DNA of 64,000 bases from Nymphaea colorata (taxonomy: Eukaryota; Streptophyta; Magnoliopsida; Nymphaeales; Nymphaeaceae): contig NC_045143.1 in the NCBI RefSeq assembly GCF_008831285.2, forward strand, positions 19,617,655 to 19,681,654, given 5' to 3'. Shown here one piece after another: positions 1 through 64,000 of this stretch. The translations under genes were made by a program, and so were the position numbers. Positions within the stretch are counted from its first letter, which is position 1; each line of letters opens with the position of its first letter. The notes beneath the pieces are model-generated. The model did not search any database. It was given only the letters and a program-made list of their open reading frames with translations, and was not told the DNA's origin.

Positions 1-1634
1 TTTTCAAGAACTTCATAAAAACAAAAGGCAAAGCAAACTTCAGCAAAGATAGATGACTGCATAGAGAATGGATAAACAAAACACGCATCGAGAATTTAGG
101 AATTGTACTTCTTCAATATCATGAAAATTAATAGTATGCAGTTGATAAGACATATCAAACATGAAAGCAGACACCGGAAAGCAGAATTGTCCATTTAAAA
201 AGCATGAGCATCTTGAAAAGAAAAAGTGAGAAAAAAGGTACTGGCAAGTATAGTATCCAATAACACAACATTTAGAAAAAGCAGCACGGAGGAGCACATG
301 TTTTTCACAAAGAAGAACAACTAAGCATTCAATAGTACCAGCAGTTTGTCTCTGGTGCACAAAATATGAGGAACAAACTTAAAAGCTCTATTTTTTGCTT
401 TTGTTAGTATATAAACCAAGCAAGAAAAAAAAAATCCAATTCAGGACCTTACAAATAAATAACCAAGAGGAGAATGATGCTAGTGGAATAGGGAGAGTGG
501 AGTTATTTGTTGGAAAATCCCACTAGGGCTTCACATGCCGAGTTACGTACAAATAGATTACCAACATTTTTCTTTTACTAGAGAGGACTACTCAAAATAC
601 GTTATCTTCAATAATAGGGTGCACTTGATCATATAGAACACAAGGATACTGTGCATGAAAAGGACATAAATACGACGCAGAAAATGGATCAAAAGCACAA
701 GCATGACAAAAGAGTCACCCTTGCATGAGATCCACTACATTATACCTAAGACACCATGACCACAAAGTAGATTTATCTTAGCAAATGCAAATAAAAGAGA
801 CCTACATATACTTTTGAAAAGTATCTCATATACAATGTACATATTTTTTGAAACTAATCATGTATCCAATTCTAATTATATGTATGAAAAACATATTTTC
901 TAGCTGTTTTTGAAGTGATGTTCTTTTTTTAGTTAGTAAAAAGTATTTTCATACAAGTTATTGAACATCATCAAGCAACAAAAAAAAAGTCGTTTATTAG
1001 TTAGAAACATGCTATAAAACATACCCAAAAAGAGTTTTGTGCAGTCATTTGCTTCAACTCCCATGTGATCCCATGTGACCACATATGTTCATGGCAATTA
1101 AGGAGTGCCATCAAAACAATTATCTCTTTTTTGAGAAAAATCATTCATATAATAAGAAGAATAATAAAACATCAAATCAAAAGTTAACAAAATATAGAAG
1201 CCAGAAGCAGCCAAAATTTACAAGAAGTAGAAATACAATGGTAATAAGAAAAGAATAACCAACAGACAATGACAAAAGTTACAATATCTACTGCTATAGA
1301 CTGAGACACATGTAGAAGCTAGAATGGTTCCATAACCGTCGTATACACTTGTTGCTTGGCAATACATGTTTCTTCTCAATCCAAAGACTAGATATTGTGA
1401 TATTATTTGACTTGACACCTATTTCTTAAGCACCAATCCCTCTTTAGCAAGTAAAGAAGAAAAATGAGATTTTATACATTCTTATGGTTTTCTAAGAAAT
1501 ATTAAGGAACAAATTAAAAAACAAAGTACAACAATCATGGCGATGAAACTATTTGGAATCCCTATGTGCATTAGATTCTACTATTAGATATTGCATGATG
1601 TCAAATTTCAACCATACACGTCAATGAATGTTAC
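1..1634. other. AT-rich non-coding stretch
   Basis: No convincing exon or repeat is visible. The reading frames here are short and lack family motifs. It may be the continuation (introns or 3' flank) of the minus-strand gene whose exon-like blocks begin at 1635, but I could not chain any block here in phase. Confidence 0.5.
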
Positions 1635-2608
1635 CTCAAACTTCAATTCTGTCAAGAACTTATCCAAGACTTCAACTTTCTTTAGATCAACTTTCTGAAA
1701 TAATAGGAAACACAATTACAAAAATGTTAGAGGAAATAGAAATAACACAATGCCCAAATATTATATATAATTTTTGCTTGTTTTGAAGAGCTTCTAATTC
1801 ATTGGTGACTCATAAAAAAGAATCCTTTAGTTTGGAGTCATTGCAAACTAGGCTGACAACACCTGGCCTTTCTAGGTTAGCTAATCAAGCTCTTGTTAGT
1901 GGCACAAGCACCACTTTTTATATTTACCAAAAATTACTTCCATGTACAGCCAGAGCCATATATAAGGCAGCACATTCCCCTAGAATAACACCATAACAAG
2001 TCAAACACATAGAGTAGACGTTCTTCTAATTAAAATTAAATTAGCAAATTAGCAATTCAAGTTTGTGATATTTCTCCAAACCATTAACCACCAACTGGTT
2101 TATGTATTGAAAATATCACTTACCTTTAGATCATCACAAGTACTTCATTGTGACAAGTTCAATCTACGGTTTCAATTAATAAAGTAACTTGAGGTGGGTT
2201 GTTAGCAAAACTGAAAAACATGAAGTAGTTTGTGATAGAAAAACTAATAAACATGAAGACAGAAGCAAAGCTGATAAATATGAAGCAGTAAAACAGATTA
2301 TAGAAATTACAACAAATGTTTCATGGAACAAACAAAAAAAGAAAAGTAGTGAAAAACAAAGTTAAGCCAATTTCCAAGAGAACAATGTGGAATAGAGATT
2401 ATCATGCATGGATCTAGCAATCAACAATTCTATAATTCTGTGATAACGGAAGGATCCAATCAAGAACGATAATATTTAACTTTTGTTATCAATGACAATG
2501 CAACATATTACTTACCAAACAAAAGTATAGAGGAAGTATGACTCTATCACTTGGTTCACGACATCAGTATGCTTCATCCCCAGATATACTAAGAATGTTG
2601 AGGGAGAC

Positions 2609-2942
2609 TGATGCAATAAGAATTAAGATTAATGAATCTTAATCCAACTGCATCCACAACTAAGCTAATAACTATGCTTAACACTAACTATAACTTGGAA
2701 AAGAGAAGAACAAGGAGAGAAAAACAACAAACTATTTCTTTAAGCAAACGACTATACTAATTGGAAGAAGAGAGAAAACTAAAAGAGATTGCATTTCTTT
2801 CAACTCATTCACCGTCTACAAAATGAACCAAAGTCCCTTTATATAGAGAAAGGGATGGATTACGGATCTGGATCCGTTTACAAGTACTAAAAATCTAACT
2901 TGATCCAGTTACAAGATTTGGTTCTGCTTTCATCTTACATCA
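2609..2942 (-). repeat. 3' LTR of the non-autonomous element
   Basis: This 334-bp direct repeat matches 4364-4694 along its whole length. It keeps a TATA-like CTATATAAAG on the minus strand near 2838-2849. The partner copy has lost two bases there. Confidence 0.88.
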
Positions 2943-3383
2943 GACTCCCTTAGTTGGAAAAGAGTCATCCTCGACGAGTTTAAATCTTTCATTCTGCCAA
3001 AATGATTCTTCATCTTAGAGAGTTTGGACAAGGATTGGATCTGCTGAACAAAAGGTCCTACCATTTGCCTACATATGCTAAAGTGATGGTCTGCTCACTA
3101 TCTGCTGATGATGATCAAGGTGGCGGATTCGGTGGCGGATTTGGAGAAGGAACACAAGCTTGGATATGATCTATGGGTATCCTCAAATCAGATCCAGTCT
3201 CAAATGATGGAACAAACTGATTTGGATTCCAATTCAAACCCTTAAACCCTTGAATCAGGTGATACAGACCCGAATTGGGTCCAAACTCTGATTCGGTTCG
3301 GACCGGTCCCATAAGGGACCGGCCTGAACCGTTTGACATTTCTCTTGAAGCCCCTCGATAGATCAGGATTTTTCCTTTTTGCC

Positions 3384-4137
3384 TCAGGCGGAAAGGTGAA
3401 GCCGCCGCGGGAGGGACGGGCGCCCACCGCCTCCCCCCCGTGATGATGGTGGGTGAACGGCGGCAGTGGGTGTCCCGCCCATCAGTCCACCTTCTTCGCC
3501 AGGTGGCAAGGTCACAGATGGTGGTCGAACAGTTTGAGGCGCCTCTGGATTTTGCCTACCAGTTGCAGAAAGAGCAAAATGGACTCCATGGGCGCCGGCG
3601 GCACTCCCTGCACCACCACCGGCCGGCGATGTCTGATACACCTCTCCTTGTCCACCCAAAGTGATGGGCAACCCTGATGTTGTGGACACTCTCTTAGCCG
3701 GACAAGGCATCCTCGTCTGTTTACCGGCGTGCAGACTAGCGACGGTCGAATCCACGGCTGAACCCACCGCCTGTCGATGGGAGGAAGACATAGACGAATG
3801 CAAGGGAACTCTGGAGCCTTGACGTCAGATTTAGAACGCCGGCCGACAATGGTGCTTCGACGGGAAACCCTTCAACCGATGCAAAGTCACGATCCCAGAT
3901 TTCCCCCAAAACCCCAACGCCTCTTGTAAGGTAATCCCACGACAATTGGCCTCCTTCAGCTCCCAATGCATAGATGTTGGGGACACTGTTTACAGCAGGA
4001 AACGCCTGGTACTCTTGTGCATACTGCAAAAACGAACATAGCATTCCTTTGAACTCATCGAGCCTTTCGTCCATTCTGCTGGTTGCAGCAGTAAGGTCTC
4101 GTCTAATGTGGGCTATCTCAAATCCATGCTTTGCCAC
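3384..4137 (-). pseudogene. Gag-like coding remnant inside the LTR element
   Basis: Two overlapping minus-strand frames fill the interior. The upstream one (3736-4137, 133 codons) begins MAKHGFEIAHIRRDLTAAT and has a short coiled-coil-like start followed by a Trp/Gly-containing stretch. The downstream one (3384-3803, 139 codons) is rich in Pro, Gly, Ser and Arg. Together they resemble the N-terminal coil and low-complexity tail of plant LTR-element gag proteins, but I see no zinc knuckle and no catalytic motif. They overlap in different frames, so the original gag is either frameshifted or was never one long ORF. The assignment rests mainly on position between PBS and 3' LTR. Confidence 0.4.
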
Positions 4138-4140
4138 ACA

Positions 4141-4210
4141 GTCTGCTGTAAGTTTTCTTGATTTTCTTCTTCAGACTCTGCTGTAAGTTTTCTTGATTTT
4201 CTTCTTGAGA
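4141..4210. repeat. 35-bp tandem duplication
   Basis: Units 4141-4175 and 4176-4210 are identical except for one base (TTCAGAC versus TTGAGAC). The duplication lies in the leader-proximal part of the LTR element interior and adds 70 bp of repeated sequence. Confidence 0.9.
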
Positions 4211-4349
4211 CTACATGATTTCTGCAGGATTTTCTTCATTTGCATTGGATGCAAACTCTGCAAAGTTTTTTTTTGTAGCAGCAGAGTTGTTTGCCTTTTC
4301 TTTTTCCTTCACTTCCTTTGCAGTCATAGCACGGCAGGGACGAAGCCTC

Positions 4350-4361
4350 GCTCTGATACCA
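4350..4361 (-). other. Primer binding site (initiator Met tRNA)
   Basis: The minus strand reads TGGTATCAGAGC, the usual plant LTR-element primer site complementary to the 3' end of initiator tRNA-Met. It starts two bases inside the 5' LTR and fixes the element's orientation as minus. Confidence 0.9.
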
Positions 4362-4363
4362 AT

Positions 4364-4694
4364 TGATGCAATAAGAATTAAGATTAACGAATCTTAATCC
4401 AATTGCATCTACAACTAACCTAATAACTATGCTTAACGCTCACTATAACTTGGAAAAGAGAAGAACAGGAGAGAAAAACAGCAAACTATTTCTTTAAGCA
4501 AACGACTATACTAATTGGAAGAAGAGAGAAAACTAAAAGAGATTGCATTTCTTTTAACTCATTCGCCTTCTACAAAATGAACCAAAGTCCCTTTATAGAG
4601 AAATGGATGGATTGCGGACCTCGATCCGTTTACAAGTACTAAAACTCTAACTTGATCCAGTTACAAGATTTGGTTATGCTTTCATCTTGCATCA
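4364..4694 (-). repeat. 5' LTR of the non-autonomous element
   Basis: This 331-bp copy pairs with 2609-2942. On the minus strand it starts TGATGCAAGATG and ends next to the primer binding site. Confidence 0.88.
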
Positions 4695-5146
4695 GAGATA
4701 GTACCAAACAAGGGGCAGTTGTTGTTGTTGTTGGAGAAAAGAACATGTCGGGATCTGGCCCCATACTTTGCAGACTGATCTGTCAAGCTATCAAGGTGAT
4801 ACAGAGAAGGGAACCAAGATATTGGCCTTAGTTTTGTGCTTAGAAAGCAAATTTGTTTCAAAAAGAATAGATAGATTATATCCTCAATAAGGACAGACAT
4901 AAACAGTTGCATGAACAATTTGCTAGCAGGTAGAGGAGGCAGGTAGAGGAGGAAGAAGTGAAGCACATGGCACCCTCAATACAGGATTTTTATATTTCTA
5001 TCAGCTTTGTGTGCAAATGAAAAACCAAGAACTTGCCAGCCAGACAGTTGACTGCATTTGCATAGAGCAAATTATATGAAAAGGTAAAGTACCTGACTAG
5101 ATTCCGTCAACAGATGCATTGTAAGGTCTGCCTAGTAGCTCCATCT

Positions 5147-5174
5147 AGAGAGAGAGAGAGAGAGAGAGAGAGAG
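5147..5174. repeat. (GA)n microsatellite
   Basis: A run of about 14 AG units. On the minus strand it is a CT run directly upstream of the candidate microexon 5093-5131 and could serve as its polypyrimidine tract. Confidence 0.95.
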
Positions 5175-6148
5175 CACGTAACTTGAAGAAGCTCCACTAG
5201 AATTTCAACCAAAAAGCATGAGTGGTGCTTGTTTATGTTTTTTCTGTGTATTTAAGGAAGGAATTGAACAGCTTCATAAGAGGAAAATTAGTTCTCATCT
5301 TTAGTGGCACTCTAAAACAGTTAGCCCACTTCTACTAGAACACCTCAAATATATGAAAAACATAACAAAAATTGGATATTTATCATGTTTATTTACACAA
5401 GAAAAATTGTGAAAGGCCAAACTCACATGTTTAGCTTTGGAAGTTCCACGCTATTATAAGAGAACTTGAAGAGAACCTTGGCCAACCCATAAATAGCAAG
5501 CACTGAGCTCTTTTTGCTATTGACGCTCACAAAAGGACAATAACAAAGTTGACATTTATGAAGTTCTCGTATTCAAACATAATTCCAAGAATCACAACAC
5601 ATGATGCAGCCTCAAAAACTTTATAAATAACCAGAAAATACTCCCTCATTTTCAGTTTTCTGCTTAATCACATGCCGAAAGAACAATAATTGTTATAAGT
5701 GGAAGATAATGTTTTTAGGCAGTCTGTTCAACATAACTGAATGAATTATCAAAATCTGCAGCACCAAGAAAAAAGAAGAAAGAAATTCATTTGAAACAGA
5801 ATCCTTGATTATACTCCAAAGACAAGAAAGCTTGAAGAAGTAGAAGAGTACTGTTTTATAATATAACACCAAACGGACTCTGCATCCTGCAGGTAGAATC
5901 AATTGAACGAGAGAAAGAGAAATAGCTAATGGAAATGCGTCCTCCTCCTGTATTCTCCAGCTAAGGAAAAGCCAAAAAGAAAAGAAAATGTGGACATTAT
6001 GCAATTGGCACAAAGTAACTTACCTGCATGGCAAAGTTCCACGATCTCATTGCACCTTAGCATCCACCCCTTCCACCTTTTCTCAACGTGCATTAGAGAT
6101 GCAATATCATAGCTTGAAAAAAATCTTCAAATGAGAAGTCCTTCCAAC

Positions 6149-9100
6149 CTACAAGCATAAACAGGAAAAAGTTCAGAGTTAGTGAAGAGTACTTCTTGAT
6201 CAAACTAATGCACAAATAAACGAAACAAAGAACTTTTTTGCAGTTTTATGGCAATGAAAAAATCAAAAGAGAAAGAAGATAATGAAATAGGCAAGAACTG
6301 AGATGAAAGGGCAGAGAAAGGGAGGGTTTTCCCAGTTGTCGCACTTGATTACAAGTCTCCTCTCCACTAGCTAATGTCAGGTGCCGCTTCTCTGGCCGGT
6401 GCCATCACCGACTGACATTGCTTCTCAGCAACTCATGTTTATGGGCTAGGAATTTATATTGAGGATGGAGATAATGTCCAGCTAGTAGGAAAATAGCCTT
6501 GTTACAGCCACTGACTAGGGTCAAGGGAGGGCAGACAAAAAACTGAAAAATGAGAGGAGGTCAAAGAGGTGGAGGAGATTGAAATTTTAATAGAGGCAGA
6601 TCAAAAGTGAATGACTGACAAAGAGGCAAAAAGACACTTATGTGAATGGTGAGGGTTCTCCAAACCTATGGCCATGGTCAGTGTCATGGGGATCAGCCAT
6701 AGCCAAAAGCAAACTTTGTTGTCGTGTTTCCATCTTGCATTAAAGAGTTCAAACATGATAGAGCCTCCTTTAATTTATTATTCAACTTGTTCAGTTCTTC
6801 CATTAGAACTTTCATGTCACTTGCAGCATTCTCGACAATTTTCAAATATGAAATAAATGAAGGGGATTCAATGTAGGAAAACAAGCATGACAATGTAGAT
6901 GGAAAACACTGCAGATGCATGGATTGACAAAAGAATTTTAAATAAGAATCATGCTGCCATTTCATTTATTATCGTGATTAATTCCATCACTAAAAAGGCT
7001 ATTTTCACAGGTTTGATAATTAGGTTTGGGAGGCTATATTGATAAAGATCATGGAAACAATTAGGATAAGATAAGAAATTATAAACAAATTTTCCCTCAC
7101 TTCTTGTAGATTCTGACTAGCCCTCTACAAGTTGTGTGACTTGAAAGAAATCAAATTTGGTAACATCATATATAGAGAAAGAAATAATAGTGTAATGATG
7201 CATTGAAAGCATAAGCTTGAAAATGAAACCATACATGCCAAAATGACAAGATTTGATCATGGTAGTCATCAATTTGTCGTGAAGAATATCAAATTGGAGA
7301 TGACCCTGTGGATCTTCCAAAGACTTTTATGGCGTACTAAAAGTTCCTCTAAGTGAGAGTAGAGGAAATCACATGAGAAAATGTTATTCTCATAGAGCCT
7401 TAGGGCACACAACTCTATTTATTAACAGAACCATATTTATTGACTTATAAGATTCCAAATGAGGGGTTTGCCATCATAAACCAGATACGAATTCCTTTTT
7501 CTCTGTACACATATTAGATCCATACCAATTGAGATAATACAGACCCAGACATATTAAAACACTTTTGCATGGGGTATCCAAATAGATAGCGGTACACAAT
7601 ATATGATCATCAATATATATAGGCTTACACATATATTTCTACGTACATGTGTCCTTATGCTTAAGCCATCAAATAATGAACCAAAGATGGTTGGCCAGAA
7701 AGGTTTATTTCACTTTCAGCTGCCGCCAGATGAGAACAATGGAATGTCTTAGACTTCTTGCAAAGGTCAATCGAATATGTTTATGTCTTGGACTTCTTGT
7801 AAAGAACAGCTACACAGTGTGTCCCGTATATAACCTTCAGTAACAGCGCAAAATGTGTGAAGGAAGTAGTTCTGCAATCTATTTATTAGGATGTAAGTCA
7901 GTCTAATATATATTGATTTGTTCTGTATGACGACAAGGGCTCATACTGATGGCTACGGCCTGATTCCATACTTTTACATGTTTGGTTTAATAAGCTATTA
8001 ATGCTTTACCTAATATCAGATTGACTATCAAGCAAAAAAGAAAAATTTACACGCTATACATTTGTCTTTACAGTCAGCTATATGAAAGGTGCATTAGAAA
8101 GTAAACATTGGAGAGATCTTGACATCACAACGCAACTTTAAATTGGTACACTGCTGGGCCCGGAGAAATGGAAAACCTAATCTGAAGTTCTTTTAATTAG
8201 GGACAATGTTTTCATCTTAATTTGTTAAGTGAATCTCTAGGCGATCAAATTAATGAACAAATAAATTGCCTATGTACTTGTATGTTTGCATATGTCCTCA
8301 TGTCCACATTTTCAAAATAGTATGTTTGCATTTGTACTTGTACACATATTCTATATAGTTCTGTATGCTTTTAAGCACCTCTTGAACAATTGAATTAATA
8401 TTTATGCATCTACTGACATTTCCATGCAGATTAATAAATTTGATAATCTATTATCATTTGTTGAACACTTCTTTCAAATAGTATATATCTTTGTAAAAGA
8501 TTGCATGAGAGATCTTATACGAGTTTTAAACAAGGTAAATCACATTTTTAAAAGGACACTGTAGTTTATTTATATTTTTAATGATTAATGGTGTGCTCCT
8601 TAGGAGGAATAATATGATTGTATGTTATAAATAGGACATAAAATTATTATAATGAAAAAAGGATTAAGAATTTGTGAGAGACCTACTTGTTGCTATGTCA
8701 TTAGTGACAATTACCTGCTAAATGAGACACCATTGTTGACAAATTTTACTTAATTAGCATCTTTGAAAGTTAAAAGCTTAAAGTACCAATAATTTTCAGC
8801 TGCTAAAAAGTAGACAAAGATAGGCCGCAGTTCTTTTATCTTTTTGGATGGTTATGGTTGTCACATTTTTTGCTCCAATTAATCTTTTATCTGGAGCTTG
8901 GTCTGTCACAACAACTTTTTGTGATTACCAACTTGACCTTCATGATGAATTTCATAATCAGGACAGATAAAAATTTATGAAAAATGTGTTCAATTTTAGT
9001 CTTCAAATTTCTATTATTTTTTTCTTGAATGAAAGGAATTCTTATCATTTCATGTGTCCTTCCTAAATTTTTAGTTGAGTTCAAAGAAAGCTGCCATTAC

Positions 9101-10162
9101 CATTTAATTTCATCTTGTTAAGATTTTTAACTGGGCCCAAGTTGAATGGAAAAGGCAAACTGCTAGTTCTATGGTCGTGGCTAGTAGCCATTTGGAATTG
9201 TAAAAACAGATGTCTCACTTTTGGTGGTTAGTGAAAGTCGAGGTGCCCCCCGCTCTTTCCCCTCCTGCAGAATCCATGGCTGCTTCGGGGTCTGGGTGAT
9301 CCTACAGGAAACCATTCAACTCAAGTGTCACATATGCCACATGTTGCAGTGCAGAGGAGTAGCACCTATGAGAATTAAATCGATGACATGTTGTCAGCAT
9401 GACACTCAGTTTGACCAGCTATGTTATGCCCATTGAGGCACATATGTCTCATTTTCACAATTAAGTCAACATCATTGGCCATTTGGCCCCCAAATATATA
9501 GAAATTTCCCAAAGAAATCATCGGTTTTTTCTAAGTAACTAAACTTGAAATTTGGAACCTCACTATTTTGGTCTTACTTGACATCCTTAAATGTCACTAT
9601 TGAACCTTTCAAGGGTACTATTCTACATTTATACTAAATATATTGCCCCTCATTATAGAAGCTTTCAAGGGCAATACTGTACATTTACACTCAATATGTT
9701 GCCCAATGCATGATTTTGGACCTTTATAACAAGTGAGCAAAACAAGGACATGAGGGCAATATTGTCCAGGGTTCAATTTCTGAGGCGTATCACCAACCGT
9801 GGAAGGATGTTGGCATATTTCTGTTATGTTTCTGTCATTGATTTGCCTTTCAATTTTCTTCCTTTTCTTCCTCACGCCATTGATTACCTAAACATTTTCT
9901 TGCTGTTTCTGGAAAGGTACCTTCTCCAAATGAGCAAAGTGCTTCCTTTTCTTTTTTGGTAAAGTCCAGGCAAAGATTTCTTTTTCAAAAAAAAAAAAGA
10001 TATTTAATTTGTTAGCCCCTAGGAAGCTAGAAACAAGTAAAAAGCAATGTTTTTTTATTTATAATAAAATAAAATTATGTTAAGCACAGATAACATGCCA
10101 ATTGGAACAAGAACCTAATCTCCCTTTCATTTCTCTCGCCTTGTGGTCTGGTGTGGCTTCAG
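6149..10162. other. Intergenic, AT-rich, no gene identified
   Basis: About 4 kb without a supported gene. One minus-strand block near 6693-6850 encodes a Leu/Asn/Lys-rich coil (MEELNKLNNKLKEALSCLNS), but it has no recognisable family and no clear splice partners. A pair of 43-bp near-repeats sits at 9606-9648 and 9662-9704. Nothing else stands out. Confidence 0.5.
9606..9704. repeat. Two 43-bp near-identical direct repeats
   Basis: Units 9606-9648 and 9662-9704 both run from CTTTCAAGGG to TTGCCC, with a 13-bp spacer and a handful of substitutions. Confidence 0.8.
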
Positions 10163-10383
10163 GGTCTAGGTAGGGCTGCACAACGAGTCGAGCCAACTCG
10201 GGCTCGACTCGAACTCGGTCAAAAAAACTCGGCTCGAGCTCGACTCATCTCGCTCGAAAAAACTCGGCTCGAGCTCGACTCATTTATAAACGAGTCGAGT
10301 TCGAGCTGAAAGTTAAACTCGAAACAATAAACTCGAGTTCGAGTTGCAAGAACTCGACTCGTTTAAACTCGACTCGATTCGTT

Positions 10384-10787
10384 ATGAATAAACCGGTTCA
10401 CCGGTTTAGGGTAAAAACTTTTCCCTCTTCGGCGTCTTCACATTTTTACTCTTCTGTCTTTCCTTCGTTTTCTACTGCCTCTCTTTCTTCCCGTCTGCTC
10501 TCTCTCTCTTGCTGTCTTCCCTCTTCCGGCGACCACGACCTTCGGCCTTCCGTTCCATCTTTCAAACTGCGCTCTCTCTTCCCATCTGCTCTCTCTCTCT
10601 TCCCGTCTTCCCTCTTCTGTCAACCAGATGACAAGACTGCAACGCAAGCTGCCTTTACCAGGAAGCCAAAATCGGTTCGTGGTCTTCAGCCAGGTGTTCG
10701 GCGACATCGTTTGATCCTCTTCAACTTTCAGCTTCTCTCCGGCTAACTTTCTAGTCCAGCAAGCTCCATTCCTCTCGTGAACCAGGT
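10384..10787 (+). other. Leader-like CT-rich segment inside the hAT-like element
   Basis: A CT-rich, G-poor stretch with a 120-codon open frame. Downstream it ends at CGTGAACCAG, followed by a consensus-like splice donor GTACGT near 10786. It resembles a plant 5' UTR or first exon plus intron start, and may be the captured gene's own leader. I see no protein family in it. Confidence 0.4.
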
Positions 10788-11192
10788 ACGTTCTCTCCTC
10801 TGCCGTTTACCCTCTCTTTTCTTCCTAACCTTTCCCCCTACCCTTTCTCCAAGTTAATCTGTTCAGGTTTTGCTAATCAATAGTATTTTCCAGGCATACT
10901 CTCCTTTTCCCAGAGTTTCTTTTGGCAAGCAGTAGGAAAATGTCTAAACATCTCACCGGTTCTGGTTTTTCCTTTTTGTTTTTTGGCTGAGCTTTCTTGT
11001 TGTGCATTGCACATTCTTGCCTGTTGGGTTCGTTAATTTCTGGATTTCCTATTGCATGTATAGTAGTTCTTTAGATATTATTTCACATATTACATGATTA
11101 TCAACGAGTTGTAGTTGTCAATTAGTCACCAATCTGGTTTCGCTTCGATATGTGTTCTTCGTCTTAATCAAGAAATTTGTTTGCTCCATTAG

Positions 11193-12081
11193 ATGCATAC
11201 AAACCAGAGACGTGGATGCTTCCTCATAAAAAATGTGAGGGCTTGTCTCAGCTAAATCTTGCTATTGTAAGGTTTTCTCCAGTTCTGGTTGAGTGCAAAA
11301 AAGATACTTGCAAATTTTACTCGAACTATTGAAAGGTTGATCAGTTTGTATTTATTTACTTTCATTACCATGTGTAGGTTGGCCACGTTGATTCTGGCAA
11401 ATCAACGTTGACAGGAAGAGACTGCACATTTTGGGGTGGATCTCTCAGAAGGATATGCACAAGTATGAGAAGGAAGCCAAACAGCAGGTGTAATAATTTA
11501 TTAATATGTTTATATTTGCTTAATAAGTGCTATTGCACTTCAACCTAATCGCTTTTCTATTTAATTTTTACATTGAGTGCAGGGGAAAGGCTCATTTGCC
11601 TACGCATGGGCATTAGATGAAAGCGTTGAGGAAAGGGAAAGAGGAATAACTATGGCTGTTGCAGTTGCTCGTTTTGAATCAAGGAAATTTCATGTTGTTA
11701 TGCTTGATTCACCAGGGCATAAAGATTTTGTCGCAAATATGATATCTGGTGCTACACAAGCAGATGCTGATCATGCTGTGATACTTGTTGTCGATGCATC
11801 TATTGGTTCTTTGAGGCAGGTATGGGTTTAAATGGAGTTGGGGGATAGACAAAGGGGCATGCACAACTTATCCCAAGTTTTGGTGTTGAACAGCTGGTTG
11901 TTGCTGTTAATAAGATGGATTTTGTAGGATATTCTAAAGAAAGATTTGATTCCATCAATATGCAGCTGGGTGGATTTCTCGGATCTTGTGGATTTAAAGA
12001 ATCACATATTTCATGGGTACCTTTAAGTGTTATGGAGAATCAGAATCTTGTTGCAGTTATAACTGAACCTCTTTTCTCATG
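11193..12081 (+). pseudogene. HBS1: Captured HBS1-like translational GTPase fragment
   Basis: HBS1 is an eRF3/EF1A-family GTPase that acts with Pelota/Dom34 to rescue stalled ribosomes. Exon 11193-11266 encodes YKPETWMLPHKK to SQLNLAI. Exon 11378-11487 encodes G1 (VGHVDSGKST) and ends EKEAKQQ. Exon 11583-12081 encodes [21 protein letters not shown]3 (DSPGHKDF), G4 (NKMD) and VGYSKERFD. Introns sit between them with GT and AG borders, so capture was at the DNA level. Three lesions kill the frame: a one-base loss after STLTGR (about 11415), a one-base loss in the TTTGAGG stretch near 11811, and TAG at 11846-11848 where a Gln is expected before TKGHAQ. The N-terminal region and the beta-barrel domains are absent. 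It lies wholly inside the hAT-like element. Confidence 0.88.
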
Positions 12082-12534
12082 GTGTGTGTGGTATTTTTGT
12101 AGTCATGTTTCAAGTGTTATGCTGCTTCTTTTCATCAATTAGGTAAGGTTACAACAGTTACTCCAACTAAAATTGGAGGGACTCTGTTTTTAATATTATT
12201 TGGCATTCATATGATGGACTCTTTGCTGCATATCTCTGTAAAATAAGTTTTGTTTATGGTCTGAGTTACGTTCCATTTATACACCTAATTTTGCCACATT
12301 ATCTTCTCTTTCTAAGATTCTATGGTACACCTGATCTTTCTAACTTTTGCCTGCTTATCTTTCTGTAATTTTCAAATGTTAATTAATTTTATATTATTCT
12401 CTGCTTCCATCTACCTTGTTATGTTTTCGTTCTATGCTGCTTTTACCCCTTGTTCTCCTTGAGTGCTTTTTGCTTGAGCTGAGCTGAGTTTTTGCATGAT
12501 TTTCAAATGTTAACAGCATTCTTATATCTGCAGA

Positions 12535-12572
12535 TGATGACGATGATGTGCATTGATGATGATGAAGAAGAC
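12535..12572. repeat. Imperfect GAT/GAC repeat
   Basis: A short run of GATGATGAC-type triplets in the hAT-like element, just before the subterminal repeats. Confidence 0.7.
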
Positions 12573-12605
12573 GTGGTTCTCATTTAACTTCCATTAATTT
12601 CCATT

Positions 12606-12870
12606 AATTGATACAAGTTAGATGCCCAAACGAGTTAAAGGATTTAAATGCCTAAATGAGCTAAACAAGTAAATGCCTAAACAGCTAAACAATTTAACGG
12701 GTAAACGAGCTAGACGAGTTAGCGCCTAAACGAGCTAAACGATTTAGCGTCTAAACGAGCTAGACGAGTTAGTGCCTAAACGAGCTAAACGAGTTAAAGT
12801 TAAACGAGTAAATGCTAAACAAGTTAACGAGTTAAATGGGTTAATTGAGTTAAATGGGTTAATCGAGTCG
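12606..12870. repeat. Subterminal degenerate tandem repeats of the hAT-like element
   Basis: About ten variants of CTAAACGAGCTAAACGAGTT are laid head to tail, diverged by single-base changes and small gaps. They adjoin the right terminal GCTCGAG block. In hAT elements subterminal repeats bind the transposase; that role here is inferred. Confidence 0.7.
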
Positions 12871-13031
12871 AGCTCGAGCTCGACTTTGTGTAGTCGAGTC
12901 GAGCTCGAACTTGTTCTAAGAAGCTCATCTCGAACTCGAGTCGAGTTCAAGCTCGAGTAATTTTAACCAAGTCGAGCTCGAGCTGGCCAAGCTCGGGCTC
13001 GGCTCGGCTCGTGTGCAGCCCTAAGTCTGGG

Positions 13032-13640
13032 TGGAAGACAGTATACTTGTCAACTAAAGTATTGTGCTCGACACCATTTGCAAACTAAGAAGATAGTGCT
13101 TAGAGGAATCAAACTGAAAATGTGGAGTTTCACCAGCGTTAACCCGTACAGGAATGTCAGGCCCCTTGAGAGGAAGTGCATATAAAGCAAAACAAATTAA
13201 ATGATTTGTTTCTGCAAATATGGGCTCCGATATATTAATAAAAATATTTGAAATAAGTTGTATTATTAAGTTGTCTTGATTTTCTCAGCCATTGATAAAC
13301 TCACACGGTGATTGATAGCTATCAAAAATCTGCATGAGCTTTCTAGGAATTAAACAACATACGTGAGACTCTGGTACCAATAGCATTGGAATCGACATTG
13401 TCTTCAAATTAAATGAAAATTTTGTTCAACCAATTTAAGGCAAGGGGGAGAGAAAGAAAGAGAGACAAGGGTGCATAATAATAGCATTTTAATGTACTTT
13501 TATTATATAATATCTTTTCCTTTTTAGTATACTATGTGAAGGAAACACACTAGTGGCCCATGTAAGTTGTCGTTGGATGCCACTTGCAGATTTGGTGTGG
13601 CTTGTTTTGACGTCACGTTAGCTGCCATAATAGGTTTAAA
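13032..13640. other. Non-coding stretch between two elements
   Basis: I see no ORF, repeat or regulatory motif I can support. Confidence 0.5.
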
Positions 13641-13649
13641 GTTTGGATC

Positions 13650-15330
13650 ATAGAACCGATGTTCTGGTGGATGTCTCATGATTTTAAAGCATTTTTCTTT
13701 GACATGACCTATGCCACGACAACGTTGATCTTAAAGCATTTTTCTTTGACATGACCTATGCGACGACAATGACTGCATGTAGGTTTATATTACCAACTTC
13801 CTTGACCTTTCTGAAATCTGAAATTGGTAGTATCACGGTTGGCCGCCTTGTCATGGTTTCTTTGTGAGACTTTCCTTGTGAGACGGCTAATGGAGTAGTC
13901 CCTTCATTTGGTGTGCTGAAGATCCTAATTTATTACCAACTTTTTCGACCTTTCTGAAATCTGAAATTGGTAGTGTCACGGTTGGTCGCCTTGTCATGGT
14001 TTCCTTCTGAGACGGCTAATGGAGTAATCCCTTCATTTGGTGTGCTCAAGATCCTAATTTCCGGTTGTTTTTTCTTCTTGCAAAATTAACCCATAAATCT
14101 TCATCACTAATTTCCCGTTGTTTTTCTTCTTGCAAAATTAACCCATAAATCTTCATCACATTGGGTAAGGGGTCTAAAAGAAGAATTTTTCCTCTCATGA
14201 CATTATATGAGTCATTTAACCTCATCAAAAATTGAATGACTGTTTCCTTTGACTTTTTCCCTTTGAATATGGTCTGCATAGGCTCTCATTGCCCCCACAC
14301 GAGCATTCAGGAAGAGGAGAATATGAACCCAATTCGTCCCACAAAGTCTTTATTTTTGTGAAATATAAAGTACTATAAACGAGAGATGAAACTTTGGATT
14401 TGTTATATTGTAAACTAGAGATGAAACTTTGGATTTGAGGAGAATATGAACCCAATTCGTCCCACAAAGTCTTTATTTTTGTGAAACGAGAGATGAAACT
14501 TTGGATTTGTTATATTGTAAACGAGACTTTGGATTTGTTATTTATTTTTGTGAAACGAGAGATGAAACTTTGGAGATTTGTTATATTGTAAACGAGACTT
14601 TGGATTTGTTATATTGTAAACGAGAGATGAAACTTTGGATTTGATATATTCTTTCTCGCTGTAGTTGCATAAATAACGGTACTTGTAATATCTTTGCTAA
14701 TTGAATTCAAAATTCATGATAAAACAAGATGGTTATTCAAAATCCATGATAACATGGTTACATTGAACCCAATGTAACACAAGATGGTTACATTGAACCC
14801 AAGGAAGATAGAATGGGTCTGTTTTCATATGGGTTCAGTAATTAAACCATCTAACCATAGACATGGCCCTACTCCATTTTTGCTGAAATAGCCATAGACA
14901 TCCATTTTTGCTGAAATAGCCATAAACATGGTCCTACTCCATGTACCATAATTATCCTCAATGACCATAATTATCCTCAATGAGAGGTTGAGACACCAAC
15001 ATTAGGTTCCATAATTATCCTCAATGACCATAATTATCCTCAATGAGAGGTTGAGACACCAACATTAGGTTTATCTGAATGTAATAAGGATTAAGGTTTA
15101 TCTGAATGTAATAAGGATTGGACATCACTAAGGATTGGACATCACCTGGGCAGGATTAGACATCACCGAACGGCTCATTTTTACTCCTTCTGGTATGGAT
15201 ATGAAGGACTCATTTTTGCTCCTTCGTTGTTCATGCTTTAAAAAGCTCTGCTTCAAAGCTCTGTCGTCGTTGTTCATGCTTAAAAGCTCTAACCATATTA
15301 GAAGAGCATCACGAGGGAACAAGAGTGGCG
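13650..15330 (-). pseudogene. Ty1/copia gag relic with many internal duplications
   Basis: Reading the minus strand downwards, copia gag landmarks appear in the right order. NYGTWSRTM lies at about 14933-14955, a WVQCNH/WIL segment near 14730-14800, TKIKTLWDELGSYSPL near 14325-14360 (with a second copy near 14460), NDSYNVMRGKILLLDPLP at about 14170-14250, then LILQEEKQREI, and a CX2CX4HX4C zinc knuckle at 13736-13777 (C-S-H-C, then H and C). The frame is broken many times. Almost every break coincides with a direct duplication of 15-140 bp, for example 13791-13930 with 13934-14060. No pol, LTR or PBS is visible nearby, so this is an isolated gag fragment. Confidence 0.8.
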
Positions 15331-16038
15331 ATGAAAAAGAATACTTGAAGTTTTTTATTTGTTAATTAATTTGAACGAGCTTAAAAATATATATATAATT
15401 AACGTCTACAACGTTAACGTCTACAAGCTTTCTTTCTTTCCATTATCAAATGAAGGAAGCTTTCTTTCCATATGATAATGAAGAGATAATGAAGGATTGA
15501 CGGAGGTGAAGGAGATAATGTCATGAACTTATAATGTTCAGCTCTTGGCAAAGCACGAACTGACGTTTTCTCCTTTTGCCGATACGTTGGGGAGGAGAAC
15601 AGCCGGAACACGGTATCGGCCTGCCCCCACGACGCTCAGCGGCGCCCGGAAACGACGATTTCCGCAACGATCCCCCAAGAAATCATGACCCTTCAAGCCG
15701 ATTAAAACTACAGCATTTGCACATACAATCGCCATATACGAAGATAACTCGCATTCCATTATTTTTTCAGCAAGCAAGCAACTACACAGAGGATCGACCA
15801 AGAAAAGCAAGCCAAATCCATCGTCAGATTCACATTCATCTGGTCTACATCCCCATTGAACAGACAGAAATAAAAGGAAAAAACACCAACTTCAGCATTG
15901 TCATCAGCAATATAACACAAAGCATGTCAACACAACGTTCGACGCCTACAGAAACATCTGAAGAGACACGCCTAATTATTCACGACGACCAGCTAGATAC
16001 GAAGTTGAGCATGGAAGGTGGTGCCCCCTCATCTGTGC
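15331..16038. other. 3' flank of the LEA gene, non-coding
   Basis: The sequence holds probable 3' UTR and spacer of the minus-strand LEA gene. A 203-codon plus-strand frame (15576-16187) overlaps the LEA gene antisense and has no family features. Confidence 0.5.
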
Positions 16039-16553
16039 TCAACTATAAGAACCCCCCGTCCCGTACCCGGTACGCGCAGGGCCATGAGCAGCAGGAGCGG
16101 TGCCGGTACCCGTCGTCAGTCCCGCGGACTCCGTTGCCATCGATGCCCCCGTTGCCGCCCCGTGATGCTGGCCGGGCACCGCGCTAAGCCCCGTCGGGTG
16201 GCCCACCACACCCGTGCCGGTCCTCGCGCGGCTGGCCTCCTTCTCTGCCGCGTGCTGCGCCTCGGCGTCCTGCTTCTCCATCTCCGCCCTGCTTATCCTC
16301 TCCTCCTTCTTCTCCGTCGCCATCTCCTTCTTCAACGGATCACTAGTCGTCATCCTCTCCGCCTAATCACCCAAGGACAGCCATGATCACAATCATTAAC
16401 GAAGTATAAAAGCACATTAAGGAAGAGAAAAGAAGAAGGGGTTACTTTCTCTTGGATGGTGGCCTTGGTTTTGTCCATCCCAGACTTGGCCGACGCCGCG
16501 GTGTCTTTCATGGTTTCCTTGGCGGAAGCCGCCGCACTCTTCCCTGTCTGCAT
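16039..16553 (-). CDS. LEA protein, group 4 / LEA_1 family
   Basis: The protein is a late embryogenesis abundant type that is disordered when hydrated and protects cells during desiccation, usually in seeds or dry tissue. Exon 1 (16446-16553) encodes 36 residues starting MQTGKSAAASAKETMKDTAA and ending ATIQEK. An 83-bp GT-AG intron (16363-16445) follows. Exon 2 (16039-16362) continues AERMTTSDPLKKEMATEKKE and ends GYGTGGSYS before TGA. The total is 143 residues, normal for the family. The N-terminal half is an Ala/Lys/Glu/Thr amphipathic helix. The C-terminal half is Gly/Thr/His/Pro-rich and unstructured. The exon junction falls between codons and restores the conserved QEK-x-E/K-x-MT block. 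I chose the first Met because family members begin MQ and no upstream frame adds conserved sequence. No lesion is seen. Confidence 0.93.
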
Positions 16554-16689
16554 GGCTTCTCCTGTCGCCGGCCGGAACGAGAGACGAACCAACCACAACA
16601 CTGATCGAACAGATGAAAATACTTGACAAACCGCGCTAGAGTTGTACCCTGCAGTGATTGGAATGAGAGAGCCGTGAAAATTACATACA

Positions 16690-16850
16690 TATATATAGAA
16701 TATCATTACATTGGTAATGAGAGGTCGTGAAGACACGTAGCAGAGTACGTGGTGAAAGTTGCCGCAGCATGCTGCTTCCTTTAACGTGTTGTGTGCTGAG
16801 TGAATCTGAACGACAGGGCAGAGAAAGAGGAGCGATTGAAGATGACACGT
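16690..16850 (-). promoter_or_regulatory. LEA promoter with ABRE-like sites
   Basis: On the minus strand a TATATAT box lies at 16690-16697, about 140 bp upstream of the LEA start. Further up are two ACGTGTC cores (16732-16738 and 16844-16850) and a CCACGT core (16747-16752). ACGT-core elements of this kind are bound by bZIP factors in abscisic-acid-responsive seed promoters, so ABA control is a reasonable inference. Confidence 0.65.
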
Positions 16851-16859
16851 TGATCGATC

Positions 16860-18925
16860 AGGTTTGGCTGGCAACTCCACAGAGGGGAAAATCATGGCGG
16901 CCCTTCTCTCCACACCTGCCGTTGCTCCTACCTCGTTCCCTCTCTCTGCTTTTCCATTCGCGGCTCTTCACAATTTGCACTGTTCTACTGTATTATGTAC
17001 TGGCAGGGGTGAACAAATTAAGCACTGTTTGCTTTGCTTTTGCAGAAATCTTGACTAAACCTGAGTAACCTCAACTCAACATATCTGACTAACCAATCAA
17101 GCTGAACTAGAAAAGCTCGAGCTGACATTTTCTGCATGTGAAATCGAGCATTTGAAGGATAAGAGACTAAACTTGCTCAATTCCAGATAACTTTCTTAAA
17201 ATGTCAAACTTTAAGTTTTGAAACTATGAGTCGAAAATATTCATTATATTTTAATTTTAAGAATTCATATTTAAAGGGTGGGAGGTTTTGACTTCATATT
17301 CATGAAATAAAAATATATGGAAGAATGACAGTCATCTTCCAAGCAAGAAATCTTAGCTTTGATAAAATCAGGTATCTACAATCATAGAATCTTAAATTTC
17401 ATTCTCATATAGAGGCATTCATATGCCTTCAAAAAACACGGAAAACAAGTTCAATTTTCAATTTTTTTTTTTTCATTTGGCTGCTTGAATTGAGAAATAC
17501 ATACTACTAAATGGGCATACACGTGCATGGGTAAACGTTTCTGTACGTTTGGGAAAAAAACAACTGCAAGAAGTTGAGTGTCCTAGGAATCCTTGCTCTT
17601 CCTGTGTGGTGTAAGCACCCCAAACTTGTACAAATTTTCTAAATTTATTTCAAAATCATTTTCTAGACCTGTCCCAGATTTTCAAAGCATTTTGAATGAA
17701 TTGGCTTCGCTATATCCCATTTTGCTGGATAGTGGGAGTCCAAACTCCGGATCCAAACGTGAGGATTAAACCTAAATCTTAGGCAAATCTAGGGACTAAG
17801 TTTAAATTTGAGAACTAAAACTAGGACTTAAACACAAATATCAATTTCAATTTTAGATCCAAATCTTGGGTCATTTTATAGGTTTAAAATTGAAACTAAA
17901 TTGAAACCAACGCTTGAAATATAGATCCAAAATATAGGTCCAAATAGGGAAAACTAGATCCAATCCAAGAACTAACGTGTATGTCTAAATTACTGGATCC
18001 ATGGATAAAGCCGAGATCCAGAATAGCAATTTTTGGATCATTTCCAAGATCCAAAATCAAAATGGATCCATGTTCCCGAACATCAAATCAATTTTAAATT
18101 GTTTTCTTAATATTTATTTACAATCCAAAAATTGAATTCTCTAGATCCAAATACAAGACGTTATTCATGCTTGAATCTGGGACCCAAAATATCAAATTCT
18201 ATGTGGAAGTTACTTTGGATTCGAAATCCAAAATGGAAATTCAAATCTAGAATCAAGACATATTTGGAATCCAAAAACTAAAACTGGAACAGAAAGTCAA
18301 TCTTGTTTTTTTAAATGTAGAACTCAAAAACTAAAATTTTGGATGAAAAGAATTTGAGGTCTCACTCTTAGAATCTGAATAGGATTTTTCGAATTAGAAT
18401 ACTACAATATATAATGGGCAACCAAGCCAATAAATGGTTGGCGGTCCGTTCTAGCTGACCCAGCAGATTGACCCAACCAACCTGCCCCAAACGGGGGCTA
18501 CAGCACGGTGTGGTCTCAATGACCAGGCATGTATAATTCTAATAACAGTCCATTCGTTGGGTTAGCATGCCAAGATTGGCATAGGCCAAGACATTTTTAT
18601 AGGGGAATCAAGATAATTCATCAAGATTTCAAAAGATTCACTGTTTGAATTGATCAACGAACATATGCAACAATGGCGTTATCCATGATCAATTTTTGTT
18701 TCCCAAGTATTATAATCACAACAATATCTCTCAACTAATTGGCTCAGCACCAATAATATATCTCCTGGAATTTTCATCCAATTAGAGAGAAGAATTTGCC
18801 AAGATATTCCAAGCCTCCTACTGGCTGGATCATTGGTCCATGGATAAGATGGACAGACAATCTCTTGCATGGGGTGCCATTTTGCTTGTGGGAAGTCTCT
18901 CACCACATATGGTGAGAGAACTCTA
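16860..18925. other. Intergenic; includes an ATCCAAA-rich stretch
   Basis: No gene is seen. From about 17750 to 18300 the words ATCCAAA, AGATCC and CCAAAAT recur at irregular spacing and in diverged form, as if an old simple or minisatellite repeat has decayed. No ORF of note is present. Confidence 0.45.
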
Positions 18926-18933
18926 TAAATCCC

Positions 18934-19363
18934 TATGGCAGCACACGAGCCTAGTCAAGCTTGGGTTCGAGCTCAACTCAATTTAGAAAGTTTAAGCTCA
19001 AACTTGACTCGAATTCGAGTCAAGCTCAATAGAATAGGTTCGAGCTCGACTCAACAATACAACATCAAAATTGAGCTTGACTTGTTTCATTCGTGTTAAG
19101 CATGTCTCATTTGTTGTAACTCGTTTAGTTGCTATTGATTTAACTATTCACTCATTATAATTTAACATTGATTATATAGTCCAGTTGAGTTGAGTTGGGT
19201 TTAAACGAGTCAAGTTCTTACAACTCGAGCTCAATACATTTAATATTTCAAACATAAATTTGAACTCGAGCTGACTTGTTTATAAATGAGTCGAGCTCAA
19301 GTTGAGTTTGGATGAGCGAGTTTCAGTTGAGCTCGAGCTAACTCAATTCGTTGTGCAGCCCTA
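18934..19363. mobile_element. hAT-like MITE, copy 1
   Basis: A 430-bp element with ends TATGGCAGCACACGAGCC and TTGTGCAGCCCTA, matching the ends of 10171-13023. Octamers TAAATCCC (18926-18933) and TAAATCCT (19364-19371) flank it, a target duplication with one mismatch. The interior is two arms of GAGCTC/CTCGAG words in opposite orientation around an AT-rich centre and has no coding capacity. Confidence 0.82.
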
Positions 19364-19371
19364 TAAATCCT

Positions 19372-19767
19372 GTTTGAACCTCAAAGGGGAGAGGCTATGA
19401 CAGACCCTTAAACTTCATTTGCTCTCTCAAACTCCCTGTTTCTTTCCCCAAACGTCCCCCTTTCCATATTTCAGGTACCCTCTTATTCACTCTAACATCT
19501 CCCCTTCTCGTTTGAAAGAAGTCGGCTCTCGGATGTTCCTCTTGGATTCTCACCATTGAACAGGAAGACTTGGTGAGATCCCAGGCCAGGGGACCATTAT
19601 TTCTTCTTTATGAATGTTTCTCAAGTATATTCTTAAATGCTTTCCTACCATCTACATGTGAATGGAATGCATGAACTGTTGAGTCTTTGAGTTGAAAATA
19701 TACCAAGAGTGCATGGTTTAGGTGGTGGAATGGGATTTTATTTCTTATTTGAGAAGGTAGGGCATTG
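19372..19767. other. Spacer between two MITEs
   Basis: About 400 bp, CT-rich at the left. I see no supported gene. Confidence 0.5.
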
Positions 19768-19775
19768 TCCAACCC

Positions 19776-20226
19776 TAAGGCTAGACAATGAGTCGAACCA
19801 GATCATGCTCGCCTGGAATTCGCTCATCAAATTTCGACTTGAACTTGACTTGTTTACAAACAAGTCGAGCTCCAGTTTAAATGTATGCTCGAAATGTTAA
19901 TCGAGTCAAGTGTAAATTTGAGTTGTAAGAACTCGATTAGTTTTCGGTTCGGCTCCACTACATAATGAATGCTAAAATATAATGAGAGAATAGTTAAAGA
20001 ATAGCAACTAAATAAGTTCATCTAGTTAAACGAGTTAAAAGAAACAAGATATGTTTAACATAAATGAGTTAAATGAGTCGAATTCGAGCTTGACATTATA
20101 TTATTGAATCGAGCTCAAGCTTGTTCTATTGAAACCAACTCGAGTTTTATTACGAGCAAGTTTTTTGAGTCAAGTCAAGCTCGAGCTGGCCCCACTTGAG
20201 TTCAACTCGGCTGGTGTACAGTGCTA
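19776..20226. mobile_element. hAT-like MITE, copy 2
   Basis: A 451-bp element with ends TAAGGCTAGACAATGAGTCG and GTGTACAGTGCTA, a diverged version of the same terminal repeat. Flanks are TCCAACCC (19768-19775) and TCCAACGA (20227-20234), 6 of 8 matching. It is more diverged from the family consensus than copy 1. Confidence 0.72.
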
Positions 20227-20312
20227 TCCAACGAAAATGTACATGTTAAAATGCATGGATTTCAAAACATCAAACCAGCGATAGTGAGCAGCTCTATGGA
20301 CGGCAATAGCCA

Positions 20313-20344
<32 letters not shown>

Positions 20345-20346
<2 letters not shown>

Positions 20347-20640
20347 AGCGACCTCCTCCAGCTCTCTCTCGCTCGGGCGGGCGGTCTCCTCCGGCCCCTC
20401 GGGCGACCTCCCCCGGTGACCTCCTCCGGCCCCTCAGGCAACCTCCTCCGGCCCTCTCTCGCCCGGGCTGGCGGTCTCCTCCCGTCAGGCGGTCTCCTCC
20501 GGGCCCCTCAGCGACCTCCTTGGGCGACCTGCTCGGGTGACCTCCTCGGGCGACCTCCTCGGGCGTTCACCTCTGGCTCCTCTAGATCCTCGGGTGGACT
20601 CCTCTGGCCCCTCGGGTGGACAATTCACCCATCCGTTCAA
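20345..20640. repeat. GC-rich minisatellite in the LINE leader
   Basis: Degenerate units of about 13-18 bp around GGGCGACCTCCTC recur roughly 15 times, mixed with CGGCCCCT words. It is the most GC-rich stretch of the window and probably part of the LINE 5' UTR, where tandem units can act as promoter repeats. Confidence 0.7.
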
Positions 20641-20927
20641 TGCCCTGAGCAGCCTCCCGCACCCCCCTGGCGCCCGACCGTCGTCCTCCTGCACCCCCCC
20701 TTGGCACCCTGAGCAGCTCCTCTCCCCAAGCGAGACCGGTGCCCTCCCGCACGGCGTCCTTCTTTCCCCGAGCAATGCAGCTCTTCCCCCTGCCCTCTGT
20801 GTCGCTTGGGGCGTGCTGGAGCCGTGGGGCGTCTCTCCCTACACTTAGAGCGAGCTGCACAGTAACTGTTTGTTGAATAGCCTGTGAGAAACAAGTTCCT
20901 TTTTCCTTTACTCTTGCACTGTGGGGG

Positions 20928-21809
20928 GTGTCATGGCAACCCTTCCTCCTCCCCCGCCTTTGCGACCGCCCTTGGGGGCTTGGGTTGGGGGTCCTAGTCT
21001 TTGTGGTATCAGGCCGGGTAACCCCCTCCCCTCTTAATCGCTTGCTTTGTCGTGCAGCAATCGGTTTTCTTTGCTCGCCTGATGGAGTCCGTCAAGCTAG
21101 GGTATTGTCTTTCAGTTGGCAGTCTACTATCTTCAATTGCGTTTTCGCCGGCACACTTCAGCTGAGAGATGCTCGCGGACTCCTCCAGGCCTTCCTCCCA
21201 CCCGCGTGTTGTTGTTTTCTCCTTTTGCAAATGGGTGATTGTTCCTTGCGGCCGAGCCTCCCCAAGGTGGTCTCCGTTGGTAGGCCAGCCCCCTCACCGT
21301 GGTGTGTCCCCTCTTCTCGGCGTGCTTCGAGGCTTCGTCACCTTCTTCGGTCTGTCGCTTCTATCCGCGTCAGATGGGGCCAGTGATGGTGTCAGAGGTG
21401 TGCTTCCTTGAACGGCCGCCGGGCCGTCACGTGTTCTCGATGCCGTTTTCCTGCTTGTCAGAATGATCGTCGCCTTTTTGCTCAGCGGCATGGTTTTGCA
21501 GCGGTCACTTCTTCCTTCTGGGTCCAAGTTCCTCTGCAAGTTGTTCAGCGGTCACCTTCTTTGGACGAGAGCTCTATGTTCTTTGGCTCTATCAGGCTTC
21601 CTTGGCCTGAGCCTGCTTGTCCTGGTACGCGGGGTCCACCTTTTTCGGTACAGGTTCCGCAGGTTTTCAGCCCAGGTGATCCGCCGCACCAGTGCTCTTC
21701 AGTGGTAGAGCTACCGCCTTCTCAGCTTCCGCCCTTGCTTCCCTCACCGCTGGCGCCAAACCTCTCCTCAGCGAAGGAGTCTAGCCTGCTCTCTGCCACG
21801 CTCCTCTGA
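20928..21809 (+). pseudogene. LINE ORF1-like remnant
   Basis: One frame runs from about 20928 to 21809, broken by TGA at 21384-21386. After the stop it encodes CQRCASLNGRRAVTCSRCRF followed by PACQNDRR, a cluster resembling the CX2C...C zinc knuckles of plant L1 ORF1 proteins, with His replaced by Arg in the first knuckle. A Pro/Ser-rich tail follows. ORF1 proteins bind the LINE RNA. The N-terminal part is not recognisable, so other frames may have been used originally. Confidence 0.45.
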
Positions 21810-22691
21810 GGTACCCTGCTCGCCCTTTCCATTTCCTGCTTTGCGAGTTGGGGCTCCACGCGAGTCCACCTCGGGATGCCCCGACCCGATGCTGGTTGCT
21901 GCTCAGTCTCACCTTGGCGACGTCTGGTCGTCCGCACCGTCTCTTTCGGCTGCCCGCCCGTCGGCAGGGGGTCGCACCCTTGAGGCTGCTGTTGTTGCTT
22001 GCTCTCGTCCGACTGCGGCCTGCGTTGTCTTGGCATCTGGCGTCTCGGCACCCCCAGTCAGGCGTTCTCCCTCTGTTGCCTGTACGTTGCTTTTACCTTG
22101 GTTACTGGCCCCCCTATGCCCCCCTTACACCCAGGACCTCCTCCTTTACCTATCTGCCTTGGGTTTTTTCTGTTTCTTTTGACAGTAGCTTTAGCTCTCA
22201 CTGGTCTTCCCTGCATATTCTACTCCCTAGACTCAGTCGCGGCTCACCTCAAAACCTCGCCTACCTGCCTCTCCCACCGGTTAGCCCTGCCCTCCCCCGC
22301 ATCCCTTATGTTGGCTCTTTTTCCCCTACCCTGCGGTCTGAGTTTGCGTTCACCTCTGCCCCCTCGTCCTCCCCTGTTCAGTTGTCTGGCCCCACCACGA
22401 GTCCTGTGGGTCGTCACTCCCAGCCCGATAGGTTGCCACCTGTTGCCCCTTGTTGGATATTGAGTTGGGCATTTCCCTCCCGGATGCGCTTGACGCTCTT
22501 AAGGTCTCTCTTGCGCCGGAGCAACTTGATTTGTTGCGCTCCTCTTTTGTTGCCACTATGGCACCGGCCTCCTGCTCCAGCCTGGCCAGGTTGCGGCGGG
22601 AGTTGCGTAGGATTGGGGCTTCCGCAGCCTCCATCCTCCCCCCTGGTGCCGCCAGGGCGGCCAGACGTTCGTCGCTTCACGTGGTTTCCCC

Positions 22692-25600
22692 ATGAGGGTT
22701 GCATGTTGGAATGTGCGGGGCCTCAGTGCCCGTTATCGGCGTAGGTATCTCTCTTCTTGGATCCGTCAGCATGGACATTCGGTGCTTATCGTGGTTGAGA
22801 CCAAGATGTCTGTCATCTCTCATGCTTGTGTTCGTACTTTGTTGCGTCAACCGTCCTTTGGGTTCCTTCCAGTTTGTGGAGCAGCTGGCGGCATCCTGCT
22901 GGCTTGGTCTCCACCCCTTACGGGGGTTGTTGTGCATGTCGGTAGGTACTCTATCTCTGCTTCTCTCAGCGGATTCTGGCCTAATGGTCCGGTCTTGGTT
23001 ACTGCGGTTTATGGCCCTTGCGTTGGGGTTTTGCGTGGGCAGCTGTGGGCTGAGCTGCAGCAGGTTCGCCAGCTTGCAGCTTCCCCAGCTTGCAGCTTCC
23101 CCTTGGCTTCTGGCAGGAGACTTCAACTGTTTGCTTAGCCCTGCTGACTCATCCTCCCCTGTCACTTCTGGTCCGTCTATGTCTGCTTTTCGATCGTTCG
23201 TTGATGAGTTCGGTCTTTTTGACGTGTCTTCGACTAACGGTACGTTTACTTGGTCTAATAATAGGAACCCTTCGATCCTTCGTAGGTTGGACCGTATCTT
23301 CCTCTCGCTTGAGTTGTTCTCTGTTTTTCCTTCATCCTCTTTGGTTCTTAGTCCGAGGCACCTGTCTGATCACGCTCCGCTGTCCTTTCCCTTCTTCGAG
23401 GTAGGGCTGGTATCGGGCACGCCAAGTTTCATTTTGAACTTTGGTGGCTTCGTGATTAATCCTTTGTAGCTACCATCCCTAATTGGTGGGCTCGTGCAGT
23501 CAATGGTAGGTGGGCTGCTTTCAGGCTCTCACGGAAGTTGCACTCCATCAGGAGGGAGGCGCTCGCCTGAAAGCGCATTTTCTGGAGCAGCAAATTTTTG
23601 GAAGTGGCCGATTGGGATGACTTGTCCCTCCAGGCCTCTGATAATGTTTCTGCGGATCAGTCTTCTCGTCTCCTTTGTCTGCAGTGTCTTGCCCAGGAGT
23701 GGCGGATTAGGGAGTCTATCCACTGGCAGCAACGCTCTAGGCTGGGTTGGCTCGCGCATGGGGACCAAAACTCTAGATTCTTCCACTTGGCCGTCTCTTA
23801 GAGGCGCCGTCAGACGTTGCTCCAGTCCATGGGTATCGGGGGTAGGGTTTTTCTTGGCGATGACATCCTCCCGGCCCTGAGCGCTCATTTTTAGGATTTC
23901 TACTCTAAACCTCTTCGCTTTCGTGCCACGCTGCCGGATTTTCACCTCTCCTCTCTCTTTGTCTCTTGTGCGATTGCTCTTGAGCGGCCCTTCCAACACC
24001 AAGAGATCAAGAACGCGGTTTGGGCCCTTGGCTCTGGTAAGGCACCCAGCATTGATGGTTTCCCTGTCGAATTTTTTCGTACTTTTTGGGAGGTTTGTAG
24101 CGCGGATGTGTTTGTGTTTTGTGATGAGTTTGCCTCCAATTCTGTTTTCTTGAAGGAATTCAATCAAGCTACCTGGGTCCTGGTGCTTAAGCGCCCTAAC
24201 CCTACGGACGTCACCCACTTTCGCCCGATCTCCATCCTAGGCACACCTTTCAAGATTATTGCTAAGTTGCTCTCTTTGCGACTTGCGCCTGTCATGTCTT
24301 CAATCATTAATCCCTTCCAGGTTGCTTTCGTCAAGGGTCGGCGTCTGCAGGATGCGGTTGTCCTAGCCAATGAGGTTGTTCACTCCCTTTACTGTCTACG
24401 GCTACCTTCATTCATCATTAAGTTGGACATCTCTAAAGCTTTTGACTCGGTTAGTTGGGAGTTCATTTCTGACCTCCTCACCCGTCTTGCGTTTGGTCCT
24501 TCGTTTAGACAATGGATCATGTCGCTTGTCACTGGGGCCCAGCTTGCGGTCTCCTTCAATGGGAAGTGTGGCGATTTCTTCTGTCTCGAGCGTAGCTTCC
24601 GTCAAGGTTGCCCGTTATCGCCCTTGCTTTTCAACTTGGTTGCTGAGAGCTTTTCTGCGTTTTTCCATCACGCAACGGTCGTTGGCTTCCTCACACCTCA
24701 TTCGCTCTCCCACTTACCGTCCTTCTCCACCATTCAGTATGCTGATGATTTTCTCCTGTTAGGCAGTGCTTCCCGCCAGCAGATTGTGAGAACGTGGCTC
24801 ATCCTTCGGGTCTTTGAGCTCTTCTCGGGTCTTTCTATCAATTCTGCCAAGTGTCACCTTTCCCTCATTCACGCGGATCCGGGCACGGTACTTCTCGTGG
24901 AAGCTTGCTTTGGGTGTAAGGCTACTAGCCTGCCCATGGACTATTTGAGGCTTCAGATTACGTTGTCGCCTCCTGCTCCTTCTTTTTGGGATGGGGTGAA
25001 GCAGAAGCTTACTGATCGCCTTTAGTGTTGGCAGGAAAAGCTGCTTTCTCTCCCAGGTCGGATTACTCTGGCTAAGCACTGCCTTGCGTCGGTCTTTCTC
25101 CATGCTTTGTCTGTCTTTCGGCCTCCTGTGGCGGTTTTGCGTAGGTTTGATAAGTTTATTCGTAAGTTTGTTTGGGATGGTGATCGACCTTCAGATCGCC
25201 TTGCGCATTGGGATGTGGTTGTCTTTTCGCGTCTTCTTGGGGGTGTTGGGGTTACCAACCTTAGTCGGGCTTGCGAGTCTTCCCTGTGTTCTTCGTGGTG
25301 GCGGTTAGCAACTGAACATTCTCCCATCACTCAATTCATTAGTTCAAAATTCGACCTGCCTTCCCTTAGCGTATGGCATAGTTCTATCTCTCACACCTCC
25401 TCCTCTCACTTTTGGTCTGACATGCTTTCTGTCATTCTTTTTTTCCTCCGCCTTGCTGACCTCTCATCGTCCACATCCCCATCTTGGCCCCTTTCACCTA
25501 CCCGTGAGTTCACTTTTTCTTCTTGCTACATGGCCTCCTTTGGTCCTTCTGTCGCGTCACTCCCCCCCTCCCCCCCCCCCCCCCGGGTCTCTTTGGTCTC

Positions 25601-26014
25601 TTGGCTCATCTCCTCGTGCCATTGCTTTTGTTTGGCTACTTTTGACTGGCCATATCAACACTTTTGATCACTAACAGCGCTTTGGCATCAGTTTGGCTAA
25701 CCAGTGTCCCCTATGTCTTGTTGCGACTGAGTCTCGGGTCCACCTTTTTACTTCTGGTCTTTTTTTCTCTAGTGTCATTGCTTGTACTTGGCCTTCCCTT
25801 GTTAGTAATCTTCCTAACCCACCATCCATTCGCTTCCTGGGGTCATGTCTGGAGGCCGTGGCTCATTTCAGCTTGGTGGCGCATTTGGGTGGAGCGCAAC
25901 AACAGGGTCTTCAGGGGCACCTTCTCTTCGCTAGATTCTGTGGCTCGTTTTGTGCAAAGGGATGTCCAATTTGCCATTCGGTTAAAGCGCCGCCACCTGT
26001 CTGCGGTTGGGTGA
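22692..26014 (+). pseudogene. LINE ORF2: APE endonuclease plus reverse transcriptase, broken
   Basis: Endonuclease: WNVRG at the start (ATG 22692), ETKM, YGP, GDFN, GTFTW, RLDR and SDHAP appear in order. The frame jumps at 23071-23102, where a 16-bp unit is doubled, and again near 23400 (one base lost). Stops follow at RD*SF (about 23458), ALA*KR, VS*RRR and HF*DF. Reverse transcriptase: 24108-25025 encodes FRPISI, KLDISKAFDSV, QGCPLSPLLF and YADD (24738-24749), ending in TAG at 25023-25025. The frame resumes as CWQEKLLSLPGR and KFIRKFVWDG. The C-terminus has a zinc-binding-type CPLC...HLF segment and AWWRIWVERNN in two other frames, after a poly-C tract at 25561-25584. ORF2 would nick target DNA and copy the LINE RNA in place. 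This copy cannot. Confidence 0.88.
23071..23102. repeat. 16-bp perfect tandem duplication in ORF2
   Basis: AGCTTGCAGCTTCCCC occurs at 23071-23086 and 23087-23102. Removing one copy restores the endonuclease frame across LAASP and WLLAGDFN. Confidence 0.95.
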
Positions 26015-26183
26015 CTGTGTCACTTCGTCTTTTTCCCTTCTCTCTTATTTTTCTGTGCATTGTATTGTATATTTCTTCTTCCTACTTGTGTTTTTTGCGG
26101 TATGTTTTTTTTTTCGGATTGTTTTTCTATTTATGGGACCTCTTGTCCTCAAATTTTGTTATATATTCTCATTTTATCGGCAC

Positions 26184-26307
<124 letters not shown>

Positions 26308-26396
26308 TTCTGCTGCTTTTTTTTCTTGTTTTCCTTGATTCCTTAAGTGTGATTCCTTAAGTGTCAATGAGGGGCTCCCCCATCTCCAATAAACCA

Positions 26397-26398
<2 letters not shown>

Positions 26399-26433
<35 letters not shown>
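26399..26433. repeat. (CT)n microsatellite
   Basis: About 17 CT units, directly after the inferred LINE 3' end. It matches the CT tract at the LINE 5' end. Confidence 0.95.
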
Positions 26434-26436
<3 letters not shown>

Positions 26437-28028
26437 GACGTCGGCTCCATCGCCGACATTTTTTTCCTTTGTTTCCCTAAAGGCATGGATATATGAGGGG
26501 CTCTTTGCTTCTACAATTTCTTTTACTAATTTGAGATTGGGAATTGGCTACTCTGATGGTCACTTGTTCGTCATGGCAATGAATCAGGGAGGGCGACCAT
26601 CGATTTTCTGGATCGTTCAGAAAGTAGGTAAACTAACAATAGTGAATGTATTATAGTATTTGATCATTGTTGATTAGTATTTGAGGACGATGCTTTTGGT
26701 TGGACTTGTTCATTGCACACCAAATGTTCGAGAAAATGCCTGACTGAAAAAAGTTGAAGAATTGAGGTGACCTGTATTGCCTGCAGATGAAGAATTGAAA
26801 TGTGAAAAAAAGATGAACAACCCAAAGTTCCAAACTATGTGAAAAGTGGAAGCAGTTGGAAATGTTGATTGCCTAGTAAAAAAATCAAGTCCGTTACTCC
26901 ACCTTTTAATTGCATTCTCCCACAGAGATACTTAACAAGGTATACTAGAAAAGAAAGGTCCCCATCTGCCAATTTCTTGACAAGTTTTTATCTGTTGATT
27001 ATAGATGTACAATTCCACAATAGTTGATTGCAGAACTAAGTTGCGATTGCATGGGAGTTATTTTGTCTTAGAGAATACAAAAAAAATATAGTTTTTTATT
27101 GATTAAGGGTCATTGGCATATTTTTCAACATTTACATATTTGACGAAATATTGGCTTTATTGTAGCAATTTTCATCCATTGGAAAGGAAGAAATATTGAC
27201 TTCAAAGCTGTGGCGATTGATTAGAGTAATAGGAGCAGGAAGGAGTAAAGGGAAAATCATGGCCTTTTTCTTTTTCTTTTTTTTTTTTGTAATTCAGAAG
27301 GAATTCAATTCATGGCCGCCCCTGTTTGGGAGTAAATCTTAGAAACATTATTATTGCCTCTTTGTTTCCGCAGGAATAAAAAAAATGTGATTTAACCTCA
27401 TAATTAGTGATGGCCAAAAGAAGAAGGTATTTGTTGGTCCCCTAATTGCACATGCATGTTTTTAGGTGCCAATGTTTGTAACTGGATGTGCAGTGGGAGA
27501 AAATCGTTGCTCAAAAGCTCTTTTCAGTCATTCAATGGTTGATCAATTTAAATAAGCCTACGCATGTAAATTGGCTTGATCATTTAGTTACAAAATTCAA
27601 CCAATTCTAGTATCAGATTATGCTTTCTACAAAAATTGACTGTTACCACATCATCCATGTAGGTCCCCGTAGAGGCCAATAGAAATACTTGTGAAAAAAG
27701 TGAGAAAGGAATAATTTTAAACAAGCTATATACATATAAATCCATTATATTGATTTAAAAAAAGAATCTGTATACTTTTCAATCACAATGTAGGTAGAAG
27801 AATAAAAATGAAAGGGCATCATTAGTTTAAGATGTGCATCTTCCAACAACCCACTACCAAAAAATTGGAAAATTTTAATTTTGTGGAACTCACTACACTT
27901 ATGTTTAGCTTATAGTAAGCATATTGGGACCATTGAAGATATACAGTAAAGACAAAAAAAATTGAGCTACCATAGGTAAGAAACAAACTCAGAACACATT
28001 TTTAAAGGAATAGCCTTTAAGATCATTC
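26434..28028. other. Intergenic, no gene identified
   Basis: AT-rich sequence. A 73-codon frame at 26435-26656 has a mildly protein-like segment (GHLFVMAMNQGGRPSIFWIV), but no family or splice context supports it. Confidence 0.5.
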
Positions 28029-28031
28029 TTA

Positions 28032-28404
28032 GGGTCTGTTTGACTAGGTGGAATTATACTGTATATATGGAACTTTAATTCAAATTTTCTAAAAAGTTTC
28101 ATATGAAACAAACACAGAACTTTAGTTCTGGGAGTTTAGGGGAAGATATGAAACTTCAATACCAGCGTTAAAGTTTCACCTAAATAGTTCCCTTGTCCTT
28201 CCCCTTCCATGCATCTCTTCTTAATGAGGTGGTATTTTAGTTCCATCGTAAACAAACATGAAATTAAAGACCTGAAACAAAAGTTTCAGTCCATCAAACA
28301 AAATGGGCATGGAAGTGGTACAAAACTTCTATAAAAATGTACCTGGTACTAAATGCCCAACAATTTAATGTCTGGGTATTTGGTTCAGCTATTCAGACGG
28401 GCCC
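28032..28404. mobile_element. Tourist-like (PIF/Harbinger) MITE
   Basis: A 373-bp element starting GGGTCTGTTTGACTAG and ending CTATTCAGACGGGCCC. The ends are imperfect inverted repeats, flanked by TTA on both sides (28029-28031 and 28405-28407). The TTA duplication and the GGGTCTGTTTG terminus are typical of Tourist MITEs. There is no coding capacity. Confidence 0.75.
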
Positions 28405-29517
28405 TTAAGGTCAGCTAGCTTCACATATGTCATGTACTCCTCCAGCATGAGAGGTGGGAGCTGCTATCTTCTGGTTGAGGTTGTTGTTGTGCCAATCACT
28501 TGAAATCGTTGCAGTAGTGCTTGGAATCTTCTACAAGTGCATCGTATGTGCTGCATTTATGCTGCTTAACCTATGGTGCAAAGAAAAGGATAAATAGGCA
28601 ATTGAAGAGGAAACAGGAAGGCAACCTTTCAAGAATGTCATGGCCGAAAGAAAGAGAAGGAAGAGGGTGAGTGATAGCCTCTCCATGCTTATAGATATGT
28701 TCTTCTAAGAATTGGCAAGGTTAAGAAAAGATCATTAAGGTACAAACATGATTCCAATGAATTTAGTCTCTTTGAGTTAGCATGTCCAAGAGCAGTCAAA
28801 AATTCAAATTCCCATTGACCAAACAAGGTCATAGCAAGAGTTTACAAAACTTTCGTTGGTCAAGAAGGATCCTAGTATGAATCTCACAAAATGAAAGACA
28901 TGAGCATAATGTTAGACTTCTTAGACTTATTTCCTTTATTGCAGATGTTGTTTTAGATCTTATAGAAACTCCAAGAGTATAAATTTAGTCGATCAAAAAT
29001 TAAAATCTTACATATTCATATGCATTAAGCAAAGAGCATAAGATGACTAAAGTATTGTCGCTGAACAACGAGAAAACTTTTATGTTTGAAAGAGTAAACA
29101 TACTGGATCGCAAAGGCTTGTTAGCTAGAAAATAGTGTTAGTAAGCTCAAAGGATAAAAAAGAGGCTCCAACCTGAAATGGGAAGAAAGTCGCACAAAAT
29201 CCAATCATGGGAGACAAGCTTCCATTTTTCTTTCAGGAGTTTCAGCAACTACTTGGCTTGCAGATGGACCAAGATTCATCTTCCTTCTCTAGTCACAAAA
29301 TCATGTACGTGGGATGTTATCTAGAGAAACTTTTTGGGTGGCCGTAATTCATGTCCAAATGATGAACAATGAATTTAAATAATTGAACTCATAACAAGGA
29401 TCCTGATACCTACAAAAGAAAGTCTCTTTTCCTTCATTAAATTTTGTTTCATCCTAAACTATTATCAGAAACGAAAAAGAATGGGGCTGCCGGAGAGCAG
29501 CCGTCTTCTATACAGAA

Positions 29518-29562
29518 TGTGTGTGTGTGTGTGTGTCTGTGAGAGAGAGAGAGAGAGAGAGC
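29518..29562. repeat. (GT)n-(GA)n microsatellite
   Basis: About eleven GT units followed by about eleven GA units. Confidence 0.95.
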
Positions 29563-29784
29563 GAATGAGATAGGGACAGAGAGAAGGGTGAGGGGTGAGA
29601 AGATCTTAGGAAGGGAGAGCGTGAGAGCGGGTGGAAGGAGAAAGTGAGGAAGGGGGGAAAAGAGAGAGCACGGGCAGAACACCCCCACCCCAGTTTTAAA
29701 ATCTCGACCGACAGATTAAAATCAGAACGGACGGTGATCCACCTGCTCGTGAGATCCGTGGCTTATAGCCACTTGTTACACCCG

Positions 29785-29835
29785 GCTCTCTCTCTCTCTC
29801 TCTCTTCGTATATATATATATATATATATATATAT
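29785..29835. repeat. (CT)n-(TA)n microsatellite
   Basis: CT units at 29785-29805 and TA units at 29809-29835. Confidence 0.95.
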
Positions 29836-30889
29836 GATTTGCTATAAGTAGCCTTTAATATAATAGCTCCATGATTTAAAAAATTATGGAATTTTAAGCA
29901 GATTGTATTTTGCCTTCAAGTAGAATTTGATAAATTCCATAGAAGAAAACAAACAAAATTTCAAATTCTATGAAATTTTATCAAAATTTTAGAAGGGATA
30001 TTTTTTTTTTCCATATTATGGAATCCTTTGCCTTTTAGGTCAATAACTGCTTTTCAGGTTCTTCTAACTTTCAGATGATCCTACATTATTGTTATACGCA
30101 TATTGTGCGTTCGTGGCCAGACATATGAACTTTCTAATTGATCCATAAGGTATTTTCTTTATGTTATTAATCTCATTTTAGTCTTCATTGATGTACATCA
30201 TATATCCCCGACATCTACATTGCCGCACCCAAGACAATCACTGACATTAGAGAGAGGAGTACACTCAATAATAATATACTGAATCCACACAGATTCATTA
30301 GGTCTACCTTTGCCCATTCTTGTCTAAATGATAGTCCTGCACATTGACTGGCTCAGGAAGACGCCTTCTCGGCAACTCACCCTCCATCCATCTCCAATTG
30401 TCAAACCAAAATTAATTTAGCTTTATCTCCACTCCCTACCTACCATCTAATGAAATGTCTACCTCATCCCAACCCCTTCAAGACATTTCTCAGCCGTTCT
30501 CTTCCAAGTCCATAAACCGTTGCCTTGAAGATACTTTGTCTTCAAAACCAATGACAGGAAAGAGGTGATTATTTTTAGTGTTAAGAAGACCATACATGAT
30601 TTATTAAAAACCCATAAGTTCCTAAATCTCCCACCACCTTCTTCAATAGGATGACACGTGGTCTGCCAACCAAATGTAATCGTCATATTCTATTTTGCGC
30701 ACTGGATAGAAATCTCGAGTATTCGCTACTCACGGCAGCAATCACTGTATTTGGAAGTCTGAAACATGACATCCAATAACTAATGAAGTTGTCCAGGACA
30801 AAGTTGATCAAACATGCTTTCCTTGAGAATTATAGACAAAAGTTTGATTTCAAGATGTCCCATCACTTTTGATTTAGATGGTTCAAAAT

Positions 30890-32290
30890 ATTGAACCCAG
30901 AGTCTAAAAATTAAGGGTGTGAAAAAGAAAGAGAGCAATCAAAGATTAATGTGGTTCGGTGTGAACTCACACCTACATCCACTAGAAAATTAACTATCGA
31001 TAGACCTTGCCTTCCTCAACATTTATACTTTTTGTTGCAACTATCACCATTATTTTCACCTCAATAATATTGGATTTACAACCATTATTTCCATGTTTAT
31101 CCTTTTGATTTATAGTTGTGCCCATACATTCCTTATATTTTCTATCAACAGATTTGGAATGTGATATGTTAGCTGTAACCGACGGATTCTCATCCTAATT
31201 TGTAGCTCCTCCTCTGCTGCTTTGGGTATCAGCCCCCCTTAAACTGGGCGGTAGCATGGAAATCCCGAGTTTGCTCCTTAGATGTTCAAAGGTGGTGAGA
31301 AGGCCAATGGCGAATTTTTTTTCTAAGAAAATGATAATCTAACTCCACATGCTTTATCTTTAAATGAACAACCCTTCCATTCCTGGAGAGCAGACATGCT
31401 ATCACAGTATAAAAATAGGTAGATCAGCTAAGTAAAGTTCAACATGTTTGAGAACATAAGAGATCTATGTAAGTTCAGCGACAGTAGATGCCATGAATTG
31501 ATACTCAGCCTCTATAGTTGACACCATGCTACAGTGGGTTGCTCCTTAGCAGTCCAATAAATACACTTAGAACCCAGATAAGTGGCAAAACCAATAGTTG
31601 AATGCCTGGTATTCTTGGCAACCAACCCAATTTGAGTCAAGTTCAATAGAGCCATGAACATGTTATAAGAGCCTTTTTGTAAGCTGAAAACAACTTGTCA
31701 TTGGGGACTACATATATTGGATAAGAAAATTAACTGAGAAGGAGATGTCTGGTCTTGTAAATGTCCAATATTGTAACCCTTGGATCAAGCATCAGTACAC
31801 CGTGGGATCTGCAAATGGAGCATCGTCTACTGGCGCTTTGTAATTTTGTACCAATGGTGTAATAATTGGTTTGCAAGAGAACATGTTTGCTTTCTCTAGC
31901 AAGATATACCCATATTGGCATTTGATTGAGAAAGAGCCCTCCATGCTTTTTAACAACCTCGACACCAAAAAAGTGATAAAGATAGCCCAAATCTTTCATT
32001 GAAAATTCTTTGCTCAAGTCACAAACAAATTCTTGTAATAAAATTAAACTATTGTTTGTCAGAATAATGTCATCGACATATAGGAGCAATAAGATAGTGC
32101 CTTCAGCATCATTGCAAATAAATAATGATGAATCAAAGACGTTTGAAAAGAAGCCTTTTGAAAGTAAATAAGTACGAAAACGATCATACCGTGCTTGCTG
32201 AACTTAGGAAAGCCTATAGAGTGCTTGATGAAGCTTACAAACATGATTATTGGCCACGGTAGGAGCCTCATTCAAAAGTACTACTTGTTG
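30890..32290 (-). mobile_element. 3' portion of a Ty1/copia element
   Basis: On the minus strand the order is reverse transcriptase with YVDD (32069-32080) and KEFSMKDLGYLYHFFG, RNase H with GFATYLGSKCIYWTAK and EAEYQFMASTVAEL, then HLRSKLGISMLPPSLRGA. A polypurine tract AAGGGGGGC (31232-31240) follows, and then TGATACCC, the likely start of the 3' LTR at 31231. The LTR interior keeps a U5-like GTGGATGTAGG ... GAACCACATTAATC block near 30950-30990. The outer LTR end and target duplication were not found, so 30890 is approximate. Gag, integrase and the 5' part of the reverse transcriptase are missing. Several stops and frameshifts break the pol frame. Confidence 0.8.
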
Positions 32291-32399
32291 TAGTCTAGAG
32301 ATCATTCATCTAAATCAACCACATTAATACCACCGATGAAAAATGGCAGATTGAGAAAGCCCCTGCCATTACCATTCAAATCAAAAGGGCTGTAAGATA

Positions 32400-33490
32400 A
32401 TGGCATACCTGGCTCCCTAACATCTTTAATTAGGGCTCCTCCCTAAATCGACATGCCATTTTTTCAACTCAAAGCAATTAGTGATGTCTTGCAAAATCTT
32501 TTCTTACCATTCTTGTCCTTCTTTGGCTCCTGAACTTTAGAAACATTCTCTCCTTGCAAGATAATGGGCACCTCATCTTCCACCTAGCCTCAAAAATTAT
32601 TCATCGCAAACATGTTTCCGCTAACCTTCCTTGTTAAATTACACACCAACACACCATTTTCCTCCCTCAAAGCATCTATCAACCTCTGCACACCTTTTAG
32701 AAGAATCCCTTGTATTAGGAGTAGCAGCCTCTAGGATTTCTCAGTGTTGTCTTCTAAGCACCCCTACTTCATCCAACCTTCTTTGCATTCCAACTTCAGT
32801 GCGGGGATCTTCCTTTTCCTCCTGTGACATTTTATAGCACTCAGACATATGTGTTGTTGCTCTACGGTGGAAGAAAAATTTGACTGCAGTCTCACACAAC
32901 ACCTCTTGATTCCAAAACTCCGCTCTATCCAATTCAATTTCGACAATCTAGGAATGAAACACCAAGGAACGTCGTCTAGCAAAACCCAATCAGAGAAGAA
33001 ACTTTGTTTGGATGTTGGCCTCTAGAAATGACCCACCCAATCCCTCGGCAGCACCCCTAAAAGGCACAGCGGATGTAGGCACTTCTAGATTGGTACCATC
33101 AAAGAATCTTCTACCTGCAAGGAATCACCCACTCACCGGCAACTCGTGGCCAGAAGTGGGCCCAACAAATGACACGCCCCTTTCCTCAATATCAGATTTC
33201 AAAGATCATTCACGATAAAAGCAAAATCCGCACCTCTTGAAGATGAACCTCCCACGAAACATCTAATGGCGGTGCATTTGAAGGGAGCCTTCATCTCTTC
33301 CTCCTCTGAAACTCTAATTATGTGTTTACCATTCACCATTGTCTTCAGTAAGGGGAAAGTAACATCGGAATCCTCCTGCGGTATCGATTTCAGAAGATCA
33401 ACCACGAGGGTTTCGTCGATGGTTTTCCCGGCAAAGATCGTCCATCGCCCCGTCTAGGGTTCCCTCCCGCGCATGGAGTCTCTCTCTAGA
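32400..33490 (-). pseudogene. LINE ORF1-like (DUF4283-type) remnant
   Basis: The minus strand carries frames reading GKTIDETLVVDLLKSIPQED, FPLLKTMVNGKHIIRV and AEFWNQEVLCETA ... RRATTHMSE. The last recalls the W-N-x-E-V-L-C ... D-R-A-T-x-M-S pattern of plant LINE ORF1 (DUF4283) proteins. The frames are interrupted by stops and shifts. Downstream pieces such as PLSYSPFDLNGNGRGFLNLP also look once-coding. It ends next to the copia fragment. Its identity is tentative; it might be a host gene fragment. Confidence 0.35.
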
Positions 33491-34890
33491 AGCACTCTTC
33501 GAAATCATTTTCATCTCATGTGCAAATGAAAACCGCATAAATTGAGGCAAAACAGCCACCTTTCTTCTTCCCCTCATTCATATTTATTGTGTTTTCCCCC
33601 TTCATGGAGATGTCTTGAGTTTTGAGATACACATTTTAGCTTTTAGTTGATCATTAACAAACTTTGTTGTCTCTCACAGCACTTGATAAGGCCTTTACAT
33701 TAATTTTATTTGTTTTGTCATGTTCATTCCCAGCTTGTGGGTGATGATAGCGCTTGATATGGCCATTCTCTTTTCCACTTAGAGTTTGAAAATATGCATG
33801 AACAAGAATATTTTAGTCTAGTAAAATGAACTCAATGTCCTCAAAATAAAGAAAGAAACTTGATTAAAATGGTAAACACCTATTTCGTTAATATATATCT
33901 ATTTGTGGATCAAACTTCAATTGTAATCTGCTAACTAATATGGGGGATGGATTTGCATGATCAGATTATGCAAACATTGGACTTCTCAATTGCCAATTAG
34001 TAGAGTAACTAACGAGTTTCAAACAACAACAACCAAACACACACCTACATATATATATTTATTTATATTTATATACATATATCGTGAAAGAGAGAGAGAG
34101 AGAGATGATGCTGCTGCAGGTTAATTATCATGAGCATAATTAACTATCTAAATTGATATTTTTTTTATGTATATACATATATATAATATATATAGATATT
34201 GACAAAGCGGGTGGTCTCATAGAAGATCATGATAATCATATTTGATTGTTCCCTTCGATTACCATCACAATAAATTAGTGACGAGCGATTCATTATTAAG
34301 TTAAACGGAGTGTATTCCCTGTCGCAGTCCAAAAAGTCGTCCCACCTACCAAAAAAGAATGATCTATTCTATGACAAAAACAAATTAGAAACATCGGTTT
34401 CATGCCTCCATCGAATGGAGGCAACGGTGGTGATGGATGTGAAGAATCTGTTTTCAAAATTCTACTAGCTAAAGGACTCAATGACTAGACGTTTTCCAAT
34501 GTTTGGATCTAAGAAGACACCAGTCCTTTCTTGAATGTTCTTGACCTTGTCCATGCTCTAACGGCTATTTGGCTGCTGCAACGGCTAGTGGGACTAAAGT
34601 CTCGTGTTCAATAACGTCATGCTTACATTTGCACCAAGCTTTTACCTCCACAATAAGTCGTTGGAAAAAAGAAAAGGAAAAGAAGAAATAAACGGATGAG
34701 CTTTTGGCCATAATTCCAAATACAGGACTGCCCATCTGGACGATTGTCGAAGAAGAGTCTATATGCGCCTTTAGCAGGAAAATGTCAATAATGCCCTTTC
34801 CTTTTATAAAAGAATAATAAACTGAAAACTCTAATGTTGAAAATGAGATGTGAAATATATTAAAAACTATTTGGGTCCAACCGTGAGTAG
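33491..34890. other. Intergenic, no gene identified
   Basis: AT-rich sequence with a short GA tract near 34089-34104. I see nothing else to support. Confidence 0.5.
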
Positions 34891-34892
34891 AG

Positions 34893-35220
34893 GTGAACAA
34901 CTACACACATTAAAGCTAGCTCGTGAATCACTTAATGAGTCGAGCTTGAGTTCATGAGTTGACTCGTTCAAATAATCAAGTTAAGTCCAAACTTAACACG
35001 TAATTATCGAGTCAAGCTTGAGTGTTAATCGAGTTTGTCGAACCTTAATTGAGTTAAATTCAAGCTCAACACGTAACTGTCAAGTCGAGGTCGAGCTGTT
35101 TTCATCAACCTATTACCTATTTTTGAAGTCGAACTAAGTTTTTGAGCTCAAGCTGACTAAACTAGAGCTGACTCATTCGGTTTTCATAAACACGGACTCA
35201 TTTCGATCCCCGCAGCATCT
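34893..35220. repeat. Degenerate GAGCTCGAG-type repeat, possible hAT-like relative
   Basis: The stretch is built from diverged AGTCGAGCTTGAG, GAGCTCAAGCTGACT and similar words, like the arms of the hAT-like MITEs at 18934 and 19776. The CAGCCCTA terminus is not clear on either side, so borders are approximate. Confidence 0.4.
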
Positions 35221-35593
35221 CTCCTCACCTGAAAAATTAGAAACGTAGACATTCTTTCAGGTTGACATGACTATGTAGAGGCTAACCATTGGAAGTTGTG
35301 ATCAATGTACGTCTAACCAGGAAAAGCTTTGGACTCCGGTAGAAGTTGGAAAAGAAAGGCGACAATAGTGGTAGCTTGGGCTTATGTGAGTGGCATTCAA
35401 ATCTCTTGTTCTTTTCTTTTCTTTTTTGTTTTTTTTGTTCCTAATATAGAGGCCAAGCGTCGAGGGAAAATTTTCAGTATTGTGAACTCTGGAGTACAGA
35501 AGAGAAGTAAAGAGTGAACTTGAGTTTAGGAACTACGTTGTCCTTGTGGGGAACACCAAGCAACTGCATCTACATAGTTCATTTGATTTTTGA

Positions 35594-36370
35594 AAAGGGG
35601 GTGTTTGAGTAACACTTCAAAATCAAGTTTTGGAAGTAAAACTTGCTTTTACCTTCAAAATCAGGTTTTTGGAGTGTTTGGGTGTTATCAAAATTAGGTT
35701 CAAATAAAACTTTATTTTGACAAAACCTGGTTTGGTGAAAGAGAGTGAAAAACACTGTCCCTTTAAGTAAGTTATTTAAAAACATAGTGTTGATGATGGG
35801 ACTAGGGACTTGTAAAAAGGTAAGTTTTTAATTCGATTCTCTTGAGCATTATATTCATGTGTTTTAAAGTGGTGCCACATCCAAGTTGAAGGGTGCACCG
35901 CTGATATCATTGACGTCAAGGTAGCTTAGGATCCCAACAACAGGGTTTGACGTCAGTGTAGTTGAGAACTTGTTCCACTAATACTTGAAATCAAACGAGA
36001 GACGCCAACCAATAGGAGATCCAATCCAAGTGCGCTTAGCATACCTTTAAATGCAAAACAACATTTATATCGTGTGAGTGCATTGACTTTATGAGAAACT
36101 GAGTTTAATAAAATGTTGTTCTAAAAAAGGAGTGAATCACTTGCCATTTCCTCTCCCTCCTTGTTTACAGTAAAAACCAGTTTTTAAAAAACCTTGGTTT
36201 TGAATAATGTTATGATTTTTGTCGCCCAAACAAAAACCAGGGACAAGTCACCCAAATACATGCATAAACCAAGTTTTCAAAACAAAGCTAATTAAAAATA
36301 ATTGGTTTTCACAAAACCAGGTTTTCCAAAAAAGCTATTTTTCCAAAGTATCATCCAAACGCAATCTTAT
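35594..36370. repeat. Possible MITE-like element with GGTGTTTG-type ends
   Basis: The left edge GGGGGTGTTTGAGTAAC and the right edge ATCATCCAAACGCAATC form a weak inverted repeat. The arms carry many AAAACCAGGTTTT-like words in both orientations. The target duplication is not clear. Confidence 0.35.
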
Positions 36371-36419
36371 CAGTTGTCAGAACAAAAGCTCGTTTTCCCG
36401 GAACATTCCTTGAAGGCAT

Positions 36420-37530
36420 CATCGAAGCGCAACCTTATTTATTTTCTTTGGCTTCATTTTTCTTTGCACGTCGAGCCGACAAGAGTACAGACTGCCCTTG
36501 GAATTTAGATCTGCCGTGCAGTTCACGTGGCTGGACGTGTAACTGGATGCTCTTAATAAAGTAAACTATGGGGGCATTGAGTCCCAAATATAAAAGCTAT
36601 TTTGCCGTCAAAGATTGCACTTACAGTGGAAAAATATATCGCAATATCGAAAGAATTTAGTGACATAAATATTTCTCGATAATGTACCGATATTATGGGA
36701 AGATATTTCATTTTTCCATGCAATGCATATGACCGGTAGCATGTATTATGCTTTTAATTGAACAAAAAGACTGTTCATGTACAACAAGGAATCTGAAGAA
36801 GTTTGAATCTCGTGGTTGTTGTCATGTTTTCATTCTTTAAGTTTGGATCTCGTGGTCACTTCCAAATAGATGTGGTGATAAAGACGACACCCAAGCAGAA
36901 GAGGTACCATGTCTCCTCTCAAATTCCAAAGTAAAAACTTAAAATCTTAAGGGTATATGGTCTTGTGAGTTTCCTTCTAAGTAAATATTTAAAGAATTCA
37001 TTTATTCACGACCAGGAAAAACATAAACAAGAACGTGTCCGTTCATCAATCTCTTCCGTGTCAATGTGACACGTTACCTTTTACATGACGTCAGCACAGA
37101 GTCATCATCCGATTCACAATCCCGTGCCGAGCGATTCGAACTGATCCTGTCACGGTCAGGTGACCGTCCGGCGAACAGACGGCGAAGCTCCAAGTCTCCA
37201 ACATTGATCGCTTCGTCTTCTTCTTCTTATTTCTTTTAAGTGTAAATTAACCACTTCTGAAACGAACATAATAAATGCAGAAGAAAAACAAAATCAGGAA
37301 AGGAGAGATAGGATGAACTTGAAGAAAACTCGTCTTGGGGAAGACGGAAAAGGCGAAGAGAGAAAAGGAAAATCAATAAAGAAAGGCGTTGGAATGAATG
37401 CAGATATTTAATTTTATTCAACTTTTTTTGGTACGAAGGCAATTTCTGGCTGCTTTTCACCTGCTTTTGTTTTAACTAAAGCCTAAAAATGGAGGAGGAA
37501 ATTGGACGAATAAAAAAGTAAAAAAAGGGA
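36420..37530. other. Upstream region of the AHL gene
   Basis: No ORF is supported. Three bZIP-type sites cluster at 37033-37093: ACGTGTC (37033-37039), GACACGT (37068-37074) and the palindrome TGACGTCA (37086-37093). They lie about 450-500 bp upstream of the inferred TATA box. Confidence 0.45.
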
Positions 37531-37538
37531 ACTCGTCG

Positions 37539-37547
37539 TATATATAT
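37539..37547 (+). promoter_or_regulatory. Probable TATA box of the AHL gene
   Basis: TATATATAT in a CT/A-rich promoter-like setting about 950 bp upstream of the AHL start codon. The intervening leader contains many ATGs, so one or more 5' UTR introns are likely. Confidence 0.4.
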
Positions 37548-38447
37548 TTTTTCTGCCTTCTTCGTTTTCGCAAACTCTCGTAAAAAACAAAGAAAGAAAA
37601 GATTTTCCTCTGAGGTATGATGTGCTTGATTTTTCTTGCAATTCTTTCTGCAATTTTTTTTTCGGCTTTACTGGGAAATGGATCTGAAATTTCAGTCTTT
37701 TTTTCTCTGTTACAGGTGTGCAAATCTGGATTCGAGTTTGGTTTCATCTCTTTTTGTTTCTTTTTTGTTTTTGGAATTTTTGTTTCGATTTCTTTTCGTT
37801 TCTTGCTTTGAGTTCTCAGGAAGGAAAAAGGAGATGTCCTTTTCCTTTTGATTGGGCGGAAATTAGTAATTTTTGCTCCGGAATGGGTATTTTACTCTTC
37901 TGATTTATCTTCCATTTTTGCTTCTTCCGAAGTTAAAAATTTCTCTGCCAGCGGCTTCTCTGATCAGAGTTTGGCCTTCTTCTTAGGAGTTTAGCTCAGT
38001 TTTTTTTTTTAACCTTCCTTCACAAGCAAAAACTCACTCTGCAAGTGCTTCATGGAGCAAAATTTCAACTCTTTTTAGGCCTTTAGTCTCATTTTTTCCG
38101 TCCTTCTCTCCTTCCCCTCACTAAACTCGCCTACAGAAGCTCCTCTTCTTCTTGATCTTCTTCTTAGTAGTGCAACAATTTCCTCATTTCCGTTTTTCTT
38201 ACTGTTCTTAAGCAAGGGAAAAAGAGCAAGAGGATACCTCGTGATCCTAGGAAGAAAAAAAAAACACGCTTCGAAGTTTCTAGGGTTTAGGGTTTCTCTC
38301 CAAATTTCTCAAAGGATTTGGCGTATCAGCTTCCATCTCCTCTTTCTTTCTCATTTGGGATCAGCAGAAGCTCTTCTCTTCTTTGTTTTCCCAATTGGAA
38401 GAGAAGAGAGCTCAGGTGCGGGGGTTTTGGAGTCAGAAGGAGGAGGT

Positions 38448-38489
38448 ATGAACGGAAGCGAGGGACGGCCCACGCTTGCTACCGCCTGA
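38448..38489 (+). other. Upstream ORF in the AHL leader (13 codons)
   Basis: ATG at 38448 opens MNGSEGRPTLATA and stops at TGA 38487-38489, only 7 bases before the main AHL ATG. If the leader is spliced as the sequence suggests, ribosomes would meet this uORF just before the main start, which could lower translation. Confidence 0.5.
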
Positions 38490-38496
38490 GCAGGGG

Positions 38497-41400
38497 ATGA
38501 TGGCGGGGAGGGAAACGTCGTTCAGCGCGGCCCTTCAGAAGGGCAGCGGCGGTGGCGGCCCGGTCTCAGCGCAACCGGGCGCGCCGGTGCAGAACATGCG
38601 CCTATCGTTCAGCTCCGACGGCACGGCAATCTACACGCCGGTGAGCGCCTCGTCTCCGCCCTACCAGGCGGAAGGCTCTGCTGCCATGATGCAGCAGCAG
38701 CAGCAGAAACCGCAACAGCAGCAGCAGCAACCGCAACAGCAGCAGCAGCAACCGCAACAGCAGCAGCAGCAGGGATTGGGAGCAAGCATAGGGGGCGGGC
38801 CGCCGGTGAAGAGGAAGAGAGGACGACCCAGGAAGTACGGACCCGACGGGAGCATGGCGCTCGCACTCACTCCGGTCTCAGCCTCTGCGCCGCCAGCGGC
38901 GTACGCCCCCTCCGCCACCCCGACGTCTCCCTCCGTGAAGAAGGCAAGGGGCCGCCCGCCTGGTTCGGGCAAGAAGCAGCAGTTGGCAGCTCTCGGTCCG
39001 TACTCCTCTCTCTTTTGACTGGTTGACTGACCGCATACTGTGTGTGTGTGTCAGTGTGTTGTGTGTATTCGCATGCATGTATTTATATATACGTGCATGT
39101 GTGGGTCTGCACTCTGCAGACTGCAGGCATCAGGTAAGTGGTTACATGGTGTTGTTTTTTTATATTAGCGTCCCCCATGGTAGGGCTGCAGGGAAATATC
39201 TTCTGTGCATCTTGCTCTAGTTTGTTTCCGCCTGCAACTTGCCTAATAATTCATTTGAATCTATTCTCTACCGCGGACATTACTTACGGAGAGCTCGTGA
39301 TGATGATGGTGATGATTGATCTCCTGCCCTACCTTCTTTTGCTTTGTTTGCGTCCCTTTTCTTAAAAAAATGGATTCGTTTCGTTTCAGTTTGTTCTTTT
39401 TCTTTTTCTTTGGGAAATTCTTATTTGCCTTTAAGATTGCTTCATTTGGTCTAATGTTTAATTCTCGACGGAAAATTTCTACCCAAGCAAAACCTTCCAG
39501 TTCATTTGTCTCTATCTTCCTATGCCTTGAGAGATTCTTGACTTGGTCTGGTCTGAAGAAGTCATTCGAGAATTTCTTCCAAGTAATAAAGTAATACCTC
39601 AGTTTATTGCTTGTGTTTCTATTCGTCTCTATTTTGACGTTAGCCGTCTTTGTAACATAAATTGTATATGTAGTTATCCCTTTCACTGTTTTTTCCATCA
39701 TGGTTTGTATTTACCATTGTAAGTAACTGCTGAGTGTTTCTACACGAAACCTGAGGCACAGTTCAAATAACAAATTTCATTTCTACAATGTTGTAGTAAA
39801 AAATGAGATACAGTACCCAGTGATGCAGGGGAAAGATCAGTGCTTTTGCTTCGTTTCTTATGTGTCTACCCAGGAGATTGGTAACAGTTTTGGAAGCATT
39901 AGGTGGCATGTGGCGACCTACTCCTGTGAAGCCTGACATATTGTTTTAACCTCATTTTTATTGATTCTTTTGGACAAGTACCGTTGCTGTGTGGTTCTTA
40001 AATGAAGTTTTCTTTGTGAATGACAGGATCTCCTGGGGTTGGTTTTGTGCCCCACATAATTGCAGTTAAAGCTGGAGAGGTTTGTGCATCTTGTAGCTTT
40101 TGTCTCAAGCAAAAAAGTACCAAAAAAGACTGTTCTCTTTGTCCTTTCGCCGCAAATTTGATAAGGCTGTCTTTATTCTTTTGTAATCTTATGCTTGCAT
40201 CATAATATGAAAGCAGCAATCAAACGTTTGTTGTTACCTTTTATGGTTGAGCTAGGTGTTCATTTAAATCCATGTAATTTATTTATATTTACGCCAGGCA
40301 TGCATTTGTGCGTTACAAAGGATGTTTCAATCTTAATGAGATTGACTTCCATTATTAATTAGCAGCTGAAGTTTCGTTGTGAGCATGCCCATGTGTAATT
40401 TTGCTCTATTTTGTTCGCAATGCTTGATGCTTTAGAACATCTTGTCCAACAGTGCAGGGTTGTAGAGTTTATGAGAAGTCAATTGAATTGTATCCCAGTT
40501 TCCTTTATTCCTCTTTACTGTCTGATTCTTGACAAATACAGTTCTGGATGCCATGGTTCTACCAACATATTTTATTTACTTTGCATACGAATTGGTTCGG
40601 GAGTTGGAATGATCATAATCTGCAACCACAGTGAATTTGTAAATTTTGCTCTTGGGACAGACAAAGATACATGAATTTACCTATATAACTGATCATTTAA
40701 AACTATTGCAATAGGTTCATTTCACATGATTGAGAACATGATTAAATTAACATATCCCTTTAGAAAATCGTCTTTTTTCTCTTTTGTTATTTTACATTTT
40801 TCCAAAAATCGTTCACATTTTCCTGAAATTGTCTATGATGTGTACAGAATCTTATAGTTTATGAATCTGAAATGTACATATATTCATGTTTCTGCGAGTT
40901 TTTGGTGTGGGGGGGTGGGGGGGGTGGAGGGAGCAGAGCTGCTTTACGTTCACACATCTTTGTATGTACCATTATCATAAACATTCTGATATTATCACCA
41001 AAAATAGATGTCACAGAATTTTCTCCTTAAAAAAGTCTTTCTATATGTATTTTATTGTATGTTTTCTGATCTTCTTTTAAGTTTTAATAATTATGCTTAT
41101 GATTTCATAAATTTTCTATTATTTCTTATATTTTCATTTTTTTAATTTCAGAAAATTTCTGCAGTAAAACAATTGCAAAAATTATGAGAAAAGCACACAA
41201 ATAGATACCCGAGAAAGATGTTTGTGAAATGGTATGCACATATGAGAGTGCTTGTCTGCGTGTTCATGTGTAGGTCTACAAAAGTTACCCAGAAAATCAG
41301 AGGATTCTGGAAAAGATGTACAAGAACAAATATAAACCGTAAAAGACTATATAAGAAAAAAATAAAATTATTTGGAACATGTCCTTTTAAATCATGTTTA

Positions 41401-44400
41401 TGTCGTATCATATGAAATTCTTGCAAGATTTCAAATTATTAGTTAATACTTGGAAATAAATCTCCATGTGTGACCATACATACTTACACGGGTATGTTAA
41501 TTGCTATAATGATAATGTATTAGTTTTATTGTTGTCGAAGACATGTAAAATATACTACAAACACTTGCTAGCTTGATTGCACGAGGCAGAAAGATTGGTG
41601 GTTTATATGAAATCTGCACCTTTGAAGTAATTCTGGCCTGAATGTGGTTTTAGCTAATAGAATGCTTAAAGACGGGCATGTTATTTTGTGTCGCCATGTC
41701 ACATCCTTCTACTACCCTGGAAGTTGTTCTAGACTTTTAATATTACTGGAATGACTGCTTTCATTCTAGGGGTCACTATGTGAGGGTTGCCAAGCTTAAC
41801 AAGGTAAAGTTCATGTCAATTAAACCTCTACCGGTGTTTGAGTATGAGTGATGTCAGGGTTTTGGTCACATTTGGTCATTGGAAGTTGGAACCCTAGGGC
41901 CTGGAGATCAGTTTATGCAAAACTCGCCCACATATGGTCCATGCACACACACATCAGGGAAGACAGGGAGAGAGCATCATACAGGAGGAAACTAATAAAA
42001 AACACATAAAATAATCTGTTAAATATGCAGTGAACCAATGTTAGAAAGCTTAGCATCAGCACCCTGAACCCTAAGGTAAGCATGAAACAAGTGAACTGGA
42101 TTTTGCCGGATATCCATTTTATTTATGCATGGATCCTTCATGGTTATGGTATCTTATTTCAATTGTTGGCTTTGAGTCTAAGAAGTATTTATTACAATCT
42201 AATTTGAAGGTACTGGTTTCTAGTTTTTGCGGGCTCCTGAGTCGTGACTGTCCTTTAGCATCTTGTACGATTGTGGTTCAATTTTAATTAGGAACTATGT
42301 GCTATTATGCTATTTACATCCAAAATCAGCTTTTTTTTTATGCTTGAAAATTTAGAACGTGTGTATTTGTTGACTCTATGTTGTGATTCTTCTTCCTTTT
42401 TCTTTAGGATGTTGCCTCAAAAATAATGGCATTTTCTCAGCAAGGATCAAGAGCGGTGTGCATTCTTTCAGCAATTGGAGCTATTTCTAATGTGACTCTT
42501 CGTCAACCAGCTACATCTGGTGGCACTGTTACCTATGAGGTTTGTGGAAAAAAGTTAACATAGGCAAAGTTTCCTTGTATACCTTGTATTTACCTGTAAT
42601 TGCATTAAATTGAACATAAGTGCATCGTAGAAAAATGATATTTGGAAATTAAAGAGCACCTTGTAAAGTAAAGCTGTCTTCCGCTCCTAAAATAAATTAT
42701 GAGTATCACATACATTTCTTAAAGTGACAGTTCAGACCTTGATAGTCTAAATTGAACTTTGTAACCCTAAAGGCAGCTAATTATTTTACAGAAGTGCCAT
42801 TCCTTAAGGTGTTAAAAATCATCTCGTGTTAAAAATCATCTCGTTCAGTTGAATGCAACTAAGCTTTTCATTTCCAGTCTGTCTTACCTTTCTTGTTTTT
42901 TATCACTTATCTTTCCTGATTCTTTTGTCTTTCATAATAAAGTTAAGAAATCACGTTTGGGACCTCAATGTGAAGTATCTGGCAACTGAAATGATCAGTT
43001 AGTTGTACGAGAGCTTTTGATGGCTTCAAATTAATTTCAAGCTGAGGTATAGCTTTTCTTTTCAGTTACAGGCGTGCGCCTCTGACTAAAGGCTCAAAAA
43101 AGGCCCTAAGGAGGGGACTTGAACATGGAGAAGTCATCCAAACCTCACTCACGTTTGATTTCCTTGGCACAGTTTGTACAGTTTGGGTACCACGTACCTC
43201 TGTGGTGCCTAGAAAATACTAGGATGTTCAAGTGGGAGGACGACATGACATCCTTAAGATTTAAACAAATTGAGGAAATTAAAGCAATATTAAAAAATGA
43301 TGAGGACGGAAAAATGAGCATGAATCCTTGAAAAACTACTTGCTTCAACCTGGATATTTTTATTGAAAACAATTTTAGTTTAAATCATTTACATAAATGG
43401 TTTATTTCTTAGTTTGAAAGCTACCTCATGAATGTCGCCTAGCAATACTTTCCTGAGTCATCTTCATGCTTTTTCTGATATGATCCCGATTGTGTGGTGA
43501 TTTGCTTGTTAGTGATTGTCTTATCCATCTGTTTCAGTAAGATATCATTAAGGGACTTTTTAAATAGGTCTTAGGTAATAGATGTTGGACACATGAAAAG
43601 ATTGGTTTTACTATATGTGGTTTCCGCTTGGGGATTCCAAAAGTACACTTAAATAAATTGTGTTATATCAAACACTGTGGCTATCACAAAGCTCAAGTGG
43701 TGGATTGTACTGCTTCAGACTTGAGTTTGGTTGGACTTGGACCAAGTCAGTTGAATCTGCAGGGAGCCCAACTGTAAGCTGAAGTGTTAAAAACTTAAGA
43801 TGGCAAAGCTGATGGGAAACCTTGCAGATGAATTTGGAGTTTATGTATATATGAGTTGATGGTGGTCCTTTGCATGTGGATGTCACTTGTTTTTCGTACC
43901 CTGTGTCATTGTTTAGATCTTTTCCTTATAGCGCATTTAAATTTTGTTCAGGGAATAAATTCGGTTGTTTCATGTAGAAAATTCAAATCTGAATTTTACT
44001 GCCGTCAGAAGAACACTGTATATTTAGGTTGTACTTTCATAACTAGAGGTAGGTTTGATTCTACGCATTGTCACAAAAAATGTGTATGGGTATTCTACGG
44101 TGAGGAATTTCTCGGGTATAATACAGCAAAGTTGTATATCTCGAGAATATCTCGGCGAATTTTTAAAAAATTTAAAACATTTAATAAATCTTTAAAATTA
44201 TAAAAAAAATAAAAAATAATAAAAAAACGAAAAAAACGGCAAAAAAGTGGAAAAAACGGGTATAATACTATAATACGGGTATTGTATGGGTATTATACAC
44301 GTTTTTTGTTTTTTGGCGTTTTTTTTTTAAAATGCGCTTTTTTCACGTTTTGTACGGCTGACTTGTTTTTCACGTTTATACGCATTTTTTTCGAATAAAA

Positions 44401-45778
44401 CACATTTTTTGTGACAATGATCCTACCGTTATCTAGTGGTACCACCTTAAAGAGTAGAAGAAACACATTTTAAAACTTTAACAAAGCAGAAGCTAAAGGA
44501 ACTAGTTATTCCTTGTCCATGAACAAAACAGAAAAGACAGTGTTTTATGTTCTTGGATGATTCATTTTACTCGATATATTTTATTAGCTAGGTCACAATA
44601 TATGGAAGAATGCTCGTAGGGGGTCACTTTCTATCTGCAGTTACTCTTTCCCCACTATCTCTCCTCCCACACCCAACCAACACCCCAACACCACACCCCA
44701 AACAAAAAACACCCTCCTTCCTTTTCCCCTTGTATTCATATATACACACAAACGTGATATTTTCTCAATAGAAAGTTTGACAAGAAATCAACCTCTTGGC
44801 AAGAACTGCCTATGCTATTCTAGCAAGCAATACTTCATCTCTTTGTTTTGATGTCTTTCTGAACTTGAGTGTAGCCTGTGTCCATCGTTATCATGCATTT
44901 TCTTTTACTTTTATGGGAAAAAATTCACTGGTCACAAATGGTCGTCTTATATTACCTGTTGATGAATTTCAACTATTCTGGAATGGAACAATTTCTTTGG
45001 ACACCTGATAGTGCTTTCTAGAAATACAATCGTTTACTTGGCAGTTGGTTAATATTAGGGAAGTCTTTGTACAGGGAAGGTTTGAGATCCTCTCTCTTTC
45101 TGGTTCCTTTTTGCTGTCCGAGAGTGGTGGGCAACGCAGCAGAACTGGTGGATTAAGTGTATGTCTTGCAGGCCCTGACGGTCGAGTTCTAGGTGGTGGA
45201 GTGGCTGGGCTTTTGATAGCAGCATCTCCTATACAGGTTTTGTTATAGATTCTCTCACTGTTTCTGAAAGCCGTTGGTGGTGGTGATGGCCGTGCAGCTG
45301 CTGCTGCTTCTTTTCCCTCCCTCTCCCTCTCTCCCCTTTTCCCTCTCTTCATGAAGGATGTGTCTGTGCACGTGGACACATGCATTTCTTCTAATTCTCA
45401 AATTAATTTGCCCTTTCAGGTGGTCATTTTTCACAAAAGTGTTCTCATGCGAATCATTTATTACTTTCTATGATGTTCTGGAGTCTTTTTTACATATTTC
45501 TTGGTTCGGTGCATTGCTGTCAGATGTTTGAAGAAATTGGGCGTGTTGTGCAGGTGGTGGTTGGCAGCTTTCTTACAGAAGGTAGGAAACCTGATCCAAA
45601 AGGTGCAGATCTATCCAGCCCCAACAAAATATCCCCAGGTGGTGGGGCAGCTACCGGTAGTCCACCCTCCCGAGGAACATTAAGCGAGTCCTCTGGTGGC
45701 CCTGGCAGCCCACTTAACCAAAGCACCGGTGCCTGCAATAACTCTCAACAGGGAATGGTCAACATGCCCTGGAAATAG
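38497..45778 (+). CDS. AHL: AT-hook motif nuclear-localised protein (AHL), two AT-hooks plus PPC domain
   Basis: AHL proteins bind the minor groove of AT-rich DNA and form homo- or hetero-trimers through the PPC/DUF296 domain, regulating growth and development in the nucleus. Exons are 38497-38995, 40027-40079, 42408-42539, 45075-45236 and 45554-45778. All introns are GT-AG, phases agree, and the product is 356 residues. AT-hook 1 is RGRPRKYG (residues 108-115), AT-hook 2 is RGRPPGSGKK (151-160), and the PPC runs from about residue 169 (VGFVPHII) to VVVGSFL. The first hook has the RKYG extension of clade-B (type II/III) AHLs. A Gln-rich tract precedes the hooks. The start is the first of two adjacent ATGs; the frame extends upstream without another ATG. 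The tail is Ser/Pro/Gly-rich. No lesion is seen, so this looks functional. Confidence 0.95.
38692..38772 (+). repeat. Polyglutamine tract coded by 21-bp tandem repeats
   Basis: CAG/CAA codons encode about 22 Gln broken by Lys-Pro and Pro. The core is three near-identical 21-bp units starting CCGCAACAGCAG. Each encodes Pro followed by six Gln, so length change would keep frame. Confidence 0.92.
40909..40934 (+). other. G-rich run in AHL intron 2 (possible G-quadruplex)
   Basis: Runs of seven and eight G separated by single T, followed by GGAGGGAG, on the sense strand of intron 2. Confidence 0.6.
42811..42844. repeat. 17-bp perfect tandem duplication
   Basis: GTTAAAAATCATCTCGT occurs at 42811-42827 and 42828-42844, within AHL intron 3. 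Confidence 0.95.
44040..44440. mobile_element. Long-TIR MITE in AHL intron 3
   Basis: Inverted arms around an A/T-homopolymer-rich centre. A perfect 19-bp inverted pair lies at 44067-44085 (ATTGTCACAAAAAATGTGT) and 44400-44418, with weaker pairing extending out to CTAGAGGTAGG and CCTACCGTTATCTAG. The outer border and target duplication are not clear. The superfamily is unknown; the long imperfect arms could suit a Mutator-type MITE. Confidence 0.6.
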
Positions 45779-46010
45779 TTGTGATGCCTTTAGGAAGTAG
45801 TTTTAGATGGCTTTATCATATTTCTAGAAGGTGAATCCTCTTATCTGGTTCTTGCTGTGTCCCCACCTGCGGTCATATCTCTGTAACTTATGTACAAACC
45901 TTGTACAAGCCCAAGGTTCATGGCTTGATGCTTATCTTGGTGCACGGACTAAGGTTTCTCTGTTATGTTTTGATATGAATTAGTGTTTTAATCACATGAA
46001 GCTAGGTCTA

Positions 46011-46016
46011 AATAAA
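46011..46016 (+). terminator. Polyadenylation signal of AHL
   Basis: AATAAA 233 bp after the AHL stop, in an AT-rich 3' UTR. Confidence 0.55.
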
Positions 46017-46107
46017 TTGTCTTTTGTATCTCATAGGCAGTAAGTATATAAGCGTGAAATTTTCTTTTGTTTTTGCTTCAAGTGGTCCAAGTCGTATCAA
46101 CTAGAAC

Positions 46108-46110
<3 letters not shown>

Positions 46111-46185
<75 letters not shown>
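46111..46185. repeat. (TC)n-(TG)n-(TA)n compound microsatellite
   Basis: Consecutive TC (about 20 units), TG (about 12 units) and TA tracts, shortly after the AHL 3' end. Confidence 0.95.
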
Positions 46186-46189
46186 TTCT

Positions 46190-48010
46190 GCATGTATGGC
46201 ATTTTGTTAATGAACTATGTTGCGGACAGGTGTTCTATTTTTTCGTGTTGAGTCGTCTGTTGTACAGAAAGAGAGAAGCAGGGACATTATTTGCTTGTCA
46301 AGCTTCTTCTCTTTCTTGGTGGGCCTTAATGCGTTGTATTCCATTTGGATGGTAACTCCATCAATCATAGTCTTTACCAGGATCAATCATTGAACAGGTC
46401 AGCCAGCATGGGAAGCTGTCCTCTGTTGGACCAATCAGGCAGTGCCTTCTGTTAGCTTCTTTCCCAATGGCAGCTTAAAGCTGCCTACCCAACCTGAATG
46501 GGTCAAGACTTCTGAACTGAAGTAATAAGAGTTAAGTGAGCATGATCAGGAGAGTGATAATCGGTGTAATAGATAGACATCATCTGGGCGACTGCTACAT
46601 ATTGTCGTTCGTGGTTGTTTGTCAACAAGAAAAGTTTCTTTGAGACATTCACGAAACCAGTAAGAAAATGTCCCTATTGTCAAGCGGCTCCTTTGGGATC
46701 AAGGAAAAACAAAAACTCAATGGTTGGGTTAAAAGTGCGGCCCCTTTGAAGGGGCCAAGGAAGAAGAAAATGTCACGGGTTGTGGTAAAGTGTGCACAAG
46801 TGATTCTACCATTTTACTCATTGTTTCGCTGCTGTTTTTGAAAGACTTCTGGCGTTTCCTTCTAAGTTATTCGAGGGAGAAAATCAAGGCAAGGCTTACT
46901 ATGGTTGCAGAACAGCAAAAGGTGCGATAACACTTGCGGCAAACCTATTAGAAAATTCCGGCATGTGCAAATGCTACTGCATGTAATGACAGAGATCAGC
47001 GTCAGACTGCGTGTAGCTGTTACCACATGCCATTTGAATTTCAATGTAGAGAATAACAAACGAAAATAAAATTTAAAATCGGTAGGCTATAGCAATTTGA
47101 ATTTCAATACTACAGTGTGAGTGGATTCCGTGATTCGTTGATATAATCCTACACCATATCAGAATCCTCTTTCTAATTGGATTTTGATTTTTTATGCATT
47201 CTGGAGGTTTCTGGAGCTTTAATAGGTCATGTTCATGTAACTCAAACTCGAGTTGCTTTTGCTTAAGTTGAACTATCAGCTTTAACAGGTACCATGAATA
47301 TTAAACTCTTAAGCCTTATTTCACATGAAAACCAGCTCACCTAGGCAGACACCAACATTCTCATGAGATTTATCATGTCAATTCCAGGACAACTATATAA
47401 AGGTCGACTTGGGTTTGAGCATAACTGAAGCAGAACGTACATTGATTGATCCTACTGAACTTTGTATTTCAGAATTCCATAGATCGAAATTTTGTTACCT
47501 TCAATATATATAGTCGTCTTCTTACAATACAAACTTGAACTTGACTCGTTTAGCATAAATTTAAACTTGAATCACATTATTAGCTCAAATTTAAGTTGAG
47601 CCGTTTTAGTGGACTCATTGTGCATCCCTGAGTTTTTCAATCCAAAAGAGAGTGGAAAGCGCGGTGATGTCTTTGAGATGGAAAATTTTCTGCAATTGCT
47701 TAGCTTTTAGTTGGGGTTTGGAAAGCGGGTTTGTTATTTTTATATTTTTTGACTTCACTCTTGTGAATGAGCTAAGTAATAAGCGGAACTCGCCATCTAT
47801 TTTTACTGTTATATATTTAGCAACTCTATTAAAATATTGGTCGAGTTGGATTGGAAATGACGGTGGTCGATATTTTTTTCCGGAAGCACCTAAACCGAAT
47901 ATTCAAGTATTCAAACACTCGAGACAGAGACGCGTAAAATCTGTGATGTCGTTGGGAAGGTGACCTAAAAAGTAAAAAAAAAATCATCACCTTTCTGAAA
48001 TTATCTTTAA
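46190..48010. other. Intergenic; includes a degenerate hAT-like repeat
   Basis: I see no supported gene. From about 47220 to 47633 the words AACTCGAGTTG, CTTGACTCG and TTGAGCCG, and the edge TTGTGCATCCCTGA, resemble a decayed member of the GCTCGAG/CAGCCCTA family. Confidence 0.4.
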
Positions 48011-48187
48011 AGTATGACACTGGATGGAAATTTCACTTTCGAAGCGTTGAAAGGAAACGTGGTGAAGTATTGCCATGGACGACCAAGCCTCATCTCTCTC
48101 TCCTCTTGCGTTTCCTCCGCCAATCACCTTTCTTACTGCAACCATCGCCGCCACGGCGCCACCTACAAACGTCACCCAAGGGAAGAA

Positions 48188-51100
48188 ATGGAAGAGCAAT
48201 CGGTGGCAGTGTTCGGACGGAAGCTGGCGCTATGGCACACCAAGACGTTCCGACCTATCATGACTCACGAGGAGCTGGAGCCCATCATGGCTACCCTCGG
48301 TTTCGTCGCCCACGCTCCCTCGACTCCTCCTTCCGCCACCGCTGCCGGCGCCGCTAGCACGGCGGGGCGTCTTGAGTGGACGGAGTACAGCTTCCGGGGG
48401 AAGAAGAGGCAGCCGGGGACGGTGGCCAACTTCTCTCCGGCCGTGAGGCCGAGAGTCCGCCTTCCGTCCCTGAGGTTGGACGGCCTCCACGTCTTCACGT
48501 ACCGCGCCTTCTGCGAGGCCGTCGCCTTCCACCTTGGTGCTGTTGACATCGCCGACATCTTCCACGTAAGGCAAGTGAACATCTCGCTCTCTCTCTCTCT
48601 CTCTCTGTATGTGTGTGTGCGAGATGAACCAGTCCGTTGACTAGGTTCGGTCTACTTTTGTTGACTGGCTTAAGAGAAAAGCTCCAGTCTAACCCTTCTC
48701 AATGATGTTTTCGGGACTTGATGTTGACTAAAAACGATGAAGGTTCGAGCTTAGTTGGCTGCTAACAGGGCTAGCGGGCGAACCTAGCAGCTGGACTTGT
48801 CTTGCTCATGCTCGTTCTCTAGGAACGAAAACCAGTCCTAAATGCCTTTCCAACGCCTCATGAAGAATCATTTAATTTTCCTAACAATGACTGCGTATTT
48901 AGTTTCATTTGAATTTGACGATCTCTATTATAATATGCAAGTGGTACAGGGAATATGTGTAGCCTTTAATGTGTAAGCAATTTACTCTTACATAACACAA
49001 GAGATTTATGCATAATATATTGCATACTCAGAAGCTACAGCTCCACTCGACTTTTTTAACTCGACAATACAACATTGTGCTTGTTTATGTAGATAAGCAT
49101 GTCCCTTTTTTTAACTCGACAATACAACATTGAGCTTGTTTATGTAGGTAAGCATGTCTCTTTTTTTTAACTCGTTTAGTTGCCACTAGTTTAACTATTT
49201 TCACAACATTTATTATAAATGAATCGATTGCTAACAACTCGAACTCAACTCGTTTAACCTTTCGAGCATACACTTGAACTCGAGCTCAACATATTTATAA
49301 ATGAGTCGAGTTTAGACAAATGAGTTCAAGTCGAGCTCGAGCTGACTGACTCATTTTGCAGCCCTACACCTACGAGTGAGTTCGAGTCCAGCTCGAGTGT
49401 ATAGTGCTTAAGGATGCTCGAACCGGTGACCGGCCCTCTAACAGCTACAAACCTATGTGTTTAACCGTGCGGGCAAATACCATTTTTTTCTGCAAATTGT
49501 CAAATAAGCATTGCCAAAATAGCCGTTGTATGCTGAAGATGATATACATTGAGTTTCGAACTTCCTGGCCAATTTGAACAAGGTCAAGGTGCTTCAAACT
49601 TATCAACCTTAGAAACATTAATGAATATATAGTACCTAAACAATGTCATAACTCTTCATCTTTCAGGTTCACCTAGAGCTTTTCTATGGCGTTCTCCTAA
49701 CTAAAAGCCACGGTGCTTGGTTCTTTGTAAGCATTTACTTCTTCATAAGGTGTAGGTTCATTAAGTAGTAACCTTATCCTTAGATGCTTTCGTGTTTTGA
49801 AGTCTCTATTCAGCAGCTGCTTCTTTAATGTTTTTTTTTTTTCTTTTTAATTGAAACCCCATGTCCCGCGATTTGAAATTAGAACAGAAGTTTGACCTGA
49901 ACCGAAGAAATTTCCCTTTTATTTAATCATGTTAGTGAAATTAATCAACTAACCGCCTCTGCCTTAATTTCAGACCTTAGTTGCATTTGTCTATAAAAGT
50001 AGGCCTGTTTTCCAGCACAGGAGGCCAGGCCTCATTTATGACCGTTGAAAGCTAGCACATGGTGCGCTAGACCAGTGGAATCTATGAGATATTCTTTTTC
50101 AAATTTAAAAATCTATGTATCTTTAAAAGTGGGGATCGAAGTGCCCTTCCATCTTTCTATATGACGTCGACCTTCACTTAATAGAGTGGAAGAGAGGCTG
50201 ATGACTTCACCATATGCCACAGTAACCTCGTTGAGCCACTGCAAATTAATGCAATTCTATATTAGTTTTCAGAAGTTCACTGGTTCTTAGGGATTTTTTT
50301 TTAAATAATTTTGCATAAATCAAATCCCGTTTTTTGCTGCCCGAACTTTTTCTCCTTGTCAAGTCTGATAGAGAAACTTACTTTGTTGGTAAAAAATAAT
50401 AATAATAATAATTTTTTTAACTGCATGAGAAAACGTCAAATTTTTTTGAACTACAGTGGAGAGAATTTTCCTCTAAGGGCGCCAAGAGAAGGAGGACTAT
50501 TGTAGAATTTCCAAAATTTTTGTAGGGGTCAAATTAACATTTTTAAAAATAAGTAGTAAAGCTCTACTTGAAGGGGCCATGGTGGCTATGGCATCATTAA
50601 GGTGAAAGGGCTCAAACTTGAGTACTTATAAGTTGGCATGAAAATGTAGAAACTTTGCCTAACTCCAGTTTATGTGTCTTGAAGAAAAAAAAATAAAAAA
50701 AAAAGCTGTCAGTAACTCAAAGAATTAGCCGCAGAAATATTTGTATTTGGTGTATGATTTACTTATGGACCCAATGCATGGAAAGATTTGACACTTTTTT
50801 TTTGGCATTTTGAACATTGCATTCCTTTATGTCCCTGCAAGTCCAATGAGGCCAATACCCAATTAATGGGATATTTCAACAACCTCTTTGCGGTCTACCC
50901 CAAGGATTATAGCTTAGTTGGTCTTGGACTGCTTTCATCAAAACGAAATGTTATCCTAAAGATGATACGCCCTTCGGGCTCATGGAATAGAATGGAGTGT
51001 AATACCAAGTTAACACAGAGATACCAATCTTTGATGATACGAGCAGCGGCAAAGCTAAATTTTTTTTATCGAATTAAAGTTTTTAAATTTTTGCATGGAC

Positions 51101-51675
51101 CGAAATATTATTTTTCAAAATTTTTATGTAAAAAAAAATAAAATTTTCTAAGATTTACATGTAATTTTTTTTTTTTATAAATTGAATTGGGGTCAAAAAC
51201 CCATGCTGGCCCCCTTGGCTCTGCTCCAGGCAGAGGAGAGCTTCCGCTCTCATCCAGCTGGATATTTTATGAACTCCAAATGGCCATATCATCTCAAAGG
51301 TACTCCCCAGTTGTGCCCTATCTGCCTTTAGGAAGGAGTTCTTTTTTCGTTAGCTTTTTGGTGGAAGAGAAAGTAATGGTCGCTTTGTCTGATAGTTTAT
51401 GTGGTTCCATTTACAGAGGAATGCCTCTTCATCCCGTGAACGACCGGCCATTGGAGCAGTTTCGCAGGGTTAATGAGGAGGAAGGGCAGTATTACTACAG
51501 AGAAGGCACGCTAGAACAGGAGTCCGTCTGGAATGCTAGCGCCGGTATCAGCGCCAGCACCTCCTTCGTCTTAGCATCTACCAGCAACGCCATCGTCACT
51601 AATACTATGACAGGCAGTGCAAATAATGCAGCAGCTATCGGTTGTTTGGTTGCCTTGAAGGACATCATCGTGTGA
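48188..51675 (+). CDS. Unrecognised plant protein, two exons with a GC-AG intron
   Basis: Exon 1 (48188-48570) encodes MEEQSVAVFGRKLALWHTKT, then an Ala/Pro/Thr-rich linker, then RLDGLHVFTYRAFCEAVAFH and ends DIADIFHV. Exon 2 (51417-51675) begins GMPLHPVNDRPLEQFRRVNE and ends CLVALKDIIV before TGA. Joining 48570 to 51417 makes one Arg codon across the junction and a 213-residue product. The intron then starts GC in the context AG|GCAAGT, the known strong GC-donor consensus, and ends TTTACAG. A GT donor five bases earlier (CAC|GTAAGG) would put exon 2 out of frame. I do not know the function. The DGLH-x-x-TYRAF and FHVRGMPLH stretches look like conserved motifs. Exon 2 ends in a Ser/Thr/Asn/Ala-rich, mildly hydrophobic tail. 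The start at 48188 is chosen because the sequence becomes protein-like there. An overlapping uORF begins at 48075. Confidence 0.75.
49020..49366. mobile_element. Partial hAT-like MITE in the intron
   Basis: The right end reads TTTTGCAGCCCTA, as in the family at 10171, 18934 and 19776, and the interior has GAACTCGAGCTC words. The left terminus is unclear, so it may be truncated. A 55-bp tandem duplication lies at 49058-49112 and 49113-49168. Confidence 0.55.
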
Positions 51676-52641
51676 ATTTCTGTCACAACCATTCTAATTC
51701 ATCGAAATGTCTTCCTTCTCCTGTTGAGTGATCCATCGACTCGATCGGGCATCAAGTTGAACAAATTAAATTTGAGCAATTACATTTTAATGCTCCGCTT
51801 CTATTTGTTCCTTTTTAAATTTTAACTCAAACAAGGTCATATTAGCTCATGTTTGAGAACTAAAATGCCCATTTATATTTATTTTTAACTTCTACAGGTC
51901 GGGCGTGAGTGCAATTTACATATATAGTTGTGCAAGAACCAGTGCATAGCAGAACCAAGCAGAGCATATGGAAAGGCTATCGCGCGCGGAAGTTTTGTCA
52001 AAAAAAGAAGAAAGCTTGCGTATTTCCTTTACTTAGAAGATGAAAATATATACATGATCCGGGCACACCGTATAATTATTCCTGAACACATGAAAGAATC
52101 GCTTTGATACTACATGGAATCCTGTTGTTGTTAAGATCGACGATGCCTTCCATAGTGGGAGCGTGGGCCTGATGGGATAGGTGTAGGTCCCCTACAACAA
52201 GAGGATGCTTAATCAACCTTTTTTTTATTCCTATTCACTCTCTCCCTCAGGCTGGCGAATATAAGTCTTGAGTTCCTGGTTCGACATTTAGTTTATCAAA
52301 CTTCTCTTTGCTCAAGAGTTTAAAGGGCATTTGACAATAGGAACATCAACACTATGTTCAATGAATCTATAAAAAAGATTGGAGTATGTTGGTGAAACTG
52401 TGTTTCAATATTTTGTGAATGTGCCTCAATCTTTAGGAGATACTCATAAAACATTGTGTTTAGTGTTTTTATTGACAAATGCCCTTTAGAGAACAAATCA
52501 TCTTATTGCTCTTGTTAAGTTATATGTGCAGTTTTAGTGACTCCAACTTTGATCAAATTACACACTAAATGATAATCAATCCTATATGGTTTAGTGTGCT
52601 TATGACATATAAAAACCCTTGGCATCGCCAAGGGTGAGAAA

Positions 52642-52721
<80 letters not shown>

Positions 52722-53404
52722 AAGAGAGGGAGGGAGTGAGTCGCATACTTGCAGAGGGCGGGTGGGGGTTTGGAGGACGGCAAGACTTGCATATGCATGC
52801 CAATGGTTAGTGAGAGTGTGCTGGCACCAGTGTAATATATGTGTGTGTGAGAGAGAGAGAGAGAGGGGGAGAGAGAATGGGGAAGGAGAGAGGCAGGCTG
52901 CAAAGAGAAAAAGAAGGGGTTTAAACTTTTGTGTCATTGAATTGGAGAGGAATCTGGCTCCTAGTACCCAGCCTGGGACAAACCTGACCCGGCCAAAACT
53001 TTGTGGATGGTTGGAATTGTTTGGACTCTTCCAATTGCAGGAGCCATCATGTTGAGATACAAAATTAATTGCCGCACATCTTGCTACATGTGATGTTCCA
53101 AAACATTATCTTTTAAGGCAAGTGTTGGATGTCTGACATACATTAGTTTATTTCACTCCCATGACACGATTAATGATTTGTCTTATCCTGGAACCTTTTA
53201 TTATTCTTTTTTTTAATGATCTTGTTAAACTTTAACAAAGTTCAAATGGATTTTATTTTAGAAGATTGATCTTGGTGGCACGAACATTTGAGTGTGTTGT
53301 CCCAATCAGGCTTGATTTTTTAGAAAGTGGATTGTTCACACTTCTTGAAGATGCTCAGATTACATCATCTTAGCACTTGCATATGTATCTTGTCTATGAA
53401 AATC
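51676..53404. other. Intergenic; compound microsatellites
   Basis: No gene is seen. It holds (TA)n at 52643-52684 joined to (GA)n at 52685-52718, and a short GT/GA tract near 52840-52866. Confidence 0.55.
52643..52718. repeat. (TA)n-(GA)n microsatellite
   Basis: About 21 TA units followed by 17 GA units. Confidence 0.95.
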
Positions 53405-53407
53405 TAA

Positions 53408-53814
53408 GGGGGTGTTTGATTGGGTAGATTTGTAGAATTGTAGAATTAAAATTCTCATTTTTTAAGAAATGAGAATTGCTTTATCAAACAAAGAATTTTG
53501 ATTTTGGAATTATAGGCTCATTCTTGAATCAAAATTCTAGAATTGTGATTTTCCCATAGAGGTTGGGAATTTATGATTTTAGAATTTTTGAATTTTTTCA
53601 TCTCTCTGTAGAACACAAGTCATGAAGGTTTTAAATCATGAATTCTAGAATTTTAATTTCTATTTTACCATTTTCAATTCTGGAATCAAAATTCCACACT
53701 ATCAAACAAAAAAGAAGCTGGAACTAGAATTTTCATTCCAATTCCAGTTTGAGGTGGAATTTTGTTTCTAGAATTGTAATTCCAAAATCAAAATTCAATG
53801 CCGTCAAACACCCT
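53408..53814. mobile_element. TAA-flanked palindromic MITE
   Basis: About 407 bp between TAA (53405-53407) and TAA (53815-53817). Ends GGGGGTGTTTGA and TCAAACACCCT are inverted repeats. The arms continue as an imperfect palindrome of AGAATTTTGATTTTGG-like words. TSD and termini fit a PIF/Harbinger (Tourist-like) MITE. Confidence 0.72.
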
Positions 53815-54079
53815 TAAATATTCTTAAGCCCGTGGTTATGGTATTTTGGAACTATATTGGATTTGATATATTATTGGTTATGTGCTTGGTCAGTCAATGA
53901 TTAGTCAAAATATGAATGTTATTTCTGTTATTTGATGTGCTAAATGGTGGTCAATTAATTGACATATAGACATATGTCAGTTTCTGCAGCAGACACCTAC
54001 AAATATAGGATTTGAAATCCTCTAACTACCTTGAGCTCCATCCAAGCACGACAGCCTGATGCATTGTATCAGACAGGCC

Positions 54080-54179
<100 letters not shown>

Positions 54180-56091
54180 TTGTGTGATATAAATCTACAT
54201 GACGACAAATGGGTTTTCTCACAAGAGGCTTACAAAATTTTCACTATGCACTCCTTTGATATTTCTTTTCATTTCGATGATACTAGATCATTTGCATAGC
54301 TACACATTTCCATCATTTAAATAACTTGTCAAAAGCATGTTTGTATTGGAGGTACCTGTTTCCTGGGTTGCAAATTCTCAAATGATGACGTCACACATAT
54401 CAGCTCCTAGTACTTGCAAGAGCCCCTTTACCTACGCCCATTGATATGTTCAGTTTTTTGTTCTTGCTTTTTTTCTTGAGTGGAACTATTTTGTCCTTCA
54501 ATACATAAAAAAAAAAACTAAGAATGAAATTTCTTTTCAAATCAAGCACTCCAATGTTCTAATTTTATATCTGCAAAGGATTGGTTGAATCTGCTTAGTT
54601 TTTGTTGGTATGTAAACTTTATGGTATATGTGCAAAATCCTTTTTCTTTAGTATGTTCATGTGAAAATGCAAATGCTTTTTCAATTAGTGTCGCTTTTAG
54701 TGGTATTTATATTTCTTCTATGGATATATATATGAGTTATATGGCTTTAGGGGCTTTATAATGTTATAATTTTTATTGGTTCTCTTCTTTTTGTTAGGTT
54801 TGTGTTATTTCATTTCACTTAGCTCCTACATATCAGTAATATAATTAAAAAGATGGTTGTTGCTATTTTTCCCTTTGACAATTGATTCAAGCAGATTAAG
54901 GAGAAGCTATCAAAATCCTTGGTGTTTCTTTCCATCAATAGGTTGGCATTATTACTGAATTTTACTTGAACTAGCTCTTTTCTTCTGACATATCTGAAGC
55001 AAAAATTTTGGACATCTTAACTAAAACATGTACAATAAATAGTAGTGAAGTAATCAAGGTAGCTTCACAAATGTGGATGGGTGCATCATATTGCCCATCA
55101 TGTTGTTGCTTGTTTCTTGTACTTATTGACATGCCATTTTCTTTAAGTGAAACTATATTATTCTTTTATATTTATGCTATGACGACCCCCCAATTACTTG
55201 ATTTTGTTTAGTGATCCAAGAGAGCATGAATAATCTAGGGGAGTGAAATCCGAGCTTTTATTCCCAGTGGATGGTGTGAACAGCAGTTTAATTAGTGCAG
55301 ATGGTACCCGAAAAATTGTGATGATGTTGGAAGCTACAAACTTCCCTTGAGATATCACTAAGTTAGTCTTAGGTAACATTGCTCATTAGGCATTCACTTT
55401 AAGACTTGAAAAAGCAATCACTGTCTTCTTTTACATTATTGATTTAGCAATCTACCTTTTGATGCATATATACGTTTGAGTAGTGTTTTATATATTTTGA
55501 GCATAAATTATATCACTTCATTAGTCCAATAATTGAATGATCAGTTCCAAATGATCTCATTGTTGGCACTAGTGATTGAGAATTATTCTATGGTTCAGCC
55601 TGGTGACAGTACAACAACATGCGTGTTGCTGCCGTTGGATAGACCGTCCAGAGAGAGGTCCCCATTTTTACCCATGAAAGATATGGTCAAGCCAAAGAAC
55701 CACGAAAAATTGCCATATCTGCATCACTTCGTTTAGGGGCATAGGAGGTAGCCGTTGATCGACGACAATGTTGAATGGTGTCAACATGGAAAGGATTCAG
55801 CACATATTGTTGTTCTCATGGGAGATAATGGTAGGTGATGTGCTAGGGTTATCAACAACAACCAAACATGAAGATGTAGGAGATTTTGGCAAGCAAATGG
55901 AAGGTTATGATAACCATATATTTTCCTTTGAAACTTACCATTATATGCACACTTGACGAATTAGTGGAGACTGGCATGTTTGGAGGAATTAGGGGTTTTC
56001 ATGTTTGGTGTCTCCCTATCTCAAACATCATCAATTGCGGAGGCTCTAATGGATCAGCTCCTAAAGACAGAGATCAGAGGTTCCTTTTTCT

Positions 56092-56098
<7 letters not shown>

Positions 56099-56129
<31 letters not shown>
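56099..56129. repeat. (TC)n microsatellite
   Basis: About 15 TC units. Confidence 0.95.
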
Positions 56130-56132
<3 letters not shown>

Positions 56133-56905
56133 TTGTGCTTGAACAGATTTGAAAGTAGTGAAAATGGGTATTTTGTTGGGCAGTTGATTCTTGCTTTTGG
56201 GAAAAGATAGTATTCCTCTTATTGGTTTTGCTTTTTGCAAATGGCAAAAGATCAACACGAAAAGTGGATTGCTGTTATAGAGAATGAGGTAACATGCTTT
56301 TGATTTTCATTGTGGTGTGTATTCCAAATTTTGTAGTTGATGTTTCATTGCTTCTTCTACCTTTTGATGACATCTTTTGATACTAGATTGACATTGCATA
56401 TAAAAAAGTTCCATAGTTGTGTTAACCCATATGGTAGTTGAACGAGCGGTTAGGATAGTTTTCTTTCTCTCATAACCGTCTGCTTAGTTTGTGATACTTC
56501 CTTATTGAATAGGGATTACCCTTTTCAGGTGAATGACCAGATAGTCAATCCATCCAGTTCTTCTGGTCACATTAAGTAGGTGGTGACCAAGCAGTTATTA
56601 CGTGAAAGTATTTGCATTGGCTTGATGATGCAACTGCTTATTCTGGAATTCATTTGTTCTTGTGATTCATTCGTGTTTCTTCCATACTTTTGAGTATTTT
56701 TAGCTTGGAGGTGCTGATATTGTGATACACCACCTTATCGAGGTAGGATCATTCTGTCAATTCTATTTTACTATTCCTACCTTTTTCAAATTGAAAGTGT
56801 TATCATTTTGAACAGCAAGGAGCTACCTTCTTTTTCTGGAGCTATTTTACTTTTTTTTCTATTTGTTGATGTTAGCTCTTACCATACATTTGACAAGGTG
56901 GGATC

Positions 56906-56908
<3 letters not shown>

Positions 56909-56959
<51 letters not shown>
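56909..56959. repeat. (AT)n microsatellite
   Basis: About 25 AT units. Confidence 0.95.
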
Positions 56960-56961
<2 letters not shown>

Positions 56962-58843
56962 CATTTATGCTACTACTAGTGCCACACATTTCCATATTCA
57001 TTAGGTATGGATTCCACAACCATGAACCAAGATGTAACATATTTCTATATGCCTAAGGCAAGGAAAAAGAAAGCACTAAAGGGTTTTGGTCCTCTATAAC
57101 TCAATTACACAACATGCCTTTAGATGCCAGTATGACCCCCTTTCTTTGTGTCTTCTCTAGCCCATGAAAGCTATACACGTACGAAAACCAGTAAGCCTAC
57201 GATATTATTTTAGCAAGCCAAAGTTTGTTTCTGCATGTTATTTCAGTTTGATGCACCCTAAGATGTTCCCCTATTTGTTTCTATTGGACCTTCAGGTCTG
57301 AGTCCCTTCATGATGGGCAGGACCTAGGCCTATCTGCCGAGTGCAGTAATGCACTATTGCTCTCAATATTGATAATTGTTGTTTTCATTTCAATTGAAAA
57401 CGAAAAAAATAATGAGTAAAGGGTAACAGAAGAGAAGGGTTGGATATCATAATTGACACAAAAAGGAAAGAAATCCTTGTTAGAAGAGTATACTCATAGT
57501 TGATTGTCGAGAAATTGCAGTAAGGATTGTGAAGCTGGATGTTCTTCGGATCATAAGTGCATCATCCCCGTCTAGTCACTGGAGCTCCACTTCTCCATAG
57601 CACTGGGTAGAGAATAAGTTTAAAAAAGGATGTCTCCATGCCATGGATCAGACCGAAATTTGGTTGGATTACCAATTTTAGCAACCCAACAAGCATTACT
57701 TGGGCTTCCGCCATTCAACAATAAGGTCACACCATGTAGGGGAGAGATTTCCACTGAGATGGGTGTCCCACGCATTTTTGCATGTGAAATATTTTCTTCC
57801 ACAAGAACTTGCCTTAAACACATAATGCAGCTGAGGTGGAGCCAAAAAGGGGCTGTCACGGACCACAGCCTCTCTTCAAAATTTCCAATAACCTTTTTTT
57901 CTTGAAATTATGTTTTGAGCTGTTAAAATTTTAAACTATAATTCAGAAAAAAATTATAGATCCATCCCTGAATGCAGCCAAATGTTAGGGCATGAATTTG
58001 ATGGCTACAGACAAAAATACCACAGATAAAAATCTATGGATTTTAATCCATACATTAATTGCCAAGAGATAAATGTCCATATACAATATTTTATATAGCT
58101 TATGATGGGCAGTGATTAAAATCCTTGAAACATTGTCCACCATGTGATAAAATTGGATTAAAATCCGTGAACAAAAGAATTATACGTTTCAAAGATTCAC
58201 CTCCTACACGGTAAGTTAAAAATAAAAAATTGGTACTAACTACTGAATGCTAACTGCTGAAGCAGGAGGTCGCTTGATTTGTGCACTATACCATTTCCTC
58301 TATTGTTTCTAATAGATGCTGGAGAACATTACAGATGCTTCTTTTACTTCATTGCTTTTTTCATTTATATGGACCGTGGACATTTGCATAATGCTGTATA
58401 TTAACTTATGCCCATAAGCAATGTGGTGAAATAATATTTCAGTTGGACATACTGGCTAACCTCCTCGACAACAAGAGAATGTTATTTCTTTCATTTTGCT
58501 AAATATAGAAGGCAGGAAGAATCTGAAATTATGGAAGAAAGATCATGTGATAATGACAAAAGAAATCTTGCTGTTATACATAAGCAACCAAGAAAAGATA
58601 GAGATAAAAATAAAAGTGGAAGTCAAGATATTATACCATTACCGTGTGTAACAAATCCACCAAATGTGGACATCGAATGTATATCTTCTCTCTAGTCTAT
58701 TTAATGGAACTTCTCTCTAATGATAAGAAAGTGTAGAGAGTTAGAGAGAGTATTCGTGGACGTAGGTCATTCAAGACTGGACCACATTAAAATCCTTTTC
58801 TTGTTTCCTTGTAACTTCTCTTTCTCGTTTACCCTATTTTACA

Positions 58844-58856
58844 TGGTATTAAAGCC
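58844..58856 (+). other. Degenerate primer binding site
   Basis: TGGTATTAAAGCC differs from the usual TGGTATCAGAGCC at two positions and directly follows the LTR-like end. Confidence 0.75.
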
Positions 58857-58863
58857 AGTGACT

Positions 58864-59806
58864 TCCAATCATCTTATCTTGTTGGCCACCAGTGCCCCTG
58901 CCATCCAATGGAACACATTTTCCAATCTCGACTCAGTCAAGTTGGATCGAAACAACTATATGATGTGGCATTCACATATTGAAAGTCTGATGTGCAGCCA
59001 AAGTTTATATAGGTATGTCACATGATCTATCTCTGCTCCTCCTGAATTTCTTGATGATGGAAAGACCAAGCCTAATCCTGCATATGAAGACTGGGAATGT
59101 AATGATCAACTAGCCTTGAGCTGGACCAAAGCCACAACCTATGAATCTGTTGTACCACAATTAATTAGTTACACTAATGCTTGAGATGCGTGGTGCATGT
59201 TGGAGCAAAAATATGCATCTCAATCCAATTTGCGGATCATTCAACTAACAAGGATTGCAAAATGTCAAGAAAGGGGACAAATCTATGGTTGAGTACCTTG
59301 ATCATGTTAAATTTTTGAATGATTCTCTGGCTGCTGTTGGAAATCATGTTGCTAAGGCAGATCTTGTTTCATTTTCTCTAAATGGGCTGCTGAGTGATTA
59401 TGAAGCATTTATCACTTTTGTTACTGCATCCAAGAATCTGCCAAGTTTTTCTGAAATTTATGATCTTTTAATAACCCAAGAACAATGTCTTGGTATGTTC
59501 TCTTCACTTACCCCTATCCAAGTTGAAGCCAATACCTCCATTCTTATGGCTCAATGAAGATGTGGAAGAGGTAGTTTTGGTGGTCAGGCTAACAATGCAA
59601 GAGGCCGTGGACAGAATGGTGGTCATGGAGGTGGAAAAGTAACTTCAATGCAAAGAGTCACCTGTCAGTATTGTGGCTGAAAAAATCACACTGTTAGACA
59701 GTGCTTTGACATTCCAAAAGCCTTCATGGCCATGATGCTGATTGCCAACAAGAGTTTTGATAATGGAAGTTTGCCTACTCAAACTGTTGATATAAATGTT
59801 GATTAG
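58864..59806 (+). pseudogene. Copia gag, disrupted
   Basis: Gag forms the capsid-like particle around element RNA. The frame encodes KLDRNNYMMWHSHIESLM, then LALSWTKATT, AWCMLEQKYASQSN, YLDHVKFLNDSLAAVGN and LSDYEAFITFVTASKN, then a Gly/Arg-rich stretch. A CX2CX4HX4C knuckle lies at 59663-59704, with TGA inside it between the second Cys and the His. Other stops follow RYVT, TNA and MAQ, and a frame change lies near 59255. Order and spacing match copia gag. Confidence 0.85.
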
Positions 59807-62090
59807 TACCCTAACACAGGTGCAATACACCATGTTACTAACTTAGACAACCAGCTGCAAGGTAAAACTTGTTACTTGGGCCCTGCTTGTGTCATAGTTG
59901 GCAACAGAAATAAGATGCCTATTAAAAGTATTGGAAACATCAAGTTACCAACTCAGTTTTGTCTCTTGTTATCTTAAAAAATGTTCTTCATGTGCCCCAA
60001 GCTCAGGAAAATCTACTTTCTATTGCTAAATTGACTAAGGACAATAAATGTAAGGTTGAGTTTTATGCTGATTGGTTTACTGTTAAGCATGTGTAGACGG
60101 GCAAAATACCGATCAAGGGGTCAAGTGAAGCAGGTTTATATTGGTGACCAGTAACGAACCAAAAAGCTTATTTTGGACGAGACAAGGATGATAATGGAAT
60201 AAAGAAATTGTTTAGTGTTTTTAAGTGGCCTAGTTCTTCTCTTGATTTATGGCATTTTAGATTGGGTCATGTTAACTTTAAGACTTTGAATAAATTACAT
60301 ACTAGTAAACATATTGATTCCACTAATTCACATCATTTGAATTGTTGTTCTATCTGTGTTCTTGGCAAAATTCACAAGCCTTTCACTAAAGCTAAATTCC
60401 ATGCCTCAAAACCACTGGAATTACTTCATGCAGATGTATGGGGATCAGATGTTTATCAAGAGATACATACAAATATTATTTATTGATTGTGGATGATTTT
60501 TCTCGGTTCTCTTAGATATTTCTTCTTGTGAAGAAATCAGACACATTTGCTTGTTTTCAAGTCTTTCAAAAAAATGTTGAAAGACAACTTGATCACACAA
60601 TCAAAATTTTTCACAGTGACTCAGGAGGAGAATTCATGAGCAGAGAATTTTTCAACTATCTTGAAAATCAAGGGATTAGTCGATGGCTTGCTTATCCCTA
60701 CACATCCCAACAAAATGGGATAGCTGAAAGAAAACACTGACATTTCGTAGAAATGTGTCTATGCATGCTTATTTCTGCCTCCATGCCAAGCCAATTCTGG
60801 TACGACACCTTCAAAATGACAATTCATATTATTAATCAGCTCATGGAAAGTGGATTTCAAAATAAAATCCCTTATGAAATGATCTTTGGAAAGAGTTCAA
60901 TGACTACATGAAGATTTTTCACTGCACTATTTATACTCATGTGGGACCTCAATGGAAAATTAAGTTATCTCCCAAGGCTCAATCATCTATTTTTCTTGGA
61001 TATGGTACCTACCACAAAGGATATATTTGCTATAATCTGGTCACAAACATGGTTGTTATTTCCTGGCATGTGATTTTTGATGAATCCTCTTTCATGTGCT
61101 CTAGGTATTGTGCGGCTCTCACAGTAAATGTAATTTCTAGATGGATTGTTGTTAGTCAATTTTTGTCCAACCCTTTTCTAGAGCAAACAACAAACAAAAC
61201 TAGACTTGAACATGTCCTACTACCTCGGCCTTTATATAATCTGAAGCTCAACCAGCTTAGTCATCTAAGTTCCACCAATGAATCTATTGATCAGCCTAGT
61301 GAGACACTCACACCGATTGACATTGAGCCTGGGCCAACAATACCTGAACCATCTCATGATCAGTCACCATCTCATCTCCAGGCTCCTCTTAGATCTCACC
61401 TTATGGTGACCTGGTCTCAAGACGAAACACATCGACCCAATATCTCACTCAGACCACGATGGATGAAGTTGAACCCACATGGTTGGATGAAGCTCAGGAA
61501 GATCCTAAATGGATGCAGGCCATGAAAGAGAAGATTGAAGCTCTCCACAAAAATAAGACATGGGAACTGGTCCCATTTGATCCAAAAGAAAATATATAAT
61601 CAGATGCAAATGAATTTATAAGATCAAAAGGCACGCCGATAAAACAATTGCTAGATACAAAGCTCTCCTTATTGCTAAAGGGTATAGCCAACAAGAAGGA
61701 ATTGACTACTTCGACACATTCAGTCCAGTTATTAAACTAACCACTGTAAAACTTGTTCTTACTATTGCTAAAAATCGTGGATGGCACATTCATCAATTGG
61801 ATGTAAATAACACTTTATTGCATGGACTACTAAAGGAAGAAGTATATATGAGTCAACCACTTGGGTTTGAAGATATGCATTATGCTCACCATGCCTATAG
61901 ACTTGGGAAAACATTGTATGAACTAAAACAAGCTCCTCGTACATGGTTTGATAGTTTAAAATGTTTAGAGACAAACAAATTTGTTGAATCCAAGTTAGAT
62001 TCCTTGCTTTTCATACAATATAGGGGATCTTCTAGTATCTACTTGTTGATATATGTGGATGATCTCATACTTACAAGAAAGTTCAAATAA
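59807..62090 (+). pseudogene. Copia pol (protease remnant, integrase, partial reverse transcriptase), disrupted
   Basis: A protease-like WYPNTGA-type segment survives near 59807 as *YPNTGAIHHVT. The pre-integrase domain is at 60208-60486 (LWHFRLGHVNFKTL, CSICVLGKIHKPF). Integrase core residues are D in HADVWGS (about 60430), D in HSDSGGEF (60618-60620) and E in NGIAERKH (60726-60728). Then come SSIFLGYGTYHKGYICYN, WMQAMKEKIEALHKNKTWEL, HIHQLDVNNTLLHGLL, YELKQAPRTWFDSL and YVDD at 62052-62063. At least six stops or shifts interrupt the frame. RNase H is absent. Confidence 0.85.
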
Positions 62091-62159
62091 TGAAGTGCAG
62101 TCTTTGATATGTGAAATCAGCAGCAAATTTTCCATTAATGAATTAGGCACTCTTGTAAC

Positions 62160-62363
62160 GATCATTCTTTTTTTTAAGTCAGGTTGGGCTGGATCAGGTC
62201 TAGGCCCGGACCCGAACTCCAGGCATGAAGAGAAGCCCGATGCTAGCTCCCTCCTCCTCACCGTCTCTTCTCCCTTGCCTTCCGTAGAACCTCCCTCTTC
62301 TTCGTTCTCTCATCTCTCACCGATCCTTGCGACAGAGAAGCGGGCAGCGGAAGAAGGGCAGCT
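62160..62363 (+). other. GC/CT-rich leader-like segment after the copia break
   Basis: Composition changes sharply from AT-rich copia to CT-rich sequence typical of a plant 5' UTR, directly after a poly-T run (62166-62173). Confidence 0.45.
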
Positions 62364-62875
62364 ATGACAGAGGTGGAGGACGGTGGCGGCGGCGCTCGGG
62401 TATGCCCTCTTGAACCCTCTTTGCTTTCTTCCTTCTTCCTTTCTCTTCCTTCTCCTTCTCCCTCCTTCGTTGCATTCTCGACCCTCTGTCCACACCCCTT
62501 CCCTCTCTCGTGCTATCTCCCTCTTCTACCACTCTCATGCTTTCTCACCCTCTCTGTCTGTCTCTCCTCTCTATTTGAACCCTCTCTGCCCACGTTCTCT
62601 CTCTCCTCAACCGAACCCCTGCCTCTCTGCCGAGCCTCCCTTTTTGCCTTTCTAACTGCCTTCTTCTTACGGCAGACCTCTATTTTCATCTTCCTTTCGT
62701 TGATATTCACCGTACTTATTGCTGGCTGATTGGATTTCAGTTAGGGAAGTCTGTCTTCCCTTTTTTTTCAGCGAGTAGGCCGTGTGGTTGATGACGACAA
62801 CAAGCAATTTTTGGCATTGGCACTTGATCGAACACTTGAGGTGGCTGCCAAGAACATTGCGACAATTTGGACATG
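62364..62875 (+). CDS. Possible short two-exon coding unit or captured gene fragment
   Basis: ATG at 62364 opens TEVEDGGGGAR and reaches a donor GTATGC at about 62400. A CT-rich intron-like stretch follows, with a poly-T tract and CAG acceptor near 62770. The second block reads RVGRVVDDDNKQFLALALDR and then TLEVAAKNIATIWT before TGA (62873-62875). The joined product is only about 49 residues, and I do not recognise it. It may be the first exons of a gene truncated or captured by a transposon, since the sequence after it has no coding continuity. Confidence 0.35.
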
Positions 62876-62879
62876 AAGA

Positions 62880-64000
62880 TTGGGGTGAGTGAGACCTAAT
62901 CGAGCCAAGATTATTGAATATTATCTATGTATAATTATTATTTGAGCATGCTAGACTCATGATTTGATGATTTGGAATGCATATTAGTGATGTTGCTATT
63001 TTGGGGAAGTTTATACTATGTTGAGAAGACGAGGATCTACATGTATATGTTTTTCTAGCATGATGTGTTGATTTTCGAAGCTATTGGGAAACATGGTAGA
63101 GATTTGATATGGTTGAGAAAATATAGGACCGTTATTGCAACTTGTGGTACATACTATTGTCAATAGGCATATTTAGATGTTAGTTGGAGAAGAGCATGTA
63201 AGTTGGGCGTATTATTGTGAAGACGATTCAACTAAAGAAAGCTAATGAGAAATGTGTTAGTGGTGGATTGATCGAAACATTGAGTTTTGAGGTTTGGTGG
63301 CAACGTAAAGAAGTTGGGAAGAGGCCTACTAGAGGGATTGTAGGTCGACACTACCCGTCGACACCCTCTTGAGGCGATGACATGTGCCTCAATGATTTTG
63401 TTTTATATTTGTATGCATTTGGAAACTAAACCAGTAGAGAATTTACCAATTGTGTATGTTTGCAGGTACAATAGACGCGTCCAGTAGACCTTGAGCAACT
63501 AGACGTGAAACTCGATGTGTTTTGGAGTGTTTTTTAGACACGCGACATGTATGGTGGCATTTTAGGCAAATCCATGTCTGGGGCCAACGTGTGAATGTAT
63601 GTTCCTAAGATCGTGGGATCCTAGGATTATGATGTGATTGAATGATTGTTTTGTAAATGAATGTATGTGTGCATGCAAATGATTGATTATATGATAAGAT
63701 TTGTTTTGAAAATTTATTAGAAGCTTGTTTTGAAAATGTTACGCATTGCATGTGCATGCTAGAATTGATAACTGCTTAGGATAGATAAGGTAAGATATCC
63801 AGTCGAATGTCTCTTCGACCCCAATTGTGCATTGGAAAGCATCCTAGAATGATAACAGCCTAGGACAGCTACGAGTCAATCACAGATCGATATTGCTCTC
63901 CAGGATTTGGCTAAGTTTTTAAAGATGTGAATGATGTGATTGATAAGATGTGAGTTTTTATGAATGTAAATGTTGTGATTCATTGCATATGCATTGCCGC
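62880..64000. other. Unassigned sequence, no gene identified
   Basis: Moderately AT-rich with no supported ORF. Words such as CGACACTACCCGTCGACACCC near 63345-63365 suggest part of a larger element that continues past the window, but no LTR border or coding motif can be shown. Confidence 0.4.

Follow-up and report, generated by a model that had tools for sequence, protein, structure and literature searches.

A non-autonomous hAT-type element with an HBS1 gene fragment in Nymphaea colorata

The stretch bounded by 10171 and 13023 in a 64,000-nucleotide segment of the Nymphaea colorata genome (hereafter the window) is almost certainly a hAT-type, non-autonomous element that contains a fragment of a host gene, that is, a Pack-hAT with a piece of HBS1, a gene of ribosome rescue. 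We favor, with a probability of roughly 70%, an explanation in which this Pack-hAT is of the Ds2 kind and is mobilized in trans by the transposase of full-length relatives, and in which the HBS1 piece was captured by gap repair and is carried as a passenger. A preliminary description of the window had proposed that a non-autonomous hAT-like element picked up a genomic HBS1 segment. This proposal is now supported by further copies, by a donor locus with mapped breakpoints and by a transposase-bearing relative.

The element and its HBS1 segment

The features of the element are collected in Table 1. The exact 11-bp TIR pair and the imperfect 8-bp target duplication (TSD) of the preliminary description both hold; the perfect TIR match is limited to these 11 bp, with drift beyond. 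In 200 first-order Markov simulations of the window, no exact TIR pair with a spacing of 150-8000 bp arose, and in the element itself no TIR match with two mismatches or fewer was found between 10182 and 13012. The left arm is common, near its outer end, to 23/23 HBS1-free family loci and the sharing reaches up to ~10640 in about nine of them. Blast coverage of the element by these loci is zero from ~10670 to ~12620. In six frames (stops written as X), no transposase domain was detected in the element, the only matches being GTP_EFTU and a DUF6056 match below cut-off. Therefore, the element would have to be moved in trans.

Table 1 Features of the element and of two related MITEs in the window
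Feature	Position	Strand	Description
Left TSD copy	10163-10170	.	GGTCTAGG; 6/8 identical to right copy
Non-autonomous hAT element	10171-13023		2,853 bp; bounded by exact 11-bp TIRs
Left TIR	10171-10181	+	TAGGGCTGCAC; exact reverse complement of right TIR
Left arm, hAT family	10171-10640	+	subterminal repeats, then CT-rich stretch
C6-like segment	10660-11183	+	82% to C6:4637222-4637804 (no family arms); also related to L054 and L055
Captured HBS1 segment	11185-12466	+	two complete exons and two complete introns between a truncated exon and a truncated intron; 90% to C10:2157914-2159232 (1330 alignment columns)
HBS1 exon, 3' part only	11185-11266	+	left edge is capture breakpoint, not splice site; donor exon extends upstream
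HBS1 exon with P-loop (GHVDSGKST)	11378-11487	+	frameshifted
HBS1 exon 3, rest of G domain	11583-12081	+	frameshift and TAG at 11846 in window copy
Junction filler	12467-12506	+	~40 bp between HBS1 intron and RWD exon
RWD-domain gene intron-exon junction	12507-12580	+	short internal repeat
Right arm, hAT family	12596-13023	+	25-bp tandem units; 84-93% to relative L055
Right TIR	13013-13023	-	exact reverse complement of TAGGGCTGCAC
Right TSD copy	13024-13031	.	AGTCTGGG; 6/8 identical to GGTCTAGG
MITE, same family	18934-19363	-	430 bp; flanks TAAATCCC/TAAATCCT 7/8 alike; arms match element
MITE, same family	19776-20226	+	451 bp; flanks TCCAACCC/TCCAACGA 6/8 alike, by eye; arms match element

Inside the TIRs, three HBS1 exons are found in order and with their introns, as first described; what had been overlooked is that the first exon is cut by a breakpoint and that at least two other foreign pieces, also present in HBS1-free relatives, accompany them. 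The exon limits in the element were set by eye. An intron acceptor before the first exon was considered and dropped, since the donor exon extends upstream there. In the window copy, frameshifts affect exons 2 and 3, and the TAG interrupts exon 3. When the two pieces of exon 3 were compared with solved structures, HBS1L came out on top for each (E 2.8e-22 and 4.1e-14). With the first piece, eEF1A is a close second (81.4 vs 76.4 bits) and ranks above yeast and S. pombe Hbs1; with the second, the top five matches are all HBS1. PF00009 scores above cut-off on the first piece and, at 24.3 vs 26.5 bits, slightly under it on the second. A scan with NCBIfam, whose models are prokaryotic, put EF-1 alpha at the top, far under cut-off.

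The HBS1 homology ends at 11185 and 12466 and does not extend beyond 10171 or 13023; on the + strand, no GTP_EFTU match at E <= 0.1 was found in 6001-10170 or 13024-17501. The two ends of the element belong to a single family as its left and right arms, not to two independent MITEs. A collinear HBS1 locus merely flanked by MITEs is thus rejected by the additional copies and by homology that ends inside the TIRs. A processed, mRNA-derived copy was also dropped, because two introns and part of a third are kept at the donor positions. The retained introns, together with breakpoints inside an exon and an intron, indicate capture from DNA.

Elsewhere in the window, several frames resemble other elements by eye: long frames at ~22600-25700 (+) resemble a LINE (endonuclease, reverse transcriptase), and frames at 31730-32203 (-) and 60878-62090 (+) resemble Ty1-copia polyprotein fragments. 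In addition, an open frame at 38452-39018 contains an AT-hook-like motif, KRKRGRPRKY; by resemblance, it is perhaps the first exon of an AT-hook gene.

Donor, copies and relatives

The assembly to which the window belongs (407.8 Mb, 783 contigs) was searched with 11190-12085 as query. Six places were recovered (6/6 candidates scored), namely five places of the element and C10:2157919-2158806, at 94%. The C10 locus has further HBS1-like sequence on either side of the captured stretch. GTP_EFTU and an eEF1A C-terminal-like domain both exceed cut-off there, and a RanBP-type zinc ribbon scores under it. This donor locus is taken as the HBS1 gene, the name being given from similarity. Aligning the insert with this parental locus, as had been suggested, places the left breakpoint within a donor exon and the right one within a donor intron. 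K2P distances between donor and element copies are 0.058-0.062 overall, 0.032-0.040 in exons and 0.084-0.092 in introns (exon limits a few bases off those of Table 1), and those between element copies are 0.021-0.026 overall. As the introns diverge more between donor and element than the copies do among themselves, the capture is old, with some intermediate steps lost.

Copies that share both ends and the HBS1 insert, which the preliminary description proposed to look for, exist at four more places in the 408 Mb, on C312, C4, C11 and C2. The C312 (L009) and C4 (L010) copies are 100% identical over 2788 aligned bases and have the same TSD, CTTTGTTG. They are probably one locus assembled twice, C312 apparently repeating a part of C4. 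Hence, four distinct HBS1-bearing loci are counted, the window included. They are 96.8-97.3% identical with gaps left out; with gaps counted, blast identity to the window copy is 91.1-93.4%. The TSD is perfect (8 bp) at two of the four, the C2 copy being flanked by AGTGGTTG. The C11 copy sits in a microsatellite and has no recognizable TSD. One TIR carries one mismatch in the C4/C312 and C2 copies.

Three changes from the donor recur in every copy: insertions have lengthened exon 2 by 2 nt and exon 3 by 9 nt, and 43 nt of intron are deleted. The copies therefore descend from one captured form, which was already damaged when compared with the present-day donor. When the four distinct copies are compared over exon 3, 22 departures from the majority are counted, of which 18 are nonsynonymous and 4 synonymous; one tied column enters this count for two copies, and one single-copy column, also present in the donor, was kept. 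Such differences are as expected without constraint and look neutral. Judged by its sequence, the HBS1 piece is a passenger and not a working gene.

Another object of the proposed searches, a hAT that shares these TIRs and has an open transposase frame, was found at C8:5785879-5792523 (from L030 and L041). It measures 6,645 bp, has exact TIRs with CATTCAGC on either side, and contains a 759-codon open frame with matches to PF14372 (hAT-like_RNase-H, E 1.8e-30) and PF05699 (Dimer_Tnp_hAT, E 5.1e-30). It is likely the autonomous partner, as a candidate recognized by its domains and ends. The window element matches it over 1-78 at 96% and 63-212 at 91% on the left, and over 2690-2841 (152 bp) at 91% on the right. 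A second long relative, on C4, measures 6,954 bp, with CCCTTAAC on either side and a transposase in two frames. In addition, a 3,582-bp family element (L017), flanked by TATCTTGG, retains a remnant transposase C-terminus at 1794-2408 (PF05699, E 2.6e-29).

From the places listed, 8 and then 20 further family loci were examined; as 40 of the 1434 first-look candidates were scored, the size of the family is a lower bound. The TSD is perfect at 9 of the 23 HBS1-free family loci, and also at L020 and L030 when longer sequence is used. Another member, of 3,709 bp with GAGATAGG on either side (L013, 438-4146; C10:4578937-4582645), has in its interior a Chromo-domain match (25.8 bits, cut-off 25.1), possibly a further gene capture. 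In the window itself, the two MITEs of 430-450 bp reported with the same ends are indeed present (430 bp and 451 bp); the TIRs of the longer one are too degenerate for the TIR scan, which missed it. A left-arm end of the same family lies at 49216-49366 on the - strand, and a convincing partner end for it was not found. A weak pair at 42516-49366 was dropped as an element, with four mismatches in one TIR and two in the flanks.

Foreign pieces and capture of the HBS1 segment

By similarity, the element is composite, with a C6-like segment and an RWD junction fragment besides HBS1. A search with the left foreign segment gave ten matches: the five element places, C6:4637222, two on C12 (L054, L055) and two on C14. 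The C6 locus (L053, C6:4637222-4637804), which has no family arms, gave no Pfam match at E 0.01 in the three + frames; it is a possible third donor. On the right, 12507-12546 is 92.5% identical to C6:6272222-6272261, and the rest of the RWD piece was assigned by eye and by a 24-bp match. The C6 gene at this junction scores 24.3 bits for the RWD domain, where the cut-off is 22.8.

The two C12 relatives are informative. L055 (C12:2275486-2278979) is 3,494 bp long, TIR-bounded and flanked by GTCGACTC, and L054 (C12:12968513-12972818) is 4,306 bp long, TIR-bounded with one TIR mismatch and flanked by GTCATCTT. Both contain the C6-like segment and the RWD-gene pieces (87-93%), and neither matches the HBS1 donor above 55 bits. 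A further relative on C15 (L047), in which the right end is degenerate, combines RWD pieces with the right arm; its similarity to the element is confined to the portion right of HBS1. Where the window element changes over to HBS1, the left segment simply goes on in L054 and at the C6 locus. Most likely, then, HBS1 took the place of the interior in an element that already had earlier captures.

In the scenario that we propose, two foreign segments were in place beforehand in an ancestral element: a piece resembling C6:4637222 and another derived from an RWD-domain gene. A break or gap then arose within this ancestor, and the DNA synthesis that repaired it would have switched template to the HBS1 locus, copied ~1.3 kb of genomic HBS1 DNA and switched back near the RWD exon, so that the interior was replaced and filler left behind. 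Afterwards, the new element would have drifted and come to occupy four loci or more, with full-length relatives supplying the transposase in trans. The gap-repair step with template switching, deduced from the junctions, seems fairly probable. By eye, both templates read TCC at the left junction, where the element has one additional base. To the right, the filler closes with 15 bp that repeat the captured intron exactly (12499-12513 and 12368-12382). Both junctions fit an interrupted gap repair. On the other hand, two-base differences between donor and element at this repeat mean that the copying used an allele different from the present donor, or took place later. The imperfect TSD of the window (6/8), the C11 copy without a recognized TSD and the lost intermediate steps speak against the explanation as a whole.

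The same arrangement might have arisen by fusion, with two neighboring family elements flanking the HBS1 piece and transposing by their outer ends, the inner ends being lost later. Such cases are described from maize and rice (PMC8903248), and the neighborhood is rich in family members, two MITEs lying within 10 kb. However, the scan returned no inner TIR pair and the interior has no TIR match with two mismatches or fewer, so that the inner ends must have been lost; the donor locus has no family ends at the breakpoints; and HBS1 sits between pieces that are continuous in HBS1-free relatives, L054 partly showing the lost interior sequence still contiguous. Fusion is thus unlikely. The filler and the very short shared junction bases would also fit an independent insertion of HBS1 into an existing element, for example a free DNA fragment end-joined at a break. 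A simple insertion would nevertheless retain the older interior, whereas here the sequence that should lie between the C6-like piece and the RWD exon is gone, which makes this origin still less likely than fusion; end-joining following a deletion is conceivable.

What the captured exons have done since bears on the passenger part of our explanation. In one copy (L012), exon 3 is open over a 186-codon frame, and divergence from the donor is lower in exons than in introns, which could mean temporary constraint on the element. That the captured G domain serves, or once served after its capture, as a gene under selection or as a dominant-negative HBS1 fragment is nevertheless very improbable: all copies have the exon 2 and exon 3 insertions, nonsynonymous differences predominate among them, and constraint on the donor alone can explain the lower exon divergence. 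As the latter suffices, we do not claim selection on the captured exons before amplification.

Relation to known gene-carrying elements

Pack-MULEs and gene-carrying Helitrons capture gene fragments with introns, sometimes from several genes. Pack-MULEs have long TIRs and a duplication of ~9 bp, and Helitrons are not known to have TIRs or a target duplication. The present element differs from the former by its 11-bp perfect TIRs and 8-bp TSDs, and from the latter by having TIRs and TSDs at all. The 8-bp TSD, the 11-bp TIRs and the hAT transposase in relatives with the same ends place it in the hAT superfamily (Ac-like).

Within this superfamily, the closest likeness is to maize Ds2. Ac/Ds elements have 11-bp TIRs, and Ds2-22 carries two exons and an intron of an ILR1-like gene (PMC3260210). 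As in the Ds2 elements described there, arms common with an autonomous element, 11-bp TIRs and an 8-bp TSD surround an interior replaced by a host gene fragment with an intron, whose donor lies on another chromosome. Ds2-like elements have ~200 bp of each end in common with the autonomous element and unrelated filler inside; the same arrangement is seen here, the comparison being with the C8 candidate. The differences from the Ds2 account of PMC3260210 are the plant, the hAT lineage, the layered captures and the presence of the HBS1 form at four loci. Pack-hATs, catalogued in maize, are likewise non-autonomous in maize and rice, with a captured coding fragment between TIRs (PMC8903248). Fusion of neighboring insertions is favored there for Pack-TYPE elements, whereas the junctions described here fit gap repair better.

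In the open-licence literature, no HBS1 capture was found named in titles or abstract openings. HBS1 and Pelota drive no-go decay, and a review proposes a role for this decay in plant transposon control (PMC12535099). It is conceivable, as a highly speculative hypothesis, that the HBS1 piece helps its carrier, if small RNAs or truncated transcripts made from the multiplied fragments were to reduce HBS1 dosage, and with it a surveillance step relevant to transposons.

Gene-carrying hATs are already known; what is added here is a preserved series of donor, autonomous candidate, HBS1-free relatives with captures of their own and multiplied HBS1 form. Because the switch points can be read to a few bases, gap repair and fusion can be weighed against each other. 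Overall, a gene-capturing hAT family with a known donor is added for an early-branching flowering plant, Nymphaea colorata.
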